Source: Bryobacteraceae bacterium (lineage in GTDB: Bacteria > Acidobacteriota > Terriglobia > Bryobacterales > Bryobacteraceae). Taken from it: a DNA stretch of 47,462 nucleotides. Positions 1 to 47,462 of this stretch are shown here, piece after piece; positions within the stretch are counted from its first letter, which is position 1; every line of letters begins with the position of its first letter. Where the stretch lies: the NCBI GenBank assembly GCA_014860455.1, contig JACZJQ010000131.1, positions 1 to 47,462 of the forward strand, in the 5' to 3' direction. The position numbers and the translations under genes are program-made. The notes below the pieces were generated by a model, which did not search any database, was not told where the DNA came from, and saw only the letters and a program-made list of their open reading frames with translations.

Positions 1-74
1 ATCTCCGCCGGACGATCTCCGCGCTCCAGAGCGCGCAAAACACGATCCCGCAGATCCTGTGAATAGGCACGCAT
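1..74 (-). CDS. IS630-family transposase, N-terminal fragment (runs off the window)
   Basis: An ATG at 74 (minus strand) opens a frame that leaves the window at base 1. The 24 visible residues start MRAYSQDLRDRVLRALERGD, a typical N-terminus of IS630-family (Tc1/mariner-like) transposases, which begin with a helix-turn-helix. A GGGAG ribosome-binding site lies about 8 bases before the ATG. Only the start of the gene is in the window, so the DDE domain cannot be checked. It lies just past the premature end of the neighbouring IS21 istA, which suggests that this element inserted into istA. Confidence 0.68.
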   Translation of the reverse strand, partial: MRAYSQDLRDRVLRALERGDRPAE

Positions 75-140
75 CCGATGACTCCCTTCTCAGGAGAAGC
101 ATATCACGGATGTGTATCTACTTAAATCGAAAGTGCTCTA
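1..140 (-). mobile_element. End of an IS630-like insertion inside IS21
   Basis: This stretch holds the 5' end of the transposase gene and its leader. The istA frame reads family-like sequence down to about FDPLHYLE and then leaves it, stopping at 118. The junction therefore lies somewhere in about 118-145, and I place it only roughly. IS630 elements insert at TA dinucleotides, and several TA sites lie in this interval. The other end of the element is outside the window. Confidence 0.5.
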
Positions 141-1260
141 GATAGTGCAGCGGATCGAAAATCATCTCCTCCCGCCCGTAACTGCGCCGGTGCCGCGCAA
201 TCACCTCGCTGCCGCACGCGATGACCACATCCCAGACGAACGCTTTCATCAGTACCCGCTGGTGGGCATAGCGCACCGGCACCGAGTAGTCGTTGGTTTG
301 AAAGCGCACCAGCGCCTGCGAACTCGCCCGCGTCGAACGCTTCCTGCACGATTCGTAGGCCACAGCCGGCAGCGGCAGCAATCGCTCCCGGTCCCGGCTG
401 AAGCGCTCGCCGATCGTCTCGCTGTGCCCCCACAGCTTGCGCTCCCGGCGCTTCCGGCATTGATCGAGAAACCCGGCATTCAACTCCTCCCAATCCGCTG
501 CGCGCGGCACCGGCACCATGAAATTGCGCCGCGCGTAGCCGACCAGCCCTTCCACGTTTCCCTTGTCATTGCCCTTGCCCGGCCGCCCGAACCTGGCTGC
601 GAACAGGTAGTGCGACTTCAACCGGCTGAACTCCTCGGTCGTCTTGCGCTCCCCGTCGCCGGTGATCTCGGCCACGGCGATTTTCGTGTTGTCGTAAAGG
701 ATCGTCCGCGGCACCCCACCGAAGTAGGCGAACGCCTGAGCATGCCCCTCGCAGAACGACTCCGTATTCTCGGCTGGAAACGCCATCACGAAACAGTCGT
801 CCGAGTGCGGCAGATCCACGCACAGAAAGTGCGCCTTTTGCTCCACCCCGCCGATGACCACCAGCGCCTCGCCGAAGTCGGCCTGTGCGTCACCTGGCGG
901 ATGCACCAGCGGCACGAACACTTCCTTGTGCCGCAGCCGTGCGTCCCGCACGTAATCCTTCACCTTCGTGTAGCCGCCCGTGAAAGCGTGCTCCTCTCTC
1001 AGCCGTTCGTAGATCCGTCGCGCCGTATGCCGCTGCTTCTTCAGCCGCGACTCCTCGTCTTCCAAAATCTGGTCGATGATGCCCAGCCACGGTCCCAGCT
1101 TCGGCCGCCGCACCGGCGCCTTCCGCTGATACCCGGGCGGCGCCGAATACTGGAGCATCTTCCGAATCGTCTTGCGTGACAGGCCGAACTCGCGCGCCGC
1201 CTCACGAACACTCATCCCGTCCACCTGCACCGCCCGGCGGACCCGCGCATACACTTCCAC
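118..1260 (-). pseudogene. istA: IS21-family transposase IstA, C-terminally truncated
   Basis: IstA is the DDE recombinase of IS21 elements and acts with the AAA+ helper IstB. I place the start at the GTG at 1258-1260, 8 bases after GGGAGG; this gives VEVYARVRRAV, a usual IstA N-terminus. A helix-turn-helix (VREAAREFGLSRKTIRKML) is followed by an rve/DDE core with D in QADFGEA, D in ILYDNTK and E in KGNVEGLVGYA. The product is 380 residues, whereas IstA is commonly near 500, and the frame stops shortly after FDPLHYLE, next to an IS630-like transposase. No istB is present. The element is probably dead, interrupted by the IS630-like insertion. Confidence 0.85.
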
Positions 1261-1264
1261 CTTG

Positions 1265-1436
1265 TACACCTCCCAGGTGTCGCAAAAACACACCGCACCT
1301 GTACTGTTTGCTTGATTTGCCCGAGGAGGTGGTCTACTTTTCGACCGCCACCAACCGCCGCTCACGCGGCGGCATGTGGTCTATTATTGCGCCGCCCTTT
1401 ATACCCCAAGCTCGACTCGCTCAAGTGTGGTCTACA
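1265..1436. repeat. IS21 terminal region with TGGTCTA repeats and hairpin
   Basis: This non-coding end of the IS21 element lies upstream of istA. GTGGTCTA occurs three times (near 1329, 1376 and 1427) at about 48-base spacing. Between the first two copies is a hairpin: CCGCCGC at 1355-1361, loop TCAC, GCGGCGG at 1366-1372. Read inward, the likely tip is TGTAGACCACAC ending at 1436; IS21 tips usually start with TG. A diverged copy of this end, without istA, lies at 39656-39788. Confidence 0.65.
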
Positions 1437-1797
1437 GTGAGTCCTGAGAACGGGGGGCAACGGCCTGAAGCCAACATAGATGCTGTTCGAGCTCTGCCCC
1501 GAGTCAATCTACTGCGGCTTGCGAATGGGCTTCTTAACCGTGCCTTAACGTCCGTGCCCATTGCCGCGTATCGTGTTGATTCTCATGGCTGATGCATTTT
1601 CTGCGGAGCACAGGCTCATTTGCGCGCTTCCCAAACGGCCGCGCGGGCTTCCGGAGTTCAGCCATGTCTTAGCAAAGGAAACCGGGTGAACTGTAACTAG
1701 TCCAGCGAGGTCATGAGGGAGATTCGCCGGCCAGGTTGCTGGACGTGAGGCATGATCACAGTCCGATCCATGAGCTGTGTTCGTCGTCGAATTGTGT
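1437..1797. other. Intergenic, no gene seen
   Basis: About 360 bases between the IS21 tip and the 3' end of the MscS-type gene. I see no convincing coding frame, tRNA or strong terminator. Short open frames here have no recognisable product. Confidence 0.5.
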
Positions 1798-2607
1798 TTA
1801 GCGCGCTAGCTTACCAACGTGGTCCAGAACGGCCGCGTTGGCGATCACCGTCTCTTGGCCCTCGGCCTGGAGAACGATGTGGGTTGCGGTTATCGATAGA
1901 AGCACACCCTGCTGTCCGGCAATTTCGAATGGTCTCCCCATTGTGAGGACTTTTCGTGCGTAGAAGCCGGCCGCCACGTTTCGAACGATCTCGCGAGTGC
2001 CCAGTCCAAAGGACAGTCCGAATGCCAGCGAGGCCCCACCCAGCACCAGACCAGTCACAATTCGGACAATGTCCGTGTCGATCTTGAGTTGGGCGATGGC
2101 CATCATGGCGCACACGAAGAGGATGGCACCGGAGACCAGTTTCCCGAGGGTGGGGGCGAACTCAATTCCCGAACTTTCCGCCGATTGGGCAACGGTCTGA
2201 CCCACGAATTGCCCCACCGTGCTCCCCAGAAGCAACAACACAAGGGCTGCCAAAATATTCGGCAGATAGGCGAAGAACGCTCCGATGGCACCTGAAATCG
2301 CATCCAGCCCAAGTGCATCGCCAGCAGTACGGGCCAGGATCAGCAGGATCAGAAAGTACGCTAGACGAGGAAGAAGGGTGCTCAGTTCCTGGCGGATTCC
2401 AAGCCGGTGGATCGCTTGATCGACGCCCGCCTTGATGACTAGGTCGTCAAAACGCATCCTCTTGAGCGATTGCCGTAGGACTCGCTCGATCAGCTTCGCA
2501 ACCAACAGTGCCACAATCGCAAGTAGGATCCCGACAACCACTTTGGGTGCTGTGGCAATCGCAGAATCCACCAGACCGCCAAAAGCCTGTATGAGCTTCT
2601 CTTTCAT
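1798..2607 (-). CDS. MscS-family small-conductance mechanosensitive channel
   Basis: This 269-residue inner-membrane protein probably releases solutes on hypo-osmotic shock. Four to five hydrophobic helices are visible (about residues 15-40, 80-105, 110-140, 155-175 and 180-205). The last resembles the pore helix TM3 of MscS-like channels: it is Gly/Ala-rich (LVLGGASLAFGLSFGLGT) and is followed by REIVRNVAAGFY. After it comes a short beta-type region (GRPFEIAGQQGVLLSITATHIVL) matching the start of the MscS beta domain; the large C-terminal domain is missing or very short. The ATG overlaps the stop of the upstream small gene (ATGA). It is the last gene of a three-gene run with the ECF sigma factor. 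Confidence 0.85.
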   Translation of the reverse strand: MKEKLIQAFGGLVDSAIATAPKVVVGILLAIVALLVAKLIERVLRQSLKRMRFDDLVIKAGVDQAIHRLGIRQELSTLLPRLAYFLILLILARTAGDALGLDAISGAIGAFFAYLPNILAALVLLLLGSTVGQFVGQTVAQSAESSGIEFAPTLGKLVSGAILFVCAMMAIAQLKIDTDIVRIVTGLVLGGASLAFGLSFGLGTREIVRNVAAGFYARKVLTMGRPFEIAGQQGVLLSITATHIVLQAEGQETVIANAAVLDHVGKLAR

Positions 2608-2867
2608 ATCTTGGGTTCCTTATTCGTTCCGAACGATTCCAGAAGGTGACTCAGCAGACGCGCCATCTCAAGCAGGGCAATCTTAGGTAAGTTCCATGAA
2701 TACGAAGCAAGCTGCGATGCGGCTGTCCGGCGATGGATGCTTCTCCGAACCTGCCCGACGAAGTCGGAAGAGGGCTCCAGTTCCTGCTCTTTCAGCGAGT
2801 CGATTGGCCGCCCCAACTCCAGGTCATCGCCGCGATTGTCAGCCGAACCGTTGGAATTGGGGTTCAT
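2604..2867 (-). CDS. Small hypothetical protein between ECF sigma factor and MscS
   Basis: This 87-residue protein has no family I recognise. It is polar in its first 55 residues, and its C-terminal third (PKIALLEMARLLSHLLESF) could form an amphipathic helix. Its start overlaps the sigma-factor stop and its stop overlaps the MscS start, both by four bases (ATGA), so it is almost certainly translated with them. Small proteins directly downstream of ECF sigma factors are often anti-sigma factors, but no zinc-binding HxxxCxxC motif or clear transmembrane helix is present. That role would be a guess. Confidence 0.6.
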   Translation of the reverse strand: MNPNSNGSADNRGDDLELGRPIDSLKEQELEPSSDFVGQVRRSIHRRTAASQLASYSWNLPKIALLEMARLLSHLLESFGTNKEPKI

Positions 2868-3478
2868 CCTTGTTCCTGCCTGGCGGCCACTGCCTCGTCG
2901 ACTTCATAGCGGAGTCTGAACTGCTCGCGAGCACGTTTAATCCTCATCTTCACCGCCGAAAGGCCAAGCCCAAGAGCCGCGGCGATCTCTTCATAGGACA
3001 GCTCATCCATGTCGCACATCACCAGCGGGATACGTAGTGTCGCGGGCATCGTGTTCAGAATCTGATCGATGCGATACCGGCGCGCCTCTGTCTCCAGATT
3101 CTCCTGCGCAGCTGCCGGAACCTGGAGTTGTGGGTACGCCTCCATCGATTCCTCGTGGATAGAAAGAATGTCCTTGCTCCCACGTCTCTTCAGATGATTG
3201 AGGCAGTGATGGACTTTGATTCTCTGGAGCCAATGTCGAAATGAGGATCTGCCCTCGAAACTTCGGAACGCGAAGAAGGCTTTGACAAAGACCTCCTGGG
3301 CGAGATCCTCTGAGTTGTTCTCATCCCGGGTCAGGTATCGGCAATCCGCCAGAATGCGTTTTTGGTGCTGCCCAATCAACGCTTCAAACGCCCGCAAATC
3401 ACCGTCCCGAGCTTCACGGACAGCACGAAGCAACTCTTCATCCGGATCCTGAATGTGCGGCCTCGGATCCTCATCCAT
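2864..3478 (-). CDS. ECF-type RNA polymerase sigma factor
   Basis: A 204-residue group IV sigma factor. Region 2 spans about residues 25-95 (FEALIGQHQKRILADCRYLT, then SEDLAQEVFVKAFFAFRSFE and FRHWLQRIKVHHCLNHLKR). Region 4 spans about 135-190 (LNTMPATLRIPLVMCDMDEL, then SYEEIAAALGLGLSAVKMRIKRAREQ), the -35-recognising helix-turn-helix. Its length is normal for the family. It heads a translationally coupled run with a small protein and an MscS-type channel, and MscL and aquaporin genes lie upstream on the same strand. This suggests, but does not show, that it responds to envelope or osmotic stress. Confidence 0.92.
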   Translation of the reverse strand: MDEDPRPHIQDPDEELLRAVREARDGDLRAFEALIGQHQKRILADCRYLTRDENNSEDLAQEVFVKAFFAFRSFEGRSSFRHWLQRIKVHHCLNHLKRRGSKDILSIHEESMEAYPQLQVPAAAQENLETEARRYRIDQILNTMPATLRIPLVMCDMDELSYEEIAAALGLGLSAVKMRIKRAREQFRLRYEVDEAVAARQEQG

Positions 3479-3670
3479 GCGTCGAGCATCTCACAACTCC
3501 AGGCGCTTCGTATCGCTCCGAAGCGGGAATCCTCTCTCGGTGCCCTTCTTTCCGGAGTCTGTCCAGTTGCTCCCTGTCACGACCTCGTTGTATTTCGGAC
3601 CATCTGTTTCCCAACCCAAGATAACGACCGGAATTCCCACAAAGGCGGCTTTCCGGCCGAGAACTAAAGT

Positions 3671-3704
3671 GGAGAGCCGGGCCACATGAACGGCCCGGCT
3701 CTCC
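3671..3704 (-). terminator. Intrinsic terminator-like hairpin after the DUF481 gene
   Basis: A perfect 13-bp stem, GGAGAGCCGGGCC (3671-3683) against GGCCCGGCTCTCC (3692-3704), encloses an 8-base loop. It starts 12 bases after the stop of the minus-strand DUF481 gene. On the minus strand it is followed by ACTTTAGTTC, only a weak U-tract. It probably ends the aqpZ-to-DUF481 transcript ahead of the sigma-factor promoter. Confidence 0.7.
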
Positions 3705-3715
3705 TCAGTCGAACC

Positions 3716-4789
3716 CTACCTTGAGAAAGAGAATCCGAGTCCGGTCGTATACAGCAAGTCGTTCGACTTGCGTCCCGGTGCTGGATTACTCAGGTAGCGG
3801 TCGCTGATCGAAACTGTCCAGTCCAACCACTTGGTCAGTGCGGTACTCGCGCCGACGTCGAAGTTCATGCGGTACTGCCCGGAAGTGGATAGATTGTTGA
3901 ACATGCGGAAACCCTGAACCAGCTTGGTCTTGGAAGTGAGCTTGTAACTGAAGTCGTTTCCCCAATACACCTCGGCCGAATTCCGGGTGAATGCCGGCCT
4001 CGGCGCTGGGTCAAAGGACTCGCGGTTCCATGCGCCGCCGCCAACGATGTCGAGCCCGCCGCGCTCCGACGCCCAGGCGTGAATGCCCACGCCGCCGCCA
4101 GCCACAACGCGCAAGTCCAGTGACTGGAACTTGTCGTACTCGTAGTCGTTGAATCCGTTGAGGAACACCTTCGTGTTCAGGTTGTGCCCGTAGCTCCATC
4201 CGCCGCGAACCGCGCTCGCCGTCTGTGTACTCACACCATTGATGGAGGCCGAGGAGCGGATCGAGTTGAAGTATGCGGTAGTTTTGCTTGTGTTCGACAC
4301 GCGTGAGAAGTTCAGTGGCGTCGTGAAGACAAACGTCTGTGCGTTGCCCTTCGTGCCGGCGATTCCCAGGCTGCCGGTGATCGTCCAAAGGTCCAGCAAG
4401 CCGGGCCGCCGGAAACGCTCGTACGCTCTCTGCTCTGTGTCATTCCGTAGGGCCACGATCTCGTTGGCGCCAACAGTTTGTGTCGCTCCGGGAGACGCCA
4501 CCTGGATATGGCCATCCTGCGTCTGAATCGTAGCCTTGACCGTTCGATCTCCCTGTAGGATTACGTTCAGCGGCTGGTCGGTCGTGACCGTCGAAATATC
4601 GTCCCACTTCAGCGTGACAGCGCCGAAGCTCTTGCTGAGAATGGTCACCGTCTGACCGTCTTTCTTGACGATGCTACCTGTAACGCGGTCGCCGTCCTTC
4701 AGAAGGATCTGGTCTCCCGAAGCGATGGTTGCCGAGAGGCATCCGAAGAAGAACAGCCCGGTGAGCCGACTGCAATTGATGTATGACAT
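3716..4789 (-). CDS. DUF481-family outer-membrane beta-barrel protein
   Basis: 357 residues from the ATG at 4789. I prefer this start because it gives a signal peptide (MSYINCSRLTGLFFFGCLSATIASG) and avoids overlapping mscL; a longer frame to 4897 would run into mscL. After the signal comes a small beta-rich region (DQILLKDGDRVTGSIVKKDG) often seen ahead of DUF481. The barrel-like C-terminal half starts at about LWTITGSLGIAGTKGNAQT, has alternating aromatic strands and ends in phenylalanine (GLGFSFSR). Function is unknown for the family. A terminator-like hairpin follows the stop. Confidence 0.82.
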   Translation of the reverse strand: MSYINCSRLTGLFFFGCLSATIASGDQILLKDGDRVTGSIVKKDGQTVTILSKSFGAVTLKWDDISTVTTDQPLNVILQGDRTVKATIQTQDGHIQVASPGATQTVGANEIVALRNDTEQRAYERFRRPGLLDLWTITGSLGIAGTKGNAQTFVFTTPLNFSRVSNTSKTTAYFNSIRSSASINGVSTQTASAVRGGWSYGHNLNTKVFLNGFNDYEYDKFQSLDLRVVAGGGVGIHAWASERGGLDIVGGGAWNRESFDPAPRPAFTRNSAEVYWGNDFSYKLTSKTKLVQGFRMFNNLSTSGQYRMNFDVGASTALTKWLDWTVSISDRYLSNPAPGRKSNDLLYTTGLGFSFSR

Positions 4790-4821
4790 GGGAATGCTTG
4801 GAGCTCTGCTCACTCGATTGC

Positions 4822-5256
4822 TCAGCCAGCCAACTGGGAAGTGCAATGCGGGCAGCGCTTCGCCGGAATCGGAATCGGTGTGAAGCAGAAGGTGCAATCT
4901 TTGGTGGTCGGGTCCGCCACGGGCGCGGGCTTCTGCATCTTGCTCGCTGCGCGCACGACCATGAAGATCACGAACGCTACGATCAGGAAATTGATGATCG
5001 CGTTCAGGAACAGGCCGTAGGCGATCACCGGTGCCGCCGCAGCCTTCGCTGCGGTTAGAGTGGGGTACGACTGACCGTTCAGAGAGACAAACAACTCCTT
5101 GAAGTCAATCCCGCTGAGCAGCAGTCCGATCGGAGGCATGATGACGTCATTGACCATCGACGTCACGATCGCTCCAAACGCGGCTCCGATGATCACGGCT
5201 ACCGCCAGGTCCAGTACATTGCCCTTCATCACGAAGGCTTTGAAATCTTTCAACAT
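4822..5256 (-). CDS. mscL: Large-conductance mechanosensitive channel MscL with C-terminal zinc ribbon
   Basis: MscL is a homopentameric inner-membrane pore that opens under extreme membrane tension. The 144-residue protein has the usual N-terminus (MLKDFKAFVMKGNVLDLAVA), TM1 with VIIGAAFGAIV, the VNDVIMPPIG loop, and TM2 (GLFLNAIINFLIVAFVIFMV). The C-terminal tail is unusual: instead of ending in the plain helical bundle it carries two CxxC pairs (CTFC and CPHC, about residues 123-139), a probable zinc ribbon. It lies between the helix-hairpin-helix gene and the DUF481 gene on the same strand. Confidence 0.95.
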   Translation of the reverse strand: MLKDFKAFVMKGNVLDLAVAVIIGAAFGAIVTSMVNDVIMPPIGLLLSGIDFKELFVSLNGQSYPTLTAAKAAAAPVIAYGLFLNAIINFLIVAFVIFMVVRAASKMQKPAPVADPTTKDCTFCFTPIPIPAKRCPHCTSQLAG

Positions 5257-5318
5257 GTTTGCTTCCTTGTTTCCTTCTTCTTAGGTTCGATCGGGGGATG
5301 GGAGGATCGGACGCGATG

Positions 5319-5636
5319 CTATTTCTGCTTCGCGATGATCTTGTCTTTGATCTTTGAGTAGACGGGCGCTGGCACGATCTTCCTGTCGACCAGTTCGTTC
5401 TTGCCCTTGTAAGGCCGGCCCTTGATGATCTTGTCGCCGTAGGCCTTGCCTATACCGGGCAGCGTCTCCAGTTGCTCGGCGCTCGCAGAATTGACGTCGA
5501 GAAGCTCCGCGGCAGGTGCCGCAATAGCTGCGGCTTTTGCTACCTTCGAAGCCTGGGTGGTTGTTGGTGCCGCCTGAGGTATCGCGAAGAGCGACATTCC
5601 GACGAACACGGATGGGATCAGCTGAATCAGTTTCAT
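5319..5636 (-). CDS. Secreted helix-hairpin-helix (ComEA-like) protein
   Basis: 105 residues from the ATG at 5636 (AAAGGA lies upstream). Residues 1-23 form a signal peptide (MKLIQLIPSVFVGMSLFAIP). The C-terminal half carries a helix-hairpin-helix: DVNSASAEQLETLPGIGKAY followed by GDKIIKGRPYKGKNELVDRK. This matches the ComEA/HhH class of extracytoplasmic, non-specific DNA-binding domains. It contains the single HhH typical of short ComEA-like proteins. Its place between aquaporin and MscL genes gives no clear functional clue. Confidence 0.82.
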   Translation of the reverse strand: MKLIQLIPSVFVGMSLFAIPQAAPTTTQASKVAKAAAIAAPAAELLDVNSASAEQLETLPGIGKAYGDKIIKGRPYKGKNELVDRKIVPAPVYSKIKDKIIAKQK

Positions 5637-5677
5637 GTGACTGAATCGTCCTTTGTTTGAACTCTCGCCTGGTTGTG

Positions 5678-6421
5678 CTAACGCGAGGCGGTCGCGACCC
5701 GAGCCGCATCTGGTTCGGACTCCCGCGCCATTACGGGATAGGCCAGCCCTGCCAGCAGGGCTCCCACCAGAGGTGCCGCCCAAAACAGCCAAAGCTGCTC
5801 GATCGCCCAACCGCCAACGAACAATGCCGGACCTGTGCTGCGTGCAGGGTTGACCGACAGGTTCGTCACCGGAATCCCGATCAGATGGATCAGAGTCAAC
5901 CCGAGCCCGATCGCGATCGGGGCGAATCCCTGAGGCGCCCGCCGGTCGGTCGCGCCCAGAATGGTCATCAAAAAGAAGAAGGTGAGTACGACTTCAGCCG
6001 TCAGGCAGGCTTCCAAGGAATACCCGCCTGGAGAATGCGCGCCAAATCCGTTCGATGCGAACCCTCCGCTCACATCGAAGCCCGCCTTGCCGCTGGCGAT
6101 CAGGAAGAGCACTCCTGCACCGGCCACCGCGCCCAACACCTGCGCCGCGATGTAGCCCGGCAAATCCGACATCGGGAAGCGTTTCGCCACAAATAATCCG
6201 ACCGATACCGCCGGGTTGAGGTGACAGCCTGAAATGTGACCGATCGCGTATGCCATCGTCAACACCGTCAGCCCGAAGGCGAGGGCTACTCCAGCGAAGC
6301 CAATGCCGAGTTCGGGGAATGCAGCTGCGAGTACCGCGCTGCCGCAACCGCCAAATACCAGCCAGAACGTGCCTAGGAACTCCGCGGGCAGACGTCTGGA
6401 GAGAGGGATTGGGACACTCAT
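5678..6421 (-). CDS. aqpZ: Aquaporin Z-type water channel
   Basis: A 247-residue major intrinsic protein with six helices. Both half-helix motifs are intact: HLNPAVS in the first half and SVNPARS in the second. The stretch [19 protein letters not shown] nearly matches the AqpZ signature and supplies the narrow water-selective His/Thr/Arg filter, with Phe from FWLVFGGCG. Water transport is therefore more likely than glycerol transport. It is the first gene of a minus-strand group with HhH, MscL and DUF481 genes. Pairing a water channel with tension-gated channels fits osmotic adaptation. Confidence 0.94.
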
Positions 6422-6602
6422 GTTTCGTTCGTTTTCCTTTCGGGTATTTGTACAGACTACCCACCTGGCGCCGGAGAGCTTCCACTCGGAATCGCTCGCC
6501 GGCAGACCGCTGAGTCTCCTACCACTCCCTCAGACAAGTCTCCAAACCGGTAAGTCACATTTCCTTGCAAGAGAACCTGCGACGGGCACGCGAACCAGCG
6601 GA

Positions 6603-6672
6603 CTGGCCGGTTAATGGCCTCGGGGGTCACCCAAAACCGGCCAAATGGGGACGTCTGAAAACCGGCCAAATG
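6603..6672. repeat. End of a second IS21-like element with repeated ACCGGCCAAA motifs
   Basis: AAAACCGGCCAAATG occurs at 6633-6647 and again at 6658-6672, a 25-base period. An inverted, diverged copy (GGCCGGTTAA) lies near 6607-6616, and TCGGGGGTCACCC lies at 6620-6632. This matches the multiple terminal repeats of IS21-family elements. The same motifs recur inside the following istA (6901-6926 and 6996-7020), and an 18-base stretch of them recurs at 39620-39637. Confidence 0.65.
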
Positions 6673-6720
6673 AACTGACGCAGGACATTGATCAGGACGG
6701 GTGGGATACCCTCCGTCGAC

Positions 6721-7350
6721 GTGAGCAATGTCTTGAGCGAAACGAAGAAACAACAAGTCATCGCGCTGGGCCGGCTGGGCTGGCCGCTGCGGCGCATCCA
6801 AGAGGAGACCGGCGTTCGGCGGGAGACTGCCGGGGCCTATCTGAAGGCGGCTGGCGTGGCGATCCGCCCGCCACGGGGCTGGGGCTGGCGACCACCCTCA
6901 AATCCGGCCAAAGGGGTGACCCCCGACCCGGCAATCGCAACCGAGTCGCCCAGTAAGCCAAACATCTCAGCCGACAGCAATCGGACAGGAGCCTCAAAAC
7001 CGGCCAAACAGGTGACCCCCGACTCGTGGCCGCCGCAGTCTGCCAGGACCACCACGGCCAGCGCTTGCGAGCCGCACAAGGACTTCGTCGAGGTTTCCTT
7101 GGCGAAGGGTCGCAATGCGAAGGCGATCTGGCAGGATCTGGTCGATGACCACGGCTTCCGTGGCAGCTATCAAAGCGTCAAGCGCTTCGTCCGCAAACTG
7201 CAAGGCCGGCCGGCCACTGAAGCCCGTGTCGTCATCGTCACGCCGCCAGGCGAGGATTATGATCAGTCCGGCGTCATGGTGAGAACGTGGTGGCGATCGG
7301 CTTCTGGCGCGGGCGCGGACGCTCCCATGCCTCTCCTTGGCGCTACATAA
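6721..7350 (+). pseudogene. istA: IS21-family transposase IstA (second type), truncated by RIT1
   Basis: The start is the GTG at 6721, giving VSNVLSETKKQQVIALGRLG, a usual IstA start followed by a helix-turn-helix (PLRRIQEETGVRRETAGAYL). A long linker contains GGTGACCCCCGA repeats also found at the element tip. Family-like sequence runs to VIVTPPGED (about 7255) and then changes to an unrelated tail ending at 7350. The DDE catalytic core is missing. The break coincides with the left end of the tyrosine-recombinase trio, so RIT1 most likely inserted here. About 210 residues remain of a protein normally near 500. Confidence 0.8.
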
Positions 7351-7355
7351 CGCAC

Positions 7356-8357
7356 TCACAGAGACTCAAGCCACTCGATCAGGCCTGAGGGTAGAGCATC
7401 CGCCGGCTGCGTAGGCTGCGGACCAGTTGCGGACTCAAGGGCCTTGCGCTTCATATCCAGATCGGCCTGCACATAAACGTCGGTGGATTTCATGTCCACG
7501 TGGCCCAGGAAATCCTTCACCATCACGAGCGGAACGCCCGACTGAAGAAGGTGCATGCCCTTGGTGTGGCGTAATGTGTGCGGGCTGATTGCAGGGCGCC
7601 CCAGGCTGGGCATTGAACTGGCGGCTTGCCGCAAGTACTTCAGCAGAATGTATCGCGCGCCGTGTCGCCCTAACCGCATGCCTCGCCCGTTCTGGAACAA
7701 CGGTTCCTGGTCATCGATACGGCGACCGTTGGTGGCGAGGAACTTACGAACGAGTTGAGCCGATTGTGGCAGCAAAGGGCATAGCCGCTCACGCCGTCCT
7801 TTGCCACGTAAGCGGACGAATGGGGGCGCATCCAGATGGAAGTCACAAGGCTTCAGGTCAAGAAGTTCCTGGATACGCCCGCCAGTGTCGTAGAGCACGC
7901 TGAGGAGTACGTAATCACGTTCTCCGTGCCGGGCTGTGCGATCAACCTGCGCCAGCAAGTGACCAAGTTCCTGCTCGCTCAGATAGCCCAGTACAGGATG
8001 CAGTGCCTTTTTCGCCGGAATCGCCAGAACAGGGCTGCACAAAGCGGCCAGTGAGGGCTGTTGGCCAGCGATATAACGGAAGAATGTTTGTACGGCGGCC
8101 AACCGCGCATTGCGCGTCCGGACGGTGTTGGTGCGACTGGTTTCCAGATGGCTCAGGAACTCCAGCACCACTGGAGCGTTGAGATCCTCGATGACGAGTT
8201 GATCAACAGAGCGTTTGCACCAGGTTGCCGAGAACCGGAGCAACAGCTTAATTGCGTCCCGGTATGAGGTGCTCGTATGGGGGCTGACGCCTCGCTCCAC
8301 GGCCAGATACCGAAGGAAGAAGGCTGACAACAGGGTGGCGAGCGGTGGGACTTTCAT
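7356..8357 (-). CDS. RIT1 tyrosine recombinase C
   Basis: A 333-residue phage-integrase-family recombinase. The N-terminal SAM-like core-binding domain spans about residues 5-110 (LAVERGVSPHTSTSYRDAI), and the catalytic domain about 125-315. Catalytic residues visible are Arg in DTGGRIQELLDL, the H-x-x-R-H box HTLRHTKGMHL, His in LGHVDMKSTDVY and the following nucleophile Tyr. Its start overlaps the stop of gene B by one base (TGATG). In RIT elements the three recombinases are thought to act together on the element ends. The gene is complete, but the element is damaged. Confidence 0.9.
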   Translation of the reverse strand: MKVPPLATLLSAFFLRYLAVERGVSPHTSTSYRDAIKLLLRFSATWCKRSVDQLVIEDLNAPVVLEFLSHLETSRTNTVRTRNARLAAVQTFFRYIAGQQPSLAALCSPVLAIPAKKALHPVLGYLSEQELGHLLAQVDRTARHGERDYVLLSVLYDTGGRIQELLDLKPCDFHLDAPPFVRLRGKGRRERLCPLLPQSAQLVRKFLATNGRRIDDQEPLFQNGRGMRLGRHGARYILLKYLRQAASSMPSLGRPAISPHTLRHTKGMHLLQSGVPLVMVKDFLGHVDMKSTDVYVQADLDMKRKALESATGPQPTQPADALPSGLIEWLESL

Positions 8358-9355
8358 CAGTGGCTGTCCTCCCGGATGAGATAGCCGAATCGCGCTTGGT
8401 GCCGTCTGGTGATTTCGCCCATGAGGTCGCGGGTCAATTGGAGGTACCGCTGCGAGCTCGCCAATCCGACATGTCCGAGATACGCGGCCAGGAGTGGCAG
8501 CTTGGCGCCGAGGTCGACATTCTGTTCACACCACAGCAGAAGCCGAAGACCCGCAAAAGAATGGCGCAGGTCATGGAGCCGAATGCGGCAATCCGTTGTC
8601 CGTTTGATGCCGGCGATTTTCAACGCGTCATGAAACGCCCCGCGGAGCGCGGTGATGGAATACCGGTCTCCCCGCGGGCTGGGGAATAGCGGTGCGTCCG
8701 GGCGACAGGGCCCGTAGCGCTCTGCTGCAGTGACGCGGCACTGAACAATGCGCTGGACCAGATCCGGTGCGAGGGGCACCAGCCGCGATTTGTCGAATTT
8801 GCTGTGACGGATGCGCAGCGTGCCAGTCTCGAGATCGAGATCCGCCTGCGTAAGTCGCAACAGTTCTCCAGCTCGCAACCCAGCCAGGTAGAGAAGACGC
8901 AACGCGGTGCCAAGAACAGCCGCCCGTATAGGAGACCCCTGCCCCGGCGGAAGTTGGGTACAGGCTTGCAAGAAACGGTTGCCCTCATCTCGGCTGAGCA
9001 CACGCGGCAGGAACTTCTGTCGAACGATCCGCAAGGACCGGCGATCCGGTACGACCACACGGGCATCGTCCAGGCGCAGGAAGCGGCAGACCTCCCGGAT
9101 GAGCGTCAGGCGGTGCGCGCGTGTCGTCTCCGATTCGGCGCCTCTCCGGGCGACGTACTCGTGCACAACTGCGGGAGTGACGAGAGGATCAACTGCGGAC
9201 AGGCGGGTGCTCAGAAAACGGTCGAGGTCACGCAAGCCGCGAACTTCCTCTCGATAGCGGTAACCCATTGCATGCTTCAGGGCGAGGAACCGCGCGAGCT
9301 GTGACGCTAATGGCGAGACGAATCCGCAATCAGACGCTTCCGGTGGTGCGCTCAT
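8357..9355 (-). CDS. RIT1 tyrosine recombinase B
   Basis: A 332-residue tyrosine recombinase, complete. It has an N-terminal core-binding domain (LARFLALKHAMGYRYREEVR) and a catalytic domain with Arg in AGLRAGELLRLTQADLD, HDLRHSFAGLRLL, LGHVGLASSQRY and the terminal Tyr. The ATG at 9355 overlaps the stop of gene A (ATGA), and its own stop overlaps gene C. The order and lengths match the B gene of RIT2 (42759-43718), although the sequences are well diverged. Confidence 0.9.
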   Translation of the reverse strand: MSAPPEASDCGFVSPLASQLARFLALKHAMGYRYREEVRGLRDLDRFLSTRLSAVDPLVTPAVVHEYVARRGAESETTRAHRLTLIREVCRFLRLDDARVVVPDRRSLRIVRQKFLPRVLSRDEGNRFLQACTQLPPGQGSPIRAAVLGTALRLLYLAGLRAGELLRLTQADLDLETGTLRIRHSKFDKSRLVPLAPDLVQRIVQCRVTAAERYGPCRPDAPLFPSPRGDRYSITALRGAFHDALKIAGIKRTTDCRIRLHDLRHSFAGLRLLLWCEQNVDLGAKLPLLAAYLGHVGLASSQRYLQLTRDLMGEITRRHQARFGYLIREDSH

Positions 9356-10111
9356 CGGCTCACCTCCTCTTCGGAGATGGCCACCGTGCGGAGTCCAGCG
9401 AGATCGACGCGGGTATACCCGTATGTGGTGTCGGTGGACGCATGGCCCAGGACATCGGCGATTATCTTCAGTGGGCGCCCGCCCGCCAGCAGCCGTGTGG
9501 CGAGTGTGTGGCGGAACAGGTACATGCCCCGCCGACCAGTTCGTCCGGCGAGGCCAGCGCGCTGAAGGGCTCCTCGCATGTTCGCTATCAGGTTGTTCTC
9601 CGGCGCGAACGGCTCGAACGGCGCACGGTGCCGCAGGAACACGGTGCGGTGGGATGAGACCGGCCGCCCGTTGCGGATGTATTCACTGAGTGCGATTGCC
9701 ACATCAGGCATGAGCGGAAGTGAAAGGGGTCTGCCAGTCTTCAGTTGCCGGAGATCAATGCGTCCGGCACGCCAGTCAATGTCATCGAGCGCAAGCTGTC
9801 GAATATCGCAAGGGCGCAACCCATAGCGGGCAGCCAGCAGAAGGATCGCGTAATCCCGGCGGCCGAGGGCGGTCGATTGGTCCACCCCGGCCAGGATGCG
9901 CCCGACCTCTGCTGCGCTGAGCACATCCGGAAGGTTCATATGCCGATACTGTCGCGGCCTTGGAACTGCATCGCCCAGGGAGTCCGCCACCCCGTATGGC
10001 CCGAAAACTCGAACGGCCTCAAGCGCTTGGGGGTAGCGGGATGTCTGCATACTCAGAAAAGTAGGAACTGTGGAGGTTCTCCTCGAACTCAGAAGCGTCG
10101 ACCTTGAATGG
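9352..10111 (-). pseudogene. RIT1 tyrosine recombinase A, 5'-truncated
   Basis: The catalytic domain is intact: DYAILLLAARYGLRPCDIRQ with the first Arg, MYLFRHTLATRLL, LGHASTDTTYGYTRVD with His and the nucleophile Tyr. Recombinase-like sequence can be followed back only to about AVRVFGPYGVADSLGDAVPR, so most of the core-binding domain is missing. The open frame continues to 10299, but that part is read backwards through an IS3-like orfA and is not real coding sequence. The box before the conserved Arg is Y-x-F-R-H rather than H-x-x-R-H, as in gene A of RIT2. Confidence 0.78.
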
Positions 10112-10340
10112 ACTTGTCCCCAATTTTGAGACACGGGTTTAGACTCAGAAAATCCACGAAGGAGAATCTGAGTCATGGCGGATCCGCGCCGGAAGTTCAC
10201 GCGAGAGTTTAAGGTGGCTGCCGTCCGGCGGCTACAGGCCGGGTTCCCGGTAGGCCGAGTGGCCCGGGAACTGGAAGTCAATCCCAACCAGTTACACACC
10301 TGGCGGCGTCAGTTCGGGGCCAAACCAGACTCCCGCCAAG
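10100..10340 (+). mobile_element. IS3-like element remnant (left end only)
   Basis: A terminal-repeat-like sequence (TGTCCCCAATTTTGAGACAC at 10112-10131) is followed by the start of an orfA on the plus strand. Only about 230 bases remain. On the left it abuts the broken recombinase A, and on the right the IS-like sequence ends at about 10335, ahead of the protease promoter region. Confidence 0.6.
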
Positions 10341-10375
10341 CTCGATACGGTGTGCTGAACCATAGATCCGGGTAG
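10175..10375 (+). pseudogene. IS3-family transposase OrfA fragment
   Basis: An ATG after GGAG starts MADPRRKFTREFKVAAVRRL, the usual N-terminus of IS3-family OrfA, with a helix-turn-helix (GRVARELEVNPNQLHTWRRQF). Family-like sequence ends near QFGAKPD, and the frame stops at 66 residues where about 90-100 are expected. No leucine-zipper region and no orfB are present, so it is a dead fragment. Confidence 0.78.
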
Positions 10376-10407
10376 GCAGACCAGTCGGAGCGTGCGCGCC
10401 GCCAGAC

Positions 10408-10422
10408 CGGACATTTTGTCCG
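10408..10422 (+). promoter_or_regulatory. Palindrome CGGACA-N3-TGTCCG, candidate activator site for protease operon
   Basis: The two 6-base arms are perfectly symmetric around TTT. The site lies 75 bases upstream of a -24/-12 element. The same arms and spacing occur at 17126-17140, upstream of the other -24/-12 element. Enhancer-binding activators of sigma-54 usually bind palindromes about 80-150 bases upstream, and the gene for such an activator lies at 20026-21060. Function is inferred. Confidence 0.5.
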
Positions 10423-10496
10423 CCTCTACGGCTACTCTGTCCTCCACATCTCATCGATTCATTTGTCAATCTCTTTTTTGTCAATCACATAGACAT

Positions 10497-10512
10497 TGGT
10501 CCCCCAATTGCA
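10497..10512 (+). promoter_or_regulatory. Sigma-54 (-24/-12) promoter of the protease operon
   Basis: TGGTCCCCCAATTGCA has GG and GC separated by exactly 10 bases and the full TTGCA of the -12 box; it deviates from TGGCAC in the -24 box. Transcription would start near 10523, giving a leader of about 19 bases that contains the GGAGG ribosome-binding site of the first protease gene at 10542. Confidence 0.6.
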
Positions 10513-10541
10513 CCAGGAGCGGTGGAGGATCCCGAACCGTC

Positions 10542-12164
10542 ATGGCTAAATCCATTCAGAGTCTGTCGCTGCTTCTCATAACCGCCGCAATCGCCCACGG
10601 TGCGACAAAGGTGGCGCCAGACGTCGAAAAGCTCCCCGCCAGCCAGGCGGCTGAAGTCATCGTTCAGTACAAAAGTAAGCCCTTAGCGGCAACTTTCAGC
10701 AAGGCGCAGGGCTGGGGCGTGTCAATTATGCAGCAATTGCCGCTGATCAAGGCCGCGGTCATGAGCGTTCCTCCAGGAATTCTGAAGAAGCTCGAAACTG
10801 ACCCCGATGTGCTCTACATCAGCCCAAACCGGAAGCTGACGCCGATGCTTCAGTTCTCCCGCGAGACATCGAATGCGAGCATTGCGCAGAACTACGGCTG
10901 GACAGGCAGTGGCGTCGGCGTGGCGGTCATCGACAGCGGCTACACGTCACACTACGATCTCAGCTCGAACGTGGTCTACAAAGAGACGCTCGTTGGCGGA
11001 ACGGCGGACGATGACTACGGACACGGTACGCATGTGGCTGGCATCATCGCCGGTACAGGATCGGTATCAAGCAGCTACAGGGGCATCGCGCCCGGCGCGA
11101 AGCTTATCATTCTAAAAGCGCTGGATGGAAATGGCGGCGGGACCGATGCCGCCGCGATCGCAGCCATCGACCGTGCCATTCAGTTGAAGAGCCAGTACAA
11201 TATCAGGGTCATCAACCTCTCACTGGGCCGTGGCGTCTATGAGAGCTACAAGTTGGACCCGCTCTGTCAGGCGGTCGAACGTGCCTGGCAGGCCGGAATC
11301 GTCGTTGTCGTGGCAGCGGGCAACGAGGGGCGCAACAACTCCCAGGGAACCGCGGGGTACGGAACCGTTCTTTCGCCGGCCAACGATCCGTTCGTGATCA
11401 CGGTCGGGGCCATGAAGGCCAAGGACACCATCTCTCGTGGCGACGATGAAATCGCCAGCTACAGTTCCAAGGGTCCATCCGGCGTCGATATGGTCGTGAA
11501 GCCCGACCTGGTGGCTCCTGGCAACCAAGTGGTCGCGCCGATGCGGACCGGCACGGTGCTGTGGAACAACTACCCGAGCAACAGAGTGGTTCTGACCAAC
11601 TATCTCAGCCAGTACTTCAGGATGAGTGGAACCAGCATGGCGACTCCTGTGGTCGCCGGAGCAGTGGCGTTGATGCTCCAAAAGGAACCGGCCCTGACTC
11701 CCGACCAGGTGAAAGCCCGCCTGATGTTGACGGCGACGAAGAACTTCCCGAGCACGAGCATCTCGACTGATCCGATGTCGGGCATTACTTATACCAGTTA
11801 CTACGACACCTTCACGGTGGGCACCGGATATCTGGATATCTGGGCGGCGATGAACAACACGGTCGCCGTCAGCGGCACAGCCCGGTCTCCCAGCGCGTCG
11901 TTCAACACAAAGGACAACACGGTGAGCCTGGTCTTCCCGGCCGGGGTCACGTGGGGCACGGGCGTGACGTGGGGCACCGGCGTCGTGTGGGGCACGTCGA
12001 ATGTGAGTTCCACGGGTGTGGTCTGGGGGACAGGCGTCGTCTGGGGTACCGGAGTGACCTGGGGCACTGGCGTTGTCTGGGGAACCGGCGTTGTCTGGGG
12101 CACGGGGGTGACCTGGGGAACCGGGGTGACGTGGGGCACTTCAGAAGTGCTAGGGGAGAAGTAG
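10542..12164 (+). CDS. Secreted subtilisin-like serine protease 1 with W-G-T-G repeats
   Basis: 540 residues from the ATG at 10542; GGAGG lies 13 bases upstream and the start gives a signal peptide (MAKSIQSLSLLLITAAIAHG). The inhibitor-I9-like propeptide (about 30-105) is followed by an S8 domain with the full catalytic set: Asp131 (VAVIDSG), His164 (GHGTHVAG), the oxyanion Asn in [11 protein letters not shown] and Ser365 (SGTSMATP). From about residue 469 to the end are ten W-G-T motifs in hexapeptides (V-T/V-W-G-T-G). It is the first of three tandem paralogues, with 37 bases to the next. Probably exported, self-processed and active outside the cell; the role of the repeats is unknown. Confidence 0.9.
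   Translation: MAKSIQSLSLLLITAAIAHGATKVAPDVEKLPASQAAEVIVQYKSKPLAATFSKAQGWGVSIMQQLPLIKAAVMSVPPGILKKLETDPDVLYISPNRKLTPMLQFSRETSNASIAQNYGWTGSGVGVAVIDSGYTSHYDLSSNVVYKETLVGGTADDDYGHGTHVAGIIAGTGSVSSSYRGIAPGAKLIILKALDGNGGGTDAAAIAAIDRAIQLKSQYNIRVINLSLGRGVYESYKLDPLCQAVERAWQAGIVVVVAAGNEGRNNSQGTAGYGTVLSPANDPFVITVGAMKAKDTISRGDDEIASYSSKGPSGVDMVVKPDLVAPGNQVVAPMRTGTVLWNNYPSNRVVLTNYLSQYFRMSGTSMATPVVAGAVALMLQKEPALTPDQVKARLMLTATKNFPSTSISTDPMSGITYTSYYDTFTVGTGYLDIWAAMNNTVAVSGTARSPSASFNTKDNTVSLVFPAGVTWGTGVTWGTGVVWGTSNVSSTGVVWGTGVVWGTGVTWGTGVVWGTGVVWGTGVTWGTGVTWGTSEVLGEK
11946..12149 (+). repeat. 18-bp coding repeats for V-T/V-W-G-T-G hexapeptides (protease 1)
   Basis: Ten copies of an 18-base unit encode V-[T/V]-W-G-T-G, with one irregular unit (NVSSTG) after the third copy. 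Synonymous positions differ between copies (ggc/ggg/gga, acg/acc), so the peptide rather than the DNA appears conserved. Confidence 0.85.
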
Positions 12165-12201
12165 GATGGACCGGCGCTGGGATCACAGAAAGGACAGTGA
12201 C

Positions 12202-13980
12202 ATGACACGCAAATCTCTGAAATTCATCTCTACCTTCTTATCGATTTGCCTTGCGCAGGCCATCGCGGGATCCCCGAAGATCGCCCGCGACCTCGGAGAC
12301 CTACAGCCTGGAACCAAGGTGGATGTCATCATCCAATTCGTCAACCCGGGCTCGGATGCCGGCGCACCCGGGATGGGCGGCGTGAAAAAAGAGGAACTGC
12401 CGCTCATTGGCGCAGCCCTCTACACAATGCCCGTGAACGCACTGGACGCCCTCGCCAAGAACCCGAACGTCCGCTATGTATCCCCCGACCGTCCGGTTTT
12501 CCGGACCCTGGACTACTCCGCGGAGGCCAGCGGGGCTTCGATCGCCCGCACCTACGGCTGGGACGGCAAGGGCATCGGCGTCGCCATTATCGACAGCGGA
12601 ATCGGCACGAGCTTCGATCTTCTGGTGCCGGGTACCCAGACCTCGCGTGTCGTCTATTCGGCCACGTTCACCACCAAAGGGACCGCGGATGAGTTCGGGC
12701 ACGGCACGCACGTCGCGGGCATTGTGGCCGGCAACGGCGCGGCGTCGTCCCCGCTATTCGCGTCGCGCACATTTCGAGGCATTGCCCCGGCCGCGAACCT
12801 AATCAACCTGCGCGTCCTCGACAAGAACGGCGCTGGCACGGACAGCGCCGTGATCAAGGCCATCGACGCGGCGATCAAACTGAAGAAGACCCACAACATT
12901 CGGGTCATCAATCTGTCGCTGGGGCGGCAGGTGATGGAGAGCTACGTCAACGATCCGCTGTGCCTGGCCGCTGAAAAAGCCTGGAAGGCGGGCATCGTCG
13001 TCGTGGTAGCCGCGGGGAACGAGGGGCGCAACAATTCCGTGGGCAATGACGGATACGCAACGATCGCTTCTCCCGCAAACGACCCCTACGTCATCACCGT
13101 CGGCGCGATGAAGACGGTATCGACAGCTTCCCGCGGCGACGACCTCATTGCCAGCTACAGTTCGAAAGGCCCGACGGCGATCGATCACATCGCCAAGCCG
13201 GATCTTGTCGCTCCAGGCAACCGGACCATCTCGCTGGCCAACCTGACTGGCCTGCTGTACTCCAGTTACCCCGGCAACCTCGTTCCCTATACGGATTATC
13301 TGAAAACCAGCTACACCGCCTACTCGCGGTCCTACTACAAGCTCAGCGGAACCAGCATGGCGACCCCAGTGGTCAGCGGCGCCGTGGCGCTGCTTCTTCA
13401 AAAGCAGCCGTCGCTGACGCCGGACCAGGTGAAGGCGCGCCTCATGAAGACCGCGACCAAGACGTTTCCCAGCTATAGCGTGGCGACCGATCCGGTGACG
13501 GGACAGAGCTACAGAAGCCAGTACGACATCTTCACGGTGGGCGCGGGCTACGTCGACGTCTGGGCGGCGCTGAATAACGCCGACCCGACATCGGGCAACG
13601 CCCTCTCGCCAAAGGCGCAGTTCGAGACCTCCACTCAGGGCGTCAGCTTGCTGTGCGACAGCGGAGCGGTCTGGGGCACCGGCGCGGTTTGGGGAACCGG
13701 AGCCGTCTGGGGCACCTGCGCGACAGGCGCGGTTTGGGGCACAGGCGCGGTTTGGGGAACCCAGGTCCTGGTCGCGGGGACCGGAGCGGTCTGGGGCACG
13801 GGCGCGGTTTGGGGTACCCAAACAGCATCGGGCTTCGGCGCGGTCTGGGGTACCGGCGCGGTCTGGGGCACACAGACATCCACTGACTCCGCCAAGGTGA
13901 ACTACACCAGTAGCATGGTCTCGCTGACCGGCATCGGCACGCCCGGGGCCATCTCAGTTGCCATCTACGGAGAGAACTAA
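12202..13980 (+). CDS. Secreted subtilisin-like serine protease 2 with A-V-W-G-T repeats
   Basis: 592 residues from the ATG at 12202, 7 bases after AAAGGA. It has a signal peptide ([20 protein letters not shown]), a propeptide, and an S8 domain with Asp in VAIIDSGIG, His in FGHGTHVAG, Asn in [11 protein letters not shown] and Ser in SGTSMATP. Compared with protease 1, the loop before the catalytic Ser is longer ([20 protein letters not shown]). Nine A-V-W-G-T units occur between about residues 489 and 558, in pairs separated by short inserts such as QVLVAGTG and QTASGFG. About 35 further residues follow the repeats, so the repeats are not strictly terminal here. Confidence 0.9.
13666..13875 (+). 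repeat. Coding repeats for A-V-W-G-T-G/Q (protease 2)
   Basis: Nine units, mostly paired, with an alternating final residue (G, then Q or C) and linkers of 3 to 7 residues. The first position is alanine throughout, whereas proteases 1 and 3 use valine, so the arrays appear to have been homogenised separately. Confidence 0.85.
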
Positions 13981-14018
13981 CGGCCGAGCTCTATCCGGAC
14001 AGTGAAAGGTAAGAAGCC

Positions 14019-15632
14019 ATGAAGTACAACCTATTGAAAACGCTGCTCTTGCCGCTGTTGGTGGCACCGCTGTTCGGCGGGCACACCAAGATGGCCAAGG
14101 ACGTTGACGTCAAGAACGGCGAGAAGGAAGTGGATGTCATCGTCCGTTTCAGCCGCGAGCCCGGCGACAAGGAGGATGCAAAAATCGCCAAGCTCAACGG
14201 GAATACCAAGGCGAAGCTCAGCATCATCAAGGCCGGCGTCTACACGATGAAGGCCAAGAGGTTGCTGGAACTGGCGGACGATCCCGATGTGGAGTTCATC
14301 ACTCCCGACCGCCAGGTGCGGCAGTTGCTCGACGTCACCGCCACAACGGCAGGTGCTGACCTGGCCTGGACGGCCGGCTTCAAGGGCAAGGACGTGGGCG
14401 TGGCAGTGATCGACAGCGGAGTCTCCGATCCCCCCGACCTCGGCTCCCGGATCGCTTACAAGGAAAGCTTTGTGTCTGGGTTGTCCGCTACGGAAGCCTA
14501 CGGCCACGGAACACACGTAGCTGGAATCATCGCCGGGACGGGAAAGGACTCCAGCCAGAAATACCGAGGCCTCGCACCCGAGGCCAGGATCATCAACCTG
14601 CGCGTTCTCAACAACTCAGGTTTCGGTACCGACAGCGCCGTGATCGCCGCAATCCAGAGGGCGATAGCGCTGAAGAACACATACAACATCCGCGTGATCA
14701 ACCTGTCTCTGGGAAGGCCGGTGGTGGAGAGCTACGTCAACGATCCGCTTTGTCAGGCCGCTGAAGCGGCATGGAACGCGGGCATTGTTGTCGTTGCGGC
14801 CGCCGGGAACTTCGGCAGGGACAACACATTCGGCACGGAAGGATACGGCACGATTCTGAGCCCTGGCAATGATCCTCATGTGATCACTGTCGGAGCCATG
14901 AAATCGCAGGCAACCACGCACCGGGGAGACGATACAGTGGCCAGTTACAGTTCCAAGGGGCCGACGATGGTTGATCACATCGTCAAACCTGACATCGTGG
15001 CTCCGGGCAACAGGGTAATCTCGGTGAGCACAAAAGGCGTGAGCCTACTCGAGAAGCTTTTCCCCGAAAACATGCTCGGAGCGGCCTACTTCAGCATGAG
15101 CGGAACAAGCATGGCCACGCCGGTGGTGAGTGCCGCTGCGGCGATCCTCATCGGAAAAGAGCCATCCCTGAGCCCGGACCAGGTGAAGGCCCGGCTCATG
15201 AAGACGGCCTCGAAGACCTTCCCGGCCTCCAGTACGGCCCAGGACCCATTGACGGGCCAGAGCTACACATCCTACTACGACATCTTCACCGTTGGGGCAG
15301 GCTACTTGGACATCACCGCGGCTCTCAGCAACAACGAGTTGGCAATCGGATCAGCCAGGTCACCACAGGCCGTCTATGACGCAGCATCAAAGACCGTGAA
15401 CATCGTAACCGGGTCCGGAGTCACATGGGGAACCGGCGTCACCTGGGGCACGGGGGTCGTGTGGGGAACCGGCGTGGTTTGGGGGACTGGCGTCGTGTGG
15501 GGCACTGGTGTTGTTTGGGGGACGGGAGGCAATCCCTCCGGCACTGGCGTGGTCTGGGGCACTGGTATCGTTTGGGGCACGGCCAACCCCGCGGGAGAGT
15601 CCCTGGATGTAGCAAGGTTCGGCGAGAACTGA
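14019..15632 (+). CDS. Secreted subtilisin-like serine protease 3 with W-G-T-G repeats
   Basis: 537 residues; the ATG at 14019 follows AAAGG. It has a signal peptide (MKYNLLKTLLLPLLVAPLFG), an I9-like propeptide (EVDVIVRFSREPG to FITPDR), and an S8 domain with Asp in VAVIDSGVS, His in YGHGTHVAG, the oxyanion Asn in VVAAAGNFGRDN and Ser in SGTSMATP. Eight V-T/V/I-W-G-T-G units lie at about residues 468-522, interrupted once by GNPSGTG, with a short polar tail after them. It lies 38 bases after protease 2 and 46 bases before the next gene, consistent with one operon. Confidence 0.9.
   Translation: MKYNLLKTLLLPLLVAPLFGGHTKMAKDVDVKNGEKEVDVIVRFSREPGDKEDAKIAKLNGNTKAKLSIIKAGVYTMKAKRLLELADDPDVEFITPDRQVRQLLDVTATTAGADLAWTAGFKGKDVGVAVIDSGVSDPPDLGSRIAYKESFVSGLSATEAYGHGTHVAGIIAGTGKDSSQKYRGLAPEARIINLRVLNNSGFGTDSAVIAAIQRAIALKNTYNIRVINLSLGRPVVESYVNDPLCQAAEAAWNAGIVVVAAAGNFGRDNTFGTEGYGTILSPGNDPHVITVGAMKSQATTHRGDDTVASYSSKGPTMVDHIVKPDIVAPGNRVISVSTKGVSLLEKLFPENMLGAAYFSMSGTSMATPVVSAAAAILIGKEPSLSPDQVKARLMKTASKTFPASSTAQDPLTGQSYTSYYDIFTVGAGYLDITAALSNNELAIGSARSPQAVYDAASKTVNIVTGSGVTWGTGVTWGTGVVWGTGVVWGTGVVWGTGVVWGTGGNPSGTGVVWGTGIVWGTANPAGESLDVARFGEN
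15420..15584 (+). repeat. 18-bp coding repeats for V-V/T-W-G-T-G (protease 3)
   Basis: Eight units: two V-T-W, then five V-V-W and one I-V-W, with a seven-residue break (GNPSGTG) after the sixth. Codon use varies between copies. Confidence 0.85.
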
Positions 15633-15678
15633 TGATGTGAAGTGGCAGCCGTCCCAACCGAGAGGGTAGTCAAAGCAT

Positions 15679-17094
15679 ATGCCGAAAAAGGCCAAAGCAT
15701 TCGTCGCCGTCGTCATCCTGCTGGGCGTTTGCACGGCGGTCGTGGCCGCTGCGAGTTGGCGTGCCGTCCCGAGCCTCGAGCGAATCGCAATCTATGTCAC
15801 CCTGACCGCCATTGCGTCGATGGTCAAGCTCCGTCTTCCGGGATTGGACGGAACCTACTCACTCAACTCCATCTTTCTGTTGGGCGGGGCGGTTTACCTC
15901 ACCTTGCCGGAGGTCGTACTGGCGGCTATCGCCGGGGTCCTGGTCCAATCCTACTTTGGAGCAAAGAAACGGCCGGCCCTGTCTCAGACTCTGTTCAACC
16001 TTTCAAACGAGTGCTTCAGCATTGCTCTTGCCAGCCTGGGACTGTCCTTTCTTGTTCACCAGGGCGTCATGCCGTTCCGGCCTGCCCTGCTGGCGGCCGC
16101 AGCGGCGGTCTACTTCGTGCTGAACACCGGCCTGGTGTCGGGCATCCTTAGTCTGCTCGGGGGCGGAGAATTTCGAACAGTCAACAAGCAGTGGTACTCG
16201 CAATCCTTCCCGTATTACCTGTTGGGGGCAGCCTTCGTCGGCCTGCTGCCCGTGGAAGGGCGCCCCATCGATCTTGAGGCCTGGGCCGTGATCGCACCCA
16301 TCGCCTACTTGGCGCATTTCTTCTGTGGGCTGGCTCAACGGGCCGTCAAAGTCGAGGATTCCGGCTCGACGGATTCGGGTGAAATCCCTTCTTTGGCCAA
16401 GGCCTTCACCGGTGCCGTGGCCGTGGCTTCGGCTTCCTTCCTGGTCTACGCGGTGCTTCGCGCGGGGCAGGTCGACTCGACCTGGTTTGCCAGTTATTTC
16501 GTCCTCGCGCTTCTGGCCGCAACTTGGAAGGTGAAACTGCCCGGCGCCAATGGGACCGTCTCGCTTCACTACGTGGTCGTTCTCGTGGCTATCGCGTCCG
16601 CCGGCCTCGCCGAAACATTGGTTCTCGCAGCTGCCGGCCCACTTGTCCAATCCTACTGGCGGGCACGATCAAAGCCCAGACCGGTCCAAGTTGTCTTCAA
16701 CGTGGCGGCGATGGTCGTCAGCGCTGGCTTGGCCTACTCCTTCTGCCGGATTCTGGCTTGGCCCGTCCTGCAGCAGTCCCTGCTGACACTCATTACCTGC
16801 GCCGCCGTGATCCAGTTCCTGGGCAACACGGTTCTAGTCTCCAGCGTGATCTCGCTTGTGGAGAAGCAGAGCGCCTTCGCACTCTGGCGAAACGTGTATT
16901 TCTGGGTCTTCCCCATTTACATGGTGGGCGCAGCGGCGGCCGCCGTCATGGTGGCCACGGCACGTTCGGCAGGGTGGGCGGCCTCTCTCCTGATCCTGCC
17001 GTTGATGGTGATGGCCCAGGTCGCCTATCGCACCCAACTCACAGGCCTACACCAATTCGCGCCCGCCGGCAAGCCCGGCGGATCCGTGGCCTGA
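15679..17094 (+). CDS. Membrane protein with two tandem copies of a multi-helix sensor domain
   Basis: 471 residues, almost entirely hydrophobic helices. It is an internal duplication: half one (about 20-225) and half two (about 240-455) share K-V/L-R/K-L-P-G-x-x-G-T-x-S, then L-V-Q-S-Y, then F-N, then N-T-x-L-V-S-x-I-S-L, then F-P-x-Y-x-x-G-A. The same domain forms the N-terminus of the HD-GYP/GGDEF protein downstream. It has no output domain. I know no named family with certainty; it resembles the MASE-type integral membrane sensors fused to c-di-GMP enzymes. Being 46 bases after protease 3, it is probably co-transcribed with the proteases. The start at 15679 has only a distant AGAGGG upstream. 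Confidence 0.75.
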   Translation: MPKKAKAFVAVVILLGVCTAVVAAASWRAVPSLERIAIYVTLTAIASMVKLRLPGLDGTYSLNSIFLLGGAVYLTLPEVVLAAIAGVLVQSYFGAKKRPALSQTLFNLSNECFSIALASLGLSFLVHQGVMPFRPALLAAAAAVYFVLNTGLVSGILSLLGGGEFRTVNKQWYSQSFPYYLLGAAFVGLLPVEGRPIDLEAWAVIAPIAYLAHFFCGLAQRAVKVEDSGSTDSGEIPSLAKAFTGAVAVASASFLVYAVLRAGQVDSTWFASYFVLALLAATWKVKLPGANGTVSLHYVVVLVAIASAGLAETLVLAAAGPLVQSYWRARSKPRPVQVVFNVAAMVVSAGLAYSFCRILAWPVLQQSLLTLITCAAVIQFLGNTVLVSSVISLVEKQSAFALWRNVYFWVFPIYMVGAAAAAVMVATARSAGWAASLLILPLMVMAQVAYRTQLTGLHQFAPAGKPGGSVA

Positions 17095-17125
17095 CCGCAT
17101 CGCTGGCTGTTGGACTTAGGCCGTC

Positions 17126-17140
17126 CGGACAAGATGTCCG
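17126..17140 (+). promoter_or_regulatory. Palindrome CGGACA-N3-TGTCCG, candidate activator site for HD-GYP gene
   Basis: The arms and spacing are identical to the site at 10408-10422; here the symmetry extends to seven bases (CCGGACA/TGTCCGG) around AGA. It lies 31 bases after the upstream stop codon and about 98 bases before the -24 box at 17238. It could also form a small RNA hairpin, but no U-tract follows, so an activator-binding site is preferred. Confidence 0.5.
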
Positions 17141-17237
17141 GTCCGAAGGGGCCGAAGCGGACGATTTGACCGCCAACGCGCCAGGGTAGAGCGCAATATC
17201 CAATTCAGTATCAATGTTTTGCGGCTCATCTGGGCGA

Positions 17238-17253
17238 TGGCCAACAGATTGCA
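17238..17253 (+). promoter_or_regulatory. Sigma-54 (-24/-12) promoter of the HD-GYP/GGDEF gene
   Basis: TGGCCAACAGATTGCA has TGGC, then GG-N10-GC spacing, and a perfect TTGCA. The predicted start near 17264 falls on the GGAGAG ribosome-binding site of the ATG at 17277, the same short-leader geometry as at 10497. Confidence 0.6.
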
Positions 17254-17276
17254 TAATCAACCTCGGAGAGCAGGAG

Positions 17277-19730
17277 ATGAAGAAAGCCGCAACATTGTAT
17301 ATCGCATGGATCATCGTGTCTGGCATGGGCGTGCTCGGCTACGCTCTCAGCAGTTGGCAGCCGAAGATGGTCTCCCGGTTGGTGCTCTTCACCCTCATCA
17401 CGATGGTGGGCTCTCTCATGAAGGTCAGGTTGCCGGGAATCACCGGCACCATGTCCGTCTACTTCTTGTTTCTCCTGGTGAGCATCACTCAGTTTTCCAT
17501 GCCGGAAGTCATGTTGATAGGGACCTCCGCCGTTCTACTGCAGTGCTATTGGCGCACCAAGAATAGACCAAAGCTCCATCAGGTCCTTTTCAATGTGGGC
17601 AGCACTGCGATCGCTATCCACTACTCCTTCAAGGTCTATCATTCGGTCTTCATGCAGAATTCTGAATTTGGGCTCCTGGTGCAGGTCACCGCGACATCGG
17701 TGATCTTCTTCGCTCTCAACACCGGGCTGGTTTCAGGGGTGGTCGCCCTAACCGAGGCAAAGGCCATCCACAAGATCTGGTATGAGTGCTATTTCTGGTG
17801 CTTCCCGTATTATCTTCTCGGAGCCCTGCTGGCGGTTGGATTTAGATACGCGACCGACGCCTTCGGCTGGCGGTCCACATTGCTGTTGTTCCCAGCCGTG
17901 TACATCGTTTACTACTCCTACCGGCTCTATCTCGGGAAACTGGAAGCTGAGAAGGACCATGTTCAACAGGTGGCGTCGCTTCACCTCCGCACGATCGAAG
18001 CCCTCGCCCTGGCCATCGACGCAAAGGATCACACGACTCACGAGCACCTGCGCAGGGTGCAAACCTTTGCCACGGAGATGGGTAAGGAACTCGGTCTGGC
18101 GAAGGAGGAACTAGAAGCGCTCGAAGCCGCTTCGATGCTGCACGATATCGGCAAGCTTGCGGTGCCTGAGCACATCATCTCGAAACCCGGAAAGCTCACT
18201 CCTGAAGAGTTCGAGAAGATGAAGATCCACCCGATCATCGGGGCGGAAATCCTCGAGCGCGTCGAATTCCCCTATCCTGTGGCGCCGATTGTACTTGCAC
18301 ACCACGAGAGATGGGATGGCAGCGGATACCCATACGGTCTGAAGGGTGAGGAGATCCCGGTAGGGGCGCGCATCCTTTCGGTGGTGGATTGCTTCGATGC
18401 TCTTGTATCGGACCGTCCTTACCGGCGCGCCATGCCGGTGGGCGACGCCATCAAGCATATCGAGCAGGAGGCCAAAAAGAGCTACGACCCCGAAATCGTC
18501 GCTCTACTGAAAAAACGGTTCAAGCAGTACGAGACAATGATGACCGCCCAGGCCCTGAAGCTGGACCCAGGCAGTTTGTCACATGGAACGAAGGTGCAGA
18601 ACGGCGAGTCGCCCGCGGCAGGCTTCGAGAGTTACTCCTGCAAGCGGAAGGGGATCTCGAAGGAGGATGCCTCCGATTTCCTGCAGTCCATCGCCGGCGC
18701 CCGTCAGGAAGCCCATGCTCTGTATGAACTCGCCCAGAGCCTGGGCAGCAGCCTCAAATTGCACGACACGCTCTCAATGCTCGCGGGCAGGCTGAGCAAA
18801 CTGGTGCAGTACGACGCAGTCGCGGTCTACGTGCTCAGCGGCGAGATGCTGAAGCCCGAATATGCCATTGGTGTGGACGCGCGTTTCCTCTCCGCCCTGG
18901 AGATCCCGCTTGGCCAGGGGCTTTCCGGGTGGGTCGCCGAAACGCGCACGTCCATTCTGAACGGGAACCCCAGTGTTGAAGCAGGATACTTAAATGATGT
19001 GCGGAGGATCTGCACGCTGAAGTCCGCGCTTGCCGTTCCGCTTGTGCATGATGACCGTGTGGTTGGCGTCCTCGCGCTGTATAGCACCGAGCGCGACGCC
19101 TTCAGCCGCGATGAACAGCGAGTCCTGCAATCGATTTCCCCAAAACTCGCTATGTCGATAGCCAACGCCGTTCAGTACGAACAGGCCGAGTCTTCGGCTA
19201 CCGTTGATTACTTGACCGGCCTGCCAAACGCACGCGCTCTCTTCCTGCGGTTGGATGCCGAGGTGAACCGCTGCACCCGTTCCAACGAGGCGTTGGCCGT
19301 CGTTGTCTGCGACCTCGACGACTTCAAGCAGGTGAACGACCGGTTTGGGCACCTTTCGGGGAATGAAGTCCTGAAAGCCATCGCCACGGAGATGGAGGCG
19401 GGTTTCCGCAACTGCGACTATCTTGCCCGCATGGGAGGGGACGAGTTCGTTATGCTCATCCCCAACATCCAGGCTGCAAGCCTCTTCTCGAAGCTCGCCA
19501 GCGTTGAACAGACCGTGGCAAGGGTCTGCCGCAAGGTCTGCGGTGAGGATGTGATCTCATTGAGTTCAGGAGTTGCATTCCTCGGAGTCGACGGGTCACA
19601 CGCCGACGATCTGCTGGCGGTTGCCGATCGGCGGATGTACGAAAACAAGAGCTGCGCAAAACAGCGGCGCTCCCTGTTGAAGCTGATGGGCGAGAAGACG
19701 TGGCAGGGCAAAGTACAATACATCGCATGA
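17277..19730 (+). CDS. Membrane HD-GYP / GAF / GGDEF c-di-GMP turnover protein
   Basis: 817 residues from the ATG at 17277 (GGAGAG 7 bases upstream). The order is: membrane sensor domain (1-215) homologous to the preceding protein; HD-GYP phosphodiesterase (about 235-430) with MLHDIGK and HHERWDGSGYPYGLKG; GAF (about 477-638); GGDEF cyclase (about 641-810) with intact MGGDEF near 720. An RxxD inhibitory site (RNCD) sits five residues before GGDEF. Both catalytic halves look intact, so the protein may make and degrade c-di-GMP, switched by membrane and GAF inputs. It is convergent, with a 20-base gap, to a PilZ gene. Confidence 0.93.
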   Translation: MKKAATLYIAWIIVSGMGVLGYALSSWQPKMVSRLVLFTLITMVGSLMKVRLPGITGTMSVYFLFLLVSITQFSMPEVMLIGTSAVLLQCYWRTKNRPKLHQVLFNVGSTAIAIHYSFKVYHSVFMQNSEFGLLVQVTATSVIFFALNTGLVSGVVALTEAKAIHKIWYECYFWCFPYYLLGALLAVGFRYATDAFGWRSTLLLFPAVYIVYYSYRLYLGKLEAEKDHVQQVASLHLRTIEALALAIDAKDHTTHEHLRRVQTFATEMGKELGLAKEELEALEAASMLHDIGKLAVPEHIISKPGKLTPEEFEKMKIHPIIGAEILERVEFPYPVAPIVLAHHERWDGSGYPYGLKGEEIPVGARILSVVDCFDALVSDRPYRRAMPVGDAIKHIEQEAKKSYDPEIVALLKKRFKQYETMMTAQALKLDPGSLSHGTKVQNGESPAAGFESYSCKRKGISKEDASDFLQSIAGARQEAHALYELAQSLGSSLKLHDTLSMLAGRLSKLVQYDAVAVYVLSGEMLKPEYAIGVDARFLSALEIPLGQGLSGWVAETRTSILNGNPSVEAGYLNDVRRICTLKSALAVPLVHDDRVVGVLALYSTERDAFSRDEQRVLQSISPKLAMSIANAVQYEQAESSATVDYLTGLPNARALFLRLDAEVNRCTRSNEALAVVVCDLDDFKQVNDRFGHLSGNEVLKAIATEMEAGFRNCDYLARMGGDEFVMLIPNIQAASLFSKLASVEQTVARVCRKVCGEDVISLSSGVAFLGVDGSHADDLLAVADRRMYENKSCAKQRRSLLKLMGEKTWQGKVQYIA

Positions 19731-19750
19731 GCGATTGCCGGAAACGGCCT

Positions 19751-20020
19751 TCATCTCTTCACGATGCAGAATCCGCTCTCGACCGAATCCTGCTGGATGC
19801 GAGTCCAAACGGCGACCGCGACCCCTGCCCCGTGGGCATAACTAAACCGCACACGCGTTCCGGAGACCAGCGTCGTATCCTTGTGGCGCACCCGGAATCC
19901 GTCAACAGACGTGTCGACGAGGAGCCCTTCGACAGCCCGGGACGGAGATTGAAGCACTTCGAGCAGGATTGGACCCTCAGCAGGGAGCCTCTCGTGCTGT
20001 CTGAGTTCGCTCTTTCTCAC
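19751..20020 (-). CDS. PilZ-domain c-di-GMP receptor protein
   Basis: An 89-residue single-domain protein starting at a GTG (20020). It has the two PilZ signatures: an Arg-rich box near the N-terminus (RKSELRQHERLPAEG) and D-x-S-x-x-G (DTSVDG), followed by beta strands. It starts 5 bases after the stop of the sigma-54 activator gene, so the two are probably co-transcribed. It is convergent with the c-di-GMP enzyme. A small stand-alone PilZ protein could carry the second messenger signal to the activator or to secretion machinery; this is inference from position. Confidence 0.82.
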   Translation of the reverse strand: MRKSELRQHERLPAEGPILLEVLQSPSRAVEGLLVDTSVDGFRVRHKDTTLVSGTRVRFSYAHGAGVAVAVWTRIQQDSVESGFCIVKR

Positions 20021-20025
20021 CGATC

Positions 20026-21060
20026 CTAGTATTGCATCACGATTCCAGGAGCCCTGTCTTGAAGGGCCTGCAGTTTTCGGCGCAGCGTCCTTGAGGAAAT
20101 GCCCAGAACCTCGGCTGATTTCTCCTGGTGCCCGTTCATCTGTCTCAAGACCATCTGGATCAGGGCGAGCTCGGTCTTTTCCAACAGTCCGGTCGAGACA
20201 TCGGGATCCTCAACCTCCCCGATGCGCGTCGCCGCGAGTAACCGTGCCAGGCTGCCGGCGAACTGCTCGCCTTGAGGTTTGTGCTCTCGGATCTCGACGG
20301 GAAGATCGGCAGGGCCGATTAGGCGGCCCGGCCTTGAGCCGCTTAGACCGAGAACGAAGTTCCGCAATTCGCGGACATTCCCGGGCCAGGAGTAGTTCAT
20401 CAGGAGCTCAGAGGATTCCTCGGAGTATTCCACATCGATGCTCTGCATCCGGCTGAATTCAAAAAGCAGCGCGAGAATGTCGCTTCTTCGGTCACGTAGG
20501 GGAGGAATCTGGAATTGAACCTGCGCGAGCCGGTAGTAGAGGTCCTTCCTGAATCGGCCTGCATCGACCAAAGCTCGTAAATCGCTGTTCGTGGAAGCAA
20601 TCACTCTGACATCGGCGCGGTACTTTTTCACGCCTCCCAGCCGGTAGTACTCCCCCGAATCAAGCACGCGCAGAAGTTTCACCTGCAGTCGGAGATCCAG
20701 ATCGCCAACCTCATCAAGAAGCAGCGTCCCTTTCGACGCTAGGTCAAACATCCCAGGTTTCGCATGGTCGGCCCCGCTGAAGGCGCCCTTTTCGTAGCCA
20801 AACAACTCGCTCTCGAAAAGATGTTCCGGAACCGCCCCGCAGTTGATGTCCACCCAGGGCCCTGAGCTACGGCGTGAGAAGTAGTGCACCGCCCGGACGA
20901 CCCCCTCTTTTCCGACCCCGGATTCCCCCGTCACGAGAACGGCCGCGTCACAGATCGCAACGTCTCTCACTCGCCTCAAAATGTCTTTCATCTCGGCGCT
21001 GGCGTAGATGACTTTGGCGCCGAGGAAGTCATAGCAGTCGAATGGAGGCGAGCCTACCAT
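20026..21060 (-). CDS. Orphan sigma-54-dependent transcriptional activator (AAA+, Fis HTH)
   Basis: A 344-residue enhancer-binding protein without a receiver or other sensory domain; only about 20 residues precede the AAA+ core. It has Walker A GESGVGKE (about 45-52), the sigma-54 contact loop as GAFSGA (GAFTGA in most relatives), Walker B GTLLLDEVGD, and the arginine-finger region YRLAQVQFQIPPLRDR. A Fis-type helix-turn-helix (EKSAEVLGISSRTLRRKLQA) ends the protein. It is upstream of the PilZ gene and is the natural candidate to drive the two -24/-12 promoters at 10497 and 17238. With no sensor domain, it may be controlled by a partner protein. Confidence 0.92.
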   Translation of the reverse strand: MVGSPPFDCYDFLGAKVIYASAEMKDILRRVRDVAICDAAVLVTGESGVGKEGVVRAVHYFSRRSSGPWVDINCGAVPEHLFESELFGYEKGAFSGADHAKPGMFDLASKGTLLLDEVGDLDLRLQVKLLRVLDSGEYYRLGGVKKYRADVRVIASTNSDLRALVDAGRFRKDLYYRLAQVQFQIPPLRDRRSDILALLFEFSRMQSIDVEYSEESSELLMNYSWPGNVRELRNFVLGLSGSRPGRLIGPADLPVEIREHKPQGEQFAGSLARLLAATRIGEVEDPDVSTGLLEKTELALIQMVLRQMNGHQEKSAEVLGISSRTLRRKLQALQDRAPGIVMQY

Positions 21061-21331
21061 ATTGGCAGTGTAGGAGACTTCGCCTTGTTAAGCCATCCGG
21101 GCCACGCCTTAGAAATCGCCCGACTGCTTACTTAGTACTGGATCTGCCACCACGCCGATGTTCGCCAAGAACTGAGGCAGAATCACTGGCCCAACTGCTC
21201 CGCCGAATCAGGCTCCTTCGGCCCCGGGCTTGCCATGTGCAGGGACATTCCTCGTTTCCTGGGATTGCGGACTTATCGGTGATGCCCGTGCAGTCTGGCT
21301 AAAGACCTTAGGCGCCGAGGCCGATAGACCT

Positions 21332-22222
21332 ATGAGGGTGTGCACCGCCATGTGGAAGCTGATCACTCGTACCCTATTGATCGGATTGATCGGAGGATTC
21401 GCCACGGCAACCCTGGTCCGGATCGCCCCGGGCTACGGGATGAGCGATGAGCAGTTGGATGCCAGGCGCACTGAGGCAAACCTCCGTTCCGTCGAAACCA
21501 GGCTGGCCAGAGAGAGGAGTGTCCTTCGTTACTACGGCGCTTTTCTTTTCAACTACGCTCGGGGAGACTGGGGGGAATCTCCCCTGTTCCAGCGTCCCGT
21601 TCGGACTCTCATCGCGGAGCGGACCGCAGTCACTCTGACTGCCGTGCTGTTCGGACTCAGCACTGGGTGGGCGTTTGCCCTCGCCTTCGGTGTGTTTGGC
21701 GGATTCCTGCCGACAGCCGCCTTCGCTGGACTCGCCAGGTCAAGCGCGCTTCTCCTTCAATGCACGCCGGCGGTTGTGGTGGGACTCCTACTACTGTCCT
21801 CCGGGGCGCGCGGACCTTTCGCGTGTGCCATCGCAGTCGGTCTCGTCCTCTACCCGCGGTTAGTACTATATGTAATCAATCTCACCCGCGAGGCCACGGC
21901 AATGCCTCATGTCCTCACCGCGAGGGCCAAAGGCCTCGTTAGCCGCCTGGTTCTCTTCAGGCATGTTCTTCCCGTCATTGTTCCAGAGTTGCTTGCGCTT
22001 GCCGGCATTAGCGTCAGCATGGCGCTTAGCGTGGCAATTCCGCTGGAAATGATTCTCGACATTCCAGGCCTCGGCCAGCTCACTTGGCAAGCGGCGTTGG
22101 GCCGCGACATGAACCTGCTCGTCAACCTCACCATGTTCATCAGTCTTGCTGTCTCGATCTCGAATGCGGCGGCTGAATGGACCGCCGCGCGCTGGTCACG
22201 GGTAGAGGCCGGCACAAGATGA
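21332..22222 (+). CDS. ABC transporter permease, DppB/OppB type
   Basis: 296 residues from the ATG at 21332; an in-frame ATG at 21350 is equally possible. This is the inner-membrane permease of a peptide/nickel-type importer. It has an N-terminal helix, a periplasmic-side segment (ERSVLRYYGAFLFNYARGDW) typical of DppB, and five further helices. The cytoplasmic EAA loop is seen at TARAKGLVSRLVLFRHVLP. It is the first of four overlapping genes and is divergent from the sigma-54 activator. The N-terminus before 21332 is unlikely to be translated. Confidence 0.87.
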   Translation: MRVCTAMWKLITRTLLIGLIGGFATATLVRIAPGYGMSDEQLDARRTEANLRSVETRLARERSVLRYYGAFLFNYARGDWGESPLFQRPVRTLIAERTAVTLTAVLFGLSTGWAFALAFGVFGGFLPTAAFAGLARSSALLLQCTPAVVVGLLLLSSGARGPFACAIAVGLVLYPRLVLYVINLTREATAMPHVLTARAKGLVSRLVLFRHVLPVIVPELLALAGISVSMALSVAIPLEMILDIPGLGQLTWQAALGRDMNLLVNLTMFISLAVSISNAAAEWTAARWSRVEAGTR

Positions 22223-23049
22223 CGGCCGCCTTGGAACGAAGAGCCCGCTTGGCTAGCGCCGCCTTTCTTGCCACACTGGCGATTGCAGCGCTGGCTGCTG
22301 ACTGGGTTGCGCCATACCAGCCGGAAGAGCAGTTTCGCGAAACAATAGCGGCCGCCCCGTCGAGCCGGTTTTGGCTGGGAACTGACGACTTGGGCAGGGA
22401 TCGCTTCTCAAGACTCATCCACGCGACGCGTATCTCACTCCTGATTGCCCCCGCGGCGGCGCTGCTCTCTGTTGTTCTTGCCGCTTCCGCGGGCATAGCC
22501 GCGGCAACCCGGACAGGCCTCATTGGGAATCTCCTCATGGGTGCGGCGGACATCACGCTGTCGCTTCCTTGGCTGCTCCTGTTGTTGACTGTGCGCTCGC
22601 TGCTTCCGTTGGACGTCACTCCCTGGGCCTCGCTGACTCTGACTTTCGCTCTCCTTGGCGCAATTGGCTGGGCTGGTCCCGCACGAGTCATCAGAGCGGC
22701 CATACGAGAACTCCTGGTTTCGGACTTCGTCATCTCGGCGCGAGGACGGGGGCTTTCCAAATCGCGCGTCTTCCTGTGTCACGTTCTTCCAAGCGCAAGA
22801 CCCGTAGTGGCAGCCCAATTCTGGTCCGCGGTTCCCGTGTTCGTTCTTGCCGAAGCCAATCTGAGCTTCCTCGGTTTAGGCGTCACTGAGCCCGCGGCAA
22901 GCTGGGGAACGATGCTGAAGGAAATGGAGACTGTTCTGGCCGTCGGAGGGAACCTTCTTAACCAATACTGGGTCTTCGCCCCGGCGGCCTTGGTTTTCGT
23001 CTCTGTTCTCTGCCTCACGATTCTGTTTCCATCGAGGATTTCGACATAA
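22219..23049 (+). CDS. ABC transporter permease, DppC/OppC type
   Basis: 276 residues from the ATG at 22219, which overlaps the preceding stop (ATGA). It has an N-terminal helix, the family motif WLGTDDLGRDRFSRLIHATR, the EAA loop (SARGRGLSKSRVFLCHVLPS) and the FLGLGVTEPAASWGTML segment near the C-terminus, all characteristic of DppC/OppC permeases. It pairs with the DppB-like permease. Its stop overlaps the start of the binding-protein gene (TAATG). Confidence 0.9.
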   Translation: MTAALERRARLASAAFLATLAIAALAADWVAPYQPEEQFRETIAAAPSSRFWLGTDDLGRDRFSRLIHATRISLLIAPAAALLSVVLAASAGIAAATRTGLIGNLLMGAADITLSLPWLLLLLTVRSLLPLDVTPWASLTLTFALLGAIGWAGPARVIRAAIRELLVSDFVISARGRGLSKSRVFLCHVLPSARPVVAAQFWSAVPVFVLAEANLSFLGLGVTEPAASWGTMLKEMETVLAVGGNLLNQYWVFAPAALVFVSVLCLTILFPSRIST

Positions 23050-24680
23050 TGCGCCTTCGTATAATCATCGCCGCCCAGTTTCTTGGCATCGCCTGTGCTT
23101 GGGCGCAGCAACCCGTCAGGGGAGGCGCGCTGCGTCTGGCCATCCAGGCTGAACCGAGAAACCTCGATCCTGCCCAGGCCTCCGACGAACCCTCCGAGCT
23201 TGTCCGCTATCTGACGGGCGGAGTGCTGATTCGAATGAATCGTCTGACGCAGAGACTGGAGCCGGCTCTGGCCGAGCAGTGGAGCTACGACACGGCTCGC
23301 CGGACACTCACCCTGCGGCTCCGTGCGGGAGTCCGCTTCTCCGACGGGACGCCTTTCAATGCCGCCGACGTATGTCACACTTTCAGCCATCTTCTCGATC
23401 CTGCGGTGGATGCCCCGAGCGCGGAGCCTTTCCGCTCGGTGAAAGGGGGAACACGGTGTGAAGTCAGGGACGCGCGTACAGTCGCCCTGCGGTTTGGCGA
23501 GCCAATCGCCGCGGTCGAGCGCCTCCTCGACGACGTTGCCATCCAATCCTCGCGGTCGAAAGACCAGAGCCGGCCAACATTGGGCCCGTTCTTCATCAGT
23601 GATCGCCAGCCGGGCGCCTCACTCGTCCTGCGCCGCAACCCGAACTACTGGAGGCGCAGCCCGTCTGGGACCCAGCTTCCGTATCTGGATTCCATCCGGC
23701 TGGATATCCAGCGGAATAGGGACTCGGAACTGGTCAGGTTCAGAGCCGGGGAGCTCCACCTCATCAACAACCTCGACTCTCAGTTGTATGAGCGGCTGAA
23801 ATCACAGCTTCCCGGCTCCGTACGGGACCTCGGCGTCTCCAATGACACCGAACAGCTCTGGTTTAATCAGATTGCCGCAGCGCCTCTACCCGCACACAAA
23901 AAAGTCTGGTTCCGCTCCACGGAGTTCCGCAAAGCGGTCTCGGAAGCCATCAACCGCAACGACATAGCGCGGGTTGTGTTCAAAGGCCACGCCACTGCCG
24001 CCGTCGGGCCGGTCTCCTCCGCAAACCATGCATGGCTCAACGCGGCGATTGAAACGCCCCGGCTGAACCTCAAATCGGCATTGAACCGCCTTTCGGGTTC
24101 TGGCTTCCGACTCCGAGATGGGATCTTGTACGACAGGGCGGGCAACCCAGTCGAATTCTCGCTGATTACCAACGCTGGCAACCGCAGCCGCGAACAGATG
24201 GCGGCGCTCATCCAAGCCGACCTGAAGAGGATTGGCATCCGAGTGACCATAGCGCCGCTCGACTTCCCTGCACTCATCGGCCGCATCACCAGGACATTCG
24301 ACTATGACGCCTGCTTGCTGGGCCTCGTCATGACCGATCTCGATCCCATCGCACAGACCAATGTGTGGCTCAGTTCAGGGCCCCAGCATCAATGGAACCC
24401 CTCGCAATCCAGTCCTGAAACCCCGTGGGAAGCCGAAATCGACCGAATGATGCACACGGTGGCGACCGAAGCGAACGCGGCTGCTCGAAAACGCGCATTC
24501 GATCGCGTGCAGCAGATTATCGCCGAGAATGTGCCGTTTATTTACCTGATAAACAGGCACGCGCTGGTGGCGGTTGCCCCGGACGTGCGCAACGCTCAAC
24601 CTGCAGTTCTGCGGCCACAGACTCTATGGAACATCGACCAGTTGTGGCTTGCCAGCCCGGCGCAGGTGCCGAAACGATGA
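23049..24680 (+). CDS. Periplasmic solute-binding protein, family 5 (DppA/OppA type)
   Basis: 543 residues with an N-terminal signal (MRLRIIIAAQFLGIACAWAQ). The processing site looks like signal peptidase I (AWA-QQ) rather than a standard lipobox, so it is probably soluble. SBP_bac_5 features: GGALRLAIQAEPRNLDPAQA at the start, LRLRAGVRFSDGTPFNAADV, and C-terminal RVQQIIAENVPFIYLINRHA. The ligand is probably a peptide or similar; the sequence does not say which. It overlaps both neighbours in the transporter operon. Confidence 0.9.
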   Translation: MRLRIIIAAQFLGIACAWAQQPVRGGALRLAIQAEPRNLDPAQASDEPSELVRYLTGGVLIRMNRLTQRLEPALAEQWSYDTARRTLTLRLRAGVRFSDGTPFNAADVCHTFSHLLDPAVDAPSAEPFRSVKGGTRCEVRDARTVALRFGEPIAAVERLLDDVAIQSSRSKDQSRPTLGPFFISDRQPGASLVLRRNPNYWRRSPSGTQLPYLDSIRLDIQRNRDSELVRFRAGELHLINNLDSQLYERLKSQLPGSVRDLGVSNDTEQLWFNQIAAAPLPAHKKVWFRSTEFRKAVSEAINRNDIARVVFKGHATAAVGPVSSANHAWLNAAIETPRLNLKSALNRLSGSGFRLRDGILYDRAGNPVEFSLITNAGNRSREQMAALIQADLKRIGIRVTIAPLDFPALIGRITRTFDYDACLLGLVMTDLDPIAQTNVWLSSGPQHQWNPSQSSPETPWEAEIDRMMHTVATEANAAARKRAFDRVQQIIAENVPFIYLINRHALVAVAPDVRNAQPAVLRPQTLWNIDQLWLASPAQVPKR

Positions 24681-25468
24681 GCAGGAGCGGGGAGCCTCTG
24701 CTGGAATTGCGTTTATCGGTCGACTATCGAGGCGGATCGGGCGTTCTCCAGACGTTCGAATTGACAATTGCTGAAGGCGAACTGATCGGCCTCGCCGGTC
24801 AGAGCGGATCGGGGAAGAGCACGCTGGCGCTGGCAATCCTGGGATTGCTTGACGAACGGAGAGCCAGGATCGAGGGATCGATCAGGTTCAGGCAACAGGA
24901 ATTGTTGGGCCTCGGCGAACGACAGTGGCGAAGCATTCGCGGACGCAGGATTGCATTGGTCTTTCAAAGCGCGGTCTCATCATTGACTCCCACGATGCGG
25001 CTCGGCGATCAGATTCGCGAGGCCTGGCAAGCCCATTCCAATCACCCGGCGGAGTGGAGAATGGAAACCGCAAGTACGCTCGGCGCCGTCGGCCTTCCAA
25101 CGGATGACAGTTTCCTCCGGCTCTTCCCCAGGGAATTGAGCGTAGGCATGGCTCAGCGGTTTCTGGCTGCCATGGCAGTGCTGCACAAGCCGGACCTCCT
25201 CATCGCCGATGAGCCAACCAGCGCCCTCGACGTCATAACGCAGAGCGAACTGCTAAAGCTCTTCCAGTCATTGAATTCGCAGCATGGAACTGCGATCCTT
25301 TTCATCACTCACGACATCGCCGTGGCCGCCAGCTTCTGCCACAGGATCGCCATTCTCCACGATGGAGCCATCGTGGAATCTGGTGCGCCGGCAACCGTTC
25401 TCACGAATCCTCGCGAGGAGTATACAAAGCGGCTGGTCAGTGCAGTCCCCCAATGGAATCTTGGCTGA
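24677..25468 (+). CDS. ABC transporter ATP-binding protein, DppD/OppD-like
   Basis: 263 residues from the ATG at 24677 (ATGA overlap with the binding-protein stop). It has Walker A GQSGSGKST, the Q-loop in LVFQSAVSSLTPTM, signature ELSVGMAQRF (L-S-x-G-M-x-Q-R, with Val where Gly is usual), Walker B LLIADEPTSALD and the switch His in ITHD. It lacks the C-terminal oligopeptide-transporter extension with conserved cysteines seen in many OppD proteins. No second ATPase (OppF/DppF) follows, so it either works as a homodimer or pairs with a subunit encoded elsewhere. Confidence 0.9.
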   Translation: MSRSGEPLLELRLSVDYRGGSGVLQTFELTIAEGELIGLAGQSGSGKSTLALAILGLLDERRARIEGSIRFRQQELLGLGERQWRSIRGRRIALVFQSAVSSLTPTMRLGDQIREAWQAHSNHPAEWRMETASTLGAVGLPTDDSFLRLFPRELSVGMAQRFLAAMAVLHKPDLLIADEPTSALDVITQSELLKLFQSLNSQHGTAILFITHDIAVAASFCHRIAILHDGAIVESGAPATVLTNPREEYTKRLVSAVPQWNLG

Positions 25469-26120
25469 TCCCTCTGGGTAGTCAGAACCACATCCGGCGC
25501 GATGCGAGCTGACAACGGTCTCCTGGTAGGGGCGAGGACCGGCGCCGTTGCTCCGTAGGTCCGGCCTATCCGTTGCTCCCCGTTTCCGTTGGGCGATGTC
25601 CTCCGCAAAAACTCGATCGGCGCTACGCAGCCTCCTTCTCCAGCCTGGATTAGTGATGCAGACCGCCAAGAATCGGCGTACAATCGACGCGATACCCAGC
25701 GGGCATCTGCGAACTCACACTCGGCACGCGGGTTGCAGGCCAGCATAGCAGTAGCAACCTGCACGGATGCCCGCGCGGACATCAATCTGACAGCCTGAGA
25801 GAATGCCGGTGCACTGGTGCCCAGATCCAGCGCTACCTTGGTAAAATCAGCGGGCCGCTACTGGGCTGGATCGACCCCACGCAGATGCCCCGGCGGTCCC
25901 GCATCAGGAACAGTGCGGGCAGCGGGCAGTTGGGATTGCGCCCAAGCGCGAGGGGTGCATGCCCGGTTCGTGACGACATTGTCCTTTGGAGTCGACTGCT
26001 CCTGTCGCAAGTCTCATCTGATGCCCGATTCGGCCTACTCATGCGGATCTGTCCCTTTGCTTCCCTGGCGCTTGCCTCATTCATCGTGAGCTCCGCCAAT
26101 CGTCATCAAGGCGTCTCAAA
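25469..26120. other. Intergenic region with diverged interspersed repeats
   Basis: About 650 bases without a convincing gene. Three segments recur elsewhere: 25541-25580 matches 28635-28674 (about 35 of 40), 26001-26020 matches 28774-28793 (19 of 20), and 25603-25689 matches 39499-39584 (roughly 70 percent). Open frames here have no recognisable product. No strong terminator was seen after the ABC operon. Confidence 0.5.
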
Positions 26121-28583
26121 ATGGTGATATTCTGCGTACCTATGAAGCTACTGATTGCGACTCTGGCCGCGGCAGGACTGATGGCTCAAACGCCGCACAA
26201 CCTGCCGGAGGGCGGATTCGCCCTGCCCAACGGTTGGAAGATCACGCCGGTGGGCAAATCGATTCCTACCGAGGACCTCATCCTCAATATTCAACCCTCG
26301 CCGGACGGGCGGGTGGTGATTGCACAGCATGGCGGATTCAACCCGCACGGTCTGGTTGTCATCGATGCGCGGACTGAGGAGGCGGTTCAACGGATCACGC
26401 TGCCGAACGCCTGGCTGGGATTGGCCTGGTCTTTGGACGGCAAGCGGCTGTTTGTTTCCGGTGGCAATTCGAACCATGCCAGGAACACCTCCGGGCCGGC
26501 TCCGGTTTGGGTTTTCGATTACCAGAATGGCCGTTTGAGCGATAAGCCCGTGGCCCAATGGCGGGACTCGATCCCAACCCAACAGATCTATTGGACGGGC
26601 CTCGCCCATCACCCGAAAAAGGCCCTGCTCTACGCCGGCAACAGGGGCAAGGACCCGCTGGCCGGCGAGGTCGCTGTGTTCGATACCACCAGCGGCAAAG
26701 TGGTCCACCGCATCCCGGTCGGGGTGAGCCCTTATGACCTGCTGTTCAGCCCTTCGGGCGACCTGCTCTATGTCAGCAACTGGTCCAGCCGCTCCATCTC
26801 GGTGATCGACACCGAAGCCGGCAAAGTGATCGCGGAGATCCCCGTCGGCATCAACCCCAACGACATGGAACTGACCGCCGACGGCCGGCTTTTCGTCTCC
26901 AACGGCAATGAGAATACGGTCACGGTGGTGGATACCAGGCTCAGGCGTGCGGTGGAGACGATCAATGTCGCATTGACGGCGCGCGCTCCTGAAGGGTCGA
27001 CGCCCAACGGGCTGGCGCTGGACAAGGCCCATGGGATGCTGTTTGTCGCCAACGCCGACAACAACTGCGTGGCAGCAGTGAATGTGACCAAGCCCGGATC
27101 GAGCCAGGTGCTGGGCTTCATTCCATCTGGATGGTATCCGTCGGCGCTGCATGTCACCGCGTCGGCCAAGCTCTATATAGGCAACTCGAAGGGCCTTTCT
27201 GCGCACGCCAATCCGGGCGGGCCGAACAGCCCGATGACCACGGGCAGAGCGAATTCGCAGACCATTAAGCACATTCAAAAGGGTTCCGTGGGCATAGTGA
27301 ACGTGGCCAACCTGCGGGGCGAGATCAAGACGTGGACCAAACGGGTCTATGACAACGTCCCGTACAAAGACGAGCAGCTTGTGAGAGCGAAGCCGCCAAA
27401 GTCGCCCTCGATCGTGCCCAGCGAGGTGTCGGCCGGCAGCCCGATCAAGCATGTCATCTACATCATCAAGGAGAACCGGACCTACGATCAGGTCTTCGGC
27501 GACATCAAGAAGGGCAACGGCGATCCGAGCCTGACGCTGTTCGGCGAGGAGGTGACGCCGAACCACCATGCGATCGCCAATCAGTGGGTGCTGCTCGATA
27601 ACCTCTACTGCGACGGCGAAGTGTCGGTGGACGGGCATTCGTGGTCGAATTCGGCTTACGCCACCGACTACAACGAGAAGATGTGGCCGCCGCAGTACGG
27701 CGGGCACAGCCAGTCGATGCGGGCGGCGGCGTATGTGCCGGCGTCAGGGCATCTGTGGGACCTGGCGGCGCGCAAGGGGCTGACCTACCGTAGCTATGGC
27801 GAGTACGCCACGCGGTCTTCCGACGGCACGACGATGGACGCATCGCCGGGCGTCGGCGGGCTTGTTGGGCACGTCGCGCCGAAGTATAAGCTGCCAGGGA
27901 TGAGGGACACGGACAACGTGCGGGAGTTCATTCGCGAGTTCGACGAGTATGAGAAGGGCTTCGACTCGCCGGACCCGAACAAGCGCTTGCCGAACTTCAT
28001 CGTGATGAGTATGCCTGAAGACCATACGTCCGGCACCAGGCCGGGGTCGTTCACTCCGAAGGCGATGGTGGCGAATGCGGACCATGCCGTGGGGATGCTG
28101 GTCGAGCGAGTGACGAAATCGAAGTACTGGCCCGAGATAGCGATCTTCATCATCGAGGACGACGCGCAGGACGGGCCGGATCATGTGGATGCACGAAGGA
28201 CGGTGGGATTGATCGTCTCGCCCTACACGAAGCGCGGGGAGGTGGATTCGAATCTCTACACGACATCATCGATGCTGCGAACAATGGAACTGCTGCTCGG
28301 TTTGCCGCCGATGACGCAGTACGACGCGGCAGCGCCGCCCATGTACGACTGTTTCCAGACAACGGCAAATCTGGGTGGCTACACGGCACTCCCGCCGCGC
28401 ATCGACGTCAACGCCAGGAACACGGCGCTGGCCTGGGGCGCCAAGGAGAGCATGGAGATGAATCTGGATGAGATTGACCAAGCGCCAATGTACGCGCTGA
28501 ACGAGATCATCTGGAAAAGTGTAAAGGGGTCCGATTCGCCCATGCCCGCTCCGGTCCACCGGTTTTGGTTTCAGAAACGTTAG
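26121..28583 (+). CDS. Secreted YncE-like beta-propeller fused to alkaline-phosphatase-superfamily phosphoesterase
   Basis: 820 residues from the ATG at 26121 (AAGG 9 bases upstream); the ATG at 26142 gives a cleaner signal peptide (MKLLIATLAAAGLMAQ). The N-terminal half (about 30-390) is a YVTN/YncE-type propeller with repeats such as LYVSNWSSRSISVIDTEAGK and LFVSNGNENTVTVVDTRLRR. The C-terminal half (about 435-800) is a phosphoesterase of the AcpA/phospholipase-C type: IKHVIYIIKENRTYDQVFGD, CDGEVSVDGHSWSNSAYATD and IAIFIIEDDAQDGPDHVDAR supply candidate metal ligands. The substrate is unknown. The gene is monocistronic and flanked by shared intergenic repeats. Confidence 0.88.
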   Translation: MVIFCVPMKLLIATLAAAGLMAQTPHNLPEGGFALPNGWKITPVGKSIPTEDLILNIQPSPDGRVVIAQHGGFNPHGLVVIDARTEEAVQRITLPNAWLGLAWSLDGKRLFVSGGNSNHARNTSGPAPVWVFDYQNGRLSDKPVAQWRDSIPTQQIYWTGLAHHPKKALLYAGNRGKDPLAGEVAVFDTTSGKVVHRIPVGVSPYDLLFSPSGDLLYVSNWSSRSISVIDTEAGKVIAEIPVGINPNDMELTADGRLFVSNGNENTVTVVDTRLRRAVETINVALTARAPEGSTPNGLALDKAHGMLFVANADNNCVAAVNVTKPGSSQVLGFIPSGWYPSALHVTASAKLYIGNSKGLSAHANPGGPNSPMTTGRANSQTIKHIQKGSVGIVNVANLRGEIKTWTKRVYDNVPYKDEQLVRAKPPKSPSIVPSEVSAGSPIKHVIYIIKENRTYDQVFGDIKKGNGDPSLTLFGEEVTPNHHAIANQWVLLDNLYCDGEVSVDGHSWSNSAYATDYNEKMWPPQYGGHSQSMRAAAYVPASGHLWDLAARKGLTYRSYGEYATRSSDGTTMDASPGVGGLVGHVAPKYKLPGMRDTDNVREFIREFDEYEKGFDSPDPNKRLPNFIVMSMPEDHTSGTRPGSFTPKAMVANADHAVGMLVERVTKSKYWPEIAIFIIEDDAQDGPDHVDARRTVGLIVSPYTKRGEVDSNLYTTSSMLRTMELLLGLPPMTQYDAAAPPMYDCFQTTANLGGYTALPPRIDVNARNTALAWGAKESMEMNLDEIDQAPMYALNEIIWKSVKGSDSPMPAPVHRFWFQKR

Positions 28584-28986
28584 AACGAGCTTTGCTACAG
28601 GGAGGATTTGCCCAACTCCGGTGAGCGGAGAACTGGCGCCGTTGCTCCACATGTCCGGCCTGTCCGTTACTCCCTGGACGCTTCGATGCGCCATGGGAGT
28701 TAAGAAACCTTGAGAGAGTGGTTCGTAAATGTCGCTTTTCGGGGAGCCAACCTCCTAACGTCCTAACTCTGTGCCTGTCGCAAATCTCATCTGCGGCCGG
28801 ATGCGGCCGACCCATGCAGGTCGCAGGCGGCACGCGCGCAGTCCTCGAACTCAGACGCTTCTGGTGGAGTTGTCCGAGCACGGATATTGGCGATCCGCGC
28901 TGGCTACTGTTGGGCAACTCGGCGTCCAATGCCCGGGCTCGGCACACTCCCAGCAAGTGCCCAACATCCACACGGCGTGCGTGAGT
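28584..28986. other. Intergenic region with repeats shared with 25541-26020
   Basis: About 400 bases between the phosphoesterase and a transposase gene. It contains the partner copies 28635-28674 and 28774-28793 of the repeats upstream of the phosphoesterase gene. A weak 5-bp hairpin (CTCCG/CGGAG near 28616-28630) is the only terminator-like element. No coding frame is convincing. Confidence 0.5.
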
Positions 28987-30060
28987 TCAGGCGGCGCGCC
29001 GTTCGTACCGATGGTGGAGCCCGCCGACCTCCGGGATCGCGACCACCGGCCCGAGTTCCGGCGACTCGACGGGTCGTGATTCCGGCGCATCCTTGGCCAG
29101 CGACAGGTGCGTCCTCGACTCGTGATAGTAAGCCACGAACGATTTCATCTGCCGGTACAGCGAGGCTGTGTTGAAGACGATCACGTGATCAAGGCACTCG
29201 CGACGAATCGTGCTGATCACCCGCTCCACGTATGCGCGTTGCCAGGGCGACCGAGGCGCCGACAGCACTGGCTTGATGCCCATCTCCCGGACTTGCTTGT
29301 TGAAGACGTCGCCGAAGATCCGGTCACGATCTCGCAAGAGATACCGCGGTGCGGTTTCCCACGGAAATGCTTCGCGGAGTTGCTGGGCAGTCCACTCCGC
29401 CGTGGGATGGGCAGTGACGTTGAAATGGACGATCCGCCGCCGGTCGTGAGCGAGCACCAGGAAGACATAGAGGACCTGGAAACGAACCGTCGGCACGGTG
29501 AAGAAGTCCACCGACACCATGGTCTTGACGTGGTTCTCCAGAAACATCCGCCAGGTCTGCGACGGCGGCTTACGACGGCGGACCATGTACTTGCCGACGC
29601 TGGTTTCACCGACGTTGATCCCGAGCTTGAGAAGCTCGCCATGGATGCGCGGTGCTCCCCAGAGTGGATTCTCACGGCTCATCCTGCGGATCAGTTCCCG
29701 AATGTCTTTCGGGACCGCCGGCCGTCCAGGCTGCCTGCGCCGGACCTTCCATGTCCAGAACAGCCGGAAGCCCTTCCGGTGCCAGCTAATGACAGTTTCT
29801 GGTTTGACGATGATGAGAACCGATCGCCAGTCGCTCCAGATTCCGCAGAGCCAGACCCAAAGGAGCCGATCGGACGAGTTGAGTTTCGGCCGCTTCACAG
29901 AGCGCTGCAGAACAGCGAGTTGGTGTCGGAGCGCGAGATTCTCCAAGTGCAGTGCGGCTCGGGATTTGAATGTCGCGGACGCCGTGACGCCCAGCGCGCC
30001 GAGCGTGCTCGTGGCCAAATGGAGGAAATAGCGAATGAGGCGCAAGCTCCATGTTCTCAT
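28987..30060 (-). CDS. Integrase-core (DDE) transposase, single ORF
   Basis: A 357-residue protein of the rve-domain transposase type. It has an N-terminal helical region (LHLENLALRHQLAVLQRSVK), a helix-turn-helix-like segment (PKDIRELIRRMSRENPLWGA, then PRIHGEL) and an RNase-H-fold core. The catalytic triad is visible: Asp in MVSVDFFTVPT, Asp in LLRDRDRIFGDVF and Glu in SPWQRAYVERVISTIRREC. I could not define terminal repeats or a target duplication. Its 5' end abuts a truncated peptidase gene on the opposite strand, which suggests that a past insertion or deletion removed the peptidase start. Confidence 0.85.
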   Translation of the reverse strand: MRTWSLRLIRYFLHLATSTLGALGVTASATFKSRAALHLENLALRHQLAVLQRSVKRPKLNSSDRLLWVWLCGIWSDWRSVLIIVKPETVISWHRKGFRLFWTWKVRRRQPGRPAVPKDIRELIRRMSRENPLWGAPRIHGELLKLGINVGETSVGKYMVRRRKPPSQTWRMFLENHVKTMVSVDFFTVPTVRFQVLYVFLVLAHDRRRIVHFNVTAHPTAEWTAQQLREAFPWETAPRYLLRDRDRIFGDVFNKQVREMGIKPVLSAPRSPWQRAYVERVISTIRRECLDHVIVFNTASLYRQMKSFVAYYHESRTHLSLAKDAPESRPVESPELGPVVAIPEVGGLHHRYERRAA

Positions 30061-30064
30061 TCAG

Positions 30065-30346
30065 TTCGAGGTTTGCGATAGGCACAATCCCGTTGAGGCC
30101 CGCAAGCCGAAGCCAGGCTACCACGCCAGGGGCCTCGCGGCGGATCTGGTGCCGCTGGCGGTGCCGTTGCGCGCCTTCTATGAAGTCGTCCGCGCCGAGA
30201 CCCGTATCAAAGGCATCGGCGTGGACCACGCCGCCGGCTACATCCACGTCGACGTGCGGGGAGCGGCGGAACCGGTCTTCTGGGTCTACCGCAACAGCCG
30301 CGCCGTGGTCACGGCGGACCCGTTGCAGGAGGTAGCTTACGGCTGA
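30065..30346 (+). pseudogene. M15-family peptidase, C-terminal fragment
   Basis: About 94 residues carry the metal-binding pattern of M15A/YcbK-like murein peptidases: PVEARKPKPGYHARGLAADL (H-x6-D type) and, further on, GVDHAAGYIHVDVRG (H-x-D). The N-terminal part, including the usual S-G-Y-R segment, is missing, and the fragment starts right beside the transposase gene. No matching N-terminal piece is seen on the far side of the transposase, so this looks like a deletion rather than a clean insertion. Probably not functional. Confidence 0.6.
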
Positions 30347-30476
30347 ACGGATGAAATCCACGAAGCTGGGGGCAGCCAGCCTCGCCACTACATGAATCGT
30401 GGAGATGCAGAATGTATCCCGTTCGTCACTTTTTTGTTGTAGTTAATCGTAAAGACCGGCTATCCTGATCAACGTT

Positions 30477-30677
30477 GTGTCAGTCTACGATCACGTGTCC
30501 GACGAAGACTTGGAGATGCTTCTCCTCGATCTGATCACCGACTGCACTGAGCAGGACCGGATTCGAGTGCACATCAGCATCTGCCACCTGTGTTCCGCAA
30601 AGGCTGACTGGACGCAGAGATATGTCCAGGAGATGGGAGATCAGTTGAGGTCTTTGCATAGCCCAGGTGCGGATTGA
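30477..30677 (+). CDS. Small protein with H-x3-C-x2-C zinc-finger-like motif
   Basis: 66 residues from a GTG at 30477. It contains HISICHLC, matching the H-x3-C-x2-C motif of zinc-binding anti-sigma (ZAS/zf-HC2) domains, preceded by an acidic helix (DEDLEMLLLDLITDC). A loose promoter (TTGTAG, 18 bases, TATCCT) lies just upstream. No sigma factor is adjacent and there is no transmembrane tail. It lies between the peptidase remnant and the hydrogenase operon, on the opposite strand to the latter. It may be a genuine small regulator or a chance frame. Confidence 0.45.
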   Translation: MSVYDHVSDEDLEMLLLDLITDCTEQDRIRVHISICHLCSAKADWTQRYVQEMGDQLRSLHSPGAD

Positions 30678-30785
30678 GCGATGGTCTGAACCTTGGGTTG
30701 AAGTGTTCGAATACCGTGCACCCGCGCTCTGCGAGGAGCGTGCTCTCAGTCCGTTGATGCGGTTGCCCTCGCTCGGCTTTTAGGC

Positions 30786-31337
30786 TCACACATCTGGGGC
30801 AAACAGCCTGCGACGCTCGGCGAACTCCGCGCCACCGTCGTCGGGCGGGCCTGGGCGGGCGGCCAGGCATTCGTGGATCTGGAGGGCCAGCGGTTCAATG
30901 GCGGCGGCAACTTGAGGCGTCATCTGATCCGATAAGGTGCACGTGTCGCCGCCTTCGATCGCCCAGATGGCAAGCTCCCCAGGCATTGAGATCCCGAGGT
31001 GGGATGCCAAGTCGCAGGCCTGCGCCAGGCTGAGTTCGTGCGCGTTGAATAGCCTGGCGCTGCCCGCCAGGCCGTCGAGATCGAGCCTCCGAATGCGTCC
31101 AGCGACGGGATCCGGTAGGGACAGGCAGTCGACGAGAATCGCTCTCGAATAGCAGTTGAGCAGATCGATCAACTCAAAGCCGCCCCTGGTGCTGACCAGG
31201 ACGTCGACACCCGGCACCGGCCTCTGTTCCAACAACCGGGCCACGGCGGATGCGACCGCGAGGCCGGCGCGGTCGTCCGAGACGACAGGATTGCCCAGTC
31301 CGACGACGACGACGCGCCCTGTTTGCGGCGGGCTCAT
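30786..31337 (-). CDS. [NiFe]-hydrogenase maturation protease (HycI/HoxW family)
   Basis: 183 residues from the ATG at 31337. This endopeptidase trims the C-terminal tail of the hydrogenase large subunit once nickel is inserted. Family features: VVVGLGNPVVSDDRAGLAVA (G-x-G-N-x4-D-D), Asp in AILVDCLSLP and His in NAHELSLAQACDL, which together bind nickel. It is the last gene of the hydrogenase operon and overlaps the upstream gene by four bases. The large subunit at 34120-35634 has a cleavable tail after DPCFGCATH, so substrate and protease are in one operon. The frame extends further upstream, but that part lies inside the neighbouring gene. Confidence 0.88.
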   Translation of the reverse strand: MSPPQTGRVVVVGLGNPVVSDDRAGLAVASAVARLLEQRPVPGVDVLVSTRGGFELIDLLNCYSRAILVDCLSLPDPVAGRIRRLDLDGLAGSARLFNAHELSLAQACDLASHLGISMPGELAIWAIEGGDTCTLSDQMTPQVAAAIEPLALQIHECLAARPGPPDDGGAEFAERRRLFAPDV

Positions 31338-32500
31338 GCGGCGGGTGCGGGGCTGGCCGAGCCGGATCGGATCACCTCGGCTCCGCGCGCCCGTCGCTGG
31401 ACAGCCACGAGATACAGCGCGAGCGGCCTGTAGAGTAGGTGTGACCACTTCCCGAACGGGACCTCGACCACCAGCATCGGCACGGCGATCATCAGATGCG
31501 CCGTATAAAGAATGTAGGTGGCCATCGGCAGATCGAGCAGCCTTGCCAGATGCAGCGCGAAGCCCGACAGGCTCGTCAGGAACAGAAGGAGCGGAAACAG
31601 CCAGTCTGCCAGATCGCTGTGCTTGTGGATCTGATCCACTTTTTTCATCCGGTCCCTTATGATCCACAACGTGGCGCCCAGCAGGACGACCGTGGAGTAA
31701 TAGCCCAAAAGGCTGGTCCAGTGGAACGAAGCGTCCTCGACCTGGAACCAGTAAAGGAAGACGACGACAAGAGCGAACATCGTCCCATAGCCAGTCACCA
31801 GCAGGAGATGGCGGAGCCAGTGTTTGGTCGAGTCTGTCCCGCATTCGCGCCAGCGCTTCTGCGTCAGCCCCTGCATGACAAACTCCCTAGCCTCGATCAC
31901 GAACGCCCCCATCGGCGCGCTCGGGCCGTGTCTTCTCACGAAGACAAACATTCGCGCGGCATTGCTCAGCAGAAGCAGCGCAAGTAGCGACGCCAGCGTC
32001 AGGTCGCCCCAGTGCACCAGCTCTTTTGGAGCGAACTTCGAGATGTCCACCGTCTGCCGCGCCTCCGGATGAGCCGCCAGAAGCTGGAAACCGAAATTGG
32101 ACGGCGCGGTGAACAGCGCCAGCACCACGAGCCCGATGATGCCGAGCATCAGCAGTTCGGTCCATTCATTGCGATACATCAGACGGCTCAGGCCGGTCCA
32201 ATCGTACATACTGATGAGCCAGCGGCGGCTGGCCATCATGAGTTTGCCGGGCTGGGCTTCGCGGGGGCAGGTGTCGGAGCAGTCGCCGCAGTAGTAGCAA
32301 AGCCAGGGGTCGAGGCTGCCCAGCATCTTCTCGCGAAGGCCCATCTGGATGTAGCGGATGTAGCGCCGCGGGAAGACTGAATCCTGGTTGGTGAGCGAAC
32401 AGGCGGCCGTGCAGTTGCCGCAATTGAAGCATTTCACTGCCGTGTCCCCGCCGTAGAGGCTGAACTCGGCGGTCACGCCGGGATCAACGCGCAGGCTCAT
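31334..32500 (-). CDS. HdrC/membrane-cytochrome fusion, QmoC-like quinone-interacting subunit
   Basis: 388 residues from the ATG at 32500 (a GTG at 32503 is also possible; GGAGG precedes). The N-terminal ferredoxin part has two 4Fe-4S motifs (CFNCGNCTAAC about 25-35, CYYCGDCSDTC about 68-78), as in HdrC. It is followed by about six membrane helices with candidate heme histidines (HWLRHLLLV, FALHLARLL, YTAHLMIAV). This HdrC-HdrE-type fusion is how QmoC links Qmo to menaquinone. Here it would pass electrons between the soluble Hdr-like/hydrogenase subunits and the quinone pool. The gene overlaps the winged-helix gene upstream and the protease gene downstream. Confidence 0.85.
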   Translation of the reverse strand: MSLRVDPGVTAEFSLYGGDTAVKCFNCGNCTAACSLTNQDSVFPRRYIRYIQMGLREKMLGSLDPWLCYYCGDCSDTCPREAQPGKLMMASRRWLISMYDWTGLSRLMYRNEWTELLMLGIIGLVVLALFTAPSNFGFQLLAAHPEARQTVDISKFAPKELVHWGDLTLASLLALLLLSNAARMFVFVRRHGPSAPMGAFVIEAREFVMQGLTQKRWRECGTDSTKHWLRHLLLVTGYGTMFALVVVFLYWFQVEDASFHWTSLLGYYSTVVLLGATLWIIRDRMKKVDQIHKHSDLADWLFPLLLFLTSLSGFALHLARLLDLPMATYILYTAHLMIAVPMLVVEVPFGKWSHLLYRPLALYLVAVQRRARGAEVIRSGSASPAPAA

Positions 32501-32790
32501 CACGCCTCCTCTCTGAGCTGATAGAGATAATAATCGCCCGACTGGCCCGCTTCGGCGATCTTGCCGTACCGCTTCATCGCCATGACGTGCCAGATGACGT
32601 CTGGGCTGGGCAGATGTGCGGCAGCCGAGATCTGTGGGATTGTCATGGGGCCTTGCTTCAACGCATCGCTGATCGCCTTGAGCGTCTGGCGCTGGGCTTT
32701 CGCCCAGGCCTTCTTCTCCTCCGATAACCCACCCATGCGCTCCCGGAAAACCTTCAGGTCAGCCCGCCAGTCCCTTGTTGATACGCTCAT
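32500..32790 (-). CDS. Small winged-helix-like protein inside the hydrogenase operon
   Basis: 96 residues. The C-terminal two thirds look like a winged helix: TLKAISDALKQGPMTIPQIS, then AAHLPSPDVIWHVMAMKRYG, then a hairpin (KIAEAGQSGDYYLYQL). The N-terminal third is charged and helical. It overlaps the membrane-subunit gene by one base and starts 25 bases after the HdrA-like stop, so it is made with the complex. It could be an autoregulator of the operon or a structural subunit. Similar small proteins occur in Hdr-type clusters, but I cannot assign a name. Confidence 0.7.
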   Translation of the reverse strand: MSVSTRDWRADLKVFRERMGGLSEEKKAWAKAQRQTLKAISDALKQGPMTIPQISAAAHLPSPDVIWHVMAMKRYGKIAEAGQSGDYYLYQLREEA

Positions 32791-32815
32791 CCCTAGTCAC
32801 CTCCATCCCGCCGGA

Positions 32816-34123
32816 CTATGCCGGCACGGCCTCATGGGACCGCGTGCGGTCCAGATACATCGCCGCTTCCATGGCCGCCGCGCCCGCCTCAACGATCGCA
32901 TCCGGAATATCCTTCGGCCCCGTCGCCACGCCGGCCACGAAGATGCCGTCCACCGAACTGTTGGCCGGCCGCGTCGCCATCTCGGGAATCGTGATAAATC
33001 CGTCCTCGTCGATTTCGATCGGAAGCGCGCCGCCGGGCCGCCAACCAGGCATTGTCCCAAGACTCAGCACGACCAGGTCGTGGCGGATGTCGGCGACCCG
33101 GCCGCCTTCGTCGATCAACTCGACGCGCAGGTTCAGGTCCTGATTCTCGACTTCGCTGATCCGCGCCACCTTCGCCTTCACCACCTTGACGCCCTCGGCC
33201 ACCGCGCGCCGGTAGAACTGCTCATAGCCCTTTCCGAAGGCGCGGATGTCCATGTGGTAAATCGTCACCTCTGCGTCATGCAGTTGGTGGCGGATCATGA
33301 TCGCCTGCTTTAGGGCATACATGCAGCAGACCCGTGAACAGTACGGAACCCCGATCGATTTATCGCGGCTGCCCGCGCACTGTACGTAGGCGATCGAATG
33401 CGGAATCTTGCCGTCCGACGGACGTAGGATATGGCCATAGGGTCCGTTGGACGACTGCACGCGCTCCATCGCCAGCGGATTCATCACATTCGGATACTCG
33501 TGCCCCCCATACTCTTTCTTGGCGTCCATCGCCGAAAGCTTCAGGCCCGTCGCGACGATGATGGCCCCCGCCGTCACCTCGATCTCCTCTGCCTGCTGCG
33601 TGAAGTCGATGCAGTTGGTGGGGCAGACCCGCGCACAGTTGCCGTCGAACATACAGGAATCCGGATCGAGCACCGGCACTTGCGGGATCGCATTGCCATG
33701 CGGGATGTAGATGGCCGGACGCGCGCCCAGCCCGCAATCAAAATCGTGCCCCGTGTAGTAGTTGCATGCCAGTTCGCACTTGCTGCAGCCGATGCAGTCC
33801 TCCTCAACCACATACCTGGGTTTCTTTCGCAGTTTGACGGCAAACCCCTGATCCTGCTTTCTGGCCGCGATTAGTTCGGTGTAGGTTAGCAGTTTGATCC
33901 GCTCGCTATGCGCAGCTTCGGCCATCCTCGGCGTACAGATGCAACTGCTGCAATCGAGCGTCGGGAAGACCTTGTTCAGACCTACCATCACGCCGCCGAT
34001 CGACGGCTCTCGATCCACCAGCAGCACCTCGAATCCCTGCCCGGCAAGGTCCAGGGCCGCCTGCATGCCTGCGATGCCCGCCCCGAGCACCAGTCCATCG
34101 TAGTAGCTCTTGATCTTGGTCAT
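32816..34123 (-). CDS. HdrA-like FAD/iron-sulfur protein (QmoA-like)
   Basis: 435 residues from the ATG at 34123, which overlaps the large-subunit stop (ATGA). It has a FAD-binding Rossmann motif (GLVLGAGIAGMQAALDLAGQ), the HdrA hallmark TLDCSSCICTPRM, and a ferredoxin-like insert with CIGCSKCELAC and CMFDGNCARVCPTNC. A second nucleotide motif lies near SVDGIFVAGVATGPKDIPDA. It lacks the N-terminal and C-terminal ferredoxin extensions of full-length HdrA. Size and layout match QmoA. With the larger HdrA-like protein at 37144 it probably forms the flavin core between the hydrogenase and the membrane subunit. Confidence 0.88.
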   Translation of the reverse strand: MTKIKSYYDGLVLGAGIAGMQAALDLAGQGFEVLLVDREPSIGGVMVGLNKVFPTLDCSSCICTPRMAEAAHSERIKLLTYTELIAARKQDQGFAVKLRKKPRYVVEEDCIGCSKCELACNYYTGHDFDCGLGARPAIYIPHGNAIPQVPVLDPDSCMFDGNCARVCPTNCIDFTQQAEEIEVTAGAIIVATGLKLSAMDAKKEYGGHEYPNVMNPLAMERVQSSNGPYGHILRPSDGKIPHSIAYVQCAGSRDKSIGVPYCSRVCCMYALKQAIMIRHQLHDAEVTIYHMDIRAFGKGYEQFYRRAVAEGVKVVKAKVARISEVENQDLNLRVELIDEGGRVADIRHDLVVLSLGTMPGWRPGGALPIEIDEDGFITIPEMATRPANSSVDGIFVAGVATGPKDIPDAIVEAGAAAMEAAMYLDRTRSHEAVPA

Positions 34124-35634
34124 CGTCGGCTCGTTTCGCTGATGAGTGTTCCATCCCAGTCGCGGACTTTGACGGTAAGCGGCATCTGGCCGGGCAACGA
34201 GTGTGTCGCGCAGCCGAAGCACGGGTCGTAGGCGCGGAACGCCATTTCGATCATATTCAGAACCCCTTCATTCACCTCCACGCCCTTCCGGATCAGCCCC
34301 TGGGCGGCCTGCTTGATCGACATGCAGATCGCCGCGTTGTTATTTGTCGTGCCCACGATCAGGTTGGCCTTCTGCACAATGCCGTTCTCGTCGGTCACGT
34401 AATGATGCGTCAGCGTCCCCCGCGGCGCCTCCACAATGCCGACGCCCTCTCTCGGCGTCTTGTCGCAGACCACGCGGTAGTTCTCGGGATGCGTGATCTC
34501 CGGATGGCGGATCAGTTCCAGCGAGTGTTCGGCGGCGTTCATCAGTTCAACGCAGCGGGCCCAATGAATCGCCAGCGTGTGATGGACCGGTTTCCGGCCG
34601 GTCCTGTCGCCGGTCAGCGTCTCGAAATACTCCTCATAGGCCTCCTGCGCCAGCGGGCTGTTCATGCCCGAGGCGACATTCAGCCTTGATTGTGGCGTGG
34701 CCCGGTAGACCCCCGAGTCACGGCCGCCGACAAGCCCCTTCCACCCCACAGCCTTCAGATAAGGGAACTTCAGATAACTCCATGGCTCCACCCGCTCGGC
34801 GACATGCTTCATGTATTCGCCCGGCGCGTAACGGCACAGTTCATCCCCCTCCGGGTCCACCACCCGGACATGCCCATCATAGAAGTTGACGCGGTTGTCG
34901 CTGTCCACCAAACCCATCGAATACGTCTCGTGGCGGTAAGGGCCGTTCAGGATGAGATCGACATACTCGCGGTTGGACAGGACGATGTCATGCAGAATCT
35001 TTAGCGTCAGCTTGCCGAACTCCACCATGAACGTGCAGATCTCTTCCAGCCTCGCCCGTTCCTCCTGATTGATCCCCTTGCTCATGCCGCCGGGGATGGC
35101 ATTGCACGGGTTTACGGGTTTGCCTCCAAAGATGGCCGCCGCTTCATGGCCCCAGGCCCTGCACTTCAGCACCTGGCCTGCGATCTCCGCCCCCACCTTC
35201 CCGATCACCCCGATCAGGTTCCGCTTCGCAGGATCGCTCGCGAGACCCATGACGAAATCCGGGCCGCCCAATGCGTAGAAATGGGTCGTGTGATCGGTCA
35301 CATAAAAGATGTTGTACTGCAGCTCCCGCAACAGCCGGGCCGTCAGCGGCAGATCGGCCTGGTAGACCGCATCGCACGCCTTGGCGCTCGCCATCATGTG
35401 CGCCTCGGGGCACACCCCGCAGATTCGCGGCGTGATCCGCGGCAATTCCTCCACAGGCCGGCCCTCGCAGAACTTCTCGAATCCCCGCAACTCCGGCACC
35501 TGGAAGTAGCAGTCGGCCACTTCACCATCCTGGTTCAGGAAGATCTCGATCTTGCCGTGTCCCTCGAGCCGCGTGACGGGATCGATCGTGATGCGCCTTG
35601 TGGCGCGGGCGGGCGGTGTTTCGACACTGCTCAT
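34120..35634 (-). CDS. mvhA: [NiFe]-hydrogenase large subunit, MvhA-type (group 3c)
   Basis: A 504-residue catalytic subunit. The nickel-iron site is supplied by RICGVCPEAH (about 70-79) and DPCFGCATH near the C-terminus. A tail of about 28 residues follows the last His and needs removal by the maturation protease encoded in the same operon. RRITIDPVTRLEGHGKIEIF is the usual N-terminal signature. The spacing TDHTTHFYALGGPDFVMG and the MvhD/HdrA neighbours favour the F420-non-reducing, Hdr-linked type. It starts 10 bases after the small-subunit stop and overlaps the QmoA-like gene. No hyp maturation genes are in the window. Confidence 0.93.
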   Translation of the reverse strand: MSSVETPPARATRRITIDPVTRLEGHGKIEIFLNQDGEVADCYFQVPELRGFEKFCEGRPVEELPRITPRICGVCPEAHMMASAKACDAVYQADLPLTARLLRELQYNIFYVTDHTTHFYALGGPDFVMGLASDPAKRNLIGVIGKVGAEIAGQVLKCRAWGHEAAAIFGGKPVNPCNAIPGGMSKGINQEERARLEEICTFMVEFGKLTLKILHDIVLSNREYVDLILNGPYRHETYSMGLVDSDNRVNFYDGHVRVVDPEGDELCRYAPGEYMKHVAERVEPWSYLKFPYLKAVGWKGLVGGRDSGVYRATPQSRLNVASGMNSPLAQEAYEEYFETLTGDRTGRKPVHHTLAIHWARCVELMNAAEHSLELIRHPEITHPENYRVVCDKTPREGVGIVEAPRGTLTHHYVTDENGIVQKANLIVGTTNNNAAICMSIKQAAQGLIRKGVEVNEGVLNMIEMAFRAYDPCFGCATHSLPGQMPLTVKVRDWDGTLISETSRR

Positions 35635-35644
35635 CGCGTTCCTC

Positions 35645-36619
35645 TCAGTGCTTCTGCGCGACCTTCAAATTGCCTGTCGCCATGCTGAACCTGTAAAAGG
35701 TCCCGGGCGGATCCACGATCTCGTCCACCATTTCCTGCGCTCGCTTTTCCGTTGTGGCCTCCAGCATTCCGCCGATCGCCCCGATCATCGCCGAGCCCTG
35801 ATCGGTGGCGCCGGGCGCCGGACCGTAGCATCCCTCGCAGCGCATCCCCGCCTGCGGGCAGAGTGCCCCGCAGCCGCCCCTCGTCGCGGGTCCGAGGCAC
35901 ATCGCTCCCTGCTCCAGCAGGCACCAGCCCGGCTCGGGGCGGAACATGTGATGGCGGCGGAACGCCGCGATCCTGGTCATTTTCTTCTCTCTCACGCATT
36001 CGTCGCAGACGCTGCGGCTGGTGCAGCCGATCCGCCTGTCTCCGTTGTGCTGCGGCGTCGCTCCGCTCACCAGCGCGCCGATGGCTTCCCACACGTCCTC
36101 GGCTTGCGGCGGGCACCCAGGGATGGCAAAATCGGCGTGGACGATCTGTCCGAGATTCAGCACAGCCGGATAGAAGGTCGGAATCTCCAGCGTTCCGACA
36201 GCGGTTTCGACATGCGGCCGCGGCTCGATGCCGTTCGGGTTGTCGATCGACGGGTTTGAATGGTAGGCCGCGTCGAAGATCTCGGCGACGGAGTTCATGT
36301 TCGCCAGCGCCGGGATTCCGCCGTCGGAGGCGCAGGTTCCGTAGGCCACCAACAGCTTGCTCTTCTTCCGCAGCAGTCGGGCGACCTCCTCCTGCTCGCT
36401 GTTTCTCACCCCGCCGTTGAAGAAACAGATGTCCATGTACCCGTCCGGATAGCCGGCCACGGTTTGGTACTTGAAGTCGGCCGCGCACGGCCAGAAGGCG
36501 ACATCGGCGATCTGGATGAGATCCAGGATCTTGTCGCCGATTTCGAGCAGCGATATGTCGCAACCGCCGCAGCTCGACGCCCAGTACATCCCGATCTTCA
36601 GCTTTCCGTTGCCGTTCAT
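35645..36619 (-). CDS. mvhG: [NiFe]-hydrogenase small subunit, MvhG-type
   Basis: 324 residues from the ATG at 36619 (GGAGAGG upstream; ATGA overlap with mvhD). No twin-arginine signal is present, so the enzyme is cytoplasmic. Cluster ligands: SSCGGCDISLLE and YGTCASDGG for the proximal site, IPGCPPQAEDVWEA, and a C-terminal cysteine-rich part (IGCTSRSVCDEC, MCLGPATRGGCGALCPQAGM, CEGCYGP). This is the pattern of MvhG/F420-non-reducing small subunits. It relays electrons from the NiFe site toward MvhD. Confidence 0.92.
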   Translation of the reverse strand: MNGNGKLKIGMYWASSCGGCDISLLEIGDKILDLIQIADVAFWPCAADFKYQTVAGYPDGYMDICFFNGGVRNSEQEEVARLLRKKSKLLVAYGTCASDGGIPALANMNSVAEIFDAAYHSNPSIDNPNGIEPRPHVETAVGTLEIPTFYPAVLNLGQIVHADFAIPGCPPQAEDVWEAIGALVSGATPQHNGDRRIGCTSRSVCDECVREKKMTRIAAFRRHHMFRPEPGWCLLEQGAMCLGPATRGGCGALCPQAGMRCEGCYGPAPGATDQGSAMIGAIGGMLEATTEKRAQEMVDEIVDPPGTFYRFSMATGNLKVAQKH

Positions 36620-37131
36620 GGCCTCTCCTCTCCCCACGGAGCCAGATCCATGCCATGGCCGACTCCGCAGGCGTGGAGCCGTTCCCGCCAGTTCAAGGGA
36701 CCCAGGGCGCGCACCTGTTCGGTCATTTCGGTCACCAAACGGCTAAACTTTTCCCCCTCTGCAGCGCTGACCCACTCATGGCGAAACCGCTCGGGTTCAA
36801 TCCCCATGCCCTCGAGCACGCGCCGGACCAGCGGCATCCGCACCATCGTCTTGTGGTTGCCCGAGATGTAGTGGCAGTCGCCGATGTGGCAGCCCAATAC
36901 CAGCACCCCATCGGCCCCGTTGGCGAAGGCCTTGCCGATCAGGTCCGGATCGATCCGCCCGCTGCACATCACCTTGACCACATCCACGTTCGGCGCGTAC
37001 TTCATGCGCGCAGTCCCGGCATTGTCGGCGCCGGTGTAGGAACACCAGTAGCATAGGAAGCCTATGATCCGTGGCTGCCACGGCGTTGCACCGTTCCCGC
37101 CGGAGTGAAATGTCGCTTCGTTCTCATCCAT
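36616..37131 (-). CDS. mvhD: MvhD-type [2Fe-2S] electron-transfer subunit
   Basis: 171 residues. MvhD links Mvh hydrogenase to HdrA. Conserved cysteines are seen in FLCYWCSYTGADNAG, KVMCSGRIDPDL and VLGCHIGDCHY, the typical MvhD/FlpD iron-sulfur set. In QmoB this domain is fused to the HdrA part; here it is a separate gene between the large HdrA-like gene (12 bases upstream) and mvhG (4-base overlap). About 20 extra residues at the N-terminus precede the domain. Confidence 0.9.
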   Translation of the reverse strand: MDENEATFHSGGNGATPWQPRIIGFLCYWCSYTGADNAGTARMKYAPNVDVVKVMCSGRIDPDLIGKAFANGADGVLVLGCHIGDCHYISGNHKTMVRMPLVRRVLEGMGIEPERFRHEWVSAAEGEKFSRLVTEMTEQVRALGPLNWRERLHACGVGHGMDLAPWGEERP

Positions 37132-37143
37132 GAGGTCGTCCTT

Positions 37144-39195
37144 TCAAACTGCCGCCAGCAGTTCCTCCGCCGGCGGTTTCCCGGCCAGCAGGGCCATCAG
37201 TTCGGATTCCACCTGCGAATCCTCGAAGCCCTGCTGTTGGATGGCGTTGCATGGGCAACTCGCCACACAGGTACCGCAGCCGGTGCACAGCGCCTCATTC
37301 ACCCGTGCCGTCTTGGTCGAGTCGTTCCGCTCGATCGCCGTAAACGGGCAGACGTAGAGGCAAACCTTGCAGCCGCTGCAGTGATGCTCGTCGACGCGGG
37401 CGACGAAAGGATCCAGTTCAATCTGGCCGGCTTTGATCAAGGCCGAGGCCTTGGACGCCGCCGCGGCCGCAGCCGCGGTCGACTCGGCAATGTCCATGGG
37501 CCCTTGCACCGAGCCCGCGAGGAACAAGCCGAACGCCGCAAGTTCCACCGGTCGCAGTTTGGGGTGCACTTCGAGAAGGAAGCGGTCGGCTCCGACTGAG
37601 CAGCGATAGAGATCCACGAGCTTCGACATGTCTCTGGCGACAAGGCCGGTGGCCAGGACGAGGAGATCGAGCGGGACCTCCAATTCCTCCCCAAAGGTCA
37701 GCCGGTCAGTGGTTTTCACGACCAGCGGAAACTCTCCTTTCGTATCCGCCTCCACCGTTGGGGGCCGGAGAGGATCAAACCGGATAAAGGCGACTCCTTG
37801 CTGGCAGACGTGGTCGTAGTAGCTCTCGTGGCGGCGCCCGTATGTCCGGATGTCTTCGTGGAAATCGTAGACTTGGACTCCGGGGAAGCGATCCTTGATC
37901 TCCTCCGCCGCGTGCATCGTGGTTGTGCAGCAGACACGGCTGCAGTATTGATTGATCCGCCCGTCGCGCATCGGCTTGTGAATGCCCTCATGCTGAAGGC
38001 TGCCAACACAATGCATGAACCCGACACGCCTCACGCTGCGCCCGTTGACTGTGAGTTTGCCCGCTGTTGGGCCTGTCGGGTCGAGCATGCGGTTGAGTTG
38101 AGCGAGGGTGACCACTTCCTGAAATTGCCCGTAGCCGTATTCGCCATGCCGCGGAGCGTAGGTGTTCAGTCCGGCAGCGATTACGATGGCGCCTGCGGCA
38201 ATCATCACCTCGCGAGGCTTTTCATCCAGGTCGATGCCTTTCCCCGCGGCGGCTTCGAAACAAGCGCCGCACTTGGTGCAACTGCGCCAGTCGATCGCCG
38301 GGACAGGAGGGTAGCAGCCCGCATAAGGCATGTAGATCGCCTTGCGCTTGGCCAGGCCCAGGTTGAACCCATCCACGGTCTCTTCGGGACACGAATCAAT
38401 CACTTCCTGCGGATTCGTGCAGGCCTCACTCACGCCGCGCGGCATGATTCGGACGACGGTATGGAAATCGCCGATAAACCCGCTCGCCCGCTCCAGTTCC
38501 GCATTCGTGTGGATGACGATGTTCGGATTCGACGCGACCTCCTCGATCAGCGGAGTCACCACGTCGCGGGCGCGCTGGCCCGTGGGAAAGATCCGGTGCA
38601 GTTGGGCCAGACGGCCCCCCAGAAACGGGCTCGACTCGATCAGCGTCACATGGATCCCGCGGGCTGCGAGGTCGCGCGCGGCAGTGAGTCCGGCCACTCC
38701 CCCGCCGATCACCAGAACCGACGGACGGATGTGGATTCGCCTCTTCTGTAGGGGAGCCAAGCGCCGGGTTCGAGCCACCGCGGCCCGCACCAGCCGCTCC
38801 GCCTTGTCCGTGGCCGCGCTCTTGTCGGTGATCACCCAGGAGACCTGCTCCCGGATGTTGGCATGCTCAAATAGGTACTGATTGAGTCCGGCCCGCGCGA
38901 CCGCCCTCCGGAAGGTGATCTCGTGGAGGCTGGGCGAACAGGCCGCAACCACAACCCGATCCAGATTGTGTTCCTTGATGCTTTGCTCGATGAGAGCTTG
39001 GCCGGGGTCGGAGCAAAAGAACTGGTGCGTAGTCGCGCAGACGACACCTCGGACGTCGGAGAGACGGCGGGCGACGGCATCGACATCCACAATATCCGAA
39101 ATGTTCCCGCCACACCTGCAAACGAAGACTCCCACCCTGGGCTGATCCCCATCCACGGAGGCCTTATGGTCTCCCGCTTGAACCGTTTCACTCAT
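37144..39195 (-). CDS. HdrA-like flavin/iron-sulfur protein with C-terminal ferredoxin domain
   Basis: A 683-residue first gene of the operon (ATG at 39195, GGAGG about 9 bases before). The N-terminal HdrA domain reads VGVFVCRCGGNISDIVDVDA. The Rossmann FAD motif is VLVIGGGVAGLTAARDLAAR. A central cysteine cluster (CTKCGACFEAA) follows, then CVGS and CSRVCCTTTMHAAEEI. The C-terminus has two 4Fe-4S motifs (CSGCKVCLYVCPF and CTGCGTCVASCPC). HdrA is the flavin bifurcation subunit in methanogens and the quinone-linked flavoprotein in Qmo. Either electron bifurcation/confurcation or simple relay is possible here; sequence alone cannot decide. Confidence 0.9.
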   Translation of the reverse strand: MSETVQAGDHKASVDGDQPRVGVFVCRCGGNISDIVDVDAVARRLSDVRGVVCATTHQFFCSDPGQALIEQSIKEHNLDRVVVAACSPSLHEITFRRAVARAGLNQYLFEHANIREQVSWVITDKSAATDKAERLVRAAVARTRRLAPLQKRRIHIRPSVLVIGGGVAGLTAARDLAARGIHVTLIESSPFLGGRLAQLHRIFPTGQRARDVVTPLIEEVASNPNIVIHTNAELERASGFIGDFHTVVRIMPRGVSEACTNPQEVIDSCPEETVDGFNLGLAKRKAIYMPYAGCYPPVPAIDWRSCTKCGACFEAAAGKGIDLDEKPREVMIAAGAIVIAAGLNTYAPRHGEYGYGQFQEVVTLAQLNRMLDPTGPTAGKLTVNGRSVRRVGFMHCVGSLQHEGIHKPMRDGRINQYCSRVCCTTTMHAAEEIKDRFPGVQVYDFHEDIRTYGRRHESYYDHVCQQGVAFIRFDPLRPPTVEADTKGEFPLVVKTTDRLTFGEELEVPLDLLVLATGLVARDMSKLVDLYRCSVGADRFLLEVHPKLRPVELAAFGLFLAGSVQGPMDIAESTAAAAAAASKASALIKAGQIELDPFVARVDEHHCSGCKVCLYVCPFTAIERNDSTKTARVNEALCTGCGTCVASCPCNAIQQQGFEDSQVESELMALLAGKPPAEELLAAV

Positions 39196-39498
39196 GGTCT
39201 GCCGCCTCCTCTGGCGTCAGTCTAGTCTCGAACGGCGGTCAGGCGATGCATCCAGCCGCTCTCACGCTGCCTCAACGCTAGCGCCGTCCTCGACAGCCGA
39301 TAAGACCGCGCCACCGCCACTTCAATTGGCGGTCTGGCCTTCTCTGAAACATCAGATATTAAGGTCTTATGTTATGAGTGTCAATCCTCCACTCAGTCAT
39401 TCCGTCAAATCGCTCAGTTCTGCACATTCGCGAAGTTGAATTTCAGTCGAGCACTGTGGAAGTTCGCCTCACTTGAGGAATTGTTCGACACTCGTCCG
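39196..39498. promoter_or_regulatory. Upstream region of the hydrogenase operon with two palindromes
   Basis: This stretch should hold the operon promoter. ACCGCCA (39313-39319) pairs with TGGCGGT (39327-39333) around a 7-base centre. Further upstream is an imperfect 26-base palindrome from AACAT (39348-39352) to ATGTT (39369-39373), about 8 of 10 positions symmetric. Either could be an operator. I saw no clear -24/-12 element and no confident -35/-10 pair. Confidence 0.3.
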
Positions 39499-39584
39499 CC
39501 GCAAAAACGCGTCCGTCGCCATTCAACCTCCTTCTCCAGCCAGGTTACTGGTGCAGTCCGCCAGAAACGAGCGTCGATTGAATC
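39499..39584. repeat. Diverged copy of the intergenic repeat at 25603-25689
   Basis: The segments share CCGCAAAAAC near one end, CCTCCTTCTCCAGCC in the middle and TGCAG-x-CCGCCA further on, in the same order and spacing, roughly 70 percent overall. Neither copy is coding. Origin unknown. Confidence 0.45.
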
Positions 39585-39619
39585 AGGCATCCGACTACCT
39601 CTATGTACTTCGCCTTCGT

Positions 39620-39788
39620 GGGTCACTCAAAACCGGCTTTCTTTAAGGTGACCTTTATACCTCCCAGGTTTCGCAAAAACACACTGCACTTGTATTGTTT
39701 GATTCGCTTGCCCAGAGGTGGTCTACTTTTCGACCGCCGCCAGCCGCCGCTCACGCGGCGGCACGTGGTCTATCATTTCTCCACCCTT
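39620..39788. repeat. Relics of both IS21 element types without transposase
   Basis: Bases 39656-39788 match the left end of the first IS21 (1265-1400) at well over 80 percent, including two GTGGTCTA copies and the GCCGCCGC-TCAC-GCGGCGGC hairpin; the match starts at the point where istA would begin. Just before it, 39620-39637 matches 17 of 18 bases of the second IS21 type (6624-6641). The relics lie directly upstream of the BNR_4 gene and may now be its promoter region. Confidence 0.7.
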
Positions 39789-39834
39789 AATTCAGATTAT
39801 GTTTTCGGGCCATACGGTGGTACGCTACGTCTTC

Positions 39835-41142
39835 ATGTCGAACCGTTTGCTGCTGATTGCGCTGGCAGCCCCGTGGTGGGTGATTGCCCAGAAAGCGGTG
39901 GATGTCGCTCCGGTCTGGGCAGGCCACCACGTTCAGTTCGATCTACTGACGCATGGGGACCGGCAGTTTGTCGCGTTCTATGACGCCGAGCGTAACATGA
40001 CTGTCGCGGCGCGGACGCTCGGGTCGACGAAGTGGCAATTCGCCCGGTTGCCTTCCAAGGTGGAGTGGGACAGCCACAATTCCCTCACGATGACGATCGA
40101 CCGGGACGGGCAGATTCATCTGGCCGGCAACATGCACGTCGTTCCGCTGATCTACTTCCGCACCACGCGCAAGCTCGACATTGCCAGCTTCGAACGGGTC
40201 CGGTCGATGGTGGGACGCAACGAGGCGCGCTGCACCTACCCGCGATGGATTCACTCCCCTGGGGGCGAACTCATCTTCACTTACCGGGACGGCAGCAGCG
40301 GAGCGGGCGACCAGATCTACAACATCTATGACGAGAAGACTCGCGCATGGAAGCGCCTCATCGAGACTCCCCTGATCGACGGGCAGGGCCTGATGAACGC
40401 TTACCCGCACGGACCCGTGCCCGGACCCGACGGCTACCATCACCTGGTCTGGACGTGGCGCGACACGCCCGATTGCTCCACCAACCATGACCTCAGCTAT
40501 GCGCGCAGCCGCGATCTGGTGAGTTGGGAAAGCAGTGCGGGTAAGCCCTACCGGCTGCCCATCCGGTTTGATAATGCCGAGGTGGTGGATGCGGTGCCGG
40601 TTCACGGCGGGATGATCAACGGGAACACGAAGATCGGGTTCGACTCAAAGAATCGAGTGGTGATCACCTACCACAAGTTCGATGCCAGGGGATTCACGCA
40701 GCTCATGGCGGCGCGGCGGGATGCGGAGGGCTGGCGCATCCGAACGGTGAGCGACTGGGCGCACCGCTGGGACTTTCAGGGCAACGGAACGATCGAGTTC
40801 GAGGTGACACACGGCGCTGTGCGCCCGGCGGGGGGCGGGAGACTGCGGCTCGATTACAGCCACGTCAAATACGGATCGGGCGCGTGGCTGCTGGACGAGG
40901 AAACGCTCACGGTGGCGGGCAAGGAGGTGGCTGAACAGTCGCTGCCGGCCGGGATGGACAAGGTCGAGTCCAGCTTTCCGGGGATGCAGGTGAATACGGC
41001 CGCGGACGAGGGAAAGCCCCCGAAAGGAGTCCGTTACACGCTGCGCTGGGAGACGCTCGGGAGGAACCGGGACCGCCCGCGAAAAGGTCCCACGCCACCG
41101 CCCTCGATGCTGCGGGTCATTGAATCGAAGCCGGAGCGGTGA
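39835..41142 (+). CDS. Secreted BNR_4-type beta-propeller protein, possible polysaccharide lyase
   Basis: 435 residues from the ATG at 39835, chosen because it gives a signal peptide (MSNRLLLIALAAPWWVIAQ); earlier in-frame starts fall inside the IS21 relic. It has the BNR_4 pattern SHNSLTMTIDRDGQIHLAGN, then YPRWIHSPGGELIFTYRDGS, and YPHGPVPGPDGYHHLVWTWR. This family includes seven-bladed propellers such as ulvan lyases of PL24/PL25, in which conserved His/Asn/Tyr residues act in catalysis. Whether this protein is a lyase cannot be told from sequence. A clan GH-A hydrolase gene lies 4 kb away across RIT2. Confidence 0.75.
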   Translation: MSNRLLLIALAAPWWVIAQKAVDVAPVWAGHHVQFDLLTHGDRQFVAFYDAERNMTVAARTLGSTKWQFARLPSKVEWDSHNSLTMTIDRDGQIHLAGNMHVVPLIYFRTTRKLDIASFERVRSMVGRNEARCTYPRWIHSPGGELIFTYRDGSSGAGDQIYNIYDEKTRAWKRLIETPLIDGQGLMNAYPHGPVPGPDGYHHLVWTWRDTPDCSTNHDLSYARSRDLVSWESSAGKPYRLPIRFDNAEVVDAVPVHGGMINGNTKIGFDSKNRVVITYHKFDARGFTQLMAARRDAEGWRIRTVSDWAHRWDFQGNGTIEFEVTHGAVRPAGGGRLRLDYSHVKYGSGAWLLDEETLTVAGKEVAEQSLPAGMDKVESSFPGMQVNTAADEGKPPKGVRYTLRWETLGRNRDRPRKGPTPPPSMLRVIESKPER

Positions 41143-41630
41143 CCGGGCTAACGTGGCACTGCTGAGATGCGCGGCTTCGAGCCCGCTTATCTTGAATAAT
41201 CCTCCGTGCGGCCCTTTGGCAACCTATCCGGCAAGGAGAGACGCAACTCTCTGACGGCGGCGGGCCTTGCGGCAACGCCCGTCCGCAAGAATGACGTCCG
41301 CTCCTGGAATCAACATGTTCCGAGTGGGATATCAGCGAAGTTACGCATTTGCCTTCAGCGTCTGACGCGACCGCATCTCCTAAACTCCCTCCGCTGGTGA
41401 ACAGCGGGAGAATCCGTCTCGCCGGGGATTCTCCGTTCGCGAATACGTATTACGTTTCACTTGGGGAGCCACCTCCCGAAAACGAACCTCCCGCCCGCAT
41501 CCCAAACGTTCGCGGGTATTTGTGTTTCCGGGTGGTTCTCCGGTTGGAGCCATCCCAGTCCGGGCCAGGGACTGAACCATGATGGTTCAGTCTTTCGGCC
41601 TCGCTCAACCCTCCAAACTCTCCACTTTCT
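41143..41630. other. Intergenic, one perfect hairpin, no gene seen
   Basis: About 490 bases between the BNR_4 gene and RIT2. GGAGAATCC (41407-41415) pairs perfectly with GGATTCTCC (41426-41434), but no T-tract follows. A stem-like GCGGCTTCGAGCCCGC near 41172 may act as a weak terminator for the BNR_4 gene. No coding frame is convincing. Confidence 0.45.
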
Positions 41631-41711
41631 CTGTTGACGGGTACGACTTTGTTGACGGGCTTTATCCAGAGCGCACTATTATGTCGAGTGTTCGAACTGG
41701 CAGTTGACAGG
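41631..41711 (+). repeat. RIT2 left terminal inverted repeat
   Basis: It pairs with 45060-45139. The inner 64 bases (from TTTGTTGACGG to GCAGTTGACAGG) differ at only about three positions; the outer part (CTGTTGACGGGT) matches with small indels. It contains three GTTGAC motifs at 41633, 41651 and 41703 (spacings 18 and 52), mirrored in the right repeat. Confidence 0.88.
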
Positions 41712-41755
41712 AGGCCTGAGTGGAGAGCGCCAGGTGTTTGGCGCGCTCGGCATAA

Positions 41756-42766
41756 TCAAAGCGATTCCAGAAATGCCAGGAGCTTGTCGTCGGGCTTGAA
41801 GCGGCGGAAGCCGTTCCCGACCGGCGCGACTTTCTCGAGTGCTTGTTCCTTGGTCTTCAAGTCAGCCTCGATATACATGTGCGTCGTTTCTATGCGTTCG
41901 TGACCGAGCCAGAGGGCGATCACGGCCATATCGACACCGGATTGGAGCAGATGCATGGCGGTGGTATGGCGCAGCACATGCGGTGAGACCGCCTTGGACG
42001 ATAGCGTTGGACAGGAGGCTTTGGCTTGGCGCACCGCTTGTTGGAGGATATAGGCCGCACCATCTCGGGATAACGGTGCGCCTCGGGCATTGGGGAAGAC
42101 GATCGCGTCCGGGACATCCGGGATCAGTTGGAGCCACCGCTTCAGTGTGTGCGCGGTTTTCGTCCAAAGTGGAATGCACCGCTCTTTGCGGCCCTTGCCG
42201 TTCAGTTCGAGGAAGTTTGTTGCGCCAAAGCGAATGTGGCGGCGGCGTAGGGCAATTGCCTCCGAGACCCGTGCGCCACTGTTGTAGAGCGTCAGCAGCA
42301 GGGCATGGTCTCGTTGACCCTGCCATCGGCGCTGATCAGGCACGGCGAGAATGGCCTCGATTTCCGCACGTGTCAGATAGCCGATCAGCCGCTTGTCAGC
42401 GCGTTTGATGGGGATCGCCTGGATGCGAGTCGCTACCGGGATGCAGCACGGTTCCCGCAGGGCGACCATACGGAAAAAGGAGCGGATGGCCGCTAGTCTG
42501 GCGTTCCGCGAGCGGACGGCATTTCCGCGCTCCCATTCCAGATGATCAAGAAAGGCGAGGGTGTTCGGGACGTCGAGATCCTCGATACGCAGCAGCGAGG
42601 GGGCCTTCCTAATAGTTCGATCGAGGAAGCGGAGCAGCAGGCGGAAGGTGTCACGATAGCCGGCCACGGTTTGAGGACTCGCCCGCCGATGCGCTGGCAG
42701 GTGCTCGCTGAAGAAGACTTGCAGAAGCGGCCCAATGAGAGGCGACTCGCAGAAATGCTCATTCAT
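41756..42766 (-). CDS. RIT2 tyrosine recombinase C
   Basis: 336 residues from the ATG at 42766, preceded by GGAGGTG; it overlaps the gene B stop by 8 bases. The core-binding domain (LPAHRRASPQTVAGYRDTFR) is followed by the catalytic domain with Arg in NSGARVSEAIALRRRHIRFG, HVLRHTTAMHLLQ, LGHERIETTHMY and the nucleophile Tyr. It resembles recombinase C of RIT1 in layout and in its C-terminal end (both end in x-L-E-S-L). Complete. Confidence 0.92.
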   Translation of the reverse strand: MNEHFCESPLIGPLLQVFFSEHLPAHRRASPQTVAGYRDTFRLLLRFLDRTIRKAPSLLRIEDLDVPNTLAFLDHLEWERGNAVRSRNARLAAIRSFFRMVALREPCCIPVATRIQAIPIKRADKRLIGYLTRAEIEAILAVPDQRRWQGQRDHALLLTLYNSGARVSEAIALRRRHIRFGATNFLELNGKGRKERCIPLWTKTAHTLKRWLQLIPDVPDAIVFPNARGAPLSRDGAAYILQQAVRQAKASCPTLSSKAVSPHVLRHTTAMHLLQSGVDMAVIALWLGHERIETTHMYIEADLKTKEQALEKVAPVGNGFRRFKPDDKLLAFLESL

Positions 42767-43718
42767 AAGCACCTCCACCGAAGAGATGGCGCTCAAAACT
42801 CGCTGACGCGGCGCTCAGCAGTTCCGGCGTCGCCGTCAGATACCAATAGGTTTCCTCTGGACTGAGATGCCCGAGATAGACGGACAGATACGGCAGCAGA
42901 GTGCGCGTGTCCTGCCCTGCGCGATGCCAGGAGGAGAGCCGCTCAACGGCAAAGGTATGACGAAGAGCGTGCCAAGCGGTGCCCCTCCGATGCGGGTCCT
43001 TTTTGATTCCAAGTAGGCCGGTGATGGCAAGGAAACTCTGCTGCACGTGGTGATAGCGCAATGGCTGACCGCGATCGTCGAGGAAGACGGCGGCGGCAGT
43101 GGCGTTGGGCCACAGCCGCCGCCGCTCTGCCAGGTAGGCGGCGAGTTTTTCAGCCGTCGTGGCATGGATGGGGACCAGCCTCGATTTGTAGAATTTCGTG
43201 TTCCGCACCAGAATACGCGGTGGGTCGAGGTGCAATACGAGGTCAGCGGTTGTCAAGCCGAGCGCTTCAGATACGCGCAAGCCAGTGCTGGCCAGCAAAC
43301 CAATCAGGGCGTACAGGGCGTGCTGCCGCATCGATCCGGGCATCCACAGCAGCAGGGTCGCCTCCAATAATTTGGCAATCTCGTCTTGCGAGTAGATGTA
43401 TGGCTTCGGACGCGGGGTCCGTGCCAGCAGACCTGGCCCGGGTACCTCCGTGTCTGGAAAGAAGGCTTTCAGGTGCCGCAGGAAGCAACGCAGAGAGACC
43501 AAACGAATCCTTTGTCCGGGCGGTCCGGCATTGCGCGGAGCACCCTTCACCGCCCACTCCACGACCGTGCGGGCACGAAGCGGACCGCGGTGGTCTTGTG
43601 CATCGAGATGATCGGCGAACGCCCGGAGCACGTCGCGCTCGAAGCGCGTCTTGAATCCCAGCGATTGCCGGAGTTCCAGGTAGGATTCGATGTGGGAACG
43701 CAGATCGGCGATGGTCAT
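42759..43718 (-). CDS. RIT2 tyrosine recombinase B
   Basis: 319 residues from the ATG at 43718 (ATGA overlap with gene A). The N-terminal domain (MTIADLRSHIESYLELRQSL) is followed by a catalytic domain with Arg in TGLRVSEALGLTTADL, HALRHTFAVERLSS, LGHLSPEETYWY and the catalytic Tyr. It is the middle gene of the trio and is complete. Confidence 0.92.
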   Translation of the reverse strand: MTIADLRSHIESYLELRQSLGFKTRFERDVLRAFADHLDAQDHRGPLRARTVVEWAVKGAPRNAGPPGQRIRLVSLRCFLRHLKAFFPDTEVPGPGLLARTPRPKPYIYSQDEIAKLLEATLLLWMPGSMRQHALYALIGLLASTGLRVSEALGLTTADLVLHLDPPRILVRNTKFYKSRLVPIHATTAEKLAAYLAERRRLWPNATAAAVFLDDRGQPLRYHHVQQSFLAITGLLGIKKDPHRRGTAWHALRHTFAVERLSSWHRAGQDTRTLLPYLSVYLGHLSPEETYWYLTATPELLSAASASFERHLFGGGAYE

Positions 43719-44938
43719 CGCACATCTCCCGGCCATGGCAGTGCCACCTGGACCAGCGCAGGCAGATCGAGTTTGGCGTAGCCAGCTGTTGTCCTCAAGG
43801 ACTGATGTCCAAGGACGTCGGCAACCTGCTTGAAACTGGCTCCGCGGCGCACCATCCCCGTGGCCGCACTATGACGAAACACATAGGCGCCGTAGCGGAT
43901 CATGGAGATGCCGGCCTGCCGGAGCAAGCCCGTTGCCAGGTGTGTGAGGACTCCGGCGCCGTGGAGTGGCGCGTGAGGCGGGCACAGACTGAGAAAGACC
44001 TCCTGGCGGTCCACACGTGGACGAGCCATCGTCAGATACTCCATCAATGCCGCACCCGCATCTTCAGGCAGCGGCATCAGCCGCTCGCGGTGAGTTTTCC
44101 CAGCGCGGATCAAGAGGTTGCCGCTCCTCCAATCGATATCTGGCAGACAAAGCCTTGTCACCTCGCTAGGACGCAAACCGAGGCGCACCATCAGCAGAAT
44201 CATGGCGCGATCGCGACGCGACTTCGGATCCAGACTCGGACACAATGCGACGACGCGTTCCACCTCTTCGGCCGTCAGGTGTCGAGGCAATGCGGCATGC
44301 TTCCATTCCCGGACTGGCGGGATTGCTCCCTGGAAACCGTCGGGGATCTGGCCCCTCTGGACAAGAAACTGAAGAAGTGCCCGTATTCCACCAATGGGGT
44401 TCATGCGTGACGTCGGCGCCAGATTCTCCGCGCGCTCCTGGATGAACTGGGCCACATGCTGCGGCCGGAGCAAGCTCCAATCCGGAATCGCGTTGGGGAA
44501 GGTGGTCTTCAGAAAAGCTCGCACAAGGCCCAGGTGTTTCCGGCGAGTGCTTGCCGCCAATCCAGTTGCCTGCACCATGTGCCGGTCCAACTCGATCAGA
44601 AATGCTTCGGTCGCATCAACGACCAGCGGCGCTGAATGAGGCTGAGGGGGAACTGCACCGTGCTTTCGCAAAAGGTCCGTCACGCGGTGGACGCCGCGTG
44701 CGATATGCGGAAGCAGTCCTTTGGACCGCTGCGGCGACGGCCTTCGCGGGATGCCGGCGACGTAAAGCTTCACCACTGAGTCTGTGACGTCGGCCAACGA
44801 CAACCCTTCCTTGACTAACCACTGGCCGAATACATCCGCGGCGCGCAAACGACGTCGGATTCCCTCGTGGGAATAGCCCTCGCGCTCAAGCTCTCCGGCG
44901 ATGAAATCGAAATGTGGTGCGATGAGGCCACCCTCCAT
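43715..44938 (-). CDS. RIT2 tyrosine recombinase A
   Basis: 407 residues from the ATG at 44938; an in-frame TTG at 45067 would extend it into the terminal repeat and is less likely. It has a long N-terminal region (IAGELEREGYSHEGIRRRLR), a core-binding domain near GLAASTRRKHLGLVRAFLKT and a catalytic domain with Arg in LGLRPSEVTRLCLPDIDW, YVFRHSAATGMV, LGHQSLRTTAGY and the terminal Tyr. The first His of the usual H-x-x-R-H box is replaced by Tyr, as in RIT1 gene A. Complete first gene of the trio. Confidence 0.9.
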   Translation of the reverse strand: MEGGLIAPHFDFIAGELEREGYSHEGIRRRLRAADVFGQWLVKEGLSLADVTDSVVKLYVAGIPRRPSPQRSKGLLPHIARGVHRVTDLLRKHGAVPPQPHSAPLVVDATEAFLIELDRHMVQATGLAASTRRKHLGLVRAFLKTTFPNAIPDWSLLRPQHVAQFIQERAENLAPTSRMNPIGGIRALLQFLVQRGQIPDGFQGAIPPVREWKHAALPRHLTAEEVERVVALCPSLDPKSRRDRAMILLMVRLGLRPSEVTRLCLPDIDWRSGNLLIRAGKTHRERLMPLPEDAGAALMEYLTMARPRVDRQEVFLSLCPPHAPLHGAGVLTHLATGLLRQAGISMIRYGAYVFRHSAATGMVRRGASFKQVADVLGHQSLRTTAGYAKLDLPALVQVALPWPGDVR

Positions 44939-45059
44939 CCGCTCACGGACGGCGGCCTGCACGTAGTACGTATTTATCAAGATCTTCTCCAAGCGGCGAG
45001 TTGCCGCATGAAGAAGCGTCGCAGGATTATGCCAAGTGCTCAAGGCTTCGGGGCATGGC

Positions 45060-45139
45060 CCTGTCAACTGCCAGTTCGAACACTCGGCATAATGGTGCGC
45101 TCTGGATAAAGGCCGTCAACAAACGCGACCTGTCAACAG
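45060..45139 (-). repeat. RIT2 right terminal inverted repeat
   Basis: Inverted copy of 41631-41711. GTCAAC motifs lie at 45063, 45115 and 45132 (spacings 52 and 17), the mirror image of the left end. A further CTGTCAACAAA lies outside at about 45296, so the boundary may be slightly wider than drawn. Confidence 0.88.
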
Positions 45140-45336
45140 GAGAAACCAGAGAATTGGTAGTCGAAAACGTGGGGCTCGGCCTCAACCCCGGGGTTGAACT
45201 CGATCCCCCGCGAAACATGGTTTCCAACAAGAGAGCGCCGGGACTGCAAGTGCCTGCGGAGTGTTTGAGATACGGGGTGAGCCGGGAGGGGGTGCTGTCA
45301 ACAAAAACACGATTAGCAATTTGGAGGCCAAAGGGG

Positions 45337-45410
45337 TGGCTCCCCGGCATGGATTCGAACCACGATTCACGGCTCCAAAGGCCGCTGTCCTACCATTAGA
45401 CGACCGGGGA
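45337..45410 (-). tRNA. tRNA-Gln (anticodon UUG)
   Basis: A 74-base cloverleaf read on the minus strand. The acceptor stem TCCCCGG pairs with CCGGGGA, the D arm is GTCTAATGGTAGGAC, the anticodon loop CTTTGGA gives UUG, the T arm contains GGTTCGAATCC, the discriminator is G and CCA is encoded. The anticodon stem has one G-U pair. The gene is intact; the neighbouring RIT2 element does not touch it. Confidence 0.95.
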
Positions 45411-45531
45411 TTGAAGCGGTGCGGAGCTCGTCGTCCCCGCACCGTTCTCAATCATTGTAGCCGATCGCCCCCAATGCGCACCAATCACGCGCACCGCCCC
45501 CAGGCCGCCGCCGCACTCACCTGCCCCGCTC

Positions 45532-47397
45532 CTACTGCGCCCTCGGCTTCACATCATACGGCGCGAGCTTGCCCCCGTGGATCGCCTGCAGCCGCTTGTG
45601 CGTCGTCTTCATCGCTTCGATCATCTCCGGATACGGACGGTCCATCACATCCACCAGCCCGATGTTGTAATTCTCCCCGTCCATCCGGCCCAGCGACGGC
45701 TGATCCACCCACTGGAACCAGCTCGTCCCGATAAACGCCGGATGAGCCGCCGCCTGCTCCACGTAATACCGGTACGCCATCCCGCGCTCCGCCTGATCCC
45801 GCACCTGCACCAACCCCGCCGCCAGCCCCCGCTCAGGAACCCCGAAGTGGAACTCGCCGATGATAATCGGACGCCCCGTCACCTCATAGATCCTGTCCAA
45901 CGTCTTCTGATTGACGTTCGTCGAATAGACGTTCATCGAATACACGTCAAAGGCCTTCGACGCCTCGATCATCTCGATCGGCGGCAAGCCCCCGCCGAAC
46001 CGCAGTCCCAGGTTCAGGTGGTTCGGATCATGGCGCTTGATCGCCGCATTGATCACCTCAAGAAACCGGTTAAACGCTTTGTAGATAAATTGTTTCCGCC
46101 GCTCCGGCGTGTCGCCCGCGGCCAGAAACGCTTTCGCTTCCCGCTGGATCGCGCTCACCGGCCGGTCGAGGATGATGTCCACCACCAGTGACTCGCGCCC
46201 CTCCCACGGCGGCTCATTGGCCACGAAATAGCCCAGCAGCCACGGATCATTCTTGCGCGGCGCGCACTGTTCCTGCGCCTCCTTGTCCACCAGCTTCACC
46301 CACTCTTCCGAATACACATCCGGCATCCCCAGATAGCCCTGGCCCATCCCCCATCCGCGCATATTCACCTGATACGCCTTCTTGCCCGCTGCCCACAGCC
46401 GCTGATCGCTCCAGTTGCCGATCGTGTTCAGACCCCAATCCTCCAGCCGCTTCATCGCCAGATCCACCCATGCCGTGCTCTCCAATCCGCCGTGCCTGCG
46501 GGCCAGATTCCATGAATAGAACCCAGTCCGCGGCCGCCGCCCGAACTGCGTCGCTGCCTCCACCGGCGGTATCGCCGCGTAGTAATTCTCCCGCCCCTGG
46601 ATCCGCGAATCCCCGCCACTATTGCCCATCCCCGTCGACGATGTCGAAAAGAACAGGTGGCCCTCCGGATCGACAAACCACCACCGCCCGTCGATCTTCT
46701 CCACCCTGAAAAATCCCGTCGCCTTCACCTGCGTGTTCAGGTACCCGCCGTAACGGCCAAACCCGTATTCGCCCTTCTTCAGCCCCGCCTCCTCCGCCGC
46801 CCACTCTTTCTTCAGTTGTTCGACGCTTTTCACCTTCCGCGCCCAGTCGCCCGGAATCCACTGCCCAAACTCGTCTACAACCGGCTTCTTATCCACAATG
46901 TCCGAACCCGGATCCTCCTTCGCCAGAGTCACTGACCGGATCTCCAGCGTCTGCTTGCCCAGCGGCGCAATCATCGTCACACCCAGTTGCTCCACCGCGT
47001 TCAGCGGCCCATACACCCCGCCCGTACTCACCCAGAACGAATTCCGCGGCACCTTGCCCACCGACGCCATATCGTGCCCCGAACGGTTCGGCTGCCGGAA
47101 ATACTGCAGCGGCACCGCCGCCCTGATCCACACTCCGCCCATTGGATGCATCTGCCGCCGCTGCACCGTCGCCCCGCTATACAGCGTCAGCCAGAACCGC
47201 TGCGGCGTCGACGCCCTCAACTCAAGAACAAGGAAGTTGTACGGCGTCCAATCCGATGGCAGATCCGCATTCAACTCCTTCAACGTCCACTTGTGCGTGG
47301 ACTCCGTTCCTTCAAAAACAACGCGCTGCGGCGCCGCTACTGCGGACTGCGCAAACAGTGCATAAAACATCGTGGCGGACAGGATCAGGCGGCCCAT
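45532..47397 (-). CDS. Secreted clan GH-A glycoside hydrolase, agarase-like
   Basis: 621 residues; the ATG at 47397 follows AAAGGAG. It has a signal peptide (MGRLILSATMFYALFAQSAVA). A beta-sandwich-like N-terminal domain (about 25-170) precedes a TIM barrel starting near RWWFVDPEGHLFFSTSSTGM. The candidate acid/base Glu is in LGYFVANEPPWEG (the N-E-P motif of clan GH-A) and the nucleophile Glu in RPIIIGEFHFG. Proteins of this type are often annotated as agarases or GH50-like enzymes; the exact family and substrate are uncertain. It lies 120 bases from tRNA-Gln on the same strand. Confidence 0.78.
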   Translation of the reverse strand: MGRLILSATMFYALFAQSAVAAPQRVVFEGTESTHKWTLKELNADLPSDWTPYNFLVLELRASTPQRFWLTLYSGATVQRRQMHPMGGVWIRAAVPLQYFRQPNRSGHDMASVGKVPRNSFWVSTGGVYGPLNAVEQLGVTMIAPLGKQTLEIRSVTLAKEDPGSDIVDKKPVVDEFGQWIPGDWARKVKSVEQLKKEWAAEEAGLKKGEYGFGRYGGYLNTQVKATGFFRVEKIDGRWWFVDPEGHLFFSTSSTGMGNSGGDSRIQGRENYYAAIPPVEAATQFGRRPRTGFYSWNLARRHGGLESTAWVDLAMKRLEDWGLNTIGNWSDQRLWAAGKKAYQVNMRGWGMGQGYLGMPDVYSEEWVKLVDKEAQEQCAPRKNDPWLLGYFVANEPPWEGRESLVVDIILDRPVSAIQREAKAFLAAGDTPERRKQFIYKAFNRFLEVINAAIKRHDPNHLNLGLRFGGGLPPIEMIEASKAFDVYSMNVYSTNVNQKTLDRIYEVTGRPIIIGEFHFGVPERGLAAGLVQVRDQAERGMAYRYYVEQAAAHPAFIGTSWFQWVDQPSLGRMDGENYNIGLVDVMDRPYPEMIEAMKTTHKRLQAIHGGKLAPYDVKPRAQ

Positions 47398-47462
47398 TGA
47401 GGCAACTCCTTTGATGTCGCCGCATCCACTCGCTTCGCGGCGCCGCCTCTACTATATTCAAT

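Follow-up and report, generated by a model that had tools for sequence, protein, structure and literature searches.

Secreted subtilisin-like S8 peptidases have been reported widely across Acidobacteriota genomes, and extracellular peptidases have been proposed to aid nitrogen uptake (PMC5900883). In this work, we analyzed a window of 47,462 nucleotides, from a contig of a Bryobacteraceae bacterium, which carries three S8 peptidase genes in tandem, here called P1, P2 and P3. The solved structure nearest to the AlphaFold2 model of P3 is pro-Tk-SP of Thermococcus kodakarensis (3afg). Both combine a prodomain with a catalytic domain of the subtilisin fold in which the catalytic set is complete. 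The structure aligns only to residues 33-404 of P3, however, and the aligned part has no counterpart of the arrays of six-residue units (hexads) that P1, P2 and P3 carry near their C-termini.

Two described kinds of protein come close to these arrays. The sorting and accessory domains found at the C-termini of exported bacterial proteases share with them the C-terminal place on a presumably exported protease, but no Pfam or NCBIfam model for sorting, anchoring or carbohydrate binding fits the tails studied here. Left-handed beta-helix (LbH) proteins, such as Hexapep proteins, the YdcK solenoid, gamma carbonic anhydrase and LpxD, share the six-residue period, the aliphatic residues and the turns of Gly, Asp, Ser and Asn. 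The arrays differ from them in having Trp at one fixed position, in lacking a match above a curated cut-off, and in a similarity that does not depend on the direction of the sequence; the low-confidence AlphaFold2 models of the arrays also contained no beta-helix. The arrays are real, undescribed in the family databases and literature searched, and widespread in one phylum.

Three tandem S8 peptidase genes and their neighbourhood

P1, P2 and P3 are arranged head to tail, with 37-38 bp between the ORFs as called (Table 1). All three matched the Peptidase_S8 profile at 1.7e-51 or better. In an alignment of P1-P3 with two distant relatives, D132, H163, N264 and S364 (in the numbering of P3) were invariant. 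These are the catalytic Asp, His and Ser with the oxyanion Asn, that is, the full S8 set. By profile and by residues, the three proteins belong to the S8 family, as proposed in the initial annotation, and are predicted to be active proteases. Their N-termini, read by eye, resemble signal peptides and suggest that all three are exported.

Table 1. Features of the array-bearing S8 peptidase locus (window coordinates).
Feature	Position	Strand	Remarks
P1 S8 peptidase	10542..12164	+	PF00082 6.3e-57; fervidolysin-type prodomain PF22148 4.6e-05; signal-peptide-like N terminus
P1 array	11943..12140	+	3 units GV[TV]WGT, hexad SNVSST, 7 units; tandem repeat of period 18
P1 C-terminal tail	12141..12161	+	SEVLGEK
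P2 S8 peptidase	12202..13980	+	PF00082 4.1e-54; in-frame alternative ATG at 12166
P2 array	13663..13872	+	9 GAVWGT units, grouped 3+2+2+2
P2 C-terminal tail	13873..13977	+	End AIYGEN
P3 S8 peptidase	14019..15632	+	PF00082 1.7e-51; AlphaFold2 model nearest pro-Tk-SP
P3 array	15417..15581	+	6 units, linker GGNPSGT, 2 units; pLDDT 26-42
P3 C-terminal tail	15582..15629	+	End ARFGEN
471-aa protein with likeness to two MASE-like membrane domains	15679..17094	+	No Pfam match; relatives directly downstream of some other array-bearing S8 genes
MASE9 - HD-GYP - GAF - GGDEF protein (c-di-GMP turnover)	17214..19730	+	Pfam; synteny
Sigma-54 dependent activator	20026..21060	-	Homologues near other array-bearing S8 genes; putative role with the proteases
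ABC transporter: two permeases and family 5 (peptide-type) binding protein	21230..24680	+	Homologues near other array-bearing S8 genes; putative role

In a tree, the partner of P1 was a gene from a different Bryobacteraceae genome (support 99/95), P2 and P3 were placed elsewhere, and the position of P3 was not settled; the bootstrap had not converged. The three genes are therefore probably old paralogues, and a recent local triplication is not favoured.

Genes for peptide transporters and MASE/HD-GYP proteins recur near array-bearing S8 genes of other Acidobacteriota. A MASE-like gene was directly downstream, by raw count, in only 11 of the 43 array-bearing S8 genes with room for it. We infer that the locus serves to degrade protein outside the cell and to take up peptides, with control linked to c-di-GMP.

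Several other genes in the window were recorded. Directly upstream of P1 on the reverse strand (7356-10299) are three overlapping tyrosine recombinase genes, in an arrangement like that of recombinase-in-trio (RIT) elements. A transposase-like integrase core gene (rve_3; 28987-30060) and genes for a [NiFe] hydrogenase large subunit, a HycI-like maturation protease and an iron-sulfur FAD oxidoreductase (30786-39195) are on the same strand.

The arrays and the wider hexad family

The sequence WGT occurs 10 times in P1, 9 times in P2 and 8 times in P3, where composition predicts 0.10-0.17 occurrences. The initial annotation had counted 8 to 10 units at the ends of the proteases. The numbers agree, but short inserts interrupt every array (3+7 units in P1, 3+2+2+2 in P2 and 6+2 in P3), and the arrays do not terminate the proteins, since short tails ending in GEK, GEN and GEN, respectively, come after them. 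The description of the unit as x-V/T-W-G-T-G was broadly right. The hexad is x-V/T/I-W-G-T, with isoleucine in a single unit, GIVWGT, of P3.

Between units, pS was 0.66 in P1, 0.50 in P2 and 0.72 in P3, and pN was 0.089, 0 and 0.089. The pN/pS ratios were thus 0.135, 0 and 0.124. The codons have diverged while the residues stayed nearly constant, so the peptide of these arrays is under selection, as the initial annotation had argued from codon variation.

The W-G-T-G motif turned out to be the form found in P1-P3 of a broader hexad family on acidobacterial S8 peptidases. Over 71 arrays, the consensus was [SNGT]-[AVIL]-[VLI]-W-G-[TDSN]. The number of units differs widely among proteins, some having about 4 and others more than 30. 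In some relatives (L251, L253), Phe, Leu or Val replaced Trp at the same hexad position.

Arrays were sought both on other S8 proteins and on non-proteases, and nearly always they were on S8 peptidases. In a DNA-pattern scan of genome contigs, the true cases among the matches listed were almost all Acidobacteriota S8 peptidases. A profile built from WGT arrays was run against a sample of 297 Acidobacteriota genomes and matched 34 of them, in 31 of 167 genera. These matches included WGD, WGN and WGE flavours, and nearly all were in frames with an S8 core. With a mixed array profile, S8 proteins with hexads were found in three Planctomycetota genomes (L225-L227), and no convincing case was seen in the samples of Actinomycetota, Verrucomicrobiota, Chloroflexota, Myxococcota and Pseudomonadota. 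These samples gave either no array match or only matches that were rejected, in frames that had no S8 core and resembled low-complexity DNA or unrelated proteins.

When S8 genes were ranked by similarity of the core alone, 16 of 32 frames had exactly spaced W hexads under a strict pattern of two or more spacings of six. Many other frames in this ranking had variant or interspersed hexads by eye, such as GVLVSD, DSIFWGQ and NIVWGN. One Bryobacteraceae genome (G403) had at least 7 array-bearing S8 genes.

Some matches concerned other kinds of gene. A 225-aa frame (L206:734-1408) fused an integrase-like N-terminal part with a short NIVWGD array, perhaps through insertion into an array-bearing S8 gene. 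In L192, L198, L199 and L206, a gene that by eye resembles GNAT-type acetyltransferases adjoined S8 genes of the NIVWGD type. PHROG 7964, a phage family of unknown function, matched a WGD array (L248:2332-2916; 1.4e-10) and weakly the P3 tail (window 15360-15629; 0.019). Either a repeat composition in common or the presence of similar hexads in phage proteins may explain these matches.

Over the 71 arrays, identity at the variable positions was 0.77-0.80 between units of one protein but 0.21-0.40 between units of different proteins. Within arrays the median pS was 0.56, and between proteins pS was 0.62. As the within-array value is near the between-protein value, recent duplication is not favoured as the source of uniformity, and its simplest reading is selection for uniform units. 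Avoidance of DNA repeats through codon choice may have added to the divergence. Uniform units with diverged codons are as expected if the units pack together or bind one repeating ligand.

Of 108 interruptions of 7-17 residues in 56 proteins, 57 span exactly 12 residues, in 41 of the proteins; the cases are not all independent because some inserts are common to related proteins. The gap is thus usually one hexad long, and the register of six survives the loss of Trp.

Fold and possible role of the arrays

The initial annotation had suggested that regular Trp spacing could make a beta-solenoid. The kept register and the uniformity of units within a protein support, indirectly, a regular six-residue structural repeat, and a solenoid is plausible. 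Structure prediction gave no confident fold: in the AlphaFold2 model of P3 (46 sequences), the prodomain and the catalytic domain were modelled well, but the array residues 471-531 had a pLDDT of 26-42. For the L164 array alone, the mean pLDDT was 37.

We tentatively prefer a model in which the hexads stack into a beta-solenoid-like rod that serves as a stalk or binding surface on exported, scavenging subtilases. The proteases would be synthesized with an N-terminal prodomain behind a signal peptide and would scavenge extracellular protein. The C-terminal appendage would consist of repeated six-residue strand-turn units, each opening with a small or turn residue and a pair of aliphatic residues, followed by Trp and Gly, and closing with Thr, Ser, Asp or Asn. 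In the compact rod, equivalent residues, Trp above all, would form ladders, and hexads without Trp and the G-E/D tail would continue the register as degenerate or capping units. Such a rod could be a protease-resistant stalk or binding surface that tethers the enzyme to the envelope of the cell, to an insoluble substrate, or to itself. The catalytic residues, the arrays, the selection on the peptide, the spread of the family, the register and the synteny are observed; export, a beta fold, stacked units and a role in anchoring or binding are inferred. A more specific form, which we hold with greater reserve, takes the arrays for a structural module not described before, a hexad solenoid with Trp ladders that serves exported subtilases alone, in Acidobacteriota and a few Planctomycetota. 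Identical rungs within each protein would be selected, the end would be a common cap, and the rod would anchor the enzyme at the surface or bind substrate.

The tail ends in G-[ED] followed by zero or one residue in 35 of 51 proteins. This shared end, the C-terminal place and the confinement to S8 peptidases that are presumably exported and come mostly from one phylum could be explained by a sorting or secretion signal for crossing or attaching to the outer membrane, perhaps removed afterwards. Its role would resemble that of a type IX secretion tail or PEP-CTERM, with unrelated sequence. We consider such a signal unlikely: the wide range in unit number would be unusual for it, and a general signal would be expected on unrelated cargo, whereas the arrays are nearly always on S8 peptidases. 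Known models also gave no match. Over P1-P3, only S8 core and prodomain models of Pfam and NCBIfam matched, and none, with or without an assigned function, covered the arrays. The sole match of the isolated arrays in NCBIfam was a serine-rich model (E 0.97), and the curated sorting, anchoring and carbohydrate-binding models of both databases matched neither arrays nor tails. The view that the repeat fits no known anchoring or carbohydrate-binding module was thus borne out. In the papers searched, we found neither the hexad motif in this context, nor anything relevant on repeats in subtilases, nor the combination of features seen here.

The low AlphaFold2 confidence, the many regularly spaced Trp residues and the freely varying copy number would also suit a flexible, Trp-rich sticky tail, with avidity for an insoluble or hydrophobic substrate and no fixed fold. 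This explanation too seems improbable. A loose tail would need neither the six-residue register kept across segments without Trp nor the conserved aliphatic residues at positions 2 and 3. A loose hydrophobic tail on a protease would, moreover, be prone to self-digestion.

A true LbH domain, with Trp placed beside the core position, looked promising when the mixed array profile was compared with PDB chains. All six matches were LbH, at non-significant E values of 0.65-9.7. The L251 array, in which V replaces W, matched many LbH chains (best E 0.004). Sub-threshold matches to LbH_EIF2B (0.0019) and Hexapep (0.18, 0.026) were found in the L251 and L266 arrays. However, the reversed L251 sequence matched LbH better (1.4e-05), which shows that period and composition drive the match. 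When the letters of each hexad were permuted, LbH chains were not found. The WGT-only profile matched no LbH protein. AlphaFold2 did not build a left-handed beta-helix on the arrays, at a confidence too low to weigh for or against such a coil. No LbH-type profile exceeded its curated cut-off on the P1-P3 arrays, and those on L251 and L266 stayed below theirs. The arrays do have the six-residue period of aliphatic and turn residues of LbH domains, a period that is not specific by itself. After the reversed-sequence control, we rejected LbH as an established assignment, and regard it as quite unlikely. The array profile also picked up a frame with VYGNA-type hexads (L235:1390-2502, reverse strand), which had YdcK-solenoid, Hexapep and Bactofilin matches.

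Excision of the units as repeated core peptides, as in a multi-core peptide precursor, would fit units that are alike in one protein yet differ from protein to protein, but it is very improbable given the lack of a maturation enzyme among the adjacent genes scanned, the lack of an evident processing site between units, and the units without Trp that stay in register.

The data support a six-residue strand-turn period, most likely beta-solenoid-like, and no particular solenoid.

Soils are rich in Acidobacteriota. Should the hexad tail hold the enzyme on the cell or on its substrate, this would account for how such peptidases retain their product close to the cell, and the catalogue would gain a repeat module not described so far. 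With units so uniform within a protein, selection for identical structural rungs can be put to the test.
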